Of a stretch of 64,000 nucleotides of DNA, positions 1 to 64,000 are shown one piece after another (the first letter of the stretch is position 1; every line of letters begins with the position of its first letter). The position numbers and the translations under genes are program-made. Under the pieces are notes generated by a model. The model was given only the letters and a program-made list of their open reading frames with translations, was not told where the DNA came from and did not search any database. The stretch is from positions 28,213 through 92,212 of the forward strand of contig JAHBZF010000003.1 of the NCBI GenBank assembly GCA_019635575.1, read 5' to 3'. This stretch comes from Pseudolabrys sp. Its GTDB lineage: Bacteria > Pseudomonadota > Alphaproteobacteria > Rhizobiales > Xanthobacteraceae.

Positions 1-79
1 AAGCAAGCAACAAGCCAACGCCGCGCGCAGTGCGCGCGTTCTTCCTATCCACGAGACGCCCCCCGGTACTTTAAAGTCT

Positions 80-141
80 TGCGGCTTTTCCTGCCGCAGC
101 CATCATGCCGGGCGCTATTCACTTTGACATAGGCCCGGCAT
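80..141 (-). terminator. Possible terminator hairpins after the outer-membrane protein gene
   Basis: Read on the minus strand downstream of the barrel gene there are two inverted repeats. The first has 9-bp perfect arms (105-113 and 133-141) with a 19-base spacer. The second has arms 80-85 and 93-98 around a 7-base loop and is followed by a short T-rich stretch. No clean U-tract is present, so this is a weak call. Confidence 0.3.
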
Positions 142-203
142 GGATTGTGATGATGTGTCGCATTTGCTTAACGCGAACGGGGCTTCCCGCGCGTCAGCAT
201 GCG

Positions 204-926
204 TTAGAACCGGTAGTTCACCCCGGTTTTGAACTGGTGCACGTTCTGCTTGACCGTCACCTGCGTGGTCGCGCCCGCGCTGTCGACCAGCGTCAGCGTC
301 TTGTTGCCGAAGCCGACATAGTTGTATTCGCCGCGCACCGACCAGTTGGTGTTCAGCGCATATTCCACGCCGGCGCCGACGGTCCAGCCGGCCTGACTGT
401 AGCTGTTGCTGGCGGAAGCGCCGGTGACGAGATCCTGCGCGTCGAACCGGAAGCCGCCGAAGGCGACGCCGCCCTTCACATACAGCAGCGCGCGATCGAG
501 TGCGTAGCCGGCGCGGGCCGTCACCAGCGACATCCAGCGCAGCTTTTCCGTGGCGCGGTCCGCATTGTTGGTGGCGGTGTTGACGAGGGTCTGCGAGGCG
601 TCGGCGTTGGAACCGCTGAGATCGGCCTCGAGGCCGAACACCCAGCTATTCATCTGGTAGTTGAAGCCGATCTGGCCGCCGGCGAGGAATCCCTTGAGCG
701 TGTCGCTCGCGGTGATGCCGGGCGTGGTCGGGTCGCCAAGCCTGGCGCGCGACTGCACGTAGCCGAAATGGCCGCCCACATAGAGGCCCGTCCAGTTGAT
801 GGCGGCGATCGGCGCGGTGAGCGCCGGGGCCTTCACGGCCATGTCGGCGGCGGCGGCGTTGCCGGTAAGCGCGGCTGCAGCCGAAGCCATGGCGGCACCG
901 GCCAGAACGAAGCGATGGAAAGTCAT
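204..926 (-). CDS. Outer-membrane beta-barrel protein (Omp25/Omp31-like porin family)
   Basis: A 240-residue protein with an N-terminal signal peptide (hydrophobic residues about 7-26, cleavage after an Ala-rich stretch near AAAADM). The body alternates short amphipathic strands, opens with the WTGLYVGGHFGY motif typical of the alphaproteobacterial Omp25/Omp31/RopB barrel family, and ends in Phe, the usual outer-membrane insertion signal. Length matches the 8-stranded members of the family. Such proteins are abundant structural barrels linking envelope and environment. It is divergent from the AraC-type gene at 1172, and the 245-bp gap carries two direct repeats that may control it. Family assignment is firm; a specific function cannot be read from the sequence. 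Confidence 0.88.
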   Translation of the reverse strand: MTFHRFVLAGAAMASAAAALTGNAAAADMAVKAPALTAPIAAINWTGLYVGGHFGYVQSRARLGDPTTPGITASDTLKGFLAGGQIGFNYQMNSWVFGLEADLSGSNADASQTLVNTATNNADRATEKLRWMSLVTARAGYALDRALLYVKGGVAFGGFRFDAQDLVTGASASNSYSQAGWTVGAGVEYALNTNWSVRGEYNYVGFGNKTLTLVDSAGATTQVTVKQNVHQFKTGVNYRF

Positions 927-1026
927 GAGTCATCCCCCAAATACGATAGCGCGGCCTGTCTCCCCGACGGCCGTTTCCAGGATCAATAGCTGCCATGGGG
1001 TCTATGGCCGGTCACGCTTGCGGACC

Positions 1027-1064
1027 GGTCCTGGCGTCTCAAAGTTCGGTTCTGGCGTCTCAGA
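1027..1064. promoter_or_regulatory. Tandem 17-bp direct repeats, candidate AraC-type binding site
   Basis: Two 17-base copies occupy 1027-1043 and 1048-1064. They share the 11-base core CTGGCGTCTCA exactly and differ only at flanking positions. They start 21 bp apart, two helical turns, the same geometry as the araI1/araI2 half-sites of classical AraC. The repeats lie between the divergent barrel gene (start 926) and the AraC-family gene (start 1172). A role as that regulator's operator is inference. Confidence 0.5.
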
Positions 1065-1171
1065 CCGTCTCGATTTACGAGCTGTTTATTCCGGCATTCG
1101 GCGAGTGTTCATTCCTGATGTGCAGGATGGGTCGCGATCGATCCATCCGCCGGGACTTTTTGCCGCCGCTC

Positions 1172-2236
1172 ATGCCGAAACTGACGCGCCAAGGTGCGCC
1201 CGACCAGTCCCGCATCCCGATGTCACTGTTCAGCACCGAGGGCTTGCCCGCGGCCGAGCGGTTCGCGGCATGGCGCGAGAGCGTCGGCGTGTTCCTGGAG
1301 GTGCGGCAACCTGACGCGACATCGCCCGCAGACTTCAGCGCGCAGGTGGAAGGCTATCTGCTGGAAGACGTATTCCTGTCGCGTTGCACCACCCGTGCCC
1401 AGAAGTTCGACCGGCATGCGGCGCGCATCGCCCAGGATTCCATCGACCATTACATGATCCAGGTGTTCCTCGACGGCGGCGTCGAGATGAACCGGGGGAA
1501 CAATCTGCTGCGGACCCCGCAGAACGGCGTGATCGTCTTCGATCTCGGTGAGGTGATGGACACCTTCAACACCGATTTCGATGTGCTGTCGCTGATCATT
1601 CCGCGGCGCCGGCTGGCCCCGCTGTTGACTTATCCGGACAGTCTCCAGGGCGCCTGCGTCGATCCGGACAGCGGGGCGGGGATTCTGTTCTCGAACTTCG
1701 TCGCGACCCTGTTCTCGGTGGCGCCGACGCTGACGCCGGTGGACGCGAGCCTGTCGGTGCGCACGCTGCTTGATCTCGCGGCGATGGCGTTCAACGGAAT
1801 CGCGCTCAAGACCGGCGATCTGCCGGAGCTGGCGCAGCAGGCCGAGCTGATGCGCGTGCAGAATTACATCAAGGAACGGCTGTCCTCGCCGGCGCTCGAG
1901 CCCGACAGCGTCGCCGAGGGCGTCGGCATGTCGCGCGCGCGGCTGTACCGGCTGTTCGCGCCGATCGGCGGCGTCGCCGATTATATCCGCGAGCAGCGGC
2001 TGCGCCGTTGCCTCGCTGATCTGCTGTCGGCGCAGCATGTGCACCGGCAGATCGCCGACGTCGCCTATCGCTGGGGTTTCAGCGATCCGGTCTCGTTCGC
2101 CAAGGCATTCAAGCAGCGGTTCGGCCGCACCCCGTCGGAGGCGCGCGACGCGGCGGCGACGCTGATGCGCCGCGGCGGCGACGACCCGCGCCCCGGCAAC
2201 CGGCTTTACGAACAGTGGATCACCGGCCTGGCGTGA
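1172..2236 (+). CDS. AraC family transcriptional regulator
   Basis: A 354-residue regulator. The N-terminal part resembles the AraC-binding-like sensor domain found in many alphaproteobacterial catabolic regulators (FSTEGLPAAERFAAWRE at its start). The C-terminal ~100 residues form the double helix-turn-helix: SRARLYRLFAP is the first recognition region, and DVAYRWGFSDPVSFAKAFKQRFGRTP is the classic second HTH signature. The reading frame is open back to 995, but that extension translates the direct repeats at 1027-1064 and shows no family similarity, so I place the start at ATG 1172; ATG 1220 is an alternative. It stops 3 bases before the stop of the convergent mepA-like gene. The ligand is unknown. 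Confidence 0.85.
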   Translation: MPKLTRQGAPDQSRIPMSLFSTEGLPAAERFAAWRESVGVFLEVRQPDATSPADFSAQVEGYLLEDVFLSRCTTRAQKFDRHAARIAQDSIDHYMIQVFLDGGVEMNRGNNLLRTPQNGVIVFDLGEVMDTFNTDFDVLSLIIPRRRLAPLLTYPDSLQGACVDPDSGAGILFSNFVATLFSVAPTLTPVDASLSVRTLLDLAAMAFNGIALKTGDLPELAQQAELMRVQNYIKERLSSPALEPDSVAEGVGMSRARLYRLFAPIGGVADYIREQRLRRCLADLLSAQHVHRQIADVAYRWGFSDPVSFAKAFKQRFGRTPSEARDAAATLMRRGGDDPRPGNRLYEQWITGLA

Positions 2237-2239
2237 TCC

Positions 2240-3583
2240 TCACGGCGCGTTCAGCACCGCTTTGCACGCGGCCGGCAGGTCGGCGAGCTTGAGATATTTC
2301 GGCGGCTTCGGCTTGGTGCCGGGCGGCGCGGGCTTGCGCGGTTCGATCGCCTTGGTGAACCAGAATTTGAAATCCGCGTCGGCACAGCCTTCGCCCGCGC
2401 CGACCGGCGGCTGCTTCTTGCACTCGCTCGCGCCCGGCGGGCAGGCGAGGCGGACATGGATGTGGTCGTGATGGCCATACCAAGGTCTGACGCGCGTGAG
2501 CCATGAGCGGTCGCCGGTGGCGGTCTCGCACATCTGTTTCTTGATCGCTGCGTTGACCAGCACGCGCTCGACATGCGGCATCTGCGCGGCGGCCTTGATG
2601 AAGGCCATGTGCTGCGGCGTGTAGACCTTCGGATTGATGTGCTTCCAGTCCGACGCGACCAGATTGTTGGCGGCCATGTCCTCGCGCTGCTGCGCGGTGA
2701 GGATGTCCTTCGGCATCGGGATGAACCAGATATCGACGTCGAGGCCGGTCTGGTGGCTGACGTGGCCCGACACCGCCGGTCCGCCGCGCGGCTGCGCCAT
2801 GTCGCCGACGAGGATGCCGTTCCAGCCGGTGGCATGCGCCGCGCGTTCGGAGAACGTCTTGATGAAGCGCACCAGTTGCGGCGTGCCCCAGTTGCGGTTG
2901 CGCGACAGCCGCATCACCTGCCAGTGCGGGCCGTTGACCGGCAGCGCGACCGCGCCCTGCAGGCAGCCCTTCGGATAATAGCCGATCGGCTCGGATGGCC
3001 CCTTGGTCGGTGTGCGGACGGCGGCGAATTTATATTTCACCGCGTCTTCCATGCCCGGCGGCGGCTTCGGCGCGTCGGCGAGCTTCGGCGTGATCGTCGG
3101 CGTGGATGGCGCCGCTGTCGGAGAGGTTTCTTCCGGCGTCTCGGTGACGGGCGGTGATGTTGGTGCGTCCGCCACGGCCGGTGGCGCTGTTGGCGTCGGA
3201 GCAGGTGGCGTTACGGCAACAGGTGGCGGCGGCGGTGTCATGGCGAGCGGCGGCGGCAACAGCGGCGGTGCGAGTTGCGGTGTCGCCGCTGGCGGCGGGC
3301 TCGGTGGCGGAGCGGATGGCGGTTGTTGTGCGATTACCGGTGGCGCGGGCGGCGGTGACGGCTGTTGCGCGGTGCGTGGTGGCGCAGGCGATTGCTGGAC
3401 AGGCGCTGGAACGGAGGCTTGCGGGGCCGGCTGTGGCGCGGGCGCTGTCTGCACCGGCGGTGCCGATGTTACTTGCGGCGCGGCCTGCTCGGCGGCATTG
3501 CGCTCGTGATGGCGCATGAGGGTGACGCCGCCGGCCGCCGCCGCGGTCACCATCAACGCAATGAAAGGGCCGCGCGACAGCAT
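2240..3583 (-). CDS. mepA: Penicillin-insensitive murein endopeptidase (MepA family) with long Pro-rich linker
   Basis: A 447-residue protein. Residues about 5-22 form a hydrophobic segment (signal anchor or signal peptide). Residues about 30-185 are a low-complexity Pro/Ala/Thr-rich linker. The rest is a MepA-type LAS metallopeptidase domain: SGHVSHQTGLDVDIWF carries the zinc His and Asp, and WYGHHDHIHVRL the second His pair. MepA cleaves D-Ala-meso-DAP crosslinks in the periplasm. E. coli MepA is about 274 residues, so the catalytic half has normal size and the linker is the addition. The C-terminal Cys residues (CPPG, CKKQ, GCAD, ACK) may form disulfides. It lies 163 bp downstream of lepA on the same strand, with a palindromic repeat between them. 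Confidence 0.88.
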   Translation of the reverse strand: MLSRGPFIALMVTAAAAGGVTLMRHHERNAAEQAAPQVTSAPPVQTAPAPQPAPQASVPAPVQQSPAPPRTAQQPSPPPAPPVIAQQPPSAPPPSPPPAATPQLAPPLLPPPLAMTPPPPPVAVTPPAPTPTAPPAVADAPTSPPVTETPEETSPTAAPSTPTITPKLADAPKPPPGMEDAVKYKFAAVRTPTKGPSEPIGYYPKGCLQGAVALPVNGPHWQVMRLSRNRNWGTPQLVRFIKTFSERAAHATGWNGILVGDMAQPRGGPAVSGHVSHQTGLDVDIWFIPMPKDILTAQQREDMAANNLVASDWKHINPKVYTPQHMAFIKAAAQMPHVERVLVNAAIKKQMCETATGDRSWLTRVRPWYGHHDHIHVRLACPPGASECKKQPPVGAGEGCADADFKFWFTKAIEPRKPAPPGTKPKPPKYLKLADLPAACKAVLNAP

Positions 3584-3597
3584 GAGGGGCAGGTCTA

Positions 3598-3646
3598 GAG
3601 CATGCTCCCGAAAAGTGGGAACCGGTTGTCGGATGAGATCATGCTC
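3598..3646. repeat. Dispersed palindromic intergenic repeat
   Basis: A 49-bp element bounded by GAGCAT and ATGCTC with the interior GAAAAGTGGGAACCGGTT. I recognise the reverse-complement form (ACCGGTTCCCACTTTTC followed by GATCATGCTC-like ends) as a repeat scattered between genes of Bradyrhizobium, Rhodopseudomonas and relatives. It sits between lepA and the mepA-like gene. I found no second copy in this window. Confidence 0.7.
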
Positions 3647-3746
3647 AGATACCTGACCCGCCGGGCGCTGTCAGGTTAAAACGGTGTGACGGTTAAATGG
3701 CGGTCCGTTAACGCCGCGGTTCCATCGTTAACGGCGGCCGGCGGCG

Positions 3747-5552
3747 TCAGACGTCCACCTTGAGCGCCGCGATGAAGGCTTCCTGCGGAATATCGACCTT
3801 GCCGTATTGCCGCATCTTCTTCTTGCCTTCCTTCTGCTTGTCCAGAAGCTTTCTCTTTCTGGAGACGTCGCCGCCGTAGCACTTGGCGGTCACGTCCTTG
3901 CGCAGCGCGCGCACCGTCTCGCGAGCGATGATCTTGCCGCCGATGGCGGCCTGGATCGGCACCTGGAACATGTGCGGCGGGATCAGCTCCTTCAGCTTCT
4001 CCACCATGGCGCGGCCGCGCTGCTCGGCGCGCGAGCGGTGCACCAGCATCGACAGCGCATCGACCGGCTCGGCGTTGACCAGGATCTGCATCTTGACGAG
4101 GTCGGATGCTCGATAGTCAGTGAGGTGATAGTCGAACGAGGCGTAGCCGCGCGACACCGACTTCAGCCGGTCGTAGAAGTCGAACACCACCTCGTTGAGC
4201 GGCAGCTCGTACTTCACCATGGCGCGGGCGCCCACATAGGTGAGCTCCTTCTGCGTGCCGCGCCGTTCCTGGCACAGCTTGAGCACGCTGCCGAGATATT
4301 CGTCCGGGGTGAGGATGGTCGCCTCGATCCACGGTTCCTCGATCTCGGCGATCTTCACCACGTCCGGCATGTCGACCGGGTTGTGGATCTCGATCTCCCT
4401 GCCGTCGGTCAGCTTCATCTTGTAGATGACGCTCGGCGCGGTCGCGATCAGGTTGAGGTTGAACTCGCGCTCCAGCCGCTCCTGGATGATCTCGAGATGG
4501 AGCAGGCCGAGGAAGCCGCAGCGGAAGCCGAAGCCGAGCGCCGCCGACGTCTCCATTTCGAAAGAAAAGCTCGCGTCGTTGAGGCGCAGCTTGCCCATCG
4601 CCGCGCGCAGCGTCTCGAAGTCGTCGGCGTCGACCGGGAACAGGCCGCAGAACACGACGGGGATCGCCGGCTTGAAGCCCGGCAGCATCTCGGCGACCGG
4701 CCTCCTGTCGTCGGTGATGGTGTCGCCGACGCGGGTGTCGGCGACCTCCTTGATCGCGGCGGTGATGAAGCCGATCTCGCCGGGGCCGAGCTCCTCGACC
4801 TGCTGCATCTTCGGGGTGAAGACGCCGACGCGCTCGACGTCGTAGGCCGCATTGGTGCCCATCATGCGGATGCGCTGGCCCTTCCGCATCACGCCGTCGA
4901 CGACGCGGATCAGCACGACGACGCCGAGATAGGCGTCGTACCAGCTGTCGACGAGCAGCGCCTTGAGCGGCGCCGCGCGGTCGCCCTTCGGCGGCGGCAG
5001 GCGAGTGACGATGGCTTCCAGCACGTCGGGAATGCCGACGCCGGTCTTGGCCGAGATCGGGATCGCATTGGAGGCATCGAGCCCGATCACTTCCTCGATC
5101 TGCTCCTTGACGCGGTCCGGCTCGGCGGCAGGCAGGTCAACCTTGTTGAGCACCGGCACGATCTCGTGGCCCGCCTCGATGGCCTGGTAGACATTGGCGA
5201 GCGTCTGCGCCTCGACGCCTTGGGAGGCGTCCACCACGAGGAGCGAGCCCTCGCAGGCGGCGAGCGACCGCGACACCTCATAGGCGAAATCGACGTGGCC
5301 GGGCGTATCCATCAGGTTCAGGATATAGGTCTTGCCATCCTTGGCCGGGTATTCCAGCCGCACGGTCTGCGCCTTAATGGTGATGCCGCGCTCGCGCTCG
5401 ATATCCATGGAGTCGAGCACCTGTTCGGACATCTCGCGATCGGACAGGGCGCCCGTCATCTGGATCAGACGGTCGGCCAGCGTCGATTTGCCATGGTCGA
5501 TATGCGCGACGATGGAAAAGTTGCGGATGGTGTCGATCGGGGCGGTCGTCAT
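3747..5552 (-). CDS. lepA: Elongation factor 4 (LepA), back-translocating ribosomal GTPase
   Basis: A 601-residue translational GTPase that acts on stalled or mistranslocated ribosomes. The G domain carries AHIDHGKST (G1), DTPGHVDF (G3) and NKVDLP (G4). These are followed by EF-G-like domains II, III and V and the LepA-specific C-terminal domain containing [25 protein letters not shown]. Length matches the family. The frame is open far upstream, but the ATG at 5552 gives the canonical start ([19 protein letters not shown]); the upstream extension is not LepA-like. It is divergent from the GT39 gene across 180 bp. Confidence 0.98.
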
Positions 5553-5732
5553 GCGGCGCGGGATAACACTGGCGTTGCGGGGCTTCAAGCTGCGCCTGCC
5601 GGGGCAGGCGCCGGGCCGAATTTTGCTCCCCAAACAAGGCGGAAAAGCCGGGTCGGAAATCCTCTCCGTAATGGAAGGCGAGGCTGGACGCCTCCCGTGG
5701 ACGCCCCGGACCGGCCGTGCCATGAACCCGGC

Positions 5733-7289
5733 ATGACCGGTGCCAAGCCTTCCCGTCCTTTCCGCGCCATCGACACCTTGGGCGGCCGCCTGCGCGCGGC
5801 GCTGGCCGATCCCCTCCATGGCGACCGGCGCAATAACCGTAATATGGCGCTGGCGCTCGTGCTCTATACGCTGCTCTGGGCGCTCTATGGCGTTCTGGCC
5901 AAGGCCGGGCAGGACGTGCATCCGGACATGGCCGAGCTGGTCACCTGGGCGCGCGAGCCGGCGCTCGGCTATTTCAAGCACCCGCCGCTGGCTGCGTGGC
6001 TGGTCGCGGGCTGGTTCCACGTCTTTCCGGTGGCCGACTGGTCCTATTATCTGCTGGCGGCGATGGTGCCGTCGCTGGCGCTGTGGATCGTCTGGCGCCT
6101 GAGCGCCGACTACCTCGATATCGACAAGCGCATCCTCGGTGTCGCGCTGCTGACGCTGACGCCGTTCTTCGGCGTCATCGCGCTCAAATATAACGTCAAC
6201 ACCGTGCTGCTGCCGCTGTGGGCGGCGACCGCGTTCGCGTTCCTGCGCGCGTTCGAGCGGCGCAGCCTCCTCTGGGCGGTGTTGGCTGGGCTGTGCGCGG
6301 CGGGCGCGATGCTCGGCAAATACTGGTCGATGTTTCTGATCGCCGGGCTGGTGCTGGCGGCGCTGCTGGATCGCCGCCGCTGGTCGTTCCTGCTGTCGCC
6401 GGTGGCGTGGATCATGGTCGTTGTCGGCGCAGCCGTACTGGCGCCGCACATCGTCTGGCTGGTGCAGAACGATTATCCGCCGTTCCGCTATGTCGCGGCG
6501 GCGCACGCGCCGGCGACATTGCTCGCCTCGGCGCGCAGCGCACTAACGTATCTACTCGGCTCCACCGCCTATGTGGCGCTGCCGGTCATTCTCGTTCTGC
6601 TCGCGGCGCGGCCGGATCGCGCCACGGTGCACGACATGCTGTGGCCGCAAGACCCGGCGCGGCGGCTCGCGGCGCGCGCGTTCTGGCTGCCGCTGCTGCT
6701 GCCGATGTTCGGCGCCATCGCGTTTTCCGTCGAGGTGACGTCGCTGTGGAGCATGTCGGCATTCGCATTGTTGCCGGTGGTGCTGCTGTCGCCGCCGCGG
6801 CTCGTCGTGCCGCGCATCGCGGTCGATCGCATCCTGACTCTCGCCATCGCCATTCCGGTACTGATGACGTTGGCCGCGCCGGTGATCGCCATCGTCATCC
6901 AGCGCAACGGCCTGCCGCCGGATCAGACTCAAGGCAGTCTCGTCGCGCCGTGGGTCGAAGCGACTTGGCGTGCCCGCGTTACCGCGCCGCTGCGCATCGT
7001 TGGCGGCGACAATGCTTATGGTACGGCGTTCTATCTGGCCGACAAGCCGACAGCGTTTCCCGACTTCAACAAGACGGAAGCGATCTGGATGGACGACGCG
7101 CGCGTGACGCGCGACGGCATGGCGATGGTGTGCCGCGTCGACAATGCCGGTTGCGTCACCGAGGCGCAGCGCCGCGTGGCCGCCGATCCGCGTGGGGGCG
7201 CGCCGGTCGATGTGACGGTCGCGCGCACGCTCGCCGGTTATTCCGAGCCGCCGCAGCGTTATCGCATCTGGGTGCTGCCACCGAAGTGA
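5733..7289 (+). CDS. Glycosyltransferase family 39 (ArnT/PMT-like) integral membrane protein
   Basis: A 518-residue polytopic membrane protein with about ten hydrophobic helices. Near the N-terminus it has [31 protein letters not shown], the first-loop pattern of GT39/PMT-type transferases: an acidic residue early in the loop, then GYxxHPPL. These enzymes transfer a sugar from a polyprenyl-phosphate donor to lipid or protein on the periplasmic face. The C-terminal ~100 residues are soluble. The start at ATG 5733 is chosen because the upstream frame runs antisense to lepA. Donor and acceptor cannot be inferred, and no polysaccharide genes lie nearby. Confidence 0.82.
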
Positions 7290-7424
7290 GGTCGCATCGG
7301 TGCGGCGGATGGTGTCGTTCTTACTCCGCCTTATCTTGATGAGCGGACGACGTTCGCGTCTCGAATGATAAGGTGAGCATGGTGCGCTCCTCGCCGTGAG
7401 GCTTGGATGGAACTAGCAGGGCTT

Positions 7425-8357
7425 TCACCCTGCCTTGCAAAATGCCGCGCGCAATGCGGTGTAATCCTCGCGCAGCCTGGCGACGATGTCAGTCACCGGT
7501 TCGGACGCGGTCACGGCACCGACCGCCTGGCCCGCGCCCCAGATGTTCTTCCACGGCTTCGCCTTATCGGCCGAGGTGAAGTCCATCTTGCGCTCGGCGC
7601 GCAGCATCTCCGGCGTGAAGCCCGCGGCGGTGAGGCTTGGCAGCATCCAGTTGGCTGGTACGCCGGTGACGGCGGCGCTGGTGACGATGTCTTCCATGCT
7701 GACGGCGATGGTCATGGCCTTGCGATCCGGCTCGCCGAGGCTTTCTTGTGCGGCGAGGAAGCGTGTGCCCATGTAAGCGAAGTCGGCGCCGAGCGCCTGC
7801 GCCGCGAGAATGCTGCGCGCATCGGAGATCGCACCCGACAGCACGATCGGCCCGGACCAGAAACGCCGCACCTCGGCAACGAACGCGAACGGACTGTAGG
7901 AGCCGGTGTGGCCGCCTGCGCCGGCGCTGACCAGAACAAGGCCGTCCGCACCGGCCTCAATCGCCTTGCGTGCATGGACCGGCCGCGACACATCGGCGAA
8001 TACAAGCCCGCCGTAACCATGCACCGTGTCCAGCACCCGCGCGGGCGACCCGAGCGCGGTGATCACCAGCGGCGGCTTGTGGCGTTTGACGATCTCGATC
8101 TCGGCGTCGAAGCGCGCATAACTGCTGTGGCAGATCAAGTTAAGCGCCCAGGGAGCCGCGTCCCGCGTCTCCATCGAAATCCGCGCGCACCAGGCGTCGA
8201 GCGTGCCGAGCTCGCGCGCATTCGGCGCCGGAAAGCAGCCGATCACGCCGGCGCGGCAGGCGGCGATCACCATGTCCGGTCCCGAGATCAGGAACATTGG
8301 CGCGACGATCACCGGCAGCGTCATCCGCGCCCGCAGCGCCTCGAGCTTATTCGTCAC
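7425..8357 (-). CDS. Nitronate monooxygenase (2-nitropropane dioxygenase-like flavoprotein)
   Basis: A 310-residue FMN-dependent TIM-barrel enzyme. Family marks are PVIVAPMFLISGPDMVIAACRAG at the N-terminus, the AGAGGHTGSYSPFAFV glycine-rich/His segment (catalytic His region of NMO), SGAISDARSILAAQALGADFAYMGTRFLA (phosphate binding), and a Cys-poor C-terminus. NMOs oxidise nitronates to carbonyls plus nitrite, and many family members have other flavin-dependent roles. The GTG at 8357 is preferred because GGAGG precedes it by 5 bases. An ATG at 8414 lies inside the operator palindrome and would add 19 atypical residues. It is divergent from the acyl-CoA ligase, with a shared operator between them, so it probably belongs to the TetR regulon. 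Confidence 0.85.
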   Translation of the reverse strand: MTNKLEALRARMTLPVIVAPMFLISGPDMVIAACRAGVIGCFPAPNARELGTLDAWCARISMETRDAAPWALNLICHSSYARFDAEIEIVKRHKPPLVITALGSPARVLDTVHGYGGLVFADVSRPVHARKAIEAGADGLVLVSAGAGGHTGSYSPFAFVAEVRRFWSGPIVLSGAISDARSILAAQALGADFAYMGTRFLAAQESLGEPDRKAMTIAVSMEDIVTSAAVTGVPANWMLPSLTAAGFTPEMLRAERKMDFTSADKAKPWKNIWGAGQAVGAVTASEPVTDIVARLREDYTALRAAFCKAG

Positions 8358-8386
8358 TGGGGCCTCCGTGGGCGGCCGCCGGAGCA

Positions 8387-8415
8387 TTGACGCGGCGCCC
8401 TTAAAACCATACACA
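8387..8415 (+). promoter_or_regulatory. Candidate promoter for the acyl-CoA ligase gene
   Basis: TTGACG (8387-8392) is followed after 17 bases by TACACA (8410-8415), a good -35 and a mediocre -10. The -10 overlaps the left half of the operator palindrome, so a bound repressor would block it. Confidence 0.35.
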
Positions 8416-8434
8416 TATGTATGGTTTTAAGGGC
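8397..8434. promoter_or_regulatory. 38-bp palindromic operator (TetR regulon site 1)
   Basis: A perfect inverted repeat with 17-base arms (8397-8413 and 8418-8434) and a 4-base centre, containing the core CATACA-N4-TGTATG at 8408-8423. It lies between the divergent nitronate monooxygenase and acyl-CoA ligase genes. The same core recurs at 10897, 17912 and 18084. Palindromes of this size and symmetry are typical of TetR dimers; the TetR gene at 10131-10751 is the obvious candidate. Confidence 0.75.
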
Positions 8435-8451
8435 TGGCCGGCGATTGTCAA
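8424..8451 (-). promoter_or_regulatory. Promoter of the nitronate monooxygenase gene
   Basis: On the minus strand TTGACA (8451-8446) is followed after 16 bases by TAAAAC (8429-8424). The operator core (8408-8423) begins at the next base, so a bound repressor would cover the transcription start. Confidence 0.5.
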
Positions 8452-8507
8452 ATCGATAGGTCGGCCGCAACCTCGTTCACGGTCGCTTTCTGGTGCTTGC
8501 TTCAACA

Positions 8508-10118
8508 ATGACCGAGCTTCATCCGCCCTGGCTGCGCGCCAGTCCCGACGACCCAGCGCTGACCGCGCTGCCGCAGATCTTGCGCCGCCACGCGCAGACG
8601 CGGCCGCGCGCGCCATGTGTGACGTTCGACGATGGTCGCTTGATCGACTACGCAGAAGCGTGGCGGCAGGCTCGCATCGCTGCCTCGGCCCTGCGGCGGC
8701 TCGGCGTCAAGCGCGGCGATCCGGTGCTGGTGTGGCTCCCGAACGGTCCGTTGATGATGCGGATGTGGTTCGCGCTCAACATTCTTGGCGCAATCCATAT
8801 CCCGATCAATGTCGCGCTGCGCGGTGGCGTGCTGCAGCACGTGCTCGACAACAGCGGCGCTGCGCTGATGGTCTGTCACCCCGATCTCGTCAGCCGGCTC
8901 GATGGGGTTGAGCCGAAATCGCTACGGCATCTGATCGTCTCGGGCGATTCGCTGCCGCTGTCGCGCTGGCCGGTATCGCCGGAGCGCGTGCTCGATGATG
9001 GCGACGCGGACGAGGTGTTCGCCGACGCGACACCGAGCGATCTCTGCACGGTGCTCTACACGTCAGGGACTACCGGCCAGTCCAAGGGCGTGCTGATCCC
9101 GTATACGCAGATGTACGCCTCCGGCTCCGCCGCGCACGGCTACATCACTGCGGATGATCGCATCTATGTGTTCACGCCGCTGTTTCACACGGTCGGCATG
9201 TCGGCGGTTTATGCGACGCTTACCGCCGGCGGCTGCGTGCATCTCGCCGAAAGCTTTCATGCGCAAACGTTCTGGGATGACGTCAAGCGCGCCGGCTGCA
9301 ACCGCATCCTCGGGCTGATCAGTTCGATGACGCTGTTTCTGGCGAAGTCGGTGCAGGACGATGCGCGCTCGCCGTTCGACTTCGCGATGATGTCGCCGAT
9401 CACCGAAGGGACCGCGACCTTCGCCAAGCGGCATGGCTTTCAGTATTTCTCGGCCTTCAGCATGACCGAGGCATCGGTCCCCATTCTCTCAGGGGTCGAC
9501 AGCACCGTGTGGGGCAGTTGCGGACGCGCGCGCACGGGCATCACGTGCCGCATCGTCGATGCCGACGACAATGACGTGCCGGATGGCGAGGTCGGGGAAC
9601 TGATCTTGCGCAGCGATGCGCCGGGCATGCTGTCGCCGGGTTACTGGAACGACAAAGAGGCGACCGGGAAGGCGTGGCGCAACGGCTGGTTTCATACCGG
9701 CGATGCGTTCCGCCGCGACGCCGGCGGCAACTTCTACTTCGTTGATCGGCTCAAGGATGCCATCCGCCGCCGTGGCGAAAACATCTCGACCGTCGAGGTG
9801 GAAAAGGAAATCCTCGCCTTCCCCGGCGTGATGGAAGTGGCTGTCGTCGGCGCCGAGACAGGCAACAACGACCAAGAGGTGCTGGCGGTAATCGCGCCGG
9901 TACCGGGACAGGCGATCGAACCGCTGGCGCTGATCGAGTTTCTGTCGGACCGTCTCGCGCATTTCATGATGCCGCGCTATGTGCGGATCATGCCGACCTT
10001 GCCGAAGACGCCGACCAACAAGGTGCGCAAGGCGGAATTGCGTGCCGCGGGGGTGACAGCGGATACCTGGGACGGCGAGCAGCACGGTGTGCGCATCCGC
10101 CGGCAGAAGCTCGCCTGA
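8508..10118 (+). CDS. AMP-forming acyl-CoA synthetase/ligase (ANL superfamily)
   Basis: A 536-residue adenylate-forming enzyme that activates a carboxylic acid with ATP and CoA. Visible motifs are the P-loop YTSGTTGQSKG, the FSMTEASVP region (A5-like), NGWFHTGDAFRRDAGG (A7/A8), and DRLKDAIRRRGENIST with a C-terminal catalytic Lys in PKTPTNKVRKAEL. It resembles the CaiC/fatty-acid/aryl-CoA ligase branch. The ATG at 8508 is chosen over an in-frame GTG at 8493; neither has a strong ribosome site. It is divergent from the nitronate monooxygenase over operator site 1 and convergent with the TetR gene, 12 bp away. The substrate is probably the aromatic or side-chain acid handled by this block. Confidence 0.9.
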   Translation: MTELHPPWLRASPDDPALTALPQILRRHAQTRPRAPCVTFDDGRLIDYAEAWRQARIAASALRRLGVKRGDPVLVWLPNGPLMMRMWFALNILGAIHIPINVALRGGVLQHVLDNSGAALMVCHPDLVSRLDGVEPKSLRHLIVSGDSLPLSRWPVSPERVLDDGDADEVFADATPSDLCTVLYTSGTTGQSKGVLIPYTQMYASGSAAHGYITADDRIYVFTPLFHTVGMSAVYATLTAGGCVHLAESFHAQTFWDDVKRAGCNRILGLISSMTLFLAKSVQDDARSPFDFAMMSPITEGTATFAKRHGFQYFSAFSMTEASVPILSGVDSTVWGSCGRARTGITCRIVDADDNDVPDGEVGELILRSDAPGMLSPGYWNDKEATGKAWRNGWFHTGDAFRRDAGGNFYFVDRLKDAIRRRGENISTVEVEKEILAFPGVMEVAVVGAETGNNDQEVLAVIAPVPGQAIEPLALIEFLSDRLAHFMMPRYVRIMPTLPKTPTNKVRKAELRAAGVTADTWDGEQHGVRIRRQKLA

Positions 10119-10130
10119 CGATCGCTTGGG

Positions 10131-10751
10131 TTATGCGGTTTGCTTACGGCGGGCCTGCGCGCCTGTGCCGAACACGCTGGACTGCGCTTTCAGCAGGCGT
10201 GCGCGACATTCGCTGATCTGCTTGTCGGTCATGCCTTCGCGCAGCAGGGATTCGCCGAGCGTATAGGCATAGCCGATCATCGACCAGTAATCGGCTTCGT
10301 TCTTGTCGGCGCCCGTCTCGGCGATCAAGCTGCGGGTGAAGTCGATCCGCTCGGCATCGACCGCGTCCACAACGCGCCGCGCCAGCGGATCGCGCCGCGC
10401 CCAGGCGCGGATCGCCAGTTCAAGCGCCGCCGCTTCGCGCGTGCTCTTGGTGCGCGGCGGCAGCTTGCGCAGACGTTCGAGCTGTTCGGCAGGCGACATC
10501 AGCCGGTCCTGGCGGATGCGCTCGACGATGCGCCGGGTCTGGCGCTCCTGCCAGGTTGTCAGGATCGCCTCGAGCAGTTCCGAGCGTGACTTGAAGTGCC
10601 AGTAAAAGCTGCCGCGGCTGACCTTGAGATCGTCGGCCAGCGGTTCGACGCGCACCGCGTCGATGCTGCGCTTCACCAGCCGGTGGGTCGCCGCCTCGAT
10701 CCAGTCCTCGCGCGTCAGCCGGCGCTTCTTCTCGGTATCCTGCAGGCTCAT
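10131..10751 (-). CDS. TetR family transcriptional regulator, proposed master regulator of the 7.4-22 kb block
   Basis: A 206-residue protein with an N-terminal TetR HTH (LTREDWIEAATHRL, then VEPLADDLKVSRGSFYWHFKSRSELLEAIL, residues about 12-60) and an alpha-helical ligand-binding C-terminus. It is divergent from the Bug receptor gene. Operator site 2 (10895-10914) lies in the shared control region, as expected for autoregulation. The same operator core occurs upstream of the ligase, the dioxygenase operon and the lower-pathway operon, so it likely represses all of them. The inducer is unknown; a CoA thioester or the aromatic acid itself is plausible given the adjacent ligase. Confidence 0.9.
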   Translation of the reverse strand: MSLQDTEKKRRLTREDWIEAATHRLVKRSIDAVRVEPLADDLKVSRGSFYWHFKSRSELLEAILTTWQERQTRRIVERIRQDRLMSPAEQLERLRKLPPRTKSTREAAALELAIRAWARRDPLARRVVDAVDAERIDFTRSLIAETGADKNEADYWSMIGYAYTLGESLLREGMTDKQISECRARLLKAQSSVFGTGAQARRKQTA

Positions 10752-10894
10752 GTCTGTCGCCGATCCCCGTTGCAGTCACCATGTCCGATTTGGGCGCGGT
10801 TGAGAAGCGGCTCCGCGCCGTCGCGATCCTGCCATCCGGAGGCTGCGGCGGCTTTGCGCCAGATCATTGACGTCGCCTTTGCCTTGTCATTGCA

Positions 10895-10914
10895 AACATA
10901 CATAAGTGTATGTT
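10895..10914. promoter_or_regulatory. Operator site 2 of the TetR regulon
   Basis: Perfect inverted repeat with 8-base arms AACATACA and TGTATGTT and the 4-base spacer TAAG. It has the same CATACA-N4-TGTATG core as site 1. It lies between the TetR gene (start 10751, minus) and the Bug receptor (start 11003, plus). Confidence 0.75.
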
Positions 10915-11002
10915 ATTCTGACGGTCGCCGATACGGCCCAGTCAGGCCGTGCGTAATGACAGACCGGCCTCGAGCCGGCACATCGATCAGGGGAGGACCG
11001 GA

Positions 11003-11980
11003 ATGCGGATCGCCGCCGTCGTCATCGCTTTGCTTGCGTCGCTGGGATGGGCCGGACCAGGGTCCGCGCAAGGCAGCGGCGGAACCAGCAAGGTGCTCCG
11101 CATCGTCGTGCCGTTTGCGCCCGGTGGGTCGAACGATGTGGTGGCGCGCATGCTGGCGCAGACCTGGACCGGCAAGGTCGATTCCAGCATCGTCGTCGAG
11201 AACAAGACCGGCGCGGGTGGAAACATCGGCACCGAGTTCGTGGCAAAGGCGGAACCGGACGGTCAGACGCTGTTGCTCGTCGCGAACCAGCTCACCATGG
11301 CGCCGGTGTTCAAGACCAAGATCAACTACGACCCGAAGAGCCTCGTGCCGGTGGCCAAGATCGGTTCGCAGCCGGTGGTCATGGTGGTGCGCAAGGATTT
11401 GCCGGCGTCGAACCTCCGGGAATTTGTCGAACTGGCGAAAAAGCGCAGCAACACGGAGCCTTTGACGTTCGGTTCGCCGGGCTTCGGCTCGCCGCATCAG
11501 GTGTTCTTCGAGCAGATGCAGCGCGACCTTGGCGTCAAGATGGTGCATGTGCCGTTCCGCGGTATCGCGCCGGCGGTGACCGAAGTGTTGAGTGGCCGCA
11601 TCGACATGACCTTCGCCACGGAAAATTCCGCCGCCGGCCTTGTCGCCGACAACAAGGTGAAGGCGCTCGCCGTGCTCGGACCTTCGCGCGTGAAGATGTT
11701 GCCGCAATTGCAGACGTCCGCCGAGGCCGGTTATCCGAAGCTGCGCGCCGGATTCTGGTATGCGCTCGTCGCGCCGCCGCACACGCCGAAGGCAATCGTC
11801 GACCGTTACAATGCTCTGGCCGAAGAAGACCTGAAGAATCCGCAATTCGTCGCCGACCTCGCCAAGCGCGGCATCAATCCGGAAGGCGGTTCGGCCGATG
11901 CCTTCGCCAAGGAGGTTGCGGGCGAATTCGCTCAATGGCAGCAACTGGCCGATCAGGGTCTGGCGATCGACAGCCAGTAG
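11003..11980 (+). CDS. Bug-family periplasmic solute-binding protein (TctC-like)
   Basis: A 325-residue receptor. A signal peptide covers residues 1-22 (MRIAAVVIALLASLGWAGPGSAQ). The mature protein starts with VLRIVVPFAPGGSNDVVARMLA, the Bug signature, followed by ENKTGAGGNIGTEFVAKAEPDGQTLL. Bug proteins bind carboxylates and serve tripartite tricarboxylate transporters or act as sensors. ATG 11003 follows GGGGAGGA by 5 bases and removes an 18-residue extension that precedes the signal peptide. The CoA-transferase follows after 15 bp, suggesting co-transcription. No TctA/TctB permease genes are in the window. Confidence 0.93.
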   Translation: MRIAAVVIALLASLGWAGPGSAQGSGGTSKVLRIVVPFAPGGSNDVVARMLAQTWTGKVDSSIVVENKTGAGGNIGTEFVAKAEPDGQTLLLVANQLTMAPVFKTKINYDPKSLVPVAKIGSQPVVMVVRKDLPASNLREFVELAKKRSNTEPLTFGSPGFGSPHQVFFEQMQRDLGVKMVHVPFRGIAPAVTEVLSGRIDMTFATENSAAGLVADNKVKALAVLGPSRVKMLPQLQTSAEAGYPKLRAGFWYALVAPPHTPKAIVDRYNALAEEDLKNPQFVADLAKRGINPEGGSADAFAKEVAGEFAQWQQLADQGLAIDSQ

Positions 11981-11995
11981 CGCGGAGATCATTCA

Positions 11996-13216
11996 ATGCA
12001 GGGGTGTCTGGACGGATTGCGCGTCCTCGATCTCACGCGCGTGCTGGCGGGGCCATGGTGTACGCAGAACCTCGCCGATCTCGGCGCCGAGGTGATCAAG
12101 ATCGAGCGGCCCGGCGTCGGCGACGAGACCCGGCTCGCCGGTCCGCCGTTCCTCAAAGACCGCAATGGCGAGGACACCCCCGACGCGGCTTATTACCTCA
12201 GCGCCAATCGCGGCAAGAAATCCGTGGCGGTGAACATCGCGACGCCGGACGGGCAGGCGATCATCCGCAAGCTCGCCGCGGTGAGCGATATCCTTGTCGA
12301 GAATTACAAGGTCGGCGATCTCGCCAAATACGGGCTTGGCTATGACGATCTCAAGACGATCAATCCGCGGCTGATTTACTGCGCGATCACCGGTTACGGG
12401 CAAACCGGGCCTTATCGCGCGCGCGCCGGTTACGACTTCGTGTTCCAGGCCATGGGCGGCCTGATGAGCATCACCGGCGAGCGCGAGGGCACGCCGCAGA
12501 AAGTCGGCGTCGCGTTCTCCGATCTGATGACCGGCATGTATGCGACGGTAGCAATCCTCGCGGCGCTCCAGCAGCGCGAGCGTACCGGCGAAGGCCAGTT
12601 CATCGACCTTGCTTTGCTCGACGTGCAGGTGGCTTCGCTCGCCAACATGAACCTCAATTATTTCTGCTCCGGCAAGACGCCGCCGCGCATGGGCAACGCG
12701 CATGCGAATCTGGTGCCGTATCAGGTGTTTGCCTGCCGGGACGGGCATATCGTCGTCGCTGCCGGCAATAGCAATCACTTCCGGCAGCTCTGCGTCGCGC
12801 TCGGCATGCCGGCGCTGGCGGACGATCCGCGCTTTGCCGCCAATCCCGGCCGCGTCCGCAACCGTGATGCGCTGATCGCCATTCTCGAAGCGGCGTTTCT
12901 CAGTCGCACGGTCAAGGACTGGATGGCGGTGCTCGACGGCAGCGATGTGCCGTGCGCGCCGATCAACACGATCCCGCAGGTGTTCGAGGACCCGCAAGTC
13001 AAGGCGCGCGGACTGGAGATCAAGGTCGAGCATCCGCTCGCCGGTCCGATCTCGCTGGTGGCAAGCCCGATGCGCTTTACCAACGCGGCGACGAACTATG
13101 TCGCGCCGCCACTTCTGGCGCAGCACACCGATGCGGTGCTCGGCGATCTGCTCGGCTACAGCGCCGCCGATCTCGCGGCACTGTCGGACAAGGGCGTCAT
13201 CGCCCGGCGTTCTTAA
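11996..13216 (+). CDS. Class III CoA-transferase (CaiB/BaiF family)
   Basis: A 406-residue enzyme of the formyl-CoA transferase type. N-terminal GLRVLDLTRVLAGPWCTQNLADLGAEVIKIERPGVGDETR is the family signature. The catalytic Asp is expected in GVAFSDLMTGMYA (about residue 177). Such enzymes move CoA between a donor thioester and an acceptor acid. It sits 15 bp behind the Bug receptor and is convergent with the dioxygenase alpha gene. The two stop codons share the palindromic TTAA at 13213-13216, a 4-bp overlap. Together with the acyl-CoA ligase and the thioesterase it suggests a CoA-bound intermediate in this pathway. Confidence 0.92.
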   Translation: MQGCLDGLRVLDLTRVLAGPWCTQNLADLGAEVIKIERPGVGDETRLAGPPFLKDRNGEDTPDAAYYLSANRGKKSVAVNIATPDGQAIIRKLAAVSDILVENYKVGDLAKYGLGYDDLKTINPRLIYCAITGYGQTGPYRARAGYDFVFQAMGGLMSITGEREGTPQKVGVAFSDLMTGMYATVAILAALQQRERTGEGQFIDLALLDVQVASLANMNLNYFCSGKTPPRMGNAHANLVPYQVFACRDGHIVVAAGNSNHFRQLCVALGMPALADDPRFAANPGRVRNRDALIAILEAAFLSRTVKDWMAVLDGSDVPCAPINTIPQVFEDPQVKARGLEIKVEHPLAGPISLVASPMRFTNAATNYVAPPLLAQHTDAVLGDLLGYSAADLAALSDKGVIARRS

Positions 13217-14526
13217 CCCAGCGGCGTCGTCATCAACTCCAGCCAGCGGCGATAGAACGCGCGCTGGTTGGCATCGTTGTATTTGCGCAGATGGATCTCG
13301 CCCTTGAGATCGTCGTGCTCGATCTTGCTGGTGAGGCCGAGGCCGTAATGCAGCTTCTGCCGGCGGGTGACGACGCCGGTGTTGATCTGCGTCGCGTGCT
13401 CCCAGTTCTCGCCGTCGTCCATTTCCAGCGTGCCGGACGGTGAGAAGGTGCGCATCACACCCTTGCGGTACTTTTCCTTCAACTCGAACGGGATGTTCTT
13501 GTTGACCAGCACCCAGGTATGGACCTCGGTGAGATGCGGGCCTTTTGGCAGCCAGGTGCGGAACGCATTGTGGCCGGCGAGGAACGAGAAGTTCGGGAAC
13601 GTGGTCGTCGACGACACCGAGCCGATCATGCGCGAGCGAATCTTGCCGAGCCGTTCCGCGACTTCTTCCTCGCGTGCGCGCAGATAATCGACCACGTCCT
13701 GTTCGCCGAGCGTCATGGCATTGCCGACCATGTCGAGGCCGAACTGCCAGCCGTGGCCGTTCGTATTCGCGTGATACGAGCGTTCCTGATTGATCTTGCC
13801 GACCGACTGGCCGAGCATCGCCACCGCGCCGGAATTGTGCGTCCAGGCGGCGTGATAGGAATCGCCGATGAAGTTTTCCGCCGGGAATTTCCAGTTGCAC
13901 TTGATGTGCGACTTGATGTTGCCGTCGATGAACTCAGTGCCGTCTGCATCATTGTCGAGCAGGATGTCGAGATACCATCGGAAATCTCCGAGATAGTCGT
14001 CGAGCGACGGCGCCTGTTCGTCGAAGGTCGCAAACACGAGGCCCTTGTAGGTGCCGACGCGCGCCGGATGCAGGCCGAGATCCTGACTGTTGAAGTTCGG
14101 ACAGGTCTCTTCGTACAGCTCCTCGGCAGGCATGCCGAGCAGGCGGCCGTCATTACCGAACGACCAGCCGTGATAGTTGCAGGTGAACCGCCGCGCGTTG
14201 CCGGCCTCGGCGAAACAGACGCGGTTGCCGCGATGCGGGCAGGAATTGAGGAACACACCGATCTTGTTGTTGCGACCGCGCGACACGATCACCGCATCCT
14301 CGCCCATATAGGTGGTGAGGAAGTCGCCGGGATTTTGAATCTGGCTCTCATGTGCGACGAACAACCAGCAGCGCGCGAAGATACGCTCCAGCTCCATCTG
14401 ATAGATGCCGTCGTCCCAGAAGATGCGGCGGTCGATTGCGCCGTTGTCGAGGTCGACCATGGCGCGCAACTCCGCGTCGTCGGGAAACGCCGGGGCGCGG
14501 GATCGGCTGCGGGTGACATGGTTCAT
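13213..14526 (-). CDS. Rieske aromatic-ring dioxygenase, alpha (catalytic) subunit
   Basis: A 437-residue terminal oxygenase subunit. The Rieske [2Fe-2S] ligands are Cys96-Pro-His98 and Cys116-x2-His119. The mononuclear iron site is in the segment NWKFPAENFIGDSYHAAWTH, with Asp222, His225 and His230. The enzyme inserts both atoms of O2 into an aromatic ring to give a cis-dihydrodiol. Start at ATG 14526; the frame is open further upstream but without similarity. It is the last gene of a minus-strand operon (ferredoxin, beta, dehydrogenase, reductase, thioesterase, alpha), an unusual place since alpha normally leads. Closest in type to the BphA/HcaE group; the substrate is not readable. Confidence 0.93.
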   Translation of the reverse strand: MNHVTRSRSRAPAFPDDAELRAMVDLDNGAIDRRIFWDDGIYQMELERIFARCWLFVAHESQIQNPGDFLTTYMGEDAVIVSRGRNNKIGVFLNSCPHRGNRVCFAEAGNARRFTCNYHGWSFGNDGRLLGMPAEELYEETCPNFNSQDLGLHPARVGTYKGLVFATFDEQAPSLDDYLGDFRWYLDILLDNDADGTEFIDGNIKSHIKCNWKFPAENFIGDSYHAAWTHNSGAVAMLGQSVGKINQERSYHANTNGHGWQFGLDMVGNAMTLGEQDVVDYLRAREEEVAERLGKIRSRMIGSVSSTTTFPNFSFLAGHNAFRTWLPKGPHLTEVHTWVLVNKNIPFELKEKYRKGVMRTFSPSGTLEMDDGENWEHATQINTGVVTRRQKLHYGLGLTSKIEHDDLKGEIHLRKYNDANQRAFYRRWLELMTTPLG

Positions 14527-14548
14527 GGCGATACTCCTGCGCGAGCGT

Positions 14549-15013
14549 TCAGCTTTGAGCGGGTTGCGGTGATGGTTTGCGGGCGGCGGCGATGTCCGGC
14601 GGGATGTGGAACACCGCCGTTGCGGTCGCGACCTTGCGATCGCCGACCCGCAGATGACCGGATGCGAAGGCAAGCGATCGGGTGATCCTGCTGATCTCGG
14701 ATTCGCCGATCAACGTTTCGCCGATGCGTGCGCCAGCCACCAGATTGCAGTTGAGCTGTACCGTTGGGCAGATCGCCCGTGTGCCGACATTGGCGCTGAC
14801 ATGGGTGCCGAGCGCGATGTCGAGCAGCGTCATCAGCAGGCCACCGGCGGCGAAGCCCGCAGCGTTGGTGTGCTCGCCGCCCAGCGTCATCATCAGCGTC
14901 GAACCAGCGTCGGTATATTTGATGAAAACCGGACCGTTGCGATAGACGAAACCGCCGGGCTGGCCATGCAGGACATAGCCTTCGGGAATGGCGATGGCGG
15001 GTGTTTCACTCAT
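14549..15013 (-). CDS. PaaI-type hotdog-fold acyl-CoA thioesterase
   Basis: A 154-residue hotdog-fold protein. The characteristic GGEHTNAAGFAAGGLLMTLLDIALGTHV segment holds the catalytic Asn/Asp-type residues of PaaI-like thioesterases, followed by VQLNCNLVAGARIGETLIGE and a C-terminal strand. It would hydrolyse an aryl- or acyl-CoA. The start overlaps the end of the reductase gene (ATGA, 15010-15013), and alpha follows after 22 bp, so it is embedded in the dioxygenase operon. Its presence in a ring-dioxygenase operon fits the nearby ligase and CoA-transferase. The reading frame extends upstream into the reductase gene but that part is a shadow. Confidence 0.85.
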   Translation of the reverse strand: MSETPAIAIPEGYVLHGQPGGFVYRNGPVFIKYTDAGSTLMMTLGGEHTNAAGFAAGGLLMTLLDIALGTHVSANVGTRAICPTVQLNCNLVAGARIGETLIGESEISRITRSLAFASGHLRVGDRKVATATAVFHIPPDIAAARKPSPQPAQS

Positions 15014-16155
15014 GCGGAGACCTTGAGGGGCGAGGTGGACAGCGTGCGATGCGCTTGCCGCAGATCGCGCGCGCGATTGACGCCGATCACGGCGCGGGTT
15101 TCGCCGCCGGTGCTGTAGCGCCATAGCGGATGCGGTTCGGTCTCGGCCGCGAGCAGCGTCAGGCTCGGATGCGGCAAACCGGCGACCTGGATCAGCTTGT
15201 CGTATTGTTCCGACCAGAACCATGGGGCTTCCGGCGCGGATACCGGCGCGCCGCAGATGGCTTGCGCTGCGCGGTGTCCTTGCGCGATCGCGTGCTTCCA
15301 GCTCTCCAGACGCTGCGTGTCATTGCCGATGCGGATACGCGCCACATCGCCGATGGCGAAGATGGCGGGATCGTCGGTGCGGCCGAGATCGTCGGTGAGG
15401 ACGCCGTCCTGACAGGCGAGGCCGGCGCGACGCGCCAGCGCGTCATGCGGTGTCAAGCCGATGGCGACAACCGCCATATCGAACATCGCGGATGTGCCAT
15501 TCCACTGTGCAGTGATGCCGTCCGGCGAGGCCGTGATGCTGGCGGCGGTCCCGGTGATGATCCGGACGCCGTGGCTGTTGTGGAGATCGTGCAGATACGC
15601 GCTGATCTCGGCCGGCACCGAGCGCGCGCACAGACGCTCTGCCGCTTCGAGCAGCGTGACCTCGCAGCCACGGCCGCGCAGCGCCGCGGCGGTTTCAAGG
15701 CCGAGCCAGCCGCCGCCCAGCACCAGCGCATTGCGCGCCACTTGCGATGCGCGGTCGATGGCGCGGGCGTCGTCGAGCGTGCGCAGCACGAAGACGCGGC
15801 GGCCATCGGGTGGGAGCGACGGCAATACGCGCGCGCCGCCGCCGGTCGCCAGCACTAGGGTATCGTAGGGCAGGGTTGTGCCGTCGTTTAGCGTCAGTGT
15901 CTTGCTGGCGCGATCAATGGCGGACGCCGCTGTGCCGAGGCGAAGCACGATGGACTTCTCTGTCAGCTCTTCGCGCTTGACGATGGGACTCGGTGCGCCA
16001 CCCAACTCCTTCGACAGCGGCGGCCGGTCATAAGGCTCGTGCGGTTCGTCAGACAGCAGCGTCACATCGCCGGCAAGGCCGTATTCGCGCAGCGCCAGCG
16101 CGCAGTTCACGCCCGCCTGTCCCGCTCCGACGATGATGACTCTGCCATCGCGCAT
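15010..16155 (-). CDS. FAD-dependent ferredoxin reductase of the ring dioxygenase
   Basis: A 381-residue pyridine-nucleotide disulfide-family flavoprotein of the BphA4/HcaD type, passing electrons from NADH to the Rieske ferredoxin. The FAD site is VIIVGAGQAGVNCALALRE at residues 5-23, the NAD site LVLGGGWLGLETAAALRGRG near the middle, and the second FAD motif AIFAIGDVAR near residue 270. The EPYDRPPLSKE segment is characteristic of the family. The start is ATG 16155, 18 bp after the dehydrogenase stop. The stop overlaps the thioesterase start. It is slightly shorter than BphA4 (about 400 residues). Confidence 0.92.
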   Translation of the reverse strand: MRDGRVIIVGAGQAGVNCALALREYGLAGDVTLLSDEPHEPYDRPPLSKELGGAPSPIVKREELTEKSIVLRLGTAASAIDRASKTLTLNDGTTLPYDTLVLATGGGARVLPSLPPDGRRVFVLRTLDDARAIDRASQVARNALVLGGGWLGLETAAALRGRGCEVTLLEAAERLCARSVPAEISAYLHDLHNSHGVRIITGTAASITASPDGITAQWNGTSAMFDMAVVAIGLTPHDALARRAGLACQDGVLTDDLGRTDDPAIFAIGDVARIRIGNDTQRLESWKHAIAQGHRAAQAICGAPVSAPEAPWFWSEQYDKLIQVAGLPHPSLTLLAAETEPHPLWRYSTGGETRAVIGVNRARDLRQAHRTLSTSPLKVSA

Positions 16156-16173
16156 GGTGTGTGCCGGCGTCCG

Positions 16174-16980
16174 CTACAGCGGGCGGATGCCGATGCCTCC
16201 GTCGCTCATCAGGATTTCGCCGGTCATGGCTCGCGCATTGTCGCGGCTTGCCAGCAGCACATAAAGCCCGGCGTGATCCTCCGGCTCCTGCGCGAAGCGC
16301 AGCGGCACGGCGTTGCCGATGCGCTCGGCCGCCTCGGCGCGCTTGTCGGACATGTGGCGGTTGTCGTGGCCGAGGGATGCGGTGCCGCTGAGATTGGTGA
16401 GCGTGCCGCCGGGCCCGACGCCATTGACGCGCACATCGGGCGCGAATTCCGCCGCAAGCTGCCGGATCAGACCCGCGACCGCGTGCTTGCTTGCGGTATA
16501 GAGCGGGCCGCCGCCGCCCGCGTGCAGCGAGGCGACCGAAGCGGTGAAGATCATGCAGCCCTGCGAGGCGATCAGTGCCTCATGCGCCGCGTGCGCCGCA
16601 TAGAGATAACCGCGCAGATTGATCGCGAAGATTTCCTCGAACGTCGCCGCCAGCATTTCCGGCGTGTAGCCCTTCAGCGGGCGATGGAAATCGAACACGC
16701 CGGCATTGCCGACCAGTGTGTCGAGCTTGCCGAAGGTCTTGAGCGCAAGGGCGACCGCTTGTGCGTGCGTGGCGTAGTCGCGCACATCGCCGGCGACTGT
16801 CGCAATCTTTTTCGGGTGTTTCGCCTTGAGCGCGGCGAGGCCGTCGGCATTGCGGTCGACGACGACGACGCCGGCCGCGCCCTCGTCGAGATAGCGCAAC
16901 ACGACGGCGCGGCCGATGCCGCTTTCTCCGCCGGTGACGATCGCGACATTGCCGTCGAGCCAGCCCATTTGCCCGCTCAC
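16174..16980 (-). CDS. Short-chain dehydrogenase, probable cis-dihydrodiol dehydrogenase (BphB/HcaB-like)
   Basis: A 268-residue classical SDR. The NAD site is VTGGESGIGRAV (residues about 14-26), NAGVFD lies in the substrate lid region, and the catalytic Ser and Tyr-x3-Lys sit in TASVASLHAGGGGPLYTASKHA. In BphB/HcaB-type enzymes this oxidises the cis-dihydrodiol to a catechol; gene context between dioxygenase subunits supports that role. The start overlaps the beta-subunit stop by 4 bp (16977-16980). The GGESGIGR and VNGVGPGGT motifs resemble dihydrodiol dehydrogenases, but SDR specificity cannot be proved by eye. Confidence 0.87.
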   Translation of the reverse strand: MSGQMGWLDGNVAIVTGGESGIGRAVVLRYLDEGAAGVVVVDRNADGLAALKAKHPKKIATVAGDVRDYATHAQAVALALKTFGKLDTLVGNAGVFDFHRPLKGYTPEMLAATFEEIFAINLRGYLYAAHAAHEALIASQGCMIFTASVASLHAGGGGPLYTASKHAVAGLIRQLAAEFAPDVRVNGVGPGGTLTNLSGTASLGHDNRHMSDKRAEAAERIGNAVPLRFAQEPEDHAGLYVLLASRDNARAMTGEILMSDGGIGIRPL

Positions 16981-17549
16981 AGGAAGATGTTGAGGTTCTT
17001 CGCCAGCATCACCGTCTGGGTGATGTAAATCTCGCGTTTCGACAGGCGGAAGTGGCCTTCGCCGATGCGGCGCAGCCGATCCTTGCGCCGCGCGATCAGC
17101 CAGTCTTCCTCGGTCTCGTTGCGGCCGCGCACCGCGAGGATCACCGAATGCACCACATATTCGTCGGTGCGCTCGATCGGCTCGACCTCGATGTTGGAGA
17201 CCATGTAGCAGGTGCGGGTCGGCGGATCCTCGGCCCAGGCGGTCTCGTGCAGCGAGCGGGTGACGCGGCGACGCAGGTTGAGCAGATCGTCGTCGAAATG
17301 TGCCATGCGCGTATGCGAGTAACGCGGCGCCTTATCCTTTCGGTAGCGGGCCTGCACGCCGGGCATCCAGTAATGGATATCCTCGGTCATGGTGCCGAGC
17401 CATTCCTCGTAACGTTCTTCCTCCAGCAGCCGCGCCTCGCGGTAGAGAAACTGTTCGATTTCGAACACGATTTCCCGTGGGGCCAGCGGCATCGGGCCCT
17501 GAACCTTGGGGTTGCGCAGGATCGGGTTGTCACCGAGGATTACAGCCAT
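16977..17549 (-). CDS. Rieske aromatic-ring dioxygenase, beta subunit
   Basis: A 190-residue SnoaL-like structural subunit of the dioxygenase. Family features are EIEQFLYREARLLEEERYEEWLGTM near the N-terminus, DIHYWMPGVQARYR, and the C-terminal RRKDRLRRIGEGHFRLSKREIYITQTVM with the acidic/aromatic tail NLNIFL. Length is normal for BphE/HcaF. ATG 17549 lies 4 bp after the ferredoxin stop. The open frame extends 50 residues upstream as a shadow of the ferredoxin gene. The stop overlaps the dehydrogenase start. Confidence 0.92.
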   Translation of the reverse strand: MAVILGDNPILRNPKVQGPMPLAPREIVFEIEQFLYREARLLEEERYEEWLGTMTEDIHYWMPGVQARYRKDKAPRYSHTRMAHFDDDLLNLRRRVTRSLHETAWAEDPPTRTCYMVSNIEVEPIERTDEYVVHSVILAVRGRNETEEDWLIARRKDRLRRIGEGHFRLSKREIYITQTVMLAKNLNIFL

Positions 17550-17553
17550 CGGA

Positions 17554-17895
17554 TCAGTCCTTTGCTGGGCGGCCCGGCCGCGCCGTCGAGATGTCGGCCC
17601 AGACCGCGCCGTCCTGGACCTGCGCGGTGAAGGTCTGGATCGGATCGGTGGCCGGGAAACACAGAGCCTTGCCGCTGCAGAGATCGAAACGCCCGTCATG
17701 AACCGGACAGCAGACCTCGTGCCCTTCGAGCCACCCTTCGGTCAACGATGCCTTGGCGTGGCTGCAGGTGTCCTGGGTGACGAAGAACGTGCCGCCGACA
17801 TTGAACACGGCGATCGGCTCGATGCCGTCGAGGGCGACGGCACGGCCTTCGCCGTCCGGCACGGCGGCGATGTCGATCAGCCGGGTCAGGGCCAT
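17554..17895 (-). CDS. Rieske-type ferredoxin of the ring dioxygenase (BphF/HcaC-like)
   Basis: A 113-residue [2Fe-2S] electron carrier between the reductase and the dioxygenase. Rieske ligands are Cys44-Ser-His46 and Cys63-Pro-Val-His66. Length matches BphF. It is the first gene of the dioxygenase operon, directly behind a readable promoter (17928-17956) and operator site 3 (17912-17927). Since it leads the operon, repression at site 3 would switch the whole six-gene unit. Confidence 0.93.
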   Translation of the reverse strand: MALTRLIDIAAVPDGEGRAVALDGIEPIAVFNVGGTFFVTQDTCSHAKASLTEGWLEGHEVCCPVHDGRFDLCSGKALCFPATDPIQTFTAQVQDGAVWADISTARPGRPAKD

Positions 17896-17911
17896 GGCGT
17901 CATCCCTAAAA

Positions 17912-17927
17912 CATACACTACTGTACT
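17912..17927. promoter_or_regulatory. Operator site 3 of the TetR regulon (one degenerate half)
   Basis: CATACA-CTAC-TGTACT. The left half matches the consensus exactly; the right half keeps TGTA but not the outer two bases. It abuts the -10 box of the minus-strand promoter and lies 17 bases upstream of the ferredoxin start codon. Confidence 0.6.
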
Positions 17928-17956
17928 GTCGTATGACGTCGGACGAAAGCTGTCAA
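17928..17956 (-). promoter_or_regulatory. Promoter of the ring-dioxygenase operon
   Basis: On the minus strand TTGACA (17956-17951) is followed after exactly 17 bases by TACGAC (17933-17928). The -35 is a consensus match and the -10 is partial. Transcription would begin inside operator site 3. Confidence 0.6.
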
Positions 17957-18083
17957 TGCGGCTGCGGGGCGGCCGCGTCCGGACGTCCGGTAAAAGGCCC
18001 ATAAACACCAGTTTCCGCTGGAAAGTTTGGGTTCTGCAGGAGGGCGGCGGCGTTTTGAACGGCGCCCCTGCCGGAAATGAAAC

Positions 18084-18099
18084 TATACAGACCTGTATT
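18084..18099. promoter_or_regulatory. Operator site 4 of the TetR regulon
   Basis: TATACA-GACC-TGTATT: inner arms ATACAG/CTGTAT are a perfect inverted repeat. It differs from sites 1 and 2 only at the outermost base of each half. It lies 35 bases upstream of the hydratase start. I could not identify a convincing -35 for the plus-strand promoter. Confidence 0.6.
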
Positions 18100-18134
18100 G
18101 AAATGCTAGACGACCCAACCGAGGAGCGAATGCC

Positions 18135-18938
18135 TTGCTGACACCCGACCAGATCGACACCATCGCCCGGCAGCTGGACGCGGCGGAACGCACCAAGGTG
18201 CAGATCGGCCATCTGTCGTCCGCCTATCCGGGGATGACCATCGAAGACGGCTATGCGGTGCAGCGGGCCTGGGTCGCGCTCAAGCTGAAAGCCGGCCGCA
18301 CCCTCAAGGGCCATAAAATCGGGCTGACCTCGCGGGCGATGCAGCAGGCGTCGCAGATCAACGAGCCGGATTACGGCGCGCTGCTCGACGACATGTTCTT
18401 TCCTGAAGGCTCCGACATTCCGATGGCGCGGTTCATCGAGCCGCGCGTCGAGGTCGAACTCGCCTTCATCCTGCGCAGGCCATTGAAGGGGCCGGGCTGC
18501 ACGCTGTTCGACGTGCTGGAGGCGACGGACTATGTGACGCCGGCGGTGGAGATCATCGACGCGCGTATCCAGCGTATCGATCCCAAGACCAAGGCGATGC
18601 GGCGGGTGATGGACACCATCTCCGACAACGCGGCGAACGCCGGCATCGTTCTCGGCGGTCGTCCGGTGAAGCCGAACGACGTCGACCTGCGCTGGGTGTC
18701 GGCGCTCTGCTACCAGAACGGCGTGATCGAGGAGACCGGCGTCGCCGCCGGCGTGCTCAATCATCCCGCCAACGGCATCGCCTGGCTCGCCAATCGGCTC
18801 GGGCCGCATGGCATCACGCTGGAGCCGGGACAGGTGGTGCTGGCCGGTTCGTTCACGCGGCCGGTGTTCGTCAAGGCCGGCGACACGTTCCATGTCGATT
18901 ATGGGCCGCTCGGCGGCATCGCGTTCCGGTTCGTATGA
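18135..18938 (+). CDS. 2-oxo-hept-4-ene-1,7-dioate hydratase family protein (HpaH/MhpD-like)
   Basis: A 267-residue FAH-fold hydratase. The [32 protein letters not shown] segment and the metal-binding [14 protein letters not shown] (Glu-x-Glu) are as in HpaH/HpcG and MhpD. It adds water to a 2-hydroxy-dienoate produced by ring cleavage. The start is TTG 18135, supported by GAGGAG 9 bases upstream. An out-of-frame ATG at 18130 reads only ATG-CCT-TGC-TGA. It is the first gene of a tightly packed operon (hydratase, aldolase, extradiol dioxygenase, hydrolase) divergent from the ring-dioxygenase operon. Sequence type is closer to HpaH, while partners suggest an MhpD-like role. Confidence 0.88.
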
Positions 18939-19711
18939 ACATGGCCGATACGCTCGACAACGCCTTCAAGAAACGTCTCGCCGCGGGCGAAAGCCTGATC
19001 GGCTTGTGGGTCGCGCTGGCGGAAAGCTACACCACGGAAATCTGCGCCGGAGCGGGCTTCGACTGGCTGCTGCTCGACGGCGAGCACGGGCCGAACGATG
19101 TGCGCTCGCTGCTGCGGCAGTTGCAGGCCATGGCGCCGTATCCGGTGCATCCGGTGGTGCGGCCGCCGGTCGCCGATGTCGACCTGATCAAGCAATATCT
19201 CGACATCGGCGTGCAGACGCTATTGTTGCCGATGATCGATGACGCGGAGCAGGCGGCCGAGATGGTACGCGCGACGCGTTATCCGCCGGACGGCGTGCGC
19301 GGCGTCGGCGCGGGCCTCGCGCGGGCGGCGCGCTGGGGCCGCACGGCGGATTATCTCAAGCGCGCCGGCAGCGAGATGTGCCTGCTGTTGCAGGTCGAAT
19401 CCCGCGCGGGCATCGCTAACGCGGAAGCGATCGCGGCGGTGCCGGGCGTCGATGGCGTGTTCATCGGCCCGTCCGATCTCGCGGCGGCGTTCGGCCATAT
19501 CGGCCAGACGACGCATCCCGAGGTGGTCGCGGCAATCGAAAATGGCATCGCCGCCATTCGCCGTCAGGGCAAGGCCGCCGGCATCCTCGCGGTCGATGAG
19601 CCGGTGGCGCGCCGCTATCTCGAACTCGGCTGCGGCTTCGTCGCGGTCGGCACCGATGTCAGCCTGCTCGCGCGCAACGCCGAGCGGCTGGCGAAAACCT
19701 ACAAGAAGTAA
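18935..19711 (+). CDS. 4-hydroxy-2-oxo-heptane-1,7-dioate aldolase family protein (HpaI-like)
   Basis: A 258-residue class II pyruvate aldolase of the HpcH/HpaI family. The expected pattern is present: [14 protein letters not shown] (catalytic His), [17 protein letters not shown] (metal Glu) and [13 protein letters not shown] (metal Asp). It cleaves a 4-hydroxy-2-oxo acid to pyruvate and an aldehyde. It overlaps the hydratase by ATGA (18935-18938). With an MhpB/MhpC-type upper part the expected substrate is 4-hydroxy-2-oxopentanoate, normally served by MhpE; HpaI-type aldolases are known to be promiscuous, so a replacement is plausible. No acetaldehyde dehydrogenase (MhpF) follows. Confidence 0.92.
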
Positions 19712-19731
19712 ATACAAGCCGGGAGACGCCG

Positions 19732-20685
19732 ATGGCACGGATCGAAGGCTTTGTCGCCATGTCCCACTCGCCGTTCTGGGACACGAACTCTCCCGTCAGC
19801 GGTCCCGGCGAAACGTTCGTGCGCGGTGTTGCCGAGGCGCGCGCCGCCGTGGCGCGGATCAAAGCCGATGCGGTGGTGATCTTCGGGCCGGACCACTTTC
19901 GCAATTTCTTCTACGACGTGCTGCCGCCGTTCTGTATCGGGCTCGAAAGCGTCGTCGGGTTCGGCGATTACGGCACGCCAAAAGGCGAACTGCCGCTCGA
20001 CCGCGCGCTGGCGAGGGCGATCCAGGTAGGCGTCACCGAAGCCGGTTTCGATCCGGCGGTGTCGCTGAAGATGGGCATCGACCACGGACTGTCGCAAGCC
20101 TATGCGGTGCTCGAACCGTCGTTGAAAACGCCGATGGTGCCGATCATGGTCAATGCCAGTGGCTCGCCGCGGCCGACGATGCGCCGTTGCCACGCTTTCG
20201 GCAAAGCGGTCGGCGACGCGATCCGCGCCATGCCGGATAACAAATGCGTGCTGATCCTCGCGTCGGGCGGGCTGTCGCACTGGATCCGTCCGGTGTCGGA
20301 AGAAGACCCGGCAACCACGGCGGAGACGCGTGACTACGTTATCAACGGCCGCGAGCGCGTGGTCGAATATTCCGCCGCGCGCGATGCGTCGCTGCAGGAG
20401 CGGATCAAGCAGGGCGTCGATGGCCGCGTGAACGCGGAGTGGGATCGCTGGTTCCTCGACACGCTGTCGTCTGGCGATCTGTCGCCGATCCTCGCACTGA
20501 CCGACGACGTGTTGCAGGAGAATGCCGGAAACGGCTCGCACGAATTGCGGGCCTGGGTGGCGGCGATGGGTGCGTGGGGCGGCCCGGTCGCGCCGATCGC
20601 TTACGAGCCGGTGCGGAGTTGGGTCACCGGCATGGGTTGTCTCGGCGGTTTCGCCGACGGTATCGCGACCGGTCGGGCGGCATGA
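19732..20685 (+). CDS. mhpB: LigB-type extradiol dioxygenase, MhpB-like (2,3-dihydroxyphenylpropionate 1,2-dioxygenase family)
   Basis: A 317-residue type II extradiol dioxygenase. Length and motifs fit MhpB: AMSHSPFW with His12, FGPDHFRNFFYD with His55, GIDHGLSQ with His118 and SGGLSHW with His183, which correspond to the iron-binding and catalytic His positions of the family. MhpB opens the ring of 3-(2,3-dihydroxyphenyl)propionate next to the diol. It follows the aldolase by 20 bp with a GGGAGA ribosome site. The hydrolase overlaps its end. It is the best clue that the pathway handles a catechol with a carboxyalkyl side chain. Confidence 0.9.
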   Translation: MARIEGFVAMSHSPFWDTNSPVSGPGETFVRGVAEARAAVARIKADAVVIFGPDHFRNFFYDVLPPFCIGLESVVGFGDYGTPKGELPLDRALARAIQVGVTEAGFDPAVSLKMGIDHGLSQAYAVLEPSLKTPMVPIMVNASGSPRPTMRRCHAFGKAVGDAIRAMPDNKCVLILASGGLSHWIRPVSEEDPATTAETRDYVINGRERVVEYSAARDASLQERIKQGVDGRVNAEWDRWFLDTLSSGDLSPILALTDDVLQENAGNGSHELRAWVAAMGAWGGPVAPIAYEPVRSWVTGMGCLGGFADGIATGRAA

Positions 20686-21569
20686 CCATGAATGCACCCA
20701 TGGCTCTGACCGATCATCGTAGCGTCTGGACGCATCTGCTGCGCACGCCGTTTACGCAGGGATTCGTCGACGCGGGCGGCATCCGCACACGCTATGTGCA
20801 GGCGGGCGACCGCAACGCGCCGGCCGTGGTCATGATCCCCGGCACGGCGAGCAGCTGGGAATCCTTCTGCGCGAATATCGACGCGCATGCGCAGCATTTC
20901 AACGTGCTGGCGCTCGATCTGGTCGGCAGCGGCTTCAGCGACAAACCCGACCGTGATTACGAGATACCCGTCTACGTGACCCATGTTCTCGCCTTCATGG
21001 ATGCCATGGGCGTGCGCAAGGCGTCACTGATCGGCGTCTCGCTCGGTGCCTGGATCGCCTCGCGCATCGCCGTCGATCATCCCGATCGCGTCGAGAAGCT
21101 CGTGCTGCTCGCGGCGTCCGGCATGATCTCGCATACGCAGACCATGGGCCGTATTCGCGGCACGCGCACCAAGGCGGTGGACGATCCGAGCTGGCCGAAC
21201 GTGCAGTCGGTGTTCGAACCGCTGATCTATCGCCCGGAGGATCGGATCGACGACATCATCGCGGTGCGTCAGGCGGCCTATCGCCAGCCGGAAATGCGGC
21301 GCGCCATGGAGCACATCCTCTGCCTGCAGAATCCCGAGATACGCGCCCGCAACCTGATCGCCGAGGACGAGTGGCGCGGCATTCAGGCCCCGGCGTTGAT
21401 CGTCGTCGCGCCGGACGATTCGGAGATGTTCTTCCAGACCGCGACGCGCGCGGCGCAACTCATGCCGAAAGCACAGACGCTGGAAATCCGGCAGGTGAAG
21501 CACTGGCCACATTTCGAGCGGCCGGACCTGTTCAATCCGGCGAGCATCGCGTTCCTGCGCGGAGTTTGA
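20682..21569 (+). CDS. Alpha/beta hydrolase, MhpC-like meta-cleavage product hydrolase
   Basis: A 295-residue alpha/beta-fold C-C hydrolase. The oxyanion region is IPGTASSWESF, the nucleophile elbow GVSLGAW, the Asp lies in VAPDDSEMF, and the His in VKHWPHFERPDLF. MhpC-type enzymes cleave the 2-hydroxy-6-oxo-dienoate formed by the extradiol dioxygenase to 2-hydroxypentadienoate plus a carboxylic acid. The start at ATG 20682 overlaps the mhpB-like stop (ATGA); ATG 20688 is an alternative. Context directly behind mhpB is the main reason for the MhpC assignment; the hydrolase family alone is less specific. Confidence 0.85.
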   Translation: MTMNAPMALTDHRSVWTHLLRTPFTQGFVDAGGIRTRYVQAGDRNAPAVVMIPGTASSWESFCANIDAHAQHFNVLALDLVGSGFSDKPDRDYEIPVYVTHVLAFMDAMGVRKASLIGVSLGAWIASRIAVDHPDRVEKLVLLAASGMISHTQTMGRIRGTRTKAVDDPSWPNVQSVFEPLIYRPEDRIDDIIAVRQAAYRQPEMRRAMEHILCLQNPEIRARNLIAEDEWRGIQAPALIVVAPDDSEMFFQTATRAAQLMPKAQTLEIRQVKHWPHFERPDLFNPASIAFLRGV

Positions 21570-21637
21570 TCCACCCGCATTGACGGGGCAGCTTCGGTGC
21601 GGTTTGTCTCGGGACAGATCGTTCAGGAGCTTCCACC

Positions 21638-22012
21638 ATGTCCGGTGCATTCCCCGTCGTCATCCATCACAATCCGGTCTGCGGCACATCGCGCAAGGTG
21701 ATCGCCGCCGTCGAGGCGGCCGGCTATACGCCACAGATCATCCGCTACATGGAGACCGGCTGGACGCGCCCGCAATTGCTGGCGCTGTTCGCGGCCGCCG
21801 GACTGACGCCGCGCATGGCGCTGCGCGAGAAGGAAGCGAAAGCGCAGGAACTGGGTTTGCTGAAAGACGGTATCAACGACGAGATGATCATCGATGCGAT
21901 GATCGCGCATCCGGTGCTGGTGAACCGGCCGCTGGTGGCGACGCCGAAGGGCGTTCGCCTCTGCCGGCCGTCGGAAACGGTCTTCGCATTATTGGAAAAC
22001 CCGCCAGCCTGA
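21638..22012 (+). CDS. arsC: ArsC-family arsenate reductase (glutaredoxin type)
   Basis: A 124-residue thioredoxin-fold protein. HHNPVCGTSRKV contains the catalytic Cys15. The three Arg positions of plasmid R773 ArsC are represented: one in RMALREK and two in VNRPLVATPKGVRLCRP. It reduces As(V) to As(III) with glutathione/glutaredoxin. It lies 68 bp behind the hydrolase with its own ribosome site (CAGGAG), so co-transcription with the lower-pathway operon is possible. No arsR, arsB or acr3 is nearby, which is odd for a detoxification gene. It ends inside a terminator-like hairpin. Confidence 0.9.
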   Translation: MSGAFPVVIHHNPVCGTSRKVIAAVEAAGYTPQIIRYMETGWTRPQLLALFAAAGLTPRMALREKEAKAQELGLLKDGINDEMIIDAMIAHPVLVNRPLVATPKGVRLCRPSETVFALLENPPA

Positions 22013-22036
22013 CCGCGGAGGCGGCAGGCTGACGGG
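22000..22036 (+). terminator. Terminator hairpin between arsC and the convergent Bug gene
   Basis: Twelve-base arms (22000-22011 and 22025-22036) with a single mismatch (G-T type) and a GC-rich 13-base loop that can also pair internally. The plus-strand continuation is T/C-rich (GGTCTTTCGTCTTCTTGTCTT). It overlaps the arsC stop codon. Confidence 0.55.
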
Positions 22037-22063
22037 AAGTCGGTCTTTCGTCTTCTTGTCTTG

Positions 22064-23032
22064 TTATTTCTTGGCGATGCCGGCCTTGGTGATCACCTCG
22101 GCCCACATCTTGTATTCGTCCTGGATTTCCTTGGTGAATTCTTCCGGCGTGGTCAGCATCGGCTCGACGCCGGCCTTCTGCAGCTTTTCGACGAAGGCCG
22201 GATCTTTCAGCGCCTTCATGATTTCCCGCGACAGCGCGTTGACGATCTCGCGCGGCATATTGGCCGGGCCGATCATCCCGTTCCAGGTCAGCGCCTGGAA
22301 GCCCGGATAGAACTGGGCGATGGCGGGAACGTTCGGCAACTGGCTGATCGGCTGGAGCGACGAGATGCCGAGCAGACGCACGCGGTCGCTGTTGGTCAGG
22401 CCGAGCACTTCCGACGGGCTCGCGGCATACATCTGCACCTGGCCCGCGATCGTGTCGGTCAGCGCCGGTGCGCCGCCTTTGTAGGGAACGTGGGTCATGT
22501 CGATGCCGACGCGCTGTACGAACAGCGCCGCGGCGAGATGCGTGAGGCTGCCCATGCCGCCCGAGCCGTAGTTGAGCTTGTTCGGGTTGGCTTTCACATA
22601 GGTGATGAATTCCTGCAGCGTCTTCGCCGGCACGGTGGTGCTGACGGTGATGACGAAACCGTTGGCGCCGATATTGGAGATCGGCGTGAAGTCCTTGAGC
22701 GGGTCGTAGGGAACCTGCTGGGTCAGTGGCACCGGCGCGAGCTGCGACAGGGCGCAGACGCACAGTGTGTAGCCATCCGGCGCGGACTTGGCGACGAAGT
22801 CGGCGGCAATCGCGCCGCCGGCGCCGCCACGGTTCTCGACGATGAATTGCTGGCCCAGCGTTTCCGACAGGCGCTGCGCCGTCAGCCGGGCGATGGTGTC
22901 GGTGTTGCCGCCTGCGGCATAGGGCACGACGATCCGCACCGGCCGTTGTGGCCATTGCTGTGCGGTCGCCGACAACGGAGCCAGCAGCAGCACGGACAGC
23001 GATGCGATCAGGTATCGAAACAGCGGCTTCAT
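22064..23032 (-). CDS. Bug-family periplasmic solute-binding protein (TctC-like)
   Basis: A 322-residue receptor with a signal peptide (residues 1-24, ending SATAQQ). The mature start VRIVVPYAAGGNTDTIARL and ENRGGAGGAIAADFVAKSAPDGYTLC are the Bug signatures. ATG 23032 is chosen because GAGGAGGGGG precedes it; the longer open frame upstream is antisense material and the tail of the preceding gene's region. It lies 65 bp behind the extradiol dioxygenase gene on the same strand, so it probably belongs to the FAH-dioxygenase-receptor operon. No transporter membrane subunits are nearby. Confidence 0.93.
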   Translation of the reverse strand: MKPLFRYLIASLSVLLLAPLSATAQQWPQRPVRIVVPYAAGGNTDTIARLTAQRLSETLGQQFIVENRGGAGGAIAADFVAKSAPDGYTLCVCALSQLAPVPLTQQVPYDPLKDFTPISNIGANGFVITVSTTVPAKTLQEFITYVKANPNKLNYGSGGMGSLTHLAAALFVQRVGIDMTHVPYKGGAPALTDTIAGQVQMYAASPSEVLGLTNSDRVRLLGISSLQPISQLPNVPAIAQFYPGFQALTWNGMIGPANMPREIVNALSREIMKALKDPAFVEKLQKAGVEPMLTTPEEFTKEIQDEYKMWAEVITKAGIAKK

Positions 23033-23097
23033 GTTCCCCCTCCTCGGAAAGATTGACGCTTGATGGAATGAGCCTCCTGTGGCGGAGGTCTTGGTCG

Positions 23098-24039
23098 TTA
23101 TGGTTTGCCGGCCGGTGCGCTCGCTGCGCGCGGCACATAGCCAAGCTGGGCCTGGCGCAGGAAATCCGGGGTCGGCGGCAGGCCCCAGCCTTCGCGCTGC
23201 TTGGTGCCGTCCCAGACTTTCGGGAATTGCGGCCGGTCTTCGTGCCACGGACGCGGCTCGAAGAAACCGCGCTCCTCGTCGAGCACGCGGTCGAGCTCGG
23301 CGAAGAACTCGGTGATGTTGTCGTCGGGATCGCGATGATAAGTTGCGAGGTTGTGGCCGGGCCCGTGCCGCACCGGACCCCAGATCAGCGGCACGCGTTG
23401 ACGGCCGAGCAATTCGCAACTGCGGTGCAGATGCGCGGCATCTTTCAGCTCGAACGCGATGTGATGCATGCAGGCGGCATTGCCGCGGATGAAGTTCACC
23501 GCATGGTGGTCGGCGTTGCAGCGCAGGAACACGAAGAATTCGCTGATCCAGTCGGAGACGCGGAAGCCGAGCACCTTTTGGTAGAATTCCGCCATTGCCG
23601 CCGGATCCGGAACGACGAAGGCGAGATGGCCGAGCTTGAGCGCGGCGGAATCGTTGCGTGCCGCTGCCGGCATGTCGAGGAACTGCGACTGCGTGAACAG
23701 TTCGAGGAGCGTTCCTTTCGGGTCGGTGAAGGCGACGGTCTGTCCGACGCCCGGCAGCGAGTCATTGCGCAGATCGCTTTTCAAGCCCATTGCGGCGAGC
23801 TGTTTCTGCGCATCCTTCAAATCGAGCGACGGCGAGGCTTCGAAGGCGATGCGCTTGCAGCCCTGTTCGCTACCCTTTTTCAGCACGATCGCCAACTGGC
23901 CGACGCCGGTGGCGAGGTAAGCGGCGTTGCCGTCGCGCGCGACGGGTGTCAGGCCGACGACCTCGTGGTAATAGTCGATCTGCCGGTCGAGATCCGGCGT
24001 CTCGAACGTTGCATGTCCGATGCGTTTGGCCTGGATCAT
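23098..24039 (-). CDS. Type I (VOC-fold) extradiol ring-cleavage dioxygenase
   Basis: A 313-residue two-domain VOC protein. In the C-terminal domain the iron triad of catechol 2,3-dioxygenases is complete: His138 (LGHLAFVV), His193 (MHHIAFEL) and Glu244 (ITEFFAEL). Extra residues seen in active sites, such as the His in NADHHAV and the Tyr in TYHRDPDDN, are also in place. So it is probably a working extradiol dioxygenase, unlike many VOC relatives. The start overlaps the FAH hydrolase stop (24036-24039). About 45 C-terminal residues form a Trp/Pro-rich tail. The catechol it cleaves is unknown. Confidence 0.85.
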   Translation of the reverse strand: MIQAKRIGHATFETPDLDRQIDYYHEVVGLTPVARDGNAAYLATGVGQLAIVLKKGSEQGCKRIAFEASPSLDLKDAQKQLAAMGLKSDLRNDSLPGVGQTVAFTDPKGTLLELFTQSQFLDMPAAARNDSAALKLGHLAFVVPDPAAMAEFYQKVLGFRVSDWISEFFVFLRCNADHHAVNFIRGNAACMHHIAFELKDAAHLHRSCELLGRQRVPLIWGPVRHGPGHNLATYHRDPDDNITEFFAELDRVLDEERGFFEPRPWHEDRPQFPKVWDGTKQREGWGLPPTPDFLRQAQLGYVPRAASAPAGKP

Positions 24040-25010
24040 GTCCGGGCTCCCGTCTTTGGAATCAGAATGGATTTCAAATCGCTCTGCGGCGCCGCCACGA
24101 CCGGATTGGTCAGCGTACCGATGTGTTCGATGCTGGCGCTGACGGTGTCGCCGGCTTTCAGGAAGATTCCGTAGCCGAGACCGACGCCGTTCGGCGTGCC
24201 GGTGGCGATCACATCGCCGGGATTGAGCGCGAGGATCGACGACAGATAGGAAATCTGTTCGGCGACATTGAAAATCATGTTGCCCGCGGTGTCGTCCTGC
24301 ATGGTCTTGCCGTTCAGCGTCAGGCTGAGGCGCAGCTTCTGCGGATCGCCGACGGCGGAGGCGGGGACGATCCACGGCCCGAGCGGGCCGAAGGTGTCGA
24401 AGCTCTTGCCCTGAAACCAGTCGAATTTGAACGGGAAGTCGTTCCGGCGGGTCAGGTCGCGCGCGCTGATATCGTTGAACACCGTGTAGCCGGCAACGTG
24501 CTCGAGCGCCTGCGCCACCGGAATATTGCGGCCGCCGCGGCCGATCACCGCCGCAAGCTCCACTTCCCAGTCGATGCGCTCGGCCATCGGCGGCAGCACG
24601 ATCGATTCGCCGGGGCCGATGACGCTGCTGGACGCCTTGATGAACATGTAGGGCGCGCTGTCGGCCTTGCCGGCGAGCACGGTGCCCATCTCATTGGCAT
24701 GCTCGATGTAATTGGACGCGGCGGCAAAGATGCGTGCCGGCCGGTAGGGCGCGGCGAAGCGGCTGGCGTCCGGCGTCGGCGCGAGGCCTTCGCGTTCGGT
24801 TTCGGCGCGCTTGGCCAAAGCCACGATATCGGCCTCCAGCGCGGGCCAGGATTCCATCACCCGTGCGAGGCCGGCAGCGGCCGCTGTCGCGACGGCGGGA
24901 CGGGAGGCCAGTTGAGCAAGTTGCTGCAGGTCGAACATGCCGCGCTCGACCAGCAGCACCGGCCGATCGCCGGTCCCCGAGCGGTAACTGCCAAGCGCAA
25001 ACCAGGACAC
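24036..25010 (-). CDS. Fumarylacetoacetate hydrolase family protein
   Basis: A 324-residue protein with the FAH C-terminal fold. The metal-binding IDWEVELAAVIGRGGRNI (Glu-x-Glu), the substrate region FNDISARDLTRR, KSFDTFGPLGPWIV, and the closing IATGTPNGVGLGYG motif are all present. Family members hydrolyse acylpyruvates or isomerise/decarboxylate ring-cleavage products. Directly coupled to an extradiol dioxygenase (4-bp overlap), it probably processes that enzyme's product. The start is GTG 25010, with GAGGT just upstream. A -35-like TTGACA and an inverted repeat lie at 25043-25074. Confidence 0.88.
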   Translation of the reverse strand: MSWFALGSYRSGTGDRPVLLVERGMFDLQQLAQLASRPAVATAAAAGLARVMESWPALEADIVALAKRAETEREGLAPTPDASRFAAPYRPARIFAAASNYIEHANEMGTVLAGKADSAPYMFIKASSSVIGPGESIVLPPMAERIDWEVELAAVIGRGGRNIPVAQALEHVAGYTVFNDISARDLTRRNDFPFKFDWFQGKSFDTFGPLGPWIVPASAVGDPQKLRLSLTLNGKTMQDDTAGNMIFNVAEQISYLSSILALNPGDVIATGTPNGVGLGYGIFLKAGDTVSASIEHIGTLTNPVVAAPQSDLKSILIPKTGART

Positions 25011-25038
25011 CGTGACCTCACTGCGTCGAAAGAAGTAT

Positions 25039-25074
25039 GTGCATACACAAATAGAATTTGCGTATACCTGTCAA
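25039..25074 (-). promoter_or_regulatory. Promoter/operator of the FAH-dioxygenase-Bug operon
   Basis: A minus-strand TTGACA occupies 25074-25069. Just downstream, 25043-25052 and 25056-25065 form an inverted repeat with 10-base arms (one mismatch, 3-base spacer) of the type ATTTGYGTAT. No good -10 at ideal spacing is visible (TATTTG at 15 bases). The left arm extends to the 14-mer found again at 25201-25214. Probably bound by the GntR regulator at 26741, which is inference. Confidence 0.45.
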
Positions 25075-25200
25075 CACCAAACGGAATGGGGACAGGGAAG
25101 GCCCGTTTTATCGGCAAAAATCCAGAATATGTCGTGGGTCCGGTTCCGCCCCGATCGCCGTTGGCGCGTCTCTCGGTTGCGTCTCTCGGGAGATTTCGCT

Positions 25201-25214
25201 ATTTATGTATGCAC
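25201..25214 (+). promoter_or_regulatory. Repeat of the GntR-block motif upstream of the small VOC gene
   Basis: ATTTATGTATGCAC; the same 14-mer with one change occurs inverted at 25039-25052. It lies 84 bases upstream of the small VOC gene start, so it could control the rightward operon. Confidence 0.4.
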
Positions 25215-25297
25215 GGATCGCTATTGTGCATTCCAAACGCGCCGCGCCGGCGCTGAAACCCACCCGTGCCGTCCCGGCGCGGCAACCGGAGAGTCCC

Positions 25298-25720
25298 ATG
25301 GCAAAGATGCGTCATATCGCCATCTCGGTGAAAGACCCCGAAGCGGCCGCCCGCTTCTTCGAGCAGGCGTTCGGCATGACCCGCGCCGGCAAAGCGATGC
25401 GCGGCGTCTACATGACCGATGGTGTCATCAATATCGCGCTGCTGAATTTTGGCGACGAGCCGGTGCCGGGCTTCGAGACCCAGAAGGGCTATGAGGGTCT
25501 GATCCATTTCGGCATGTGGGTCGATGACGTCGAGGAAGCGGACCGCAAGGTGAAGGAAGCCGGCGGCTCCTACATGGCCGGCCGTCATGAGAAGGATCCG
25601 AACGTTTTCTACGAGGTGAAATACAAGACGCCGGAAGGCATCGTCTTCGACATCACCCAGAACGGCTGGAAGGGCGCGGTGAAGGATGTCGTTCCGGCGA
25701 AATCCGAGCGCGCGGCCTGA
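25298..25720 (+). CDS. Small VOC-family (glyoxalase-like) protein
   Basis: A 140-residue single-domain VOC protein: MRHIAISVKDPEAAARFFEQAFGM carries the first metal-type His, LIHFGMWVDDVEEADRKV the second His, and the C-terminal half ends in TPEGIVFDITQNGW. Such proteins are lyases, isomerases or dioxygenase-like enzymes, or binding proteins. ATG 25298 with GGAGA upstream is preferred; an in-frame ATG at 25205 lies within the regulatory motif. It is the first gene of the rightward unit with the dehydrogenase and GntR regulator. The reaction is unknown. Confidence 0.8.
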   Translation: MAKMRHIAISVKDPEAAARFFEQAFGMTRAGKAMRGVYMTDGVINIALLNFGDEPVPGFETQKGYEGLIHFGMWVDDVEEADRKVKEAGGSYMAGRHEKDPNVFYEVKYKTPEGIVFDITQNGWKGAVKDVVPAKSERAA

Positions 25721-25742
25721 TCTGACGCACAGCAGCCTGAAT

Positions 25743-26678
25743 ATGCGGCCCGGAAAGGTTCTCGTTCTCATTCCGCTATCGGCGGAGTGCGTCACGGCGT
25801 TGCAGGACACCTACGACACACTGGTCTCGCCGAAAGGCTGGCCGGAGGCCGACGTGGCCCGCGACGGCGCGACGATCCGCGCGGTGGTGACCAACGGTTC
25901 GCGCGGCTTGTCGGCGGTGGAAATGGCGGCCCTGCCGGCGCTGGAACTGATCGCCTGCTATGGCGCCGGTCATGAGAATGTCGACCTTGCCGCCGCACGG
26001 CAACGCGGCATCGCCGTCACCAGCGCGCCGGGCGCCAACAGCGACACCGTCGCGGACCATGCGCTCGGTCTGATGCTGGCGGTGGCGCGCGACATTCCCG
26101 CGCGCGACCGCGCGGTGCGGGCAGGTGGCTGGGATGCGATCCGGGGCGCGCGGCCGACGCTCACCGGCGCGACACTGGGCTTGCTTGGCCTCGGGCAGAT
26201 CGGTGCGCGAATCGCCAGGCGGGCGGCAGCCTTCGACATGCGCGTCGTCTATCACACGCCCAAGGCGAAGCCTGATGTTCCCTGGGCCTATGCGGCGACG
26301 CCGGCGGCGCTGGCGGAACAGAGTGACTTTCTGGTGCTGGCCTGTCCGGGCGGCCCGGCGACACGGCATGTGGTCGATGCCGGGGTTCTGGCGGCGCTGG
26401 GGCGCGGTGGATTCCTGATCAATGTGGCACGCGGCAGCGTCGTCGACAGCGCGGCGCTGCTTGCGGCGCTCTCGGCGCGAACCATCGCCGGGGCCGGACT
26501 GGACGTGTGGGATGGAGAGCCGGATTTCCCGCCAGCGTTGCTGCAATCGCCGCTGGTGGTGCTCACCCCGCATATGTCCGGCCGGTCGCCGGAGGCATTC
26601 CGCTATCAGAACAAGCTTCTGTTGAGTAATCTCGCGGCGGTCTTTACCCAAAAGCCGTTGCAGGCTCTCGTCGGCTGA
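25743..26678 (+). CDS. D-isomer-specific 2-hydroxyacid dehydrogenase (glyoxylate/hydroxypyruvate reductase type)
   Basis: A 311-residue NAD(P)-dependent dehydrogenase. The dinucleotide site is LGLLGLGQIGARIARRAAAF, and the catalytic triad is complete: Arg in INVARGSVVD, Glu in DVWDGEPDFP and His in LTPHMSGRS. It interconverts a 2-oxo acid and a D-2-hydroxy acid. ATG 25743 starts the conserved core (MRPGKVLVLIPLS) 22 bp after the VOC gene; no strong ribosome site is visible. In this cluster it may handle a 2-oxo acid from ring cleavage, but a general role is equally possible. Confidence 0.88.
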   Translation: MRPGKVLVLIPLSAECVTALQDTYDTLVSPKGWPEADVARDGATIRAVVTNGSRGLSAVEMAALPALELIACYGAGHENVDLAAARQRGIAVTSAPGANSDTVADHALGLMLAVARDIPARDRAVRAGGWDAIRGARPTLTGATLGLLGLGQIGARIARRAAAFDMRVVYHTPKAKPDVPWAYAATPAALAEQSDFLVLACPGGPATRHVVDAGVLAALGRGGFLINVARGSVVDSAALLAALSARTIAGAGLDVWDGEPDFPPALLQSPLVVLTPHMSGRSPEAFRYQNKLLLSNLAAVFTQKPLQALVG

Positions 26679-26740
26679 CGGCCTCCGTGTCTGGCCTGGT
26701 CACGGGAGTGCTTCGGCAGATCGCGGTCCGCGGAGACGAG

Positions 26741-27385
26741 ATGACGACAACCACCAGCGTCAATCGCATCTACAAGTCGATTGCCGAACAGATCATCACC
26801 GGCAATCTGCAGCCCGGCGAAAAGCTGGAAGAGAAGGTGCTGGCCAGCCGCTTCGGCGTGTCGCGGACGCCGATCCGCGAGGCATTGCGGGAACTCAGCG
26901 CGCGCGGGCTGATCAATCTCATTCCCCGCCGTGGCGGCATGGTCGCCGAGATCGGGCTCGAGCGGCTGTCCGATATGCTTGACGCCGAATGCGAACTGGA
27001 GGGGCTGTGCGCGCGGCTTGCCGCCATGCGCATGACCGCGCTGGAGAAGGGCCAGTTGCGCGATCTACACGATCGCTCGCGCCCGGTGGCGGAGCAACAG
27101 GACGGCGCCGCCTATCTGCTCATGAACCAGGAATTTCATGATCTGATCTGCGCCGGCGCGCACAATGAGACGCTCGCGGATACGACGCGCGCGCTGCGCG
27201 AGCGGCTCAGCCCGTTCCGTCAGTCGCAGGCCGAGGAACAGGGGCGTCGCTTGCTGCGCTCGGTCGAGGAGCACGACGCCATTGTCGAGGCGATCGCGCG
27301 CGGCGACGGCAATGCGGCCTATGAAGCCATGCGCGCGCACAATGCGCGGCTCGGGACGGGCGTGCTGAAATTATTGCGTCGCTGA
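26741..27385 (+). CDS. GntR family transcriptional regulator (FadR subfamily, FCD domain)
   Basis: A 214-residue regulator. The N-terminal winged HTH reads SIAEQIITGNLQPGEKLEEKVLASRFGVSRTPIREALREL, the textbook GntR pattern. The C-terminal FCD domain contains Asp/His metal-type residues (MNQEFHDLICAGAHN and EEHDAIVEAI). ATG 26741 follows CGGAGACGAG; an in-frame GTG at 26687 is less likely. It shares its last base with the start of the MBL gene. It is the only regulator in the 22-31 kb block and the best candidate for the motif at 25039-25068 and 25201-25214. Confidence 0.92.
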   Translation: MTTTTSVNRIYKSIAEQIITGNLQPGEKLEEKVLASRFGVSRTPIREALRELSARGLINLIPRRGGMVAEIGLERLSDMLDAECELEGLCARLAAMRMTALEKGQLRDLHDRSRPVAEQQDGAAYLLMNQEFHDLICAGAHNETLADTTRALRERLSPFRQSQAEEQGRRLLRSVEEHDAIVEAIARGDGNAAYEAMRAHNARLGTGVLKLLRR

Positions 27386-28287
27386 TGCAACACGATCATT
27401 CCGGCTGCTGGACCTTCGGCGATACGTCGCTGACCCGCATTGTCGAATCCGAAGAACCGCTGCTGTCGCCGTTCGAGATCTATCCCGACTGCACGCAGGC
27501 GCATCTCGACGCGAACCGGAATCTCCTGACGCCGCATTTCTTCGATGCGCAGCGTCAACTTCTGACGATCACCATTCAGAGCTTCCTGATCCGCAGCGGC
27601 GGCAAGACCATCCTTGTGGATTCCTGCAGCGGCAATCACAAGCCCCGGCAGCGGCCTTTCTTCCATCAGCGCGACTGGCCGTGGCTCGAACGGCTCGCGG
27701 CGGCGGGCGTGCGGCCGGAGGACATCGATGTGGTGATGTGCTCGCATCTGCACGTCGATCACGTCGGCTGGAACACGAGGCGGGACGACGGGCGCTGGGT
27801 ACCGACATTCCCCAACGCGCGCTATCTGATCTCGCAGCGGGAGTGGGACTATTGGCGGTCGGCGCCGGGTATCGCTGCGCTCGCGCGTACCGGCGATTTC
27901 ATCACCGACAGCGTTTTGCCCATCATTCAGTCGGGGCATGCCGAACTGATCGAGGACCGGCGCGGCTTCTCCGATGTGATCGCCATCGAGCCGGCGCATG
28001 GTCACACGCCAGGGCACTTCGTGGTCCGTCTGTCGGGCGGCGGACGCGAGGCGGTGTTGAGCGGCGACGTGATGCACTCGCGCCTGCAGCTTCGCTATCC
28101 GGACTGGAGCACGCGGTTCTGTATCGATCCGGATGCGGCGCGGGTGACGCGCAAACAATTCCTGGCGGATCATTGCGACCGCGATGTGCTGGTGTTTCCC
28201 GCGCATTTTCCGACGCCGACGGCGGGTTTCGTCCGGCGTGACGGCGATCACTACGCTTTCGAATTCGTCGCGTCCGACGCGACCTGA
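27385..28287 (+). CDS. Metallo-beta-lactamase-fold hydrolase (AHL-lactonase-like)
   Basis: A 300-residue MBL-fold enzyme. The metal motif H121-L-H123-V-D125-H126 (HLHVDHVGW) is intact, with further ligands expected in HGHTPGHFVV, LSGDVMHS and VFPAHFPTP. The arrangement resembles the AttM/quorum-quenching lactonase branch, which opens lactones; a lactone intermediate of catabolism is as likely a target here. It is translationally coupled to the GntR gene (1-base overlap, TGATG). Substrate unknown. Confidence 0.85.
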   Translation: MQHDHSGCWTFGDTSLTRIVESEEPLLSPFEIYPDCTQAHLDANRNLLTPHFFDAQRQLLTITIQSFLIRSGGKTILVDSCSGNHKPRQRPFFHQRDWPWLERLAAAGVRPEDIDVVMCSHLHVDHVGWNTRRDDGRWVPTFPNARYLISQREWDYWRSAPGIAALARTGDFITDSVLPIIQSGHAELIEDRRGFSDVIAIEPAHGHTPGHFVVRLSGGGREAVLSGDVMHSRLQLRYPDWSTRFCIDPDAARVTRKQFLADHCDRDVLVFPAHFPTPTAGFVRRDGDHYAFEFVASDAT

Positions 28288-28409
28288 GGCCGGGGCGCTG
28301 ACCGACAAACCATCCTGCGCTCTGAGGCAAGACCCCGCGACGCCTGCTCTCCTACGGTGGACGCACGCGCCGTTCGGGCGCGCGCGACCCGTTGGAAAGT
28401 GCCGGTGCC

Positions 28410-29264
28410 ATGACGAAAACTGATCTTCCCGAATTGAAGCGCGTGACCATCAACGGCCCGACCGCCGATCTCGCCGGGCTTGTCATTGGCTATCGCGAAG
28501 CGGGGCCGGCGAACGGTATTCCCATCGTCTGCATGCACGGCATCGGCTCCAATTCGTCCGGCTATCGCGCGCAGCTCGCCGGCCTGTCGGACACCTTTCA
28601 TGTGTTCTCCTGGGATGCGCCCGGCTACGGCGTATCATCGCAACTGCCGTGGTCCGAGCCGCGGCCGGAAAGCTATGCTGACGCGCTTGCCGGTTTCATC
28701 GATGCGCTCAAGCTCGATCGCATCATCGTCATCGGCAGTTCGTTCGGCGGTGTGATCGCCGCCGCATTTGCCGCTCGTTATCCGCAGCGCGTGCGTGGCG
28801 CGGTGCTCTCGGCGCCGGCGGCCGGCCTGTCGCGGCAGCCGGCGGACAAGCGCCGCGCGGCGCTGGAAGGCCGCATCGGCGACATGGCGAAACTCGGCCC
28901 GGAAGGTGTCGCCAAGGCGCGCTCGGTCGCGCTGGTCGCGCCCGGCTCGCCGCCGGAAATCGTCGCAGCGGCCGAGCGGCTGGTCGCGTCGGTACACCCC
29001 GAAGGTTATGCGCAGGCAGCGCACACGCTCGACATGGCGGACACCATCGCCGTCGCGCCGAAAATTCCCGGTCCGACCATGGTGGTGGTCGGCGAGAAGG
29101 ACATCGTCACGCCGGCCGACACATGCGCGCGGCCGATCCATGCCCGATTGCACAACGGCCGGCTGGAAGTACTGCCGGGTATCGGCCATCTGGTGAAGCT
29201 GGAAGCGCCCGATACTTTCAATAAACTGGTGCGCGACTTCGCCAACAGCCTGCCGCGCGCCTGA
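28410..29264 (+). CDS. Alpha/beta hydrolase
   Basis: A 284-residue alpha/beta hydrolase with the oxyanion motif CMHGIGSNSSGY, nucleophile elbow IGSSFGGVI, Asp in VGEKDIVTP and His in GIGHLVKLEAP. It resembles MhpC-like or 3-oxoadipate enol-lactonase-like hydrolases; the exact activity is not readable. ATG 28410 has GGAAAG upstream. It lies 122 bp after the MBL gene and 28 bp before the amidohydrolase, so the last two are likely co-transcribed. Confidence 0.85.
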   Translation: MTKTDLPELKRVTINGPTADLAGLVIGYREAGPANGIPIVCMHGIGSNSSGYRAQLAGLSDTFHVFSWDAPGYGVSSQLPWSEPRPESYADALAGFIDALKLDRIIVIGSSFGGVIAAAFAARYPQRVRGAVLSAPAAGLSRQPADKRRAALEGRIGDMAKLGPEGVAKARSVALVAPGSPPEIVAAAERLVASVHPEGYAQAAHTLDMADTIAVAPKIPGPTMVVVGEKDIVTPADTCARPIHARLHNGRLEVLPGIGHLVKLEAPDTFNKLVRDFANSLPRA

Positions 29265-29292
29265 GCGGCGGGAGAGCCGCAAGGGAAGCCTC

Positions 29293-30801
29293 ATGTCGTC
29301 GCCGCGCCTGCTCTTGAAAGGCGGCCGGGTTCTCGACCTCGATCGCGATCCGCACCATCCGGCCGTCGCCGATGTGCTGATCGTCGACGGGCGAATCGCG
29401 GCGATTGGCGCGGTGCCGGACGAGGTTGGCGCGGCGCCGCCCGAGACCATTGATCTCGGCGGCAAGCTGGTCGTGCCGGGCTTCGTCAACGCGCATTATC
29501 ATTCGCACGATATTTTCCTGAAGGGCTGCTTCGATCCCTCGGTGCTGGAGTTCTGGGCGCTGAACGCGTTGCCGCGCGCCTATCCGCCGCGCAGCGACGA
29601 GGAAATCCGCCTCCGCACGCTGCTTGGCGCGGTGGAGTGCATTCGCGGCGGCATTACCACCGTGCAGGACATGCTGACGCTGTATCCGCTCACGGCGGAG
29701 CAGGTCGATGTGGTGAAGAGTGCCTATGATGCGGCCGGATTGCGCGCCATCCTTGGCCTGCAGGTCGGCGACATGTCGCCGCTCGATACCGTACCCTATT
29801 GGCGCGAGACGATTCCGCCCGAACTGCAGCCGACCTTGATGGGCGGCCCGCCGGTTGCCGGCCCCGACCCGGTCGCCGTCATGAACGAGGTGTTCGCGCG
29901 GCGCGATCCGGCCTCGCTGGTGCGTTGGGCGGTGTCGCCATCGAGCCCGGAGCGGTGCAGTCGGCCACTGCTGGAAAAACTCGCGGATGTCGCGCGCAGG
30001 TTCGATCTTCCGGTCTATGCGCATATCTACATTTCGCGGGCTGAGGCTTTGACGGCGCGGCGGATGTTCGGCGACTTCAACGGCTCGATGATCGACTATC
30101 TCGACGCGGTCGGGCTGCTCGGGCCGAAACTGACGCTGGCGCATGGCGTCTGGCTCGACCGGCGGGAGATCGACAGGATCGCCGCCGCTGGCGTGAGCGT
30201 CGTGCTCAACATGTTAAGCAATCTGAAGACCAAGAACGGCGTCGCGCCGATCCGGCCGATGCTGGCGGCCGGCATCAATCTCGCGCTCGGCTGCGACAAT
30301 TGCAGTTGCTCGGACGCGCAGAACATCTTTCAGGCGATGAAGCTCTATACCTTCCTCGCCGCCGTCAGCGATCCGACCGAAGGCCCGCCCGATGCGGCCG
30401 ATGCGCTGCGTGCCGCGACCATGGCCGGTGCGCGCACGGCGGGCTTGCAGGACCGGATCGGCGCGCTGCGCATCGGCATGCGCGCCGACATCACCGTGAT
30501 CGACACCGACGATCCGGTCTATCAGCCGTTCAACAGCGCCGCGCGGCAGATCGTTTACGGGGAGGGCGGCCGCGCCGTGACCACCGTCATCGTCGATGGC
30601 CGCGTGGTCATGCGCGACCGGGTGATCCAGACTGTCGACGAAGCGGCGCTGCGGACGGAACTGGCGCGCATCGTGCCGGGCTTTCGCGCTGACGCCGACA
30701 AGGTTTTCGCGCGGACCGCACGGCTGCGGCCCTATATCCTCGAGGCCGACAAGCGCATCTGGCGCGAGGATGTCGGCATCGATCGTTATCTCAGTCGCTA
30801 G
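29293..30801 (+). CDS. Amidohydrolase family protein (TrzN/SsnA/cytosine-deaminase-like)
   Basis: A 502-residue metal-dependent hydrolase. The composite N-terminal beta domain is followed by NAHYHSHD (His68, His70), a metal His in YAHIYIS, the His of LAHGVWLDRRE, and the catalytic Asp of LGCDNCSCSD. This is the mononuclear amidohydrolase pattern of deaminases and chlorohydrolases such as AtzA/TrzN. It is preceded by GGGAGAGCC and AAGGGAAG. It converges with livF with only 3 bp between the stops. The substrate, probably a C-N or C-X bonded compound, cannot be inferred. Confidence 0.85.
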   Translation: MSSPRLLLKGGRVLDLDRDPHHPAVADVLIVDGRIAAIGAVPDEVGAAPPETIDLGGKLVVPGFVNAHYHSHDIFLKGCFDPSVLEFWALNALPRAYPPRSDEEIRLRTLLGAVECIRGGITTVQDMLTLYPLTAEQVDVVKSAYDAAGLRAILGLQVGDMSPLDTVPYWRETIPPELQPTLMGGPPVAGPDPVAVMNEVFARRDPASLVRWAVSPSSPERCSRPLLEKLADVARRFDLPVYAHIYISRAEALTARRMFGDFNGSMIDYLDAVGLLGPKLTLAHGVWLDRREIDRIAAAGVSVVLNMLSNLKTKNGVAPIRPMLAAGINLALGCDNCSCSDAQNIFQAMKLYTFLAAVSDPTEGPPDAADALRAATMAGARTAGLQDRIGALRIGMRADITVIDTDDPVYQPFNSAARQIVYGEGGRAVTTVIVDGRVVMRDRVIQTVDEAALRTELARIVPGFRADADKVFARTARLRPYILEADKRIWREDVGIDRYLSR

Positions 30802-30804
30802 TTA

Positions 30805-31521
30805 TCAAACGCCGAGATAGCGATGGCGCAGCTCGGTGTCGCCGCGCAACTGCTCCGGCGTCGTCTCCAGCGCGACCTTGCCCTTGTCCATGAGATAGAT
30901 GCGGTCGGCGAGCGCGAGTGCGAAGCTGATGCGCTGCTCGACGATCAGCAGCGTCACGCCATCGTCGTGCAGGGTACGCAGTACGCCCTGCAATTCCTTC
31001 ACCAGCCGCGGCGACAGGCCCTCGGTCGGTTCGTCGAGCAGGATCAGGCCCGGATTGCTGACCAAGGCACGCGCGGTGACCAGCATCTGCTGCTCGCCAC
31101 CGGACAGGGTTTCGGAGCGCTGCGTGCGTCGCTCGCGCAGGCGGGGGAAGACATCATAGGCGCGCTCGACCGGCCAAGCGGGTCGTGTGCTGCCGGCGGG
31201 ACGCTCGCGCATGGCGATGGTGAGGGTTTCCTCCACCGTCAGCGAGCGGAAGATACGCCGGCCCTGCGGCACCAGCGCGAGGCCGCGCTGCATCACCTTG
31301 TCCGGTGCGAGCCCCGAGATCGTGTCCCCGGCATAACTGATGCGTCCGCGGGTCGCCGGCGTGAAGCCGACGATGGAGCGGATCAGGGTGGTCTTGCCGA
31401 CGCCGTTGCGGCCGAGCACGGCGACGGTTTCGCCGGCGTTCACCGTCAGCGACAGGCCCTGCAGGATATAGCTGTCGCCGTAGTAGGTGTGGATGTCGTC
31501 GATCTGCAACGCGGGCATCAT
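30805..31521 (-). CDS. livF: Branched-chain amino acid ABC transporter ATP-binding protein LivF
   Basis: A 238-residue ATPase with Walker A GRNGVGKTT, signature LSGGEQQ and Walker B LILLDEPTEGLSP. The EGLSPRL form and gene order identify LivF. It powers import with LivG, LivH and LivM. The start overlaps the livG stop (ATGA). In this family the imported solute is often a carboxylate or aromatic acid rather than an amino acid, which would suit the catabolic neighbours. Confidence 0.93.
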   Translation of the reverse strand: MMPALQIDDIHTYYGDSYILQGLSLTVNAGETVAVLGRNGVGKTTLIRSIVGFTPATRGRISYAGDTISGLAPDKVMQRGLALVPQGRRIFRSLTVEETLTIAMRERPAGSTRPAWPVERAYDVFPRLRERRTQRSETLSGGEQQMLVTARALVSNPGLILLDEPTEGLSPRLVKELQGVLRTLHDDGVTLLIVEQRISFALALADRIYLMDKGKVALETTPEQLRGDTELRHRYLGV

Positions 31522-32264
31522 GCGTCGGCCTCGCCGAAATAGATCGACTGGATTTCCGCGTTGTTGCGGATCGCCTCCGCGTCGCCGTCGGCGATCACCC
31601 GGCCCTGGCTCATGATGGTGAACCGTTCGCCGATCTCGAAGGCGACATCCATGTCATGTTCGATCACCAGCACCGTCACGTCGCGGCCGAGCGATTTCAC
31701 CAGTGCCACCACGTTCTCGGTTTCCGCCGTCGACAGACCGGCGGTCGGCTCGTCGAGCAGCAGCACGCGCGGCTGCCGCGCCAGCGCCATGGCGATTTCG
31801 AGCTTGCGCTGCTCGCCATAGGACAGATCGCGCACGGTGGCGCGTCGCGTGTCGGTCAGCCGCCAGTCGGTCAGCACTTGTTTGACGCGCCGGGTGGTAT
31901 CGGCGATATCCGAGGCCGCACGCCAGATGGTGTAGCGGTCCGGCAGGGTGCCCTGCACGGCGAGATAGACGTTTTCCTCCACCGTCAATGCGGAGAACAG
32001 CGAGGTGATCTGGAACGTGCGGGCGATGCCGGCATGCGCCCGCTGATAAGGACCGAGCCGGGTCACATCGCGGCCGAACAGGGCAATGCGCCCCTGCTTC
32101 GGGCGAAGCTGGCCGCCGATCATGTTGAACAGGGTGGTCTTGCCGGCCCCGTTCGGGCCGAGCATCACGCGGCGCTCGCCTTCCGCCACGGTCAGATTGA
32201 CGTCGCTGACGGCCTTCACGCCACCGAAATTGATCGAGATGTTGTCGAGCGCCAGCGCGGTCAT
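31518..32264 (-). CDS. livG: Branched-chain amino acid ABC transporter ATP-binding protein LivG
   Basis: A 248-residue ATPase with Walker A GPNGAGKTT, signature LSYGEQRKLEIAMAL (LivG form) and Walker B LLLDEPTAGLS. The ARTFQITSLF segment after the Q-loop is typical for LivG. The start is ATG 32264, overlapping the livM stop (32261-32264); the longer open frame upstream is a shadow of livM. Confidence 0.94.
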   Translation of the reverse strand: MTALALDNISINFGGVKAVSDVNLTVAEGERRVMLGPNGAGKTTLFNMIGGQLRPKQGRIALFGRDVTRLGPYQRAHAGIARTFQITSLFSALTVEENVYLAVQGTLPDRYTIWRAASDIADTTRRVKQVLTDWRLTDTRRATVRDLSYGEQRKLEIAMALARQPRVLLLDEPTAGLSTAETENVVALVKSLGRDVTVLVIEHDMDVAFEIGERFTIMSQGRVIADGDAEAIRNNAEIQSIYFGEADA

Positions 32265-33232
32265 GATGCGCGCTCCCGGCGCCGCAGCGCCTTCTTGATC
32301 TCGCCGACGATGCCGTCCGGCGCCGCCAGCATAACGATGGCGTAGAGCGCGCCGAGGATGAAGGTCCAGCGCGCGGTGTAGGCGCTGATGAAGTTGCTCA
32401 GCAGGATGATGACGAAGGCGCCGATCACCGGGCCGGACAGGGTCGCGGCGCCGCCGAGGATCACCATCAGCATCACTTCGGCGGAAACGACGATGCTGGC
32501 GGCCTCGGGGCTGACGAAGCCCTTGTACTGCACGAACAGCACACCGGCGAAGCCGGCAAATGCACCAGAGATGACGAAGACGATGTATTTGTGCAGCCAC
32601 ACATGATAGCCGAGCGCGTTCATGCGTGTTTCGTTGCTCTGGATGCCGACGAGGGATCGCCCGAACGGCGACGCCAGGATCAGCCGCATCGTCACGAACA
32701 CGATCACGAAGCAGACCAGCGCGAACAGATAGAATGACGAAGTGCCGGTCAGGTCGATGCCGGAAAAGCCGAGCGTCGGCCGCGTTACGCCGCGCAGACC
32801 GTCGTCACCGCCGGTGATGCTGCGCCAGGTCAGCGCCACACCCCAGGCGATCTGCGCCAGGGCGAGCGTGATCATCAGGAAGTAGACGCCGGTGGCGCGT
32901 AACGCCAGCAAGCCGAACGCGGCGGCGAGGAGCGCACCGGCCGCTATTCCCGCGAGTGCGCCGGCGAAGAAGTTGCCGGTGACATGCACGGACATCAGCC
33001 CGGCGGCATAGGCGCCGATCGCGAAATAGGCGGCATGGCCGAGCGAGGGCAGGCCGGTATAGCCGACCAGCAGATTGAGGCTCAGCGCGAAGATCGAGAA
33101 GATCAGTCCTTCGATCAGCAGGCCGGCATAGTAGGACGGCAGCCATGCGCCGGCGGCGGCGATGGCGAGACCGGCGATGACGAGCGCCCAGCGAAGCGCG
33201 GGCGATGATGGAAGCAGGGAACGATTACTCAC
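32261..33232 (-). CDS. livM: Branched-chain amino acid ABC transporter permease LivM
   Basis: A 323-residue inner-membrane permease with about nine hydrophobic helices. The core GYTGLPSLGHAAYFAIGAYAAGL and the loop SPFGRSLVGIQSNETRMNALGYHVWLHKY are the LivM signatures. The start is GTG 33232, overlapping livH by 8 bp; the upstream open extension is Ser/Arg-rich shadow sequence. It pairs with LivH as the channel. Confidence 0.93.
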   Translation of the reverse strand: MSNRSLLPSSPALRWALVIAGLAIAAAGAWLPSYYAGLLIEGLIFSIFALSLNLLVGYTGLPSLGHAAYFAIGAYAAGLMSVHVTGNFFAGALAGIAAGALLAAAFGLLALRATGVYFLMITLALAQIAWGVALTWRSITGGDDGLRGVTRPTLGFSGIDLTGTSSFYLFALVCFVIVFVTMRLILASPFGRSLVGIQSNETRMNALGYHVWLHKYIVFVISGAFAGFAGVLFVQYKGFVSPEAASIVVSAEVMLMVILGGAATLSGPVIGAFVIILLSNFISAYTARWTFILGALYAIVMLAAPDGIVGEIKKALRRRERAS

Positions 33233-34079
33233 GGCCGAACAGTCCGGTGGGCCGGATGGCGAGCATGATCGCCATCGGCACGAAGATCGTGAACAGCGCG
33301 TATTGCGGCACCAGCGCTTTGCCGAAGGTATCGATGAAGCCGATGAACAGGCTGCCGACAAACGCGCCCTTGAGACTGCCGAGACCACCGATCACCACCA
33401 CGGCGAAGGCAAGCAGCACCACGTCGAAATCCGCGCCGGGATAGACGCCGAGCAGTCCGCCGCCGAGCACGCCCGCAACAGCGGCCATGGCCGCGCCGCT
33501 GGCGAACACGAGCGTGAACACGCGGCCGATATCGATGCCGATGCCGCGCACCATCTCCTGGTCGTCGACGCCGGCACGCACGATGGCGCCGATCCGCGTG
33601 CGTTCCAGCACGAGCCAGATCAGGACGACGGACAGCAGCCCGGCACCGGTCAGCGCCACGCGGTAGACCGGGAACACCATGGCGCCGACGCGGAACGCGC
33701 CGTCGAAGATCTCCGGCCGCGGCAGCGTGCGCGGCAGGCCGCCCCAGATCCAGATCGAAAGATCTGAGATCATCAACAGCAGGCCAAATGTCACCAGCAC
33801 CTGCGCCAGTTCATTGTTCTCGATCCGGCGCAACACGCCGCGATGGATCACCGCGCTGAACAGGCCAACGGCGATCGGCGCGGCGATCAGGCCAAGCCAG
33901 AAATTCTCGGTGGCGGCGATCACGCTCAGCGCGACATAACCGCCGAGCAGATAGAACGAGCCGTGCGCGAGATTGATGATGCGCATCAGCCCGAAGATGA
34001 TCGACAACCCCGCCGACAGCAGGAACAGCAGCATCGCCAGCGACAGCGAATTGAGAACCTGTATCGACCAGAAGCTCAT
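33225..34079 (-). CDS. livH: Branched-chain amino acid ABC transporter permease LivH
   Basis: A 284-residue polytopic permease. GLMRIINLAHGSFYLLGGYVA (N-terminal core) and the GLGSLKGAFVGSLFIGF segment near the end mark LivH. It leads the permease-ATPase part of the operon, 149 bp downstream of livK, with a strong hairpin in the gap. Ends GLFGRE, usual for the family. Confidence 0.93.
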   Translation of the reverse strand: MSFWSIQVLNSLSLAMLLFLLSAGLSIIFGLMRIINLAHGSFYLLGGYVALSVIAATENFWLGLIAAPIAVGLFSAVIHRGVLRRIENNELAQVLVTFGLLLMISDLSIWIWGGLPRTLPRPEIFDGAFRVGAMVFPVYRVALTGAGLLSVVLIWLVLERTRIGAIVRAGVDDQEMVRGIGIDIGRVFTLVFASGAAMAAVAGVLGGGLLGVYPGADFDVVLLAFAVVVIGGLGSLKGAFVGSLFIGFIDTFGKALVPQYALFTIFVPMAIMLAIRPTGLFGRE

Positions 34080-34163
34080 CGTCGGCCTTTGCGATCGGGG
34101 GTGCCGATCTTCTCATTGTTGCACGATCGGCTGGCGCCGTCGTGAGTTCGTTCTGTTTGCTCA

Positions 34164-34195
34164 GCGGGCCCCGTCCGCTTCCGGACGAGGCCCGC
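34164..34195 (-). terminator. Hairpin between livK and livH (attenuator or mRNA-end stabiliser)
   Basis: A 14-base-pair stem (34164-34177 with 34182-34195, one mismatch) and 4-base loop, 33 bases after the livK stop on the minus strand. No U-tract follows, so it is probably leaky. Such hairpins let the binding protein be made in excess over the membrane subunits. Confidence 0.6.
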
Positions 34196-34228
34196 ACAAG
34201 CCGCCGTCTCCGGCCTGATCGTCAGCTC

Positions 34229-35464
34229 TTACTTGACCCAGCTATTGGCCGCGTCGGAATAGTTCGGCATCGCCATGTAGTCCTTCGGCGACCATTTCCA
34301 GAACTGCGACACGTCCTTGTATTCGGCGACCGGCTTGTTGATCAGCTTGCCGTTCACCTTCTCGACCTTGAAGACGTATACGTTGTGGATCGGGCTGTTG
34401 TACTCGTCGAAACGGAACTGGCCGCGCGGCGCTTCAAAGGACACCTTCTTCATCGCCGCGGTGAGCTGGTCCACGTTCTTGATGTCGCCCTTGAGTGCGT
34501 TCACCGCCTCGGCGATCACGCGGGCGCCGACATACGATGCTTCCGAGTAGAGCGTGGGGTCGCGCTTGTACTTGGCGCGATAGGCGTCGACGAACTTCTT
34601 GTTGGCGGCGGATTCGAGCGCCGACGCATAGTGCGACGCCGAGGTGATGCCGATCGCCGCATCGCCTTCCTGCTGCAGGATCAGGTCGTCGGTGAGCAGG
34701 ATGGTGCTGACGAGCGGCAGCTTCCCCTTCAGGCCGTATTCCGAATACTGCTTCACGAACTTGATCGCGTCGGAGCCGGCGAACACGGCGCCGACCGCAT
34801 CGGCCGACGAGGTGTCGAACGAGGTCAGGAACGGTCCGAAGTCCGGCGCGCCCATCGGCGGGTAGAGCGTCTTGACGATCTTGCCGCCCGCTTCGACGAA
34901 GGTGCGGGCAAAGCCGCCGGTCTGTTCGTAGCCCATGGCGTAGTTCGGGGCGATCATCACCATCTTGCGGTAGCCGCCCTTCTCGTAGAGCCATTGGCCG
35001 AGCGGATGGCTGACCTGGCTGCCCGAGGAGTTGGTGCGGAAGATGTTCGGGGCCGCGCCCTGTTGCGTGAGGCCGTCGGCGCTCGCCACGGTGACGACCA
35101 GCGGCACCTTTTGCGACACGATGTAGTCGCGCAGCGCATAGGCGACGCTCGACGACACGACGCCGCCGACGAAGGACACGCCGTCCTTCTCGACCAGCTT
35201 CTTGACCTTGGTCAGGCCGACATCGGGCTTCGCCTGCGTGTCTTCGTAAATCAGTTCGAGCTTGCGGCCGCCGGCGGTGCCGCCGATCTCCGACAGATAG
35301 AGGTCGAAGCCGTTGCGGACTTCCTCGCCGATGATCGTGTAGGGACCGCTGTTCGGCCCGACGATGCCGATCTTGATGCTGTCCTGTGCCTGCGCCACGG
35401 CGGCCGTGCCGAACAAGGCTGCCGCCATTGCCACGACAGAACGTGCTGCCTTCGATTTCATCAT
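34229..35464 (-). CDS. livK: Branched-chain amino acid ABC transporter substrate-binding protein (LivK family)
   Basis: A 411-residue periplasmic binding protein with signal peptide (residues 1-27, ending AVAQAQ). The mature start DSIKIGIVGPNSGPY and the later FVGGVVSSSVAYALRDY segment are Peripla_BP_6 features. Start: two adjacent ATG codons (35464, 35461) follow AAGGAG; I take the first. The 20-residue in-frame extension upstream lacks a ribosome site. It is the first gene of livKHMGF. Proteins of this length in rhizobia often bind aromatic acids, but the ligand is not readable here. Confidence 0.92.
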   Translation of the reverse strand: MMKSKAARSVVAMAAALFGTAAVAQAQDSIKIGIVGPNSGPYTIIGEEVRNGFDLYLSEIGGTAGGRKLELIYEDTQAKPDVGLTKVKKLVEKDGVSFVGGVVSSSVAYALRDYIVSQKVPLVVTVASADGLTQQGAAPNIFRTNSSGSQVSHPLGQWLYEKGGYRKMVMIAPNYAMGYEQTGGFARTFVEAGGKIVKTLYPPMGAPDFGPFLTSFDTSSADAVGAVFAGSDAIKFVKQYSEYGLKGKLPLVSTILLTDDLILQQEGDAAIGITSASHYASALESAANKKFVDAYRAKYKRDPTLYSEASYVGARVIAEAVNALKGDIKNVDQLTAAMKKVSFEAPRGQFRFDEYNSPIHNVYVFKVEKVNGKLINKPVAEYKDVSQFWKWSPKDYMAMPNYSDAANSWVK

Positions 35465-35898
35465 CGCGCACTCCTTCCCAATTGAGACAGATGACGCATC
35501 GTGTCGATGCGGATTCCAGTGCATGGAGCGGCGGCTAGCTGCGGTCCCACGTCGGCCGAGTGTTGCCGATCATCCGGACTACATCGTCGGACATCTGACC
35601 TGGCAAGCCCGATGCCGCTTATCGATCCATATCGGGGCCGTATAAATCGGCCCGCGGGCGCGTTGCGATCGGTGGAGCCCATCCCTCTTCGCACCAAAAG
35701 TCTGTCCGCGCCAAAAGCCTGCTGCTTCAGTGTCTTGACGCTAGCCAATTCGCCGGTTTGCAGCTTGCCTTTGAGCGCACCTCGGTTTGCCCGGCAGCGC
35801 AAAGGGCTGCGGCGCAAGGTCCGGCGTTTCGCCACCGGCGGTGCGTTGACCCTCGGGAGGCGGCCGTTAGACTGACGGCAGGCGTTCAGGGGGATTGC
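35465..35898. other. 434-bp intergenic region between livK and the AraC gene
   Basis: No coding sequence is supported. It must hold the divergent promoters of livK and the AraC gene. The only visible structure is a pair of imperfect 15-base direct repeats (13 of 15 identical) at 35690-35704 and 35707-35721, spaced by 17 bp, which could be bound by the adjacent AraC regulator. No clear sigma-70 promoter was found. Confidence 0.4.
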
Positions 35899-36882
35899 GT
35901 GCGGAACCGGATCGTGACTGCCAGCGAGAGCGGCGCCGGCCAGTTTGGCCGGTATTGGCAGGCCGTGTCGTCGCAGGTTGTGCGTGTCGATGCGTTGCCG
36001 GGCAATTCATCGGACTTCAATTATCGAATCCAGTCGCAGACCGTCGGCCCGCTGCAGTTCATCGATATCCAGTCGGATGCGGTGGTGCTGAATCGCTCCG
36101 CGCAGTGCATCGCCCGCGATCCGCGCAACCACTATATCGTCTCGCTGCACCGCGCCGGCCACGGCACGATCCGGCATGACCGCGCCGAGGTGGCCATGGC
36201 GCCTGGTACGCTGGTGTTGATCGACAAGGCGTTGCCTTACGAAACCACGTTCCACGACGCCTGCGCCCGGCTGTTGATCTGTATTCCGCGCGTGCTGCTG
36301 GAACGGCGGTTGAATGATTCCGACCGGTTTCTGCGGGTTCAGGTTCCAACCGACAAGGGGATCGGCCGGATTGCGGCATCCTATGCGGATTCGCTGTTGC
36401 AGGAGGCGGCGCATCTCGATGCCGTCGGACAGACGGATGCGGCCGCGGTCTGTGTCGATCTGCTCGCGGCTGCATTCCAGTCGGCGCCGGAAGGCCGACC
36501 CGCCGCGTGCGAGAATTTCAATACGGACCCGCGCCGCGGCGGCGGTCTCGTGCTGCTGTCGCGGATCCGCGCTTATGTCCGCGCCAACCTGTCCCGACCC
36601 GATCTCGATCCGGCATCGATTGCCGAGGCGCATGGCATCTCGAAGCGCTATCTGCACGCGCTGTTCGCCACCACGAACACGTCGGTCGGCGCGTTCATCC
36701 GCGAAGAACGTCTCGACCGCGCCTATATCGATCTCGGCAACCCGCGCTTGCGCGATCTCTCGGTGACGGAGATCGTGTTGCGCAACGGGTTCAACGACGT
36801 GCCGCACTTCACGCGGCGGTTCAAGGCGAAGTACGGCGTGCAGCCGAATACATTGCGCACCGCGCGGCGCGACGAACATTAG
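35899..36882 (+). CDS. AraC family transcriptional regulator
   Basis: A 327-residue regulator. The N-terminal sensor domain is of the AraC-binding-like type (SSDFNYRIQSQTVGPLQF, APGTLVLIDKALPYE). The C-terminal HTH pair reads SIAEAHGISKRYLHALFATTNTSVGAFIREERLDRA, then TEIVLRNGFNDVPHFTRRFKAKYGVQPNTLR. GTG 35899 is chosen because AGGGGGA precedes it; an ATG at 35758 would add 47 atypical residues. It is divergent from livK and convergent with a VOC gene; either the transporter or the VOC genes may be its target. Confidence 0.87.
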   Translation: MRNRIVTASESGAGQFGRYWQAVSSQVVRVDALPGNSSDFNYRIQSQTVGPLQFIDIQSDAVVLNRSAQCIARDPRNHYIVSLHRAGHGTIRHDRAEVAMAPGTLVLIDKALPYETTFHDACARLLICIPRVLLERRLNDSDRFLRVQVPTDKGIGRIAASYADSLLQEAAHLDAVGQTDAAAVCVDLLAAAFQSAPEGRPAACENFNTDPRRGGGLVLLSRIRAYVRANLSRPDLDPASIAEAHGISKRYLHALFATTNTSVGAFIREERLDRAYIDLGNPRLRDLSVTEIVLRNGFNDVPHFTRRFKAKYGVQPNTLRTARRDEH

Positions 36883-36918
36883 CGCCGGTGTGCGCCGCTC
36901 ACCGGTGCGGCGACCGTC

Positions 36919-37797
36919 TCAGCCCGCAAAGAAATAGTGTGTGACGCCGAGCGCTTCCTCGGCCGGCACGATTAGCTTGCCGCCGGACTTCACCACGGTG
37001 AACTTGCCTTGCTTGAGCAGGTTTTCGACGTGCGCGAGATCCGCGACGGCGAATCCCATGGCGGCGATCGATGGCGGCGGCGAGAACAGCGAGCCGGGCA
37101 GATAGTCGGCGATGCCTTCCGGCGTGGTGAAGATCAGCTTCGACACCAGCGGCAGGTCGATCTCGTAACGGTTGCCGTTATGCGCCGCCTTGCGATTGGT
37201 GAGCGTTTCATAGTGCTTGGCGTTGGCCGCCGGGTCGCTGGAGATCAGCACCACTTCCGATAGCGCGCGGGCGCCGTTGCGGTGCGTCAGATAGCGTTCC
37301 TGATGCACGTATTCCGGGTTGCGATGCCGTGCCGCCTGGATCAGTCCTTCTGGCGTTTGCGCGCGGTCGAAATGCACGCAATCGAACCGTGCGGTGCGCA
37401 CGCCCTCCGGCGTACCGATATCACGTTGCAGCAGCACCACGTCGGAGGTCTTGATGTCGGTATGGCTCAGACGCTCGTGCACCACGTTGGCGTCCTTGCA
37501 GCCGAAGCAGATGATATGCCCGCCCTGAAAGCGCTCGAGGAATTTGCCCCAGCTCCAGTCGGGCTTGCCCGGATTCACGATGCCGAGCACTTCCACGTAA
37601 TTGTGCGGAAAGATGGCACACCGGTTGCCGGTGGCCAGCGGTTCCGGCGGCTGATCCGGCTTGGTGCTGCCGAAATGCACGGACAGCGGACTGAGGGTGA
37701 AGCCGAGTGCTTCATAGAGCGCAGAAGCCCGATCAAGATCGCGCACCGCGACGCCGACGTGGTTGACGCTGTCGATGTCTCCGGGGCGCTCCGCCAT
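36919..37797 (-). CDS. VOC-family protein (glyoxalase-3-like), paralogue 1
   Basis: A 292-residue two-module VOC protein. NHVGVAVRDLDRASALYEALGF is the first module, and the C-terminal half repeats the fold (MGFAVADLAHVENLLKQG). Long shared blocks with the divergent gene at 38033 (GNRC, GGxIICF, LQRDI-TPEGVRTA, PEG-IQ-ARH, NG) make the two clear paralogues. Function is unknown; single metal-type His residues are present but no complete dioxygenase triad could be assigned. A 235-bp gap with an AT-rich inverted repeat separates the pair. Confidence 0.8.
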   Translation of the reverse strand: MAERPGDIDSVNHVGVAVRDLDRASALYEALGFTLSPLSVHFGSTKPDQPPEPLATGNRCAIFPHNYVEVLGIVNPGKPDWSWGKFLERFQGGHIICFGCKDANVVHERLSHTDIKTSDVVLLQRDIGTPEGVRTARFDCVHFDRAQTPEGLIQAARHRNPEYVHQERYLTHRNGARALSEVVLISSDPAANAKHYETLTNRKAAHNGNRYEIDLPLVSKLIFTTPEGIADYLPGSLFSPPPSIAAMGFAVADLAHVENLLKQGKFTVVKSGGKLIVPAEEALGVTHYFFAG

Positions 37798-37942
37798 GGT
37801 TCGCTATCCTCATGCGTTTCGGGTGGGTTCTTGCCCTGTAGCGCAGGGGTGCCGCTGCGTCTTGCCCGTGAGCGCAAGCCGGGTTGCCCGATGGCGCAGG
37901 GAGGAAAAAGGGACGGCCGGGCCGCTTTTGTCCTCGTCCGCG

Positions 37943-37969
37943 ATTTATAGGTCTGGACTATATATAAAT
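37943..37969. promoter_or_regulatory. AT-rich inverted repeat between divergent VOC paralogues
   Basis: Arms ATTTATA (37943-37949) and TATAAAT (37963-37969) flank a 13-base centre; a second overlapping pair TATAG/CTATA occupies 37946-37950 and 37958-37962. In otherwise GC-rich DNA this is a likely promoter or operator serving both genes. Confidence 0.4.
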
Positions 37970-38032
37970 AAGGATGGGGCGGGTTGCTGTGGCCTCGCTG
38001 CCGCGATGTGGTGACGGCAGGAAAGCAGGGGC

Positions 38033-38911
38033 ATGATCGTGCCGGATATCGACAACATCAATCATGTGGGCATGGCGGTTCGCGATCTGCGCGACACCAC
38101 GTCGCGCTACGAACGTCTTGGATTTCAGCTCACGCCGTTTTCGCCGCATTCGGGCGCGTGGAAACCGGGCGAAGCGGTGCAGAAGCTGAACTCCGGCAAC
38201 CGCTGCGTGATGTTCGCCACCAATTATCTCGAAATTCTCGCCAGCGAGGATCCGGCCGCGCCCGCGCCGCGCATCGAGAATTTTCTCAAGCATCATCAGG
38301 GCGGCTGCATCATCTGTTTCAATTCGGAGGCTGTGCAGGCAGCGGACCAGCGGCTGGTGGCGAGCGGAATCAAGACCTCGGGTGTGATCCCCCTGCAGCG
38401 CGACATCGACACTCCGGAGGGCGTGCGTACCGCCAAGTTCGAACGAATGCAGTTCGCGCCCGACGATTCGCCGGAGGGCTATATCCAGGTGGCGCGGCAT
38501 CTGACGCCGCAATACATCTACCAGCCGCGTTACATCGTGCATGCGAACGGCTGCAACCGGCTGAACGATACGTTTGTCGTTACCGATGACCTTGCGCATT
38601 TCGTCGAGAAATACGCGCGCTATGTCGGCGCAGCGGCGCAATGGAATGGCGACGACTGCGCGATCTTCGGCTTTGCGCTGGGTACGCGGTTGCTGATCGG
38701 TACCAGCCGCCGCATGGCCAAGATGCTGCCCGGCACGCTGTTCCCGCCGGTGCCGGGTATTGTCGCGGTATCATTCAATACCCCGGACCTGGCGGCGCAG
38801 CGCCAGCGTCTGGTGCAGGCGAGGGTGCCATTCAACGAGGCCGAGGGGCGGATTGTCGTGCCGGCGGAAGAGGCGAGCGGCATCGCCGTCGTGTTCGACA
38901 ATCGATCATAA
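38033..38911 (+). CDS. VOC-family protein (glyoxalase-3-like), paralogue 2
   Basis: A 292-residue protein paralogous to the one at 36919 and of the same length: NHVGMAVRDLRDTTSRYERLGFQLTPF, then GNRCVMFATNYLEIL, GGCIICFNSE, VIPLQRDIDTPEGVRTAKF. The second module starts near IVAVSFNTPDLAAQRQRLVQ. The start ATG 38033 follows AAGCAGGGGC. A Bug receptor gene follows after 60 bp, suggesting a link to uptake of a carboxylate. The reaction is not known. Confidence 0.8.
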   Translation: MIVPDIDNINHVGMAVRDLRDTTSRYERLGFQLTPFSPHSGAWKPGEAVQKLNSGNRCVMFATNYLEILASEDPAAPAPRIENFLKHHQGGCIICFNSEAVQAADQRLVASGIKTSGVIPLQRDIDTPEGVRTAKFERMQFAPDDSPEGYIQVARHLTPQYIYQPRYIVHANGCNRLNDTFVVTDDLAHFVEKYARYVGAAAQWNGDDCAIFGFALGTRLLIGTSRRMAKMLPGTLFPPVPGIVAVSFNTPDLAAQRQRLVQARVPFNEAEGRIVVPAEEASGIAVVFDNRS

Positions 38912-38971
38912 GCACGCGCGGCCATCGGTGCTCGCGGCCACAAGCGATCGCGTACAGAGAGGGAGGATGCG

Positions 38972-39949
38972 ATGAACAGACGTAAGATGATGAGCGCCGT
39001 CGCAGCGGTGCTCGCGGTTGTCGCCGTGCAGCCGGCGATGGCGCAGGATTTTCCGGCGCGACAGGTCAAGATTGTCGTGCCGTATCCGGCCGGCGGTGGT
39101 GTCGACGGGCTGGCGCGCGCGTTGACCGACCGTCTCGGCAAAATCTGGAATCAGACCGTCATCGTCGAGAACAAGGGCGGCGCCGCCACCATGATCGGCG
39201 GCGAATCCGTCGCGCGTTCGGCACCGGACGGCTACACGTTGTTCCTGACCAGCGACTCGTCGATCACCAGCAATCCGTTTCTGTTCAAGAAGATGACCTA
39301 TGATCCGATCAAGGAGCTGGCGCCGGTGACGCAGCTTATCGATCTGCATCAGATGGTGGTGGTCAATCCGTCGGTGCCGGTGAACTCGCTGCAGGAACTG
39401 GTGGCGTATGCCAAGGCCAATCCCGACAAGCTGAACTACGGTTCCTACGGCAACGGCAGCCAGCCGCATCTGCTGTTCGCGACGATTCAGGCCAAGACCG
39501 GGGCGCGCATCCAGCAGGTGCCGTTCCGCGGCATCGCGCCGGCGATCACCGCGACGCTCGCCAACGACGTGCAGATGACGCTCGGCGGCGCCGCGACCAC
39601 CGGCGCACACACGCAGGCTGGCAAGCTGAAGGCGCTGGCGATCGGCCGCAAAGAGCGGCTGGCGTCGTTTCCCAACGTGCCGACACTGGCGGAAGCAGGC
39701 TTCGGCGATGCGGACCCGCGCTCGTGGTTCGGCGTGTTTGCGCCGGCCGGGACGCCGCCGGCGATCCTCAACAAGATTTCCGCCGATATCAAAAAGGTCC
39801 TGAACGAACCGGAGTTCAAACAGCGGTTCATCGACAGCGTCGGCTACACCGGTGTCGGCAATACGCCGGCCGAGTTCGCCGCCTTCATCAAGGACGATCT
39901 CGCCTACAAGAAAAACATGATCGAGAAGGCCGGCATTCAGGCCGAATAA
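38972..39949 (+). CDS. Bug-family periplasmic solute-binding protein (TctC-like)
   Basis: A 325-residue receptor with a signal peptide (residues 1-25, ending QPAMAQD). Bug signatures are VKIVVPYPAGGGVDGLARALTDRL and ENKGGAATMIGGESVARSAPDGYTL. A strong ribosome site (GAGAGGGAGG) precedes the ATG. It follows the VOC paralogue and ends at a bidirectional terminator. Third Bug protein in the window; again no permease subunits accompany it. Confidence 0.93.
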   Translation: MNRRKMMSAVAAVLAVVAVQPAMAQDFPARQVKIVVPYPAGGGVDGLARALTDRLGKIWNQTVIVENKGGAATMIGGESVARSAPDGYTLFLTSDSSITSNPFLFKKMTYDPIKELAPVTQLIDLHQMVVVNPSVPVNSLQELVAYAKANPDKLNYGSYGNGSQPHLLFATIQAKTGARIQQVPFRGIAPAITATLANDVQMTLGGAATTGAHTQAGKLKALAIGRKERLASFPNVPTLAEAGFGDADPRSWFGVFAPAGTPPAILNKISADIKKVLNEPEFKQRFIDSVGYTGVGNTPAEFAAFIKDDLAYKKNMIEKAGIQAE

Positions 39950-39970
39950 GCTTTTCGACGGAACATATAA

Positions 39971-39999
39971 AAACGGCCGGTGCGATGCACCGGCCGTTT
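39971..39999. terminator. Bidirectional rho-independent terminator
   Basis: A perfect 13-base-pair stem (39971-39983 and 39987-39999) with a 3-base loop, A-rich on the left and T-rich on the right. It serves the Bug gene (ends 39949) and the convergent 3-hydroxyanthranilate dioxygenase gene (ends 40021). Confidence 0.88.
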
Positions 40000-40020
40000 G
40001 TCTTTGACGTCGATTCTGCG

Positions 40021-42860
<2,840 letters not shown>

Positions 42861-43018
42861 GGTTCGGCATCGCTGGCCTCGACATGGCTGGCTCGGTCCC
42901 GGCACCGCGCAGCAAGGGGCTGGGGCTTTATTTCGAGCCGGGGCATCTATAAGGCAATCAGGTTTCTTGCTATGAATTTATCCGCTTGCCGTATGAATAT
43001 GGCTGGCGACGGAGAACC

Positions 43019-43999
43019 ATGGCGGGCCGCAACGAGACACCGATGAATGTGACGATCCGCCAGATTCAGGCATTTCTGGCGGTGGCGGAGCTTGGCAGCT
43101 TCACGCGGGCGGCGGAGCGTCTGCATGCGGCGCAGCCGGCACTGTCCTTGCTGCTGCGCCAGCTCGAGGAAGAACTCGGCACCCGGCTGCTGGATCGCAC
43201 GACGCGGCGCGTCGAACTGACCGAGGCCGGCCGCGAATTCAAGAATTCCGCCGACCGCATTCTCGACGAGCTGCACCACGCCGCGCGCAGCGCGCGCGAT
43301 CATGCCGCGCGCCGGCGCGGCCGCATCAGCATCGTCGCGCCGCCTTTGCTCGCCGCCGTGCTGATGCCTCACGCGATCGCCGAATTCGGGCAGGCGCATC
43401 CCGGCATCGAGATCAAGCTGATCGAGGCGCGCACCGACCAGATCGTCGATCTGGTGCGCTCCGGCGGCGCCGATTGCGGCGTCGGCACCTTCGCGGTCGA
43501 TGAAAGCGGGATCGACCGGACCCGGCTGACGCGCGACAATCTGATGCTGTTCTGCGTGCCCGGTTGCGAACTGGCGGACCGGCCGAAAGTGACATGGGAT
43601 GACGTGGCGCGGTCCGGCCTGCCGCTGATCACGCTGACGCGCGACAGCGGCATCCGGTTACTGGTCGAGGTCGGTTTCGAATCCGCGCGCAAGCCATTGC
43701 AACCGGCGTTCGAGGTGACGCAGATCACCACGGCGCTGGCTTTGACGGCGGCCGATCTTGGCGTCGCGGTGCTGCCCGCCTATGCCTGGAACGCGGCGCG
43801 GCATGACCAACTGGTCGTGCGCGAAATGACCAAGCCGTCGATCGTGCGCGATATCGTCATGATCAGCGCCCAGGGGCGCACCCGGACACCGGCAGTGATC
43901 GCGTTCGAAGCGGTGCTGCGTCGCCACGCGCAGCAGCATGTTCCCGGCGAAATCGTCGCACGGGGCGGCGGGACGGCTGCGCCTCGCCAGCGCGGCTGA
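43019..43999 (+). CDS. LysR family transcriptional regulator
   Basis: A 326-residue LysR protein: the N-terminal HTH is TIRQIQAFLAVAELGSFTRAAERLHAAQPALSLLLRQLEEELGTRLLDRT, followed by the effector-binding periplasmic-type fold. ATG 43019 has GGAGAA just upstream; ATG 43043 is the alternative that begins at the conserved core. It is divergent (158 bp) from the molybdenum hydroxylase-nbaC operon, the classic arrangement for a LysR activator, so that operon is its likely target. Confidence 0.92.
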   Translation: MAGRNETPMNVTIRQIQAFLAVAELGSFTRAAERLHAAQPALSLLLRQLEEELGTRLLDRTTRRVELTEAGREFKNSADRILDELHHAARSARDHAARRRGRISIVAPPLLAAVLMPHAIAEFGQAHPGIEIKLIEARTDQIVDLVRSGGADCGVGTFAVDESGIDRTRLTRDNLMLFCVPGCELADRPKVTWDDVARSGLPLITLTRDSGIRLLVEVGFESARKPLQPAFEVTQITTALALTAADLGVAVLPAYAWNAARHDQLVVREMTKPSIVRDIVMISAQGRTRTPAVIAFEAVLRRHAQQHVPGEIVARGGGTAAPRQRG

Positions 44000-44137
44000 T
44001 CCGTTTCCGCACAATGCGCGTGCGCCGCAAACGCGCGCGCCCTCCGTGGTTATCCCGCCGTCGACAAATTGATTTTGCGCTCGCCGGGGAAATGACGTTA
44101 GAATTATTCTCATCACGTCGAGCCGGATGGAATACTC

Positions 44138-47005
44138 TTGCCGAAATCCAGCAATTTTGCCTTCGGCGATCCTCCGGTTCCGACCCAGGCGCCCGTCGCC
44201 GATGAGGTGAAATACACCACCTGCTACATGTGCGCGTGCCGCTGTGGCATCAAAGTCAGCCTCCGCGACGGCAAGATCCGCTACATCGAAGGTAATCGCG
44301 ACCATCCGGTCAATCGCGGCGTGCTGTGCGGCAAGGGTTCGGCCGGGATCATGCAGCATTATTCGCCCGCACGGCTGCGCAAGCCGTTGCTGCGTACCGG
44401 CGCGCGCGGCAGCGGCGAATTCCGCGAGATCGAATGGGACGAGGCGCTGTCGATCGCGACCGGCTGGCTCGGCACGATCCGCGCCAACGATCCGAAGAAG
44501 CTCGCCTTCTTCACCGGGCGCGACCAGTCGCAGGCGCTGACCGGCTGGTGGGCGCAGCAGTTCGGCACGCTCAACTATGCGGCGCACGGCGGCTTCTGTT
44601 CCGTCAATATGGCGGCGGGCGGCCTCTACACCATCGGCGGATCGTTCTGGGAGTTCGGCGAGCCGGACTGGGAGAACACGCGCTATTTCATGCTGTTCGG
44701 CGTCGCCGAGGATCATGATTCCAATCCGATCAAGATCGGGCTGGGTCATCTCAAGAAACGCGGCGCCAAGGTGGTCTCGGTCAATCCGATCCGCACCGGC
44801 TATTCCGCCATCGCCGACGAATGGCTCGGCATCCGGCCCGGCACCGATGGTCTGTTCATCCTCGCGCTGGTGCATGAACTGCTCAAGGCGGGGAAGATCG
44901 ACGCCGATTATCTCGCCCGCTACACCAATGCGGCGTGGCTGGTGGTCGACGCGCCGGGCAGCGCCGACGACGGCCTGTTCGCGCGCATCGACGGCGCGCC
45001 GCTGGCGTTCGACCGCAAGCGCAACGCCGTCGTCAGTTTTCACGATCCCGATCTCGCGCCGTCGCTGACCGGTGAGTACACGCTCGCCGACGGGCGCAAG
45101 GCGGTGCCGGCCTTCGTGCACCTGGCGAAGCGTTATCTCGACGACCGCTATGCGCCGGATACGGTGGCGGTTGAGACCGGCATCTCCGCCGAGACCATCA
45201 AGCGGATCGCCGCCGAACTCGCACATGTGGCCTTCGAGCAGGCGGTGACCATCGAGCAGCCATGGACGGACTGGACCGGCCGGCGGCACGAACGCATGGT
45301 CGGTCGGCCGATCAGCATCCACGCGATGCGCGGCATCTCCGCACATTCCAACGGCTTTCACACCTGCCGCGCGCTGCATCTGTTGCAGGTGTTGCTCGGC
45401 GCCGTCGATACGCCGGGTGCGTTCCGTTACGAGCCGCCTTATCCAAAACCGATCCCGCCCGGCATCAAGCCGGCCGGCCCCGCTGCGCCGAACACGCCGC
45501 TCGCCGGTCCGCCGCTCGGTTTTCCGCAGGGGCCGGGCGATCTGCTGGTGGATGTTGCCGGAGAGCCGCTGCGCATCGACAAGGCGTTCTCATGGGAGGC
45601 GCCGCTCGCCGCGCACGGCATGCTGCATACGGTGATCGCCAACGCACATGCCGGCGATCCGTATCCGGTCGATACGCTATTCATGTACATGGCGAATATG
45701 AGTTGGAATTCCGCGATGAATACCGCGGAGACCATGCGGATGCTCGCCGACAAGAATCCCGAGACCGGCGACTACAAGATTCCGCGCATCATCTATTCCG
45801 ACGCCTACTATTCGGAGATGGTGGCGTTCGCCGATCTGGTGCTGCCCGATACCACTTATCTTGAGCGGCATGACTGCATCTCATTGCTCGACCGGCCGAT
45901 CAGCAATGCGGACGGCGCGGCCGACGCGATCCGCCAGCCGGTGGTGCAGCCCGATCGCGACGTGCGCCCGTTCCAGGACGTGCTGATCGATCTTGGCGCG
46001 CGGTTGAAGCTGCCGGGGTTTGTCGATGACGCGGGCAAGCCGAAATATCCGGGCTTCTTTCCCGACTACATGGTCAACCACCAGCGCAAGCCCGGCGTCG
46101 GCATGCTGGCCGGATGGCGCGGCGCGGACGGCGAGGATGCCGGCATCGGCGCGGTCAATCCGCAGCAGCTTGAGCGCTATATCGAAAACCAGTGCTTCTG
46201 GCAGAGCCGCATGCCGGCGGAGGCACATTACTTCAAGCCGTGGAACAAGGCTTACCTCGCGTGGGCCGTGGCGATGGGCTTCCTCGACAAGCCGGAGCCG
46301 GTGTTCATCCAGCTTTACAGCGAGACGTTGCAGAAATTCCGGCTCGCGGCGCGCGGCCACGGCGATGTGCCGGTGCCGGACAAACATCGCGCGCGCGTCG
46401 AGACCTATTTCGATCCGCTGCCGTTCTGGTATCCGCCGTTCACCAGCGAAGCGGATGGTTATGCGCTGCACGCCATCACCCAGCGGCCGATGGCGATGTA
46501 TCATTCCTGGGGTTCGCAGAATGCCTGGCTGCGGCAGATTCATGGCGAGAACCGCCTGCACATCCATCGCGAGACGGCGCGGACGCTCGGCATTGCCGAC
46601 GAGGACTGGGTGAAGGTCACGAGCGCGCACAGCAGCATCACCGTCAAGGCGAAGCTGATGGACGGCGTCAACACCGATACGGTGTGGACCTGGAACGCCA
46701 TCGGCAAGCGGTCCGGTGCCTGGAATCTCGCGCCTGATGCGAACGAAAGCCGTGGCGGCTTCCTGCTCAATCATCTGATCCGCGATCTGCTGCCGCCGCG
46801 CGAAGGCGGCTACCGCTACAGCAATTCCGATCCGGTGACCGGGCAGGCGGCGTGGTACGACCTGCGGGTGCGGATCGAGAAGGCCGCCGGACAACACGAT
46901 CGCAGCGAACCGGCATTCCGCACGGTGGAGAGGGCCGATCTGCCGCCACGGCCGGACGTGTTGCGCTACGGTCAGATATTCCGGCCGAAGGCGGAAGCAT
47001 CATGA
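44138..47005 (+). CDS. soeA: Molybdopterin oxidoreductase catalytic subunit, SoeA-like (cytoplasmic sulfite dehydrogenase type)
   Basis: A 955-residue DMSO-reductase-family protein. The [4Fe-4S] motif is Cys29-x2-Cys32-x3-Cys36-x27-Cys64, followed by Mo-bis-MGD domains and the C-terminal dinucleotide-binding part. There is no twin-arginine signal, so it should act in the cytoplasm. Size, lack of a Tat signal and the following 4Fe-4S and DmsC-like genes match SoeABC, the quinone-linked sulfite dehydrogenase. A formate- or polysulfide-type enzyme is the alternative. The start is TTG 44138; the ribosome site is weak (GGATGGA). The stop overlaps the next start. Confidence 0.78.
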   Translation: MPKSSNFAFGDPPVPTQAPVADEVKYTTCYMCACRCGIKVSLRDGKIRYIEGNRDHPVNRGVLCGKGSAGIMQHYSPARLRKPLLRTGARGSGEFREIEWDEALSIATGWLGTIRANDPKKLAFFTGRDQSQALTGWWAQQFGTLNYAAHGGFCSVNMAAGGLYTIGGSFWEFGEPDWENTRYFMLFGVAEDHDSNPIKIGLGHLKKRGAKVVSVNPIRTGYSAIADEWLGIRPGTDGLFILALVHELLKAGKIDADYLARYTNAAWLVVDAPGSADDGLFARIDGAPLAFDRKRNAVVSFHDPDLAPSLTGEYTLADGRKAVPAFVHLAKRYLDDRYAPDTVAVETGISAETIKRIAAELAHVAFEQAVTIEQPWTDWTGRRHERMVGRPISIHAMRGISAHSNGFHTCRALHLLQVLLGAVDTPGAFRYEPPYPKPIPPGIKPAGPAAPNTPLAGPPLGFPQGPGDLLVDVAGEPLRIDKAFSWEAPLAAHGMLHTVIANAHAGDPYPVDTLFMYMANMSWNSAMNTAETMRMLADKNPETGDYKIPRIIYSDAYYSEMVAFADLVLPDTTYLERHDCISLLDRPISNADGAADAIRQPVVQPDRDVRPFQDVLIDLGARLKLPGFVDDAGKPKYPGFFPDYMVNHQRKPGVGMLAGWRGADGEDAGIGAVNPQQLERYIENQCFWQSRMPAEAHYFKPWNKAYLAWAVAMGFLDKPEPVFIQLYSETLQKFRLAARGHGDVPVPDKHRARVETYFDPLPFWYPPFTSEADGYALHAITQRPMAMYHSWGSQNAWLRQIHGENRLHIHRETARTLGIADEDWVKVTSAHSSITVKAKLMDGVNTDTVWTWNAIGKRSGAWNLAPDANESRGGFLLNHLIRDLLPPREGGYRYSNSDPVTGQAAWYDLRVRIEKAAGQHDRSEPAFRTVERADLPPRPDVLRYGQIFRPKAEAS

Positions 47006-47736
47006 CCTCGCTCCCGCACACGCGCGGCACGGCGCGCCTCGGTCTGGTGATCGATCTCGATATCTGCGTCGGCTGTCATGCCTGCGCGGTGAACTGCAAG
47101 GAATGGAATACCGGCGGCGTCGCCGCACCGCTGACCGATCTCAAACCCTATGATGCCGATCCGGATGGCGTCTGGTTCAACCGCATTCACAGCTACGAGG
47201 TGAACGGCGAGGATGCGCGCACGGTGCACTTCCCGCGCTCGTGCCTGCATTGCGAGGAGCCGGCCTGCGTCACGGTGTGTCCGACCGGCGCCAGCTACAA
47301 GCGCGCCGAGGACGGCATCGTCCTCGTCAACGAGGATCTGTGCATCGGCTGCAAGCTGTGCTCGTGGGCGTGTCCCTATGGTGCACGCGAATATGATCTC
47401 GATGCCGGTGTGATGAAGAAATGCACGTTGTGCATCGACCGCATCTATAACGAGCATCTCGACGAGGCGGCGCGGGTGCCGGCCTGTGTCGCGACCTGTC
47501 CGACCTCGGCGCGGCATTTCGGCGATCTCGGCGATCCAGACTCGAAAGTGTCGCAGCTCGTGCGCGAGCGAGAGGGTTACGACCTGATGCCGGAGATGGG
47601 CTACAAGCCGACCAACAAATATCTGCCGCCGCGTCCGCGCCAGCGCGATGCTGCTTCGATCGGCGCGCCGGCGCTCGAACCGCTGCCGCAGGCCGGCGGT
47701 TTGCTCGGCCTGATCGATCGTCTGCTGTCCGGTTGA
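47002..47736 (+). CDS. soeB: 4Fe-4S ferredoxin-type electron-transfer subunit, SoeB-like
   Basis: A 244-residue DmsB-type subunit with sixteen Cys in four clusters: 22/25/28/32, 81/84/89/93, 114/117/120/124 and 141/144/162/166. It relays electrons between the molybdenum subunit and the membrane quinone site. The start overlaps the soeA-like stop (ATGA), and an upstream open extension is a shadow. No signal peptide, consistent with a cytoplasmic complex. Confidence 0.88.
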   Translation: MTSLPHTRGTARLGLVIDLDICVGCHACAVNCKEWNTGGVAAPLTDLKPYDADPDGVWFNRIHSYEVNGEDARTVHFPRSCLHCEEPACVTVCPTGASYKRAEDGIVLVNEDLCIGCKLCSWACPYGAREYDLDAGVMKKCTLCIDRIYNEHLDEAARVPACVATCPTSARHFGDLGDPDSKVSQLVREREGYDLMPEMGYKPTNKYLPPRPRQRDAASIGAPALEPLPQAGGLLGLIDRLLSG

Positions 47737-47743
47737 ACGCGTC

Positions 47744-48697
47744 GTGCATCCCGCATCGTCCGTCATCGTTTTCACCACCCTGTCCGGCGCCGGTTACGGT
47801 CTGCTCGGCTGGCTCGGGCTTTATGCCGCCGCCGGCCTGCTGCCGATGCAGCCGCTATTCGCGCTCGTTGCGATGCTGACGGGTCTCGGCTCGGTGACGG
47901 TCGGGCTGCTGTCGTCCACGCTGCATCTCGGCCATCCGGAGCGGGCGTGGCGCGCGCTGTCGCAATGGCGCACCTCATGGCTGTCGCGCGAGGGTGTCGC
48001 GTCGATCGTCACTTATGTTCCGGCTCTGTTGTTCGGTTTCGGCTGGGTGATCGGTGGGGCGTTGCGCGATTGGCTGATGCTGATCGGCCCGGTGTTGACG
48101 CTCTGCGCGATCGTCACGGTGATCTGCACCGCCTATATCTATCGTTCGCTCAAGCCGATCCCGCGCTGGAGCAACGGCTGGGTGGTGCCGAACTATCTCG
48201 CGCTGGCGGCGATGACCGGCGTGCTGCTGTCGGCTGGACTCGCCCGTGTGTTCGCTGTGCCGCTGCCGGGGATCGACATCATTGCCGGTGCGACGGTGAT
48301 CGTCGCGCTCGCGCTCAAGCTCGGCTACTGGTGGTCGACCGATCGTGCCAAAGCGATCAGCACGCCGGAAAGCGCGACCGGACTCGGTGCGATCGGGGCG
48401 GTCCGTCTGCTGGAAGCGCCACACACTTCGGAAAACTATCTCCTGAAGGAAATGGGTTATCGCGTCGCCCGCAAACACGCGACGAAGCTGCGCGTCATCG
48501 CGGTGGTGCTGGCATTCCTCGTGCCGCTTGCCTTGCTGGTGGCAACCTATCAATGGCCGATGCTGGCGCTGCCGTTCACCGTGGTCGCGCCGCTGATCGC
48601 GCTCGTGGGTGTGCTGACCGAACGCTGGCTGTTCTTCGCGCAAGCGCGCCACGTCGTGACGCTGTATTACGGCCGCCGGCTCGATCCGGCGGCCTGA
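47744..48697 (+). CDS. soeC: DmsC-family membrane anchor subunit, SoeC-like
   Basis: A 317-residue integral membrane protein of the DmsC type with about eight hydrophobic helices. It anchors the complex and provides the quinone site. Early motifs: LHLGHPERAWRALSQWRTSWLSREG, typical for DmsC/SoeC. The start is GTG 47744, 7 bp after the ferredoxin subunit stop. It ends 8 bp before the stop of the convergent FadB-like gene. Confidence 0.85.
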   Translation: MHPASSVIVFTTLSGAGYGLLGWLGLYAAAGLLPMQPLFALVAMLTGLGSVTVGLLSSTLHLGHPERAWRALSQWRTSWLSREGVASIVTYVPALLFGFGWVIGGALRDWLMLIGPVLTLCAIVTVICTAYIYRSLKPIPRWSNGWVVPNYLALAAMTGVLLSAGLARVFAVPLPGIDIIAGATVIVALALKLGYWWSTDRAKAISTPESATGLGAIGAVRLLEAPHTSENYLLKEMGYRVARKHATKLRVIAVVLAFLVPLALLVATYQWPMLALPFTVVAPLIALVGVLTERWLFFAQARHVVTLYYGRRLDPAA

Positions 48698-48705
48698 CTT
48701 GGTCG

Positions 48706-50829
48706 TCAGCTCAACGTGTCCCAGCCCGCGTCGGGTTTGAAGCGCGGGCCGTATTTCCCCTCGAGTCGCGCCAGCGTGTCGCGCACATCGGCGATGCCGC
48801 GCGTGCGGGCATAGTGCAGCGGTCCACCGCGGAACGGTGCGAAGCCGGTGGCGAAGATCATTGCACCGTCGACGATCTCTTCATTTTCGACGACGCCTTC
48901 GCGCAGGCAGGCGACACAGACATTGAGCATCGGCAGGATCATCCGGTCGGTGGCGTCTGGCGGCGGTGAGGCCGGCTGGCCCTGCTTCTCCGCCTTGCCG
49001 TCGCTCCAGCGGTAGAAACCCTGTCCGGTCTTCTTGCCGAGTTCGCCGCGCGCCACCTTGTCCTTGAGCCATTGCGGCGCCGGCGGCATGTCGTTGCCGA
49101 GGCTTGCGCGCAACATCTCCGCCACATGCAGGCAGATATCGAGGCCGACCTGATCGGCCAGTTCGATCGGCCCCATCGGCATGCCGAAGTCTTCCGCCGC
49201 CTTGTCGATGGTCTCTTTGCTGACACCCTCGTCGAGCATGACCATGGCTTCGAGCAGATACGGCGTCAGGGCGCGGTTGACGAGGAAGCCCGGTGCGCTC
49301 TTCACCGGCGCGGGCAGGCGGTCGATGCGGCCGAGGAAAGCGCGCATGGCGGCGAGCACCTCCGGCGCGACGCCGTCGTGGCTGACCACTTCGACGAGCT
49401 GCATCCGCGACACCGGATTGAAGAAATGCACGCCGACGAGGCGTTCCGGATGTGCCAACCCCTCGCGCAACTGCTCAAGCGGGATGCTCGACGTGTTGGT
49501 GGCGAGGATCGCGCCCGGCTTCATCTTCGGCTCGGTTGCGGCATAGACCTTGCGCTTGAGCTCGAGCGTTTCCGGCACCGCCTCGATGATCAGGTCGGCC
49601 GAGCGCACGCCTTCGCCATGCAGATCGGGGATCAGCCGGTCCATGGCGTCGCGCAGCTTGCGCCGGTCGCCGCGCCCGATCTTCTTGTAAAGATCGGCGG
49701 CCCGTTTGATTGCCGCGCCGAGCGGCTCTGCCTTCATGTCGGCGAGGCTGACGGTGAAGCCGTGCCACGCGCACCAGGCGGCGATGTCGCCGCCCATGGC
49801 GCCGGCGCCGATCACATGCACGCGCTGGCCGTTCCATTTGCCGGAGGCGAGGCTTTTCAGCGCGTTGCGCAGGAAGAACACGCGCACGAGGTTCTGTGCG
49901 GTGTCGCCGACGAGCAACCGGGCGAAGGACGGGATTTCGGCGCGGCGCATCGCCGCGTTGTCGCCGCCGTTGCGCTCCCACAGATCGATCATCGCGTAGG
50001 GCGCGGGATAGAAGCGCTTCGGCGCCTGTTTCGCCGTTTCGCCGCGCATGCGCCGCGCAAGCAGCGGCCGCGCCAGGCTCGAATTCATCGCACGGACGAG
50101 GAAACCCGGCGGCTTGATCCGGAGTTCGCCGCTAACGGCGCCGCGTACCGCGGCGCGGACATGCCGCTCCGGCACCACGGCATCGACGAGGCCGAGCGAT
50201 TTCGCCTTACGGGCGCGCTCGGTCTTGCCGGTGAGCATCATGGTCATCGCCTGGAGCGGATTGATCAGATGCGCGAGCCGTCCGGTGCCGCCGAAGCCGG
50301 GGTGCAGGCCGAGCAGCACCTCGGGGAAGCCGAAGCTCGCATTGTCCACCGCGATGCGCCGGTCGCAGGCCAAAGCAAGTTCGAGCCCGCCGCCGAGACA
50401 GAAGCCGTGGATCACGGCGATGGTCTTGATCGGCAGCGCGTCGAGCTTGTCGAGCACGGCCTGGCCTTGCGCGATCGCGCTTTCGATGCCGGCAACATCG
50501 GTCGCGCCGCGGAATTCGGCGATGTCGGCGCCGGCGATGAAGCCGGATTTCTTCGCGGAGCGGATCACCAGCGCGCGTGGACGCTCCTTCTCGACGACGG
50601 TGAGCACCGCATCGAGCTCGGTCAGTACCTCGCGCGACAGGATGTTGGTGCTGCTGCCCTGTTTGTCGAACAGCAGCCACGCGACGCCATCCTCGTCCCG
50701 GCGCATCCGCCAGTTCGTCCAGCGATGGTCGTCGTCGCCGCCGCCGTTGCGGAACGGGCCGAGCTCGAGGTCGCGCGGACCAAGTACTTTGAGCACGGGC
50801 TGTCGCGTATGGGTCATGCTCGTATCCAT
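48706..50829 (-). CDS. fadB: Fatty-acid oxidation complex alpha subunit (enoyl-CoA hydratase / 3-hydroxyacyl-CoA dehydrogenase), FadB/FadJ-like
   Basis: A 707-residue bifunctional enzyme. The hydratase domain (about residues 40-220) has GADIAEFRG and GFPEVLLGLHPGFGGTG with the catalytic acids. The dehydrogenase domain begins VHVIGAGAMGGDIAAWCAWHG, with HFFNPVSRMQLVEVV and GFLVNRALTPYLLEAM. It catalyses the second and third steps of beta-oxidation. ATG 50829 overlaps the thiolase stop by one base. It is the last gene of the fadE-thiolase-fadB unit. Convergent with soeC. Confidence 0.93.
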   Translation of the reverse strand: MDTSMTHTRQPVLKVLGPRDLELGPFRNGGGDDDHRWTNWRMRRDEDGVAWLLFDKQGSSTNILSREVLTELDAVLTVVEKERPRALVIRSAKKSGFIAGADIAEFRGATDVAGIESAIAQGQAVLDKLDALPIKTIAVIHGFCLGGGLELALACDRRIAVDNASFGFPEVLLGLHPGFGGTGRLAHLINPLQAMTMMLTGKTERARKAKSLGLVDAVVPERHVRAAVRGAVSGELRIKPPGFLVRAMNSSLARPLLARRMRGETAKQAPKRFYPAPYAMIDLWERNGGDNAAMRRAEIPSFARLLVGDTAQNLVRVFFLRNALKSLASGKWNGQRVHVIGAGAMGGDIAAWCAWHGFTVSLADMKAEPLGAAIKRAADLYKKIGRGDRRKLRDAMDRLIPDLHGEGVRSADLIIEAVPETLELKRKVYAATEPKMKPGAILATNTSSIPLEQLREGLAHPERLVGVHFFNPVSRMQLVEVVSHDGVAPEVLAAMRAFLGRIDRLPAPVKSAPGFLVNRALTPYLLEAMVMLDEGVSKETIDKAAEDFGMPMGPIELADQVGLDICLHVAEMLRASLGNDMPPAPQWLKDKVARGELGKKTGQGFYRWSDGKAEKQGQPASPPPDATDRMILPMLNVCVACLREGVVENEEIVDGAMIFATGFAPFRGGPLHYARTRGIADVRDTLARLEGKYGPRFKPDAGWDTLS

Positions 50830-52115
50830 CACACCGTCTCCAGCAGCATGGCGCCGCCCTGGCCGCCGCCGACACACTGGCTGGCGATGCCGCGCTTGAG
50901 GCCACGCTGCCGCATGGCGTTGATGAGATGCAGGACGATGCGGTTGCCGCTGGCGCCGACCGGATGGCCGATGCCGATGGCGCCGCCGTCGACATTGAGC
51001 CGGTCACGCGGAATGCTGCCGGCCGGGCCGGGGAGGCCCAGCACCTCGCGGCAGAACGTGTCGTCCTCCCACGCGGCGAGGCAGCCGAGCACCTGCGCGG
51101 CGAAGGCTTCGTTGATTTCCCAGAGATCGATGGCGGAAAGATCCAGGCCGTGCCGCTGCATCAGCACCATCGAGCAGATCGCCGGGCCGAGCCCCATCAC
51201 GGCCGGATCGAGCGCCGACCACTCGCAGTCGACAATCACCGCTTTCGGCGTGAGATTGTGCTCGCGCACGGCGTCTTCCGACGCGACGATGACCCAGGAC
51301 GCGCCATCGGTGATCTGCGAGCTGTTGCCCGGCGTTACCTTGCCCCACGGCCGCTCGAAGGCGGGTTTCAGCTTGGCGAGCTGATCGGCCGTGCTGTCCG
51401 GCCGCACGCCATCGTCGTGATCGTAGACGGTACCGTCCGCCGCGAACATCGGCGCGACTTCGTTCGCGAACGTGCCGTCTTTTTGCGCGCGCGCGAGCCG
51501 GTTCTGGCTCTCGGCGGCGTATTCGTCGGCGTCGCGGCGCGAGATATTGAACAGATGCGCCACCAGCTCGGCGGTCTGGCCCATATTGAGTTCGGTGATC
51601 GGATCGGTGAGCCCGCGTTCAAGTCCGATGATCGGTTTGAAGAAGCCGGGACGCAGGCCGAGCAGCGTCTGCAGTTTCGCGCCGGTCGAACGCGCGCCGT
51701 TGAGCCGTGCGAACCAGTTGACGGCGCTGCGGCTGAACACCAGCGGCGAATGACTGAGCGCATCGGTGCCGCCGGCGAGGACGAGATTGGACTTGCCTTC
51801 GCGGATCGCGCGGAACGCCTGATCGATCGACAGCATGCCGGAGCCGCAGTTGATCTGCACCGTATAGGCCGGCATCTGGTCGCCCATGCCGAGTCGCAGC
51901 GCGGCGACGCGGGCGGGATTCATCTCGTCGGCGATGACGCTGACGCAGCCAAGGACCACTTCGTCGAACGCGTCGGGCGCGAAGGGCTGCCGCATCAGTA
52001 GCGGCCGACCGCATTGCACGGCGAGATCGACCGGCGTGAACGGGCCGGGCTTGCCGCGTGCCTTGATGAACGGCGTCCGTGCGCCGTCGACGATATAGAC
52101 CGGACGGTGGCTCAT
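50829..52115 (-). CDS. fadI: Acetyl-CoA C-acyltransferase (FadA/FadI-like thiolase)
   Basis: A 428-residue thiolase. The nucleophile is Cys90 (INCGSG). NEAFAAQ, GIGHPVGAS (His) and SQCVGGGQGGA (second Cys) complete the active site. The length is of the FadI class (about 430), longer than FadA (about 390). It overlaps the acyl-CoA dehydrogenase stop by 4 bp and shares one base with the FadB-like start. Confidence 0.93.
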   Translation of the reverse strand: MSHRPVYIVDGARTPFIKARGKPGPFTPVDLAVQCGRPLLMRQPFAPDAFDEVVLGCVSVIADEMNPARVAALRLGMGDQMPAYTVQINCGSGMLSIDQAFRAIREGKSNLVLAGGTDALSHSPLVFSRSAVNWFARLNGARSTGAKLQTLLGLRPGFFKPIIGLERGLTDPITELNMGQTAELVAHLFNISRRDADEYAAESQNRLARAQKDGTFANEVAPMFAADGTVYDHDDGVRPDSTADQLAKLKPAFERPWGKVTPGNSSQITDGASWVIVASEDAVREHNLTPKAVIVDCEWSALDPAVMGLGPAICSMVLMQRHGLDLSAIDLWEINEAFAAQVLGCLAAWEDDTFCREVLGLPGPAGSIPRDRLNVDGGAIGIGHPVGASGNRIVLHLINAMRQRGLKRGIASQCVGGGQGGAMLLETV

Positions 52116-54442
52116 TGCGCCGCCACGTCCGGTTGTGCTGTCGCTGGCGATGACACGCCTCCCTGGTTGCGGGCGCCGCGCCCCACGAGATCCTCCGGCG
52201 CAAAGTCGTCGACGGCGATCACCGCCGCGACGGCTTTTGCCGTGGCGTGAAGCGCTTCGGCATCGGCCGCTGAAATGGTGCCTTGCCGCTGCGCCTGATC
52301 GATATCGCGCGTATGCGCCGCGCGCATCCTATCGCGGATCGGCTGGACTTGCGCGACCATCGCGAAGGCGCGGCGCAGCAGCGCGACGCCGTCCTTATCG
52401 GCGGTCTCGTCGGGGTGACGGTAAAGTCCGGTCAGTAGCCGGTCGCGCGTGGCGCTCGGCTCGGTGATGATGGCGGCGCAGTCCTGCGTCACGCGATCGC
52501 TCGGGCCGCGGCGACGCGGGCCGAACGGGAGGATCATCGGCCGCAGCAGCCAGGCCACCGGCCGGCTCGGGAAGTTGGCGATAATCTCGTTGAACCTCGC
52601 CTCGATGGTGGCGAAGCTGGATTCCAGACAGAACGTCAGCAACGGCAGATCGGCGGCGAGCCGCCCTTCGTCGTTCCAGCGCTTCAGCGCGGCGCTCGAC
52701 AGATACAATTCAGAGAGAATGTCGCCGAACCGCGCCGATACCATCTCCTGCCGTTTCAAGCCGCCGCCGAGACTGAGCAACGCGAGATCGACCGCGAGCG
52801 CGAAGGCGGATGTATAGCGGCCAAGCTGGCGATAGAAACGCGTCGCCGCGCCGGCGGCCGGCGCGGGCGAGAATATGCCGCCGGTCCAGGCACGGCCGAT
52901 GGCGCGGCCGGCATTGGCGAGGCTGTGGCCGACATGCCCCCAGAATGCCTTGTCGAACGCATCGAGGCCGCGTGCACGATCGCTGTCCTGCAGCGCCAGC
53001 ATCTCCTTCAGGAGATAAGGATGGCTGCGGATCGCGCCCTGGCCGAACTGGATCAGGCTGCGCGTCACGATGTTGGCGCCTTCCACGGTGATGCCGATCG
53101 GCACCGCGCGATAAAGGCTTCCGAGATAGTTGAGCGGACCGTCGATGATGCCCTTGCCGCCGTGTACATCCATGGCGTCGTTGACGCTGATGCGCATCCG
53201 GTCGGTGGCCTGCGACTTCATCACCGCGGTGACGACCGCCGGGTGGTGCCCGTCATCGATCGCCGCGCAGGTCATGCGCCGTGCGGCGTCGAGCAGATAG
53301 GCCGCGGCCGCCATGCGGCCGAGACGCTCCTGGATCGCCTCGAACTTGGCGATCGGCACATGGAATTGCTCGCGAATGCGCGCATAGGCGCCAGTGACGT
53401 CGGCGGTGAACGCCGTGCCGGCAGCAGACAGCGATGGCAGCGAAATACCACGCCCCGCCGCAAGCGCGCTCATCAGCATCTTCCAGCCCTTGCCGCATTG
53501 CTCGCGCCCGCCGATCACATGGTCGAGCGGGATGAACACGTCGTGGCCCCAATTCGGGCCGTTCTGGAAGAACTGCATCGCCGGCAGATGCCGGCGACCG
53601 ATCTCGACACCGGGCAGGCTGGTCGGCACCAGCGCGAGCGTGATGCCGATCTCGTCCTGATCGCCGATCAGATGATCCGGGTCGGACAATTTGAACGCGA
53701 GGCCGAGCACGGTCGCGATCGGGCCGAGCGTGATGTAGCGCTTGTGCCAGTTGAGCCGGATGCCCAGCACCTCTTTCCCGTCGAACGTGCCGCGGCAGAC
53801 CACGCCGGTGTCGGTCATGGATGCGGCGTCCGAACCAGCCTCCGGACTGGTCAGACCGAAGCAGGGGATTTCCTCGCCACGCGCCAGCCGCGGCAGCCAG
53901 TAGTCGCGTTGCGGCTGCGTGCCGAACTGCAACAGCAACTCGCCGGGACCGAGCGAATTGGGCACCATCGCCGTCACCGCGGTGGTGAGCGAGCGCGACG
54001 ACAGTTTGCGGATCACTTCCGAGTGAGCAAAAGCGGAGAAGCCAAGTCCGCCATATTGTTTCGGGATGATCATCGCGAAGAAGCGATGCGCCTTGAGAAA
54101 ATCCCACACCTGCGGCGGCAGGTCATGCCATTCCCAGTTGATACGCCAGTCGTCGGCCATGGCGCACAGGTCTTCGACCGGTCCGGCGAGGAATGCTTTT
54201 TCCTCATCGGACAATCGCGCCGGCGCGAAGGCGAGAAGCTTCGCCCAGTCCGGATTGCCGGTGAACAGGTCGGCGTCCCACCACACGTCGCCGGCCTCGA
54301 TCGCCTCGCGCTCGGTCTCCGACAGGCTTGGCAGCGCATGGCGCGCCAGACCGAAAATCGGCTTGGTCAGAAAGTCGCGCCGGAACGAGGACGACTTCGG
54401 TTGCGGTGATGCAGGCTGTGGAGACGTGGTTTGCAGGGACAT
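52112..54442 (-). CDS. fadE: Acyl-CoA dehydrogenase FadE-type
   Basis: A 776-residue long-form acyl-CoA dehydrogenase, the length of E. coli FadE (about 815) rather than the 380-residue family. Motifs include CFGLTSPEAGSDAASM, VMKSQATDRMRISVNDAMDVHGGKGI and a C-terminal FadE-specific alpha-helical domain. It oxidises long-chain acyl-CoA at the membrane. It begins with a Pro/Gln/Ser-rich stretch of about 20 residues. First gene of a three-gene operon; the 124-bp upstream region faces the YiiX-like gene. ATG 54442. Confidence 0.93.
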   Translation of the reverse strand: MSLQTTSPQPASPQPKSSSFRRDFLTKPIFGLARHALPSLSETEREAIEAGDVWWDADLFTGNPDWAKLLAFAPARLSDEEKAFLAGPVEDLCAMADDWRINWEWHDLPPQVWDFLKAHRFFAMIIPKQYGGLGFSAFAHSEVIRKLSSRSLTTAVTAMVPNSLGPGELLLQFGTQPQRDYWLPRLARGEEIPCFGLTSPEAGSDAASMTDTGVVCRGTFDGKEVLGIRLNWHKRYITLGPIATVLGLAFKLSDPDHLIGDQDEIGITLALVPTSLPGVEIGRRHLPAMQFFQNGPNWGHDVFIPLDHVIGGREQCGKGWKMLMSALAAGRGISLPSLSAAGTAFTADVTGAYARIREQFHVPIAKFEAIQERLGRMAAAAYLLDAARRMTCAAIDDGHHPAVVTAVMKSQATDRMRISVNDAMDVHGGKGIIDGPLNYLGSLYRAVPIGITVEGANIVTRSLIQFGQGAIRSHPYLLKEMLALQDSDRARGLDAFDKAFWGHVGHSLANAGRAIGRAWTGGIFSPAPAAGAATRFYRQLGRYTSAFALAVDLALLSLGGGLKRQEMVSARFGDILSELYLSSAALKRWNDEGRLAADLPLLTFCLESSFATIEARFNEIIANFPSRPVAWLLRPMILPFGPRRRGPSDRVTQDCAAIITEPSATRDRLLTGLYRHPDETADKDGVALLRRAFAMVAQVQPIRDRMRAAHTRDIDQAQRQGTISAADAEALHATAKAVAAVIAVDDFAPEDLVGRGARNQGGVSSPATAQPDVAAQ

Positions 54443-54566
54443 AGGGCTGCCGGGATCCTTGGAGCTACCAACAAGCCGTGGCGGGGGATATGGTTCCTCA
54501 CAACATTGTCGCCGGCAAGTATTGATCCCGTATTGATATTTATCCGGTCATCGACGGGTAGCCGGC

Positions 54567-55340
54567 GTGTTCGATCGTGTGAAAGCTTACATCAGCGAGG
54601 CCATCCTGCGCTATCTGTCAAAGCCGACAGTGCGCTATGCCCCGTTTTTTGCACCGGAACCCCGGGTTCTGCGGGATGCGCTGCAGCCGGGCGACATCCT
54701 GCTGGTCGAGGGCAATACCCGCCTGAGCGCGATCATCAAATTCCTGACCCAGTCCACCTGGTCGCATGCGGCGCTTTATGTCGGCGACCGAAGGCCGCAG
54801 GGCCGCTCCGCCAACGACGATCTGGTGCTGCTGGAGGCTGATGCGGAGGTCGGCGTCACGCTCGTGCCGCTGACCAAATATGCGCATTTCAACCTGCGCA
54901 TCTGCCGGCCGGTCGGCATTCCGCTGGAGCAGCGGTATGCGGTGATCGACTACGCGCTGGAGCGGATCGGCCGTGCCTATGATTCCAAGCAGATCATCGA
55001 CCTTGCGCGGTATCTGTTTCCTTACCCGCCAGTGCCGGTCTGGTTTCGCCGCCGGATGCTGGCGATCGGCGCCGGCGATCCGACCAAGGCGATCTGTTCG
55101 GTGCTGATTGCGGAAGCGTTCGCCTCGATCCGTTATCCGATTCTGCCGGAGCAGATCACCCACAACGGCAAGATCATCGGCATCGCGCCGTTCGTGGAGC
55201 GGGAAATCGCGCATATCCGCAAGCATGGACTCTATACGCCGCGCGATTTCGACGTGTCGCCGTATTTCCAGATCGTCAAGCCGGTGCTGGAGTCCGGTTT
55301 TGATTTCAGCACGCTCCCGTGGATGCCGCCGGAGCAGTAA
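54567..55340 (+). CDS. YiiX/YebB-like permuted papain-fold cysteine hydrolase (C92 type)
   Basis: A 257-residue protein resembling the YaeF/YiiX permuted NlpC/P60 hydrolases. LQPGDILLVEGNTRLSAIIKFLTQSTWSHAALYVGD provides the His; AICSVLIAEAFAS provides the Cys, in the permuted order (His first). Such proteins act on amide bonds in peptidoglycan, lipid or peptides. No signal peptide is evident. The start is GTG 54567 with a weak ribosome site. A short direct repeat GTATTGAT lies at 54519-54526 and 54530-54537. Substrate unknown. Confidence 0.75.
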   Translation: MFDRVKAYISEAILRYLSKPTVRYAPFFAPEPRVLRDALQPGDILLVEGNTRLSAIIKFLTQSTWSHAALYVGDRRPQGRSANDDLVLLEADAEVGVTLVPLTKYAHFNLRICRPVGIPLEQRYAVIDYALERIGRAYDSKQIIDLARYLFPYPPVPVWFRRRMLAIGAGDPTKAICSVLIAEAFASIRYPILPEQITHNGKIIGIAPFVEREIAHIRKHGLYTPRDFDVSPYFQIVKPVLESGFDFSTLPWMPPEQ

Positions 55341-55461
55341 ACACTGGCGGAGCATGCTTCGTCCCGTCCGGATCGACGCTTCGCGTACCGCGAATTGATC
55401 TCGCCGAAAGTCGTTGATGGCGGCGTGGGTGCGGCATCATAGAATAAGCCGTGCAGGAGAG

Positions 55462-56547
55462 ATGACGATGGCCCGAGAAATGTCCGCGCGGCAGCGCGCG
55501 AAAGCGTTCTGCGACCGGTTCGCGTTGCAGATTCCCATTCTGCAAGCGCCGATGGCGGGCGCATGTCCGGCGTCGCTGGCCATCGCGGTGGCCAGGGCCG
55601 GCGGCATGGGTGGCATGGGCGGCTTGATGACGACACCGGATGGCATTCGTGCCTGGGCGAGCGAAGTGCGCGCCAGCAGCAACGGCGCGTTCCAGATCAA
55701 TCTCTGGGTGCCCGATCCGCCGCCGGTGCGGGATGCGGCGGCCGAAGCGCGCGTACGCGATTTCCTCGGTCAATTCGGACCGGCGGTGCCGGAAGAGGCT
55801 GGCAATGCCAAGTTGCAGGACTTCGCGCAGCAGTGCGAGGCGATGCTCGATGCCGGCGCGCCCGTCGTGTCGTCGATCATGGGTGTGTTTCCGGATGCGT
55901 TCGTCGCGCGCCTGAAGGAGCGCGGCGTCGCCTGGTTCGCCACGGTGACGACGCTGGCCGAAGCGCAGGCAGCGCAGCGTGCCGGCGCCGATGCGCTGAT
56001 CGTGCAGGGGACGGAAGCCGGCGGTCATCGCGGCGCGTTCGACAATGCCGCGGCGGAGCGGCAGGGCGGCACGCTGCTCGCGCTGCTGCCGCGCATCGCC
56101 GACAAAATCGATCTGCCGCTGATCGCCACCGGCGGCATCGGTGACGGCCGCGCTATCGCCGCCGTGCTGACGCTCGGCGCCAGCGCGGTGCAGATCGGCA
56201 CGGCGCTGCTGCGCTCGCCGGACGCGAAGATGCCGGCGGCCTATGCCGATGCGCTGGTCGAACTCGAGCCGGAAGGAACGGTGCCGACCCGCGCCTTCAG
56301 CGGCCGGCTCGGCCGCGCGGTGTTGAATGATTACGTGAAAGCGACGATGGCGCCCGACGCGCCGAGACCGGCGCCCTATCCGGTCCAGCGTGGCCTCGCC
56401 ACCCCGATGCGGGACGCGGCCGGGCGTGCCGGCGATGCGCAGCACATGCAGATCTGGGCCGGGCAGGCGGCGGCGATGGCGCGCGCCGAACCGGCGGCGG
56501 ATTTCGTCCGCCGTGTCTGGCAGGACGCGGAGCGGCTGTTGCCTTGA
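55462..56547 (+). CDS. Nitronate monooxygenase family flavoprotein (second copy)
   Basis: A 361-residue FMN TIM-barrel enzyme. IPILQAPMAGACPASLAIAVARAGGMG at the N-terminus, IVQGTEAGGHRGAFD (catalytic His) and LIATGGIGDGRAIAAVLTLGASAVQIGTALL match NMO. It is longer than the copy at 7425 and clearly a different branch. ATG 55462 follows CAGGAGAG; an open frame from 55414 adds 16 atypical residues. Stand-alone gene ahead of the ABC-F gene. Confidence 0.88.
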   Translation: MTMAREMSARQRAKAFCDRFALQIPILQAPMAGACPASLAIAVARAGGMGGMGGLMTTPDGIRAWASEVRASSNGAFQINLWVPDPPPVRDAAAEARVRDFLGQFGPAVPEEAGNAKLQDFAQQCEAMLDAGAPVVSSIMGVFPDAFVARLKERGVAWFATVTTLAEAQAAQRAGADALIVQGTEAGGHRGAFDNAAAERQGGTLLALLPRIADKIDLPLIATGGIGDGRAIAAVLTLGASAVQIGTALLRSPDAKMPAAYADALVELEPEGTVPTRAFSGRLGRAVLNDYVKATMAPDAPRPAPYPVQRGLATPMRDAAGRAGDAQHMQIWAGQAAAMARAEPAADFVRRVWQDAERLLP

Positions 56548-56628
56548 GCACGTGATCCGGCGAGGTGGCGGTTCGCCGCCACAGCGGTTACAAGGCGCGG
56601 ATTCTTGCGATCTGCACCCTGAAAGCCA

Positions 56629-58431
56629 ATGGCCCCGCCGCTCCTGCAACTCAAATCCATCGCGCTCACCTTCGGCGGCACGCCGCTGCTGGAGGACGCC
56701 GAGCTGTCGGTGGCGGCCGGCGAGCGCGTCTGTCTGGTCGGCCGCAACGGGTCCGGTAAATCGACGCTGCTGAAGATCGCCGCCGGCACGGTGACGCCGG
56801 ACAAGGGCAGCGTGTTCGTGCAGCCCGGCGCGAGCCTGCGCTATCTGTCGCAGGAGCCGGACTTCGGCGATGCGCCGACGACGCTGGCTTATGTGGAGGC
56901 CGGTCTAAATGACGACGGCCTGCACCGCGCGCGGATGATGCTCGACGCGGTCGGTTTGCGCGGCGATGAAAATCCGGCGGCGCTGTCGGGCGGCGAGGCG
57001 CGCCGTACGGCGTTGGCGAAGGTGCTGGCGCCCGAGCCGGATATCCTGCTGCTCGACGAGCCGACCAACCATCTCGATCTGTCCACCATCGAATGGCTGG
57101 AGCGCGAACTGGACGGTCTTCGCACCGCGCTTGTCCTGATCAGCCACGACCGGCGCTTCCTCTCCAATCTGTCGCGCAGCACCGTGTGGCTCGACCGCGG
57201 GCGGACCAAACGGGTCGAGCGCGGCTTCGCCGATTTCGAAAGCTGGCGCGACGAAGTGCTGGCGGAGGAGGAGCGCGACCTGCACAAGCTCGGCCGCAAG
57301 ATCGTCGCCGAGGAGCACTGGCTGCGCTACGGCGTCTCCGGCCGCCGCAAGCGCAATGTCCGCCGGCTCGCGGCGCTGCAGGATTTGCGGCAGGCGCGAC
57401 GCACCCATCGCGGGCCGGAAGGCCGCGTCACCATGGCGGCGAGCGAGGCGGATGCCTCCGGCGCGCTGGTGATCGAGGCGCGCGACATCGCCAAGAGCTA
57501 CGGCGACCGCGCCATTGTCGGAAAATTCTCGACGCGCACTTTGCGCGGCGACCGCGTCGGCATCGTCGGCCCGAACGGCAGCGGCAAGACCACGCTGGTG
57601 TCGATGCTCACCGGCGCGCTGGCGCCGGACAGCGGCACGGTGAAAGTCGGCGCGACCGTGGAGATGGCGACGCTGACGCAACACCGCGACAGTCTCGACC
57701 CGACGACCACGGTGGCCGACGCGCTCACCGGCGGTTCCGGCGACAGCGTACTGATCGGCGGCGAGCGCCGCCATGTGGTCGGTTATCTCAAGGACTTCCT
57801 GTTCGCGCCGGAGCAGGCACGCACGCCGCTCGGCAAATTGTCCGGCGGCGAGCGCGGCCGGCTGATGCTGGCGCAGGTGCTGGCGAAGCCGTCGAACCTC
57901 CTCGTGCTCGACGAGCCGACCAACGATCTCGACATGGAAACCCTCGACGTGCTCGAGGGTATGCTCGGCGATTACGCCGGCACCGTGCTGCTGATCAGCC
58001 ACGACCGCGATTTCCTCGACCGGCTGGTGACCAGCGTGATCGTGCCGGAAGGCGATGGCCGCTGGACCGAATATGCCGGCGGCTACACCGATATGCTGGC
58101 GCAGCGTGGCGAGGACCTGACGCGCACCAAACCGGCCAGGGCGAAGGCTGAAAAGGTTGTCACGGAGCCGGTGCCGGCTGCCGTGCGCAAACGCAAGCTC
58201 AGCTTCAACGAGAAGCACGCGCTGGAAACGCTGCCGAAAACCATCGCTGATCTGGAAAAGCAGGCGCAGACCTTGCAGCAGCAGCTCGACGACCCGTCGC
58301 TGTTCACCCGCGACCGCGCGGCGTTCGACAAGGCGACGCAGGCGCTGGGCGAGGTGCAGACGAAACTCGCGGAGGCGGAAGAGCGCTGGCTCGAACTGGA
58401 AATCCTGCGCGAAGAGATCGACAGCCAGTAA
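56629..58431 (+). CDS. uup: ABC-F family ATPase (Uup-like)
   Basis: A 600-residue twin-ATPase without membrane segments. Walker A sites are GRNGSGKST and GPNGSGKTT. Signatures are ALSGGEARRTALAKVLA and LSGGERGRLMLAQVLA, with Walker B LLLDEPTNHLDLSTIEWLE and LVLDEPTNDLDMETLD. The C-terminal ~90 residues form the charged coiled coil typical of Uup (KRKLSFNEKHALETLPKTI onward). Uup/ABC-F proteins act on ribosomes or DNA. The stop lies one base before the stop of the convergent ccoS gene. Confidence 0.92.
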   Translation: MAPPLLQLKSIALTFGGTPLLEDAELSVAAGERVCLVGRNGSGKSTLLKIAAGTVTPDKGSVFVQPGASLRYLSQEPDFGDAPTTLAYVEAGLNDDGLHRARMMLDAVGLRGDENPAALSGGEARRTALAKVLAPEPDILLLDEPTNHLDLSTIEWLERELDGLRTALVLISHDRRFLSNLSRSTVWLDRGRTKRVERGFADFESWRDEVLAEEERDLHKLGRKIVAEEHWLRYGVSGRRKRNVRRLAALQDLRQARRTHRGPEGRVTMAASEADASGALVIEARDIAKSYGDRAIVGKFSTRTLRGDRVGIVGPNGSGKTTLVSMLTGALAPDSGTVKVGATVEMATLTQHRDSLDPTTTVADALTGGSGDSVLIGGERRHVVGYLKDFLFAPEQARTPLGKLSGGERGRLMLAQVLAKPSNLLVLDEPTNDLDMETLDVLEGMLGDYAGTVLLISHDRDFLDRLVTSVIVPEGDGRWTEYAGGYTDMLAQRGEDLTRTKPARAKAEKVVTEPVPAAVRKRKLSFNEKHALETLPKTIADLEKQAQTLQQQLDDPSLFTRDRAAFDKATQALGEVQTKLAEAEERWLELEILREEIDSQ

Positions 58432-58432
58432 C

Positions 58433-58588
58433 TCAGGCAATCGGCTTGTCGTTCTCATCGAACAGGATGCGTTCGGCGGCGCCGTCGAGGTCGTCGTACT
58501 GGCCGTTGCGCAGCGTCCACATGAAGGCGCCGAGCCCGGCGAGACCGAGCGCCAGCGCGATCGGGACCAGATACAGGAAATCGCTCAT
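58433..58588 (-). CDS. ccoS: cbb3-type cytochrome oxidase assembly protein CcoS (FixS)
   Basis: A 51-residue protein. MSDFLYLVPIALALGLAGL is a single N-terminal transmembrane helix, then FMWTLRNGQYDDLDGAAERIL, the CcoS signature with its acidic DDLDGAAxRIL motif. CcoS is needed for cofactor insertion into the cbb3 oxidase. It overlaps ccoI by 4 bp (58585-58588), a normal arrangement (ccoIS). The gene ends one base from the ABC-F stop. Confidence 0.92.
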   Translation of the reverse strand: MSDFLYLVPIALALGLAGLGAFMWTLRNGQYDDLDGAAERILFDENDKPIA

Positions 58589-60816
58589 GGTGCGGCCTCC
58601 GCAAAGACAGGGCGGACAGGGCTGGCAGCCTGCGGCCGTGGCGCATCCGGCGCGCGCACGCGCAACGCATTGGCGACCACCAGCAGCGACGAGCCCGACA
58701 TGGCGATGGCCGCGACCAGCGGCGTGACATGACCCAGTACCGCAATCGGCACGGCGATCGCGTTATAGGCAATGGCGAGCGCGAGGTTCTGCCGGATCAG
58801 CCGCGCCGCGTCGCGTGCCACGGCGATGGCTTGGGGAACTGCGCGCAGATCGTCGCGCAGGAACACCAGATCGGCGGCGTTGCGGCCGACATCGGCGGCG
58901 GAGGCGGGCGCCATCGACGCCTGCGCGGCGGCAAGTGCGGGCGCATCGTTGAGGCCGTCGCCGACCATCAGCACGCGATGACCTTGCGTGGCCAGCGCCG
59001 CGAGATGCGCGGTCTTGCCGGCCGGCGTCGCTTCGGCGCTGTGACGGAGGCCGAGCGTTTCCGCGAGCGCGCTGACGCGGCTGTCGCGGTCGCCGGACAG
59101 GATTTCGACCGGCAATCCGCTGGCGGTGAGTGCGCGCATGGTTTCGTGCGCGCCCGGCCGCAGCCGGTCATCGAACCGGAACGTGGCAAGAACAACGCTG
59201 TCGCGGGTCAGCGCCACGCCGTCACCGGTCGCTGCGCCGGCCCAGCCCGGCCGTCCGAGCCGGATGACGGATGATCCGTCGCGCGCTTCGAGGCCGAAGC
59301 CGGGATGCTCGGTGACGTCATGCAGCGCCGGCACGGCGGTATAACCGGCCGCCGCGGCGAGCGCGCGCGAATAGGGGTGCCGCGAATGCGCGGCGAGCGC
59401 GCCGGCGAGCGCCAGAACCTGCGGCGGCATCGCATCGCCGTTGACGAGGCGCGGCTCGCCGAAGGTCAGCGTGCCGGTTTTGTCGAACACCACGGTATCG
59501 ACGGTGGCGAGCCGCTCCAGCGCACCGCCATCTTTCACCATGATGCCGCGATCGAACAGCCGCCGCGCCGCGACCACCTGCACCATCGGCACGGCGAGGC
59601 CGAGCGCGCAGGGGCAGGTGATGATGAGGACGGCGATGGCGACGGTGAGCGCGCGATGCACGTCGCCGGAGGCGATCATCCAGCCGATGAAGGTGAGGAG
59701 TGCCGTCGTGTGCACGACCGGCGCATAAAGCTGCGCGGCGCGGTCGGCGATGCGGCGATAACGCGAGCGGCCGGATTCGGCGGCTTCCATCATCCGCATC
59801 ATCTCGGCGAGGAACGAGTCCTTTGCCGCTGCCGTCGTGGTGAGGGTCAGCGGCCCGGTGAGGTTGAGCATGCCGGCCTGCAGCGTGGCACCGGGGGCAG
59901 CTCGTTGCGGCACGCTCTCGCCGGTGACCAGCGATCCGTCGATGTCAGACGTGCCGCTGGCAACGACGCCATCGACCGGAATGCGCTCGCCGGCGGCAAC
60001 GAGCAGCATCATGCCGGGTACGATCTCGGTGACCGGCCGGTAAATGCGGCGGCCGTCCGTCTCCAGCACCATGGCGCCGCGCGCGGCGAGGCGGGCGAGC
60101 CCTTTCACGGTCGCGCGGGCGCGGTCGCGCATCAGGTGATCGAGGGTGCGGCCGATCAGCAGGAAGAACAGCAACGTGATCGCCGCGTCAAAATAAGCGT
60201 GCGGGCCGCGCGTCGCGGTTTCGTAGAGGCTCAGACCGAAGGCCAGCAGCACGCCGATGGAGATCGGCACGTCCATGTTGGTGCGGCCGTGGCGCAACGC
60301 CTGCCATGCCGAGCGGAAGAAGATGCGGCCGGAATAGGCGAGTGCCGGCAAAGCGAGCGCGGCGGAAATCCAGTGGAACAGGTCGCGCGTCTCGCCGTCG
60401 GCGCCGGACCAGACCGACACCGAGAGGAGCATGATGTTCATGGCGGCGAAGCCCGCCACCGCCAAGGCACGGATCAGTTCGCTGCGTGCGGTATCCTCGT
60501 CGCGCGCCATCGGATCGGCGAGATGCGCCGCATAGCCGAGCCGGCCGAGGGTTTCGAGAAACGGTGGCGGTGTTTCGCCGGCGGTCCAGCGGACGGTGAC
60601 GCGCCGGGTCGAGAGGTTGACGCGCGCATGACTGATGCCCGGCATTGTCCCGAGCGCGCTCTCGATGGTGCGGATGCAGGCGCCGCAATGGATGCCCGGC
60701 ACCGAGAGTTCGGTTTGCCGTTCGCCATTGCCGACGTCGCGGCTCGCGAGTTGCACCTCCTCCACCGCCGGCAAAGCCGGCGTGACGCTGTCAACGGAGG
60801 GGGCGCAGCAGCTCAT
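58585..60816 (-). CDS. ccoI: Copper-translocating P-type ATPase CcoI (FixI)
   Basis: A 743-residue P1B ATPase delivering copper for cbb3 oxidase assembly. An N-terminal heavy-metal domain has GIHCGAC (Cys44, Cys47), preceded by a Cys pair in MSCCAP. The membrane motif is CPCALGLAVP, the phosphorylation site DKTGTLT, the A-domain TGES and the hinge GDGLNDAP. About eight transmembrane helices. It starts one base after the DUF2189 gene stop and is followed by ccoS, as in fixGHIS operons. Confidence 0.96.
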   Translation of the reverse strand: MSCCAPSVDSVTPALPAVEEVQLASRDVGNGERQTELSVPGIHCGACIRTIESALGTMPGISHARVNLSTRRVTVRWTAGETPPPFLETLGRLGYAAHLADPMARDEDTARSELIRALAVAGFAAMNIMLLSVSVWSGADGETRDLFHWISAALALPALAYSGRIFFRSAWQALRHGRTNMDVPISIGVLLAFGLSLYETATRGPHAYFDAAITLLFFLLIGRTLDHLMRDRARATVKGLARLAARGAMVLETDGRRIYRPVTEIVPGMMLLVAAGERIPVDGVVASGTSDIDGSLVTGESVPQRAAPGATLQAGMLNLTGPLTLTTTAAAKDSFLAEMMRMMEAAESGRSRYRRIADRAAQLYAPVVHTTALLTFIGWMIASGDVHRALTVAIAVLIITCPCALGLAVPMVQVVAARRLFDRGIMVKDGGALERLATVDTVVFDKTGTLTFGEPRLVNGDAMPPQVLALAGALAAHSRHPYSRALAAAAGYTAVPALHDVTEHPGFGLEARDGSSVIRLGRPGWAGAATGDGVALTRDSVVLATFRFDDRLRPGAHETMRALTASGLPVEILSGDRDSRVSALAETLGLRHSAEATPAGKTAHLAALATQGHRVLMVGDGLNDAPALAAAQASMAPASAADVGRNAADLVFLRDDLRAVPQAIAVARDAARLIRQNLALAIAYNAIAVPIAVLGHVTPLVAAIAMSGSSLLVVANALRVRAPDAPRPQAASPVRPVFAEAAP

Positions 60817-60817
60817 C

Positions 60818-61621
60818 TCAATCCTTCTGAACGGTGTCGCCGCGCAGCGCGCGATAGGCGTGCCAGGTGCCGTGACCGAGCACCGGGAAGACGACGATCA
60901 GGCCGACCAGACCGGTGGCGAGGCTGAACAGGAACAGCACCAGCACGATCGCGCCCCAGGTGAACAGGGCCGGCAGGTTGTGCCACACCAGCGCGACGCT
61001 GGTCCCCATGGCGGTGAGCGCGTCGACGCGCTCGTTCAGCAGCATCGGGATCGAGAACGCGCTGATGGCGAACGAGAAGGCGGCAAACAGCGCGCCGACC
61101 ACGCCGCCGACCAGCAGCATCGCCCAGCCTTCCGGCGTGGTGAACAGCATCGGCGCGATGTGATCGAGGCCGGGGAACGGCCGCAGTCCGAAGAACAGCG
61201 CATAGATGATCACCGCCGCGCGCATCCACAGCAGCATGAGGAGGCACAGCAGCACGCCGGTGAACAGGATCTGCCCGCCGGAAGCCGGCCTGACGAAGAT
61301 CATGCGCATCAGGCTGACCGGCTCGCCGGCGGCGAGCCGCCGGCTCTTTTCATACAGACCGATCGCCACCACCGGGCCGACCACCATGAAGCCGGCGAAC
61401 GCCGGAAACAGGATGTAGTCCCAGCCGAACCAGATCAGGCTGGCGACCGTGGTGAGCGAGATCAGAAACACGATCAGGCCGTAGGTGAGGCTGGTATTGG
61501 CGTGGGTGCAGGTGTCGTGCCAGCCCTGAGCCAGCCAGCGGAACGCCACGCCGGCGGGAAGATTACGCTTCCAGCGCTCGGGATGCGGCGCGGGCGGGAA
61601 GACTGCGGGGATCGTTGTCAT
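60818..61621 (-). CDS. DUF2189-type integral membrane protein in the cbb3 operon
   Basis: A 267-residue polytopic membrane protein with about six hydrophobic helices, resembling the DUF2189 family (WLAQGWHDTCTHANTSLTYGLIVFLI, AGFMVVGPVVAIGLYEKSRRL). Function is not established. It stands where ccoG and ccoH (fixGH) would be expected, between the structural genes and ccoI. The stop lies one base before ccoI, so they are co-transcribed. Possibly an assembly or membrane-organising factor; this is inference. Confidence 0.75.
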   Translation of the reverse strand: MTTIPAVFPPAPHPERWKRNLPAGVAFRWLAQGWHDTCTHANTSLTYGLIVFLISLTTVASLIWFGWDYILFPAFAGFMVVGPVVAIGLYEKSRRLAAGEPVSLMRMIFVRPASGGQILFTGVLLCLLMLLWMRAAVIIYALFFGLRPFPGLDHIAPMLFTTPEGWAMLLVGGVVGALFAAFSFAISAFSIPMLLNERVDALTAMGTSVALVWHNLPALFTWGAIVLVLFLFSLATGLVGLIVVFPVLGHGTWHAYRALRGDTVQKD

Positions 61622-61673
61622 CGGAGAGCCTCTTCTGAGCGGTGTCTTCGTTCACGCCACGGGAGCAACAAAG

Positions 61674-61871
61674 TTAGCGGCTGGTGCAGGCAGAGCGCGC
61701 GGCGGCGAACTGACCGGGCGTGGCGCTGCCGCTGCGAACATGATCGACGCAGTCGGGTTGCGACTGCGTCGCGACATAGACGAGATGGGCGTTGGCGCCG
61801 AGCACCAGCAGCAGCGCGGCGCCGATGCCAAGCCAGAACGCAAGACGGTAGGGCGAAATGCTGCGGGTCAT
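61674..61871 (-). CDS. Small single-helix membrane protein in the cbb3 operon
   Basis: A 65-residue protein: short basic N-terminus (MTRSISPYR), one transmembrane helix (about residues 10-33), and a C-terminal tail with two Cys (41 and 62). Positive-inside charge suggests the Cys tail faces the periplasm. It starts 11 bp behind ccoP. It is not CcoQ (which is at 62770) or CcoS. I do not recognise a family; a role in heme/copper handling or disulfide chemistry is speculative. Confidence 0.65.
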   Translation of the reverse strand: MTRSISPYRLAFWLGIGAALLLVLGANAHLVYVATQSQPDCVDHVRSGSATPGQFAAARSACTSR

Positions 61872-61882
61872 GACGTCGCCTT

Positions 61883-62773
61883 TCAGGGGGTCTTCTTGCG
61901 CAGATCGACGAGATAGAGTGTCAGGATCTTGCGATCGAGCGGCGATAACCGGCCCTCCCAGGACGGCATGTGGCCCTGCCGGCCACCCCAGACGGTGGTG
62001 AAGATTGATTGCGCATCGCCGCCATAGATCCAGAACGGGTCGGTAAGGTCGGGTGCGCCGGCTTCGGTGCTGCCCTTGCCGTTCTCGCCGTGACAGGAGA
62101 CGCAATTGGCGGCGAACACGGTTTTGCCGGCGGCGATCTCTTGCGGCGTCGCGTCCTTCGCGGCGGCCGGGTTCGACAGCGTGCGCACATAGGCGACGAC
62201 ATTGTCGATCTCGTTGCGCTTGAGCACGCCGTCGCGGCCGAACGCCAGCATTTGCGAGGTGCGGGTCTTGGGATGCGTGGCATTGATGCCGACACTGATG
62301 GTTTCGGCGATGGCATTGGCGTCGCCACCCCACAGCCAGGTGTTGCCGACGAGGCTCGGGAAACCCTTGCCGCCCTTGTTGCCGTCGGCGCGCAGGCCGT
62401 GACACACGGCGCAATTGTCGCCGAACAATGTATGCCCGGTCTGCCGCACGATCTGCATCAGTTGCGGGTCGGCTTCGACCTGCTGGTAGGATTCGGTTTC
62501 GATCCGCTTGCTCCAGGTCGCGCGGTCGAGCGCGGCTTCCTGCAGTTTTTCCGCGACGGTGGCGCGTTGGTCGATTCCGAGCAGTCCCTTGGTGTAGCTC
62601 ACGCCGAGCGGCCACGCCGGCATCAACACCCAGTAGCCGAGCGAGAACAGCGCGGTGACGATCAGGAAGAAATACACCACGCGCGGCACCGGCGTGTTCA
62701 GCTCGGTGATGCCGTTCCATTCGTGGCCGGTGGTCAGATAACCGGTATGCGGATCGCGTTGCTCGACGCTCAT
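61883..62773 (-). CDS. ccoP: cbb3-type cytochrome c oxidase subunit III (CcoP/FixP)
   Basis: A 296-residue diheme cytochrome c with an N-terminal transmembrane helix (about residues 33-53). Heme motifs are CAVCH (Cys121, Cys124, His125) and CVSCH (Cys224, Cys227, His228). It accepts electrons for the oxidase. The start overlaps the ccoQ stop (62770-62773). Length is normal for FixP. Confidence 0.97.
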   Translation of the reverse strand: MSVEQRDPHTGYLTTGHEWNGITELNTPVPRVVYFFLIVTALFSLGYWVLMPAWPLGVSYTKGLLGIDQRATVAEKLQEAALDRATWSKRIETESYQQVEADPQLMQIVRQTGHTLFGDNCAVCHGLRADGNKGGKGFPSLVGNTWLWGGDANAIAETISVGINATHPKTRTSQMLAFGRDGVLKRNEIDNVVAYVRTLSNPAAAKDATPQEIAAGKTVFAANCVSCHGENGKGSTEAGAPDLTDPFWIYGGDAQSIFTTVWGGRQGHMPSWEGRLSPLDRKILTLYLVDLRKKTP

Positions 62774-62958
62774 GGTTTATCCTTTGCCGTAATCTCCGGC
62801 CTGTCGTCGTCCTCAAGGATCGATGTGGCCGCGTGCTGGAATCGCGCGCGATTGGCGGGCCAGAACGTGTAGACGAGCACCGCGATGGAAAGTGCGATCA
62901 GGTAGAAAAGCCCGAACGACTTCGCCAGCCAGACCGTGAAGTTGTGATCGAGGTCCAT
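62770..62958 (-). CDS. ccoQ: cbb3-type oxidase subunit CcoQ (FixQ)
   Basis: A 62-residue protein with a single transmembrane helix (about residues 17-33, SFGLFYLIALSIAVLVYTFWP), followed by a charged tail. Size, position between ccoO and ccoP and the FWPANRARFQ motif identify FixQ. It stabilises the oxidase complex. Confidence 0.94.
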   Translation of the reverse strand: MDLDHNFTVWLAKSFGLFYLIALSIAVLVYTFWPANRARFQHAATSILEDDDRPEITAKDKP

Positions 62959-62960
62959 GA

Positions 62961-63734
62961 TTACTTCCCGCTGGTGGTCTTGACCGGCGCTTGCGCCGGC
63001 GCAGTCAGCGCCGCGACCGGTTTGCTGGCGACAGGGGTCAGGCGGCCGAGAATCTGGAGATAGGCGACGACCGCATCCATCTCGGTCAGCCGGCCCGGAC
63101 GGTTATCGAAGGCGCGGACGGTGGTGTCCTTGCCGTAACGCTTGCTGACGCCTTCCGCCTGCGGCGTGTCCGGCGCGGCCTGGCCATAGGCATCCGCGGG
63201 TGCATTGGCGATCATTTCGTCGGTGTAGGGCACGCCGACCTTGCGCAGCGCCTTGAGATGCAGGCCGAGGTCCGCCGTCTCCAGTTCGTTCCGCAGCAGC
63301 CAGCGATAGGCCGGCATGACCGATTCCGGCACCACGTCGCGTGGATTGTTGAGATGCGCGACGTGCCAGTCGTCGGAATATTTCTCGCCGATGCGGGCAA
63401 GGTCCGGACCGGTGCGCTTCGAGCCCCACAGCATCGGATGGTCGTATTTGGATTCGACCGCCAGCGAGTAGGGACCGTAACGTTCCACTTCGTCGCGCAG
63501 GGTGCGGATCATCTGCGAGTGGCAGGCATAGCAACCCTCGCGGATATAGATGTTGCGGCCGGCGAGTTCGAGCGGTGTATAGACCCGCATGTCCGGCGCA
63601 TCCTCCACCGTCTGGTGGATGGTGAACAGCGGCGCGATTTCGACCAGGCCGCCGATCGACGCGACGCCGATGATGGCGAGTGCCAGTCCGATCGCCTTGC
63701 GTTCGAGTTTATATTGAAGTCCGAAAATCGACAT
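62961..63734 (-). CDS. ccoO: cbb3-type cytochrome c oxidase subunit II (CcoO/FixO)
   Basis: A 257-residue monoheme cytochrome c with an N-terminal anchor helix (residues about 14-33). The heme motif is CYACH (Cys68, Cys71, His72), and GPDLARIGEKYSDDWHVAHLNNPRDVVPESVMP is the family's core. The start is ATG 63734; the longer open frame runs into the ccoN end. It lies 2 bp upstream of ccoQ. Confidence 0.97.
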   Translation of the reverse strand: MSIFGLQYKLERKAIGLALAIIGVASIGGLVEIAPLFTIHQTVEDAPDMRVYTPLELAGRNIYIREGCYACHSQMIRTLRDEVERYGPYSLAVESKYDHPMLWGSKRTGPDLARIGEKYSDDWHVAHLNNPRDVVPESVMPAYRWLLRNELETADLGLHLKALRKVGVPYTDEMIANAPADAYGQAAPDTPQAEGVSKRYGKDTTVRAFDNRPGRLTEMDAVVAYLQILGRLTPVASKPVAALTAPAQAPVKTTSGK

Positions 63735-63738
63735 GACG

Positions 63739-64000
63739 TTACTCCCCCGGCTGCAAAGCTGGGACATTGGCAGGGACGTCCGGCGGCACACCGCCGGCGA
63801 GAACGGGATCGGGCCGTTCGCTGACCTTGGCCGCTGCGCCTTCCGGCGCCGTGCGGATCGTCATCCAGATGTTGTAGGCGCCGATCACCGCGCCGATCAG
63901 GAAGAAGAGGCCGCCGACCGCGCGGGCGATGTAGTAGGGGTGCATCGCCACCAGTGAGTCGATGAACGAGTAGGCGAGCGTGCCGCTCTCGTTATAGGTC
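63739..64000 (-). CDS. ccoN: cbb3-type cytochrome c oxidase subunit I (CcoN/FixN), C-terminal part only
   Basis: Partial: the last ~86 residues, cut by the window edge. The frame continues through the edge (TYNESGTLAYSFIDSLVAMHPYYIARAVGG), so it is not a small gene starting at the Met in AMHPYY. The MHPYY-IRAxGG last helix is the CcoN end pattern, followed by a Pro-rich cytoplasmic tail. Catalytic heme-copper subunit, at the head of the ccoNOQP operon. Confidence 0.92.
   Translation of the reverse strand, partial: TYNESGTLAYSFIDSLVAMHPYYIARAVGGLFFLIGAVIGAYNIWMTIRTAPEGAAAKVSERPDPVLAGGVPPDVPANVPALQPGE

Follow-up and report, generated by a model that had tools for sequence, protein, structure and literature searches.

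A predicted TetR-family regulon for an aromatic pathway in Pseudolabrys and a recognition-helix residue that covaries with operator sequence

What regulates a block of putative aromatic pathway genes in Pseudolabrys sp., and do the four palindromes found among these genes serve a single repressor encoded in their midst? A pattern scan of the window (the whole stretch of DNA that was analysed, 64 kb in length) with CATACA-N4-TGTATG finds exactly the four copies given in a preliminary description, beginning at 8408, 10897, 17912 and 18084. Site 1 (CATACACATATGTATG) and site 2 (CATACATAAGTGTATG) fit the pattern perfectly (0/12 mismatches); site 3 (CATACACTACTGTACT, half-degenerate) and site 4 (TATACAGACCTGTATT, outer bases changed) each have 2/12 mismatches. 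There are no other copies in the window at ≤2 mismatches and all four lie between genes and near gene starts (Table 1), one of them beside the TetR gene itself, just as had been described. The palindrome around site 1 extends well beyond the operator, a feature absent from the earlier account. The NMO-like gene next to it has an in-frame ATG at 8387 as an alternative start, and its longest ORF would begin within site 1.

Table 1. Genes and candidate operators of the block (three of the start codons were checked in the sequence)
Feature	Position	Strand	Evidence and remarks
Nitronate monooxygenase (NMO)-like flavoprotein	7425-8357	-	Pfam NMO, E 5.7e-21; GTG start, GGAGG ahead
Site 1 palindrome	8397-8434	.	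Perfect 17-nt arms around a 4-nt centre; NMO-like and ligase genes diverge from it
Site 1	8408-8423	.	Inside the palindrome; 50 nt before NMO-like GTG (8357, -), 84 nt before ligase ATG (8508, +)
AMP-forming acyl-CoA ligase	8508-10118	+	Pfam AMP-binding, E 2.7e-62
TetR-family regulator, 206 aa	10131-10751	-	Pfam TetR_N, E 5.9e-10
Site 2	10897-10912	.	Between divergent genes: 145 nt before tetR ATG (10751, -), 90 nt before Bug receptor ATG (11003, +)
Bug/TctC-type solute-binding protein	11003-11980	+	Pfam TctC, E 3.7e-59
Class III CoA-transferase	11996-13216	+	Pfam CoA_transf_3, E 2.4e-132
Putative ring-dioxygenase operon, six genes	13213-17895	-	NCBIfam
Dioxygenase alpha	13213-14526	-	NCBIfam
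Hotdog thioesterase	14549-15013	-	NCBIfam
Ferredoxin reductase	15010-16155	-	NCBIfam
Dihydrodiol dehydrogenase	16174-16968	-	NCBIfam
Dioxygenase beta	16977-17549	-	NCBIfam
Ferredoxin	17554-17895	-	NCBIfam
Site 3	17912-17927	.	16 nt before ferredoxin ATG (17895, -)
Site 4	18084-18099	.	35 nt before hydratase TTG (18135, +)
Putative meta-cleavage operon: HpaH hydratase, HpaI aldolase, MhpB-like extradiol dioxygenase, alpha/beta hydrolase	18135-21569	+	NCBIfam

Two of the meta-cleavage proteins exceed their NCBIfam equivalog cut-offs (HpaH, 465 bits against 351.5; HpaI, 385.5 against 368.8), although neither assignment implies a substrate. The dioxygenase alpha subunit falls well below the HcaE equivalog cut-off (374 bits against 830), and the dihydrodiol dehydrogenase scores above the cut-off for PRK06200 (332.1 against 330) but below that for the HcaB equivalog (306.6 against 450).

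The sites are not what chance would produce. At ≤2 mismatches four are observed where about 0.48 are expected per 64 kb, the pattern being rarer than chance elsewhere, and the exact sequence occurs in none of 100 first-order Markov windows. At ≤3 mismatches the window holds 11 matches, seven of them with three mismatches, and this number is not unusual (shuffle mean 7.2, with 10 of 100 shuffles reaching 11). Given the local composition, the probability that every one of the three gaps receives one or more sites at ≤2 mismatches is 0.003-0.005.

Further evidence comes from conservation. Among 43 genomes of the genus searched, only one other (the congener G015) encodes the dioxygenase at E 1e-130 or better, and all four sites are retained there, three of them (sites 1, 3 and 4) inside unchanged DNA. 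About 60 bp around site 1 are unchanged within a 149-bp gap that is 75% identical overall, whilst site 2 differs at one spacer base, with its half-sites intact. As the block is present in this one congener only, with 96-99% DNA identity in the three genes that were measured, the evidence from conservation rests on the gaps.

The candidate for the protein that reads these sites is the product of the gene adjoining site 2. It has a TetR_N helix-turn-helix domain (Pfam PF00440, 39.2 bits against a cut-off of 24.0) and is predicted by AlphaFold2 to be an all-helical, two-domain protein of nine helices (mean pLDDT 91.3); the top 50 PDB matches listed all carry descriptions as regulators of transcription, of TetR type or otherwise (best E 1.9e-4). 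Its relatives, too, have a palindromic operator beside their own genes. Of 115 TetR-relative loci, 111 were used (those dropped had an identical TetR stretch or <200 bp upstream) and in 96 of these the 300 bp upstream of TetR contain a site resembling CATAC-N6-GTATG. Exact copies of this pattern number 84 over the 33,264 positions upstream of TetR but four over the 1,428,806 positions elsewhere. This type of operator adjoins TetR genes in both Alpha- and Betaproteobacteria, also in relatives that share the dioxygenase cluster. A matrix built from 31 sites beside TetR relatives, with the window and its congener left out, ranks sites 1 to 4 first to fourth in the window (24.9, 24.9, 17.4 and 16.3 bits; next 11.5), with about 0.08 sites per 64 kb expected by chance at the weakest site's score. 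Taken together, the conservation of the sites, their non-chance status and the operators of relatives give good in silico support to the earlier proposal that one TetR protein regulates the NMO, ligase, Bug receptor, CoA-transferase, dioxygenase and meta-cleavage genes.

On this evidence we regard it as highly probable that sites 1-4 are operators of the TetR protein and that it represses the units of an aromatic pathway. A TetR dimer would bind each 16-bp palindrome near the transcription start, acting as a repressor rather than an activator and keeping silent the ligase/NMO pair, tetR with the Bug receptor and CoA-transferase genes, the ring-dioxygenase operon and the meta-cleavage operon. 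Repression would be released by a compound of the pathway, an aromatic acid or an aryl- or acyl-CoA thioester being the probable candidates, and the side chain of Arg46 may read the 5'-TpG step in each TGTATG half-site. A scan of the region for sigma-70-like consensus promoters gave a single match (10863-10890, towards tetR; 1.4 expected by chance), which adjoins site 2 without overlapping it, and none at sites 1, 3 or 4.

Affinity is expected to be weaker at sites 3 and 4, and a rather improbable alternative takes this further: the protein would bind only the exact sites at 8408 and 10897, those at 17912 and 18084 would be weak or decayed, and another regulator would control the dioxygenase and meta-cleavage operons. 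The two mismatches in each of these sites, and scores 7-9 bits below those of sites 1 and 2, fit such a view. Yet the pair still ranks third and fourth in the window, 5 bits clear of the next match, and both sites fall in one gap (17896-18134), where two sites appeared in none of 20000 simulations at local composition; they are, moreover, unchanged in the congener though the middle of the gap has diverged. Operators are also found at the dioxygenase promoter in some relatives. TetR and dioxygenase alpha occur together in 7 of 79 loci (L085-L163) and in two of eight further stretches, which makes eight distinct clusters because L118 and L165 are one. In L109, L098 and L139 sites lie directly ahead of dioxygenase or hydrolase genes, whilst in L085, L087, L103 and the plasmid locus L189 the gap that separates TetR from the hydrolase-dioxygenase operon contains them. 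No good site was seen near TetR in L164, L165 and L118, although these have both TetR and the dioxygenase, or directly before TetR in L109.

Is the predicted regulon confined to the block? The preliminary description had expected matches to be limited to it, and this is probably wrong. The contigs of the source genome (an assembly that is 84% complete) were searched by pattern, giving 14 sites at ≤2 mismatches, ten of them outside the block, against seven for a reversed control pattern, so most sites outside the block may be chance. One of them, a one-mismatch site at C144:53759, precedes a Peripla_BP_6 (ABC-transporter binding-protein) gene on another contig and keeps its half-sites in the congener, with a changed spacer; a second (C144:53661), before the same gene, keeps the right half only. 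We judge three of the ten to be gene-start sites, namely these two and one beside a TetR gene on contig C24, and the remaining seven to be chance, including a one-mismatch site (C207:7738) common to the congener. In a mechanical check all ten were covered by some ORF of at least 120 aa on either strand, and ORFs also begin within 250 nt of those on C151 and C1. The regulon thus probably extends beyond the block, with the C144 transporter operator as a likely member.

Clues to how the operator might be recognized come from comparing repressors with their sites. Arg46 is the first residue of the window protein's recognition helix (residues 46-52). Among 116 proteins having sites there is no exception to the pairing of Arg46 with CATACA and of Lys46 with CATAC[G/T/C], although with few independent pairs on the tree these row counts are not counts of events. 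The half-sites that accompany Arg46 contain TpG (CATACA) or sometimes CpG (CATACG). Upstream of Lys-type regulators CATACA half-sites number 0/203 and, in a second set, 0/31; one A-type half-site does lie in a Lys-type locus (L109, 14847), nearly 5 kb from TetR. Dioxygenase- and hydrolase-promoter sites in the Lys-type loci L098, L103, L109 and L139 likewise bear Lys-type bases. The window and its near-duplicate congener (L084) contribute 4 of 45 A half-sites, the window row (Arg, two A half-sites) having been entered by hand. The threshold for operator state was set successively at 0.5, 0.39 and any A half-site, loosened so that L087 (two A of five) counts as A; at 0.5 this one Arg row counts as non-A. 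Each trait, residue and operator, changes seven times on the tree. Independent pairs on well-supported branches were concordant in 3/3 cases in the first set (p 0.25; L057, L069 and L079, with no readable residue 46, were left out) and in 2/2 in the combined set (p 0.5), both tests being of low power. For the second set 49 of 52 rows were used (one duplicate, one short and one broken row were dropped).

Rows that lack a site were scored neither for nor against the rule; the first set has 13 of them (seven Lys, six Arg) and the second has 29 (16 Lys, 12 Arg, one Val). Ten of these 12 Arg rows have the helix SRSSFYW[YF]F, one SRTSFYWHF and one the usual RGSFYWHF; among the 16 Lys rows, KGGFYRRF occurs in 8.

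This covariation suggests that one amino acid of the repressor may set which version of the operator is read. We lean, with some reserve, towards a natural operator switch in this TetR subfamily, in which Arg46 would demand a pyrimidine before the contacted G (TpG, as in CATACA; less often CpG) and Lys46 would exclude TpG (CATACG/T/C). Such a switch would keep apart paralogues in one genome, an example being the window protein (Arg-type) and that of C24 (Lys-type), and regulators serving the same dioxygenase cluster would have changed class and operators in step (as in Caballeronia L103, which lies within an Arg clade). A parallel is provided by MtrR, whose R44 is described as contacting 5'-YpG-3' steps (TpG, once CpG) in operator complexes, and Arg46 occupies the same [TS]-R-G-x-x-Y-W-H register; MtrR differs in being an efflux regulator with other operators, and the sequence match covers only query residues 5-64 (PMC8053128).

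The residue also bears on whether the sites belong to another TetR paralogue in the genome, on C24 or C144, which we consider very unlikely. Two paralogues do exist (43% and 35% identity; a third match is very remote at 23% and unreadable at position 46), and the C24 protein has its own CATAC-N6-GTATG palindrome adjoining, but both have Lys46, the class with no upstream CATACA half-site in either set. Three TetR matches are present in the complete congener: the orthologue, a Lys-type paralogue and a third too remote to read at position 46. As the source assembly is incomplete, a second regulator with the same operator may exist in that genome. That the palindromes are bidirectional terminators, recombination sites or mobile-element ends placed at promoters incidentally is scarcely credible, despite the unusually long arms at site 1, as none of the region's eight terminator-like matches falls at a site and the core recurs beside TetR genes across classes.

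A literature search for six operator strings found no paper, and among the matches listed, judged by title and start of abstract, we found no description of the operator or the cluster. What emerges is a concrete candidate regulon for an aromatic pathway found in Alpha- and Betaproteobacteria, with a probable transporter target outside the block. The type of regulon is ordinary and the Arg/Lys rule is of more interest: with it, the operator of a regulator not yet studied would be predictable from sequence, paralogues could be told apart in silico, and biosensors could be given orthogonal pairs of repressor and operator.

Comparative genomics has predicted multi-operon TetR regulons for catabolic genes before. 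FadP and LiuQ resemble the window regulator in having several predicted operators ahead of such genes, but they serve fatty-acid and branched-chain amino-acid breakdown in Betaproteobacteria (PMC5343134). Judged by NCBIfam labels, the enzymes themselves recall the E. coli hca/mhp 3-phenylpropionate pathway, with an HcaE/F/C/D/B-like dioxygenase set, an MhpB-like dioxygenase and an alpha/beta hydrolase, although most window subunits score under the equivalog cut-offs and HpaH/HpaI replace MhpD/E. Regulation differs as well, the window block having a TetR-type regulator and hca and mhp being under other families, with HcaR controlling hca. MhpR is listed as IclR-type, and PheR, which was rejected as a match to the window regulator, is IclR-family too (PMC13273656); PA3973 was set aside because the motif given in the available part of its report differs (PMC9736018). 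A close arrangement is that of Burkholderia cenocepacia plasmid pBcn842-1 (L189) and the homologous clusters in Cupriavidus, Paraburkholderia and Caballeronia, where a TetR gene likewise has its operator in the gap. On the plasmid a single hydrolase-extradiol-ferredoxin-dioxygenase-dehydrogenase-NMO gene run diverges from TetR across one double operator, whereas the window has four operators, placed ahead of separate units.

The preliminary description proposed that one TetR-family repressor governs the aromatic gene sets of this block through four copies of CATACA-N4-TGTATG, each in a control region and none elsewhere in the window. A pattern search of the window confirmed the copies: all four lie where described, are intergenic and stand 16-145 nt from gene starts, and no further site with two or fewer mismatches is present in the 64 kb, where chance would supply ~0.48. 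No exact site arose in 100 simulated windows. An independent 16-position matrix was built, ignoring the spacer, from 31 sites adjoining TetR relatives of the Arg type (named for residue 46 of the regulator), with window and congener sites left out. The four sites were its top window matches (24.9, 24.9, 17.4 and 16.3 bits; next 11.5), the weakest score being expected 0.08 times per 64 kb (60 first-order Markov windows). Site 1 is the centre of a palindrome with perfect 17-nt arms; these arms (GCCCTTAAAAC flanks) exceed the 16-bp core found elsewhere, and the congener copy is unchanged.

Features discussed, in window positions unless a locus is named; genes beside the sites were assigned by profile matches
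Feature	Position	Genes
Site 1 (first gap)	8408-8423	NMO-like flavoprotein and acyl-CoA ligase on either side
Palindrome around site 1	8397-8434	
TetR-family regulator	10131-10751 (-)	206 aa
Site 2 (second gap)	10897-10912	tetR and TctC/Bug receptor on either side; class III CoA-transferase after receptor
Sites 3 and 4 (third gap)	17912-17927; 18084-18099	six-gene ring-dioxygenase run and hydratase-aldolase-extradiol dioxygenase-hydrolase run on either side
Stretch after the block	22067-27385	second Bug receptor, catechol-2,3-dioxygenase-like protein (below cut-off), fumarylacetoacetate hydrolase-type protein
GntR-type regulator	26687-27385	
Double operators	L085 9803-9824; L087 9807-9828; L189 11795-11816	
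Caballeronia operator	L103 9049-9070	
Paralogous TetR locus	L043 8136-13877 (contig C24)	FAD-binding monooxygenase-like protein, enoyl-CoA hydratase, AMP-forming ligase

The nearest named enzymes belong to 3-phenylpropionate/cinnamate breakdown, but most of the block's enzymes fall under curated cut-offs; the dioxygenase alpha subunit also shows similarity to structurally characterized biphenyl and benzene dioxygenases. Plasmid pRHL2 of Rhodococcus jostii RHA1 encodes an alpha subunit 58% identical to the window's, in a cluster that also holds an hpaH gene. The stretch after the block has no site at two or fewer mismatches.

In a search of 43 genomes of the genus (own included), a dioxygenase match of E 1e-130 or lower occurs outside the window genome in the congener G015 alone, which has all four sites. 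Over the full NMO-ligase gap identity is 75%, with ~60 bp around the operator identical; the ferredoxin-hydratase gap has a diverged middle, with both operators inside unchanged stretches; and in site 2 the sole within-operator change falls in the spacer.

Restriction to the block probably does not hold. At C144:53759, on another contig of the window genome, a site with one mismatch lies upstream of a Peripla_BP_6 binding-protein gene. Permease and ATPase genes of the branched-chain type come after that gene, and an AMP-forming ligase comes before it. The congener differs here in the spacer while keeping the half-sites, and a binding protein of this kind is also the product of the gene divergent from TetR in a Ralstonia relative (L092). 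This site is a probable extra target, and the predicted regulon likely reaches beyond the block.

Across 111 loci of TetR relatives, 84 exact copies of CATAC-N6-GTATG fall within the 33,264 positions upstream of TetR, versus 4 within 1,428,806 elsewhere, and in 96 of the 111 an upstream site departs from the ten defined bases at no more than one. TetR and dioxygenase alpha genes occur together at 7 of 79 genome loci (L085-L163) and in 2 of 8 further stretches (L164, L165); since L118 and L165, with identical upstream sequence, are one cluster, eight are distinct. Operators stand immediately ahead of dioxygenase or hydrolase genes in L098, L109 and L139, and fill the divergent gap in L085, L087, L103 and the B. 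cenocepacia plasmid L189. Counting against the regulon model, L118/L165 and L164 lack a good site in the vicinity of TetR; L109 lacks one immediately ahead of it. The double operator CATACACATACGTATGTGTATG of L085, L087 and L189 is a 22-bp palindrome in which two sites overlap with a 6-bp shift, possibly accommodating two dimers on one stretch. Some other relatives (four loci, 10 proteins Pfam-scanned) adjoin genes for ABC-transporter periplasmic binding proteins, thiolase, electron-transfer flavoprotein, a TonB receptor, an RND pump or an MlaD protein; one further locus has, from annotation, transporter and CoA-ligase genes. The relatives L224 and L214 carry in-frame stops (TGA and TAG) in the matched stretch.

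In the window TetR, Arg46 is the first residue of the modelled recognition helix (residues 46-52), and in a first set of regulators column 46 had the highest mutual information with operator type of 206 columns tested. The sixth half-site base there was A in 45 and G in 9 half-sites of Arg rows, and G in 144, T in 30, C in 29 and A in none of the half-sites of Lys rows. In a second set, fetched once this rule had been seen, it was A in 9/9 half-sites of Arg rows and 0/31 of Lys rows. No row was discordant among the combined 116 proteins with sites, although related rows are non-independent and only two or three independent contrasts are supported. Two plasmid-encoded regulators that belong to neither set, one of P. 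putida S12 and one of B. cenocepacia, are Arg-type with CATACA sites. In Caballeronia (L103), a Lys46 regulator within an Arg clade has the same double operator with CATACC/CATACG in place of CATACA, a possible natural swap of regulator type and operator.

Position 46 is Lys in both paralogues of the window genome where it can be read, which makes the window TetR the best candidate for the CATACA sites, as first proposed. One Lys-type paralogue (L043) has its own operator, CATACTTTCAAGTATG, and its gene group is perhaps another aryl-CoA catabolic cluster.

The single-repressor regulon is thus well supported as a prediction, its limit to the block excepted. As a regulon it is new and ordinary in type; what a specialist may not expect is the residue-46 rule. 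In the MtrR structures (PMC8053128), R44, in the same register as Arg46, contacts 5'-YpG-3' steps, usually TpG and once CpG. Read on the other strand, CATACA gives TpG and CATACG gives CpG, the only two seen in Arg rows, and by analogy the R44-YpG contact offers a candidate explanation of the rule.
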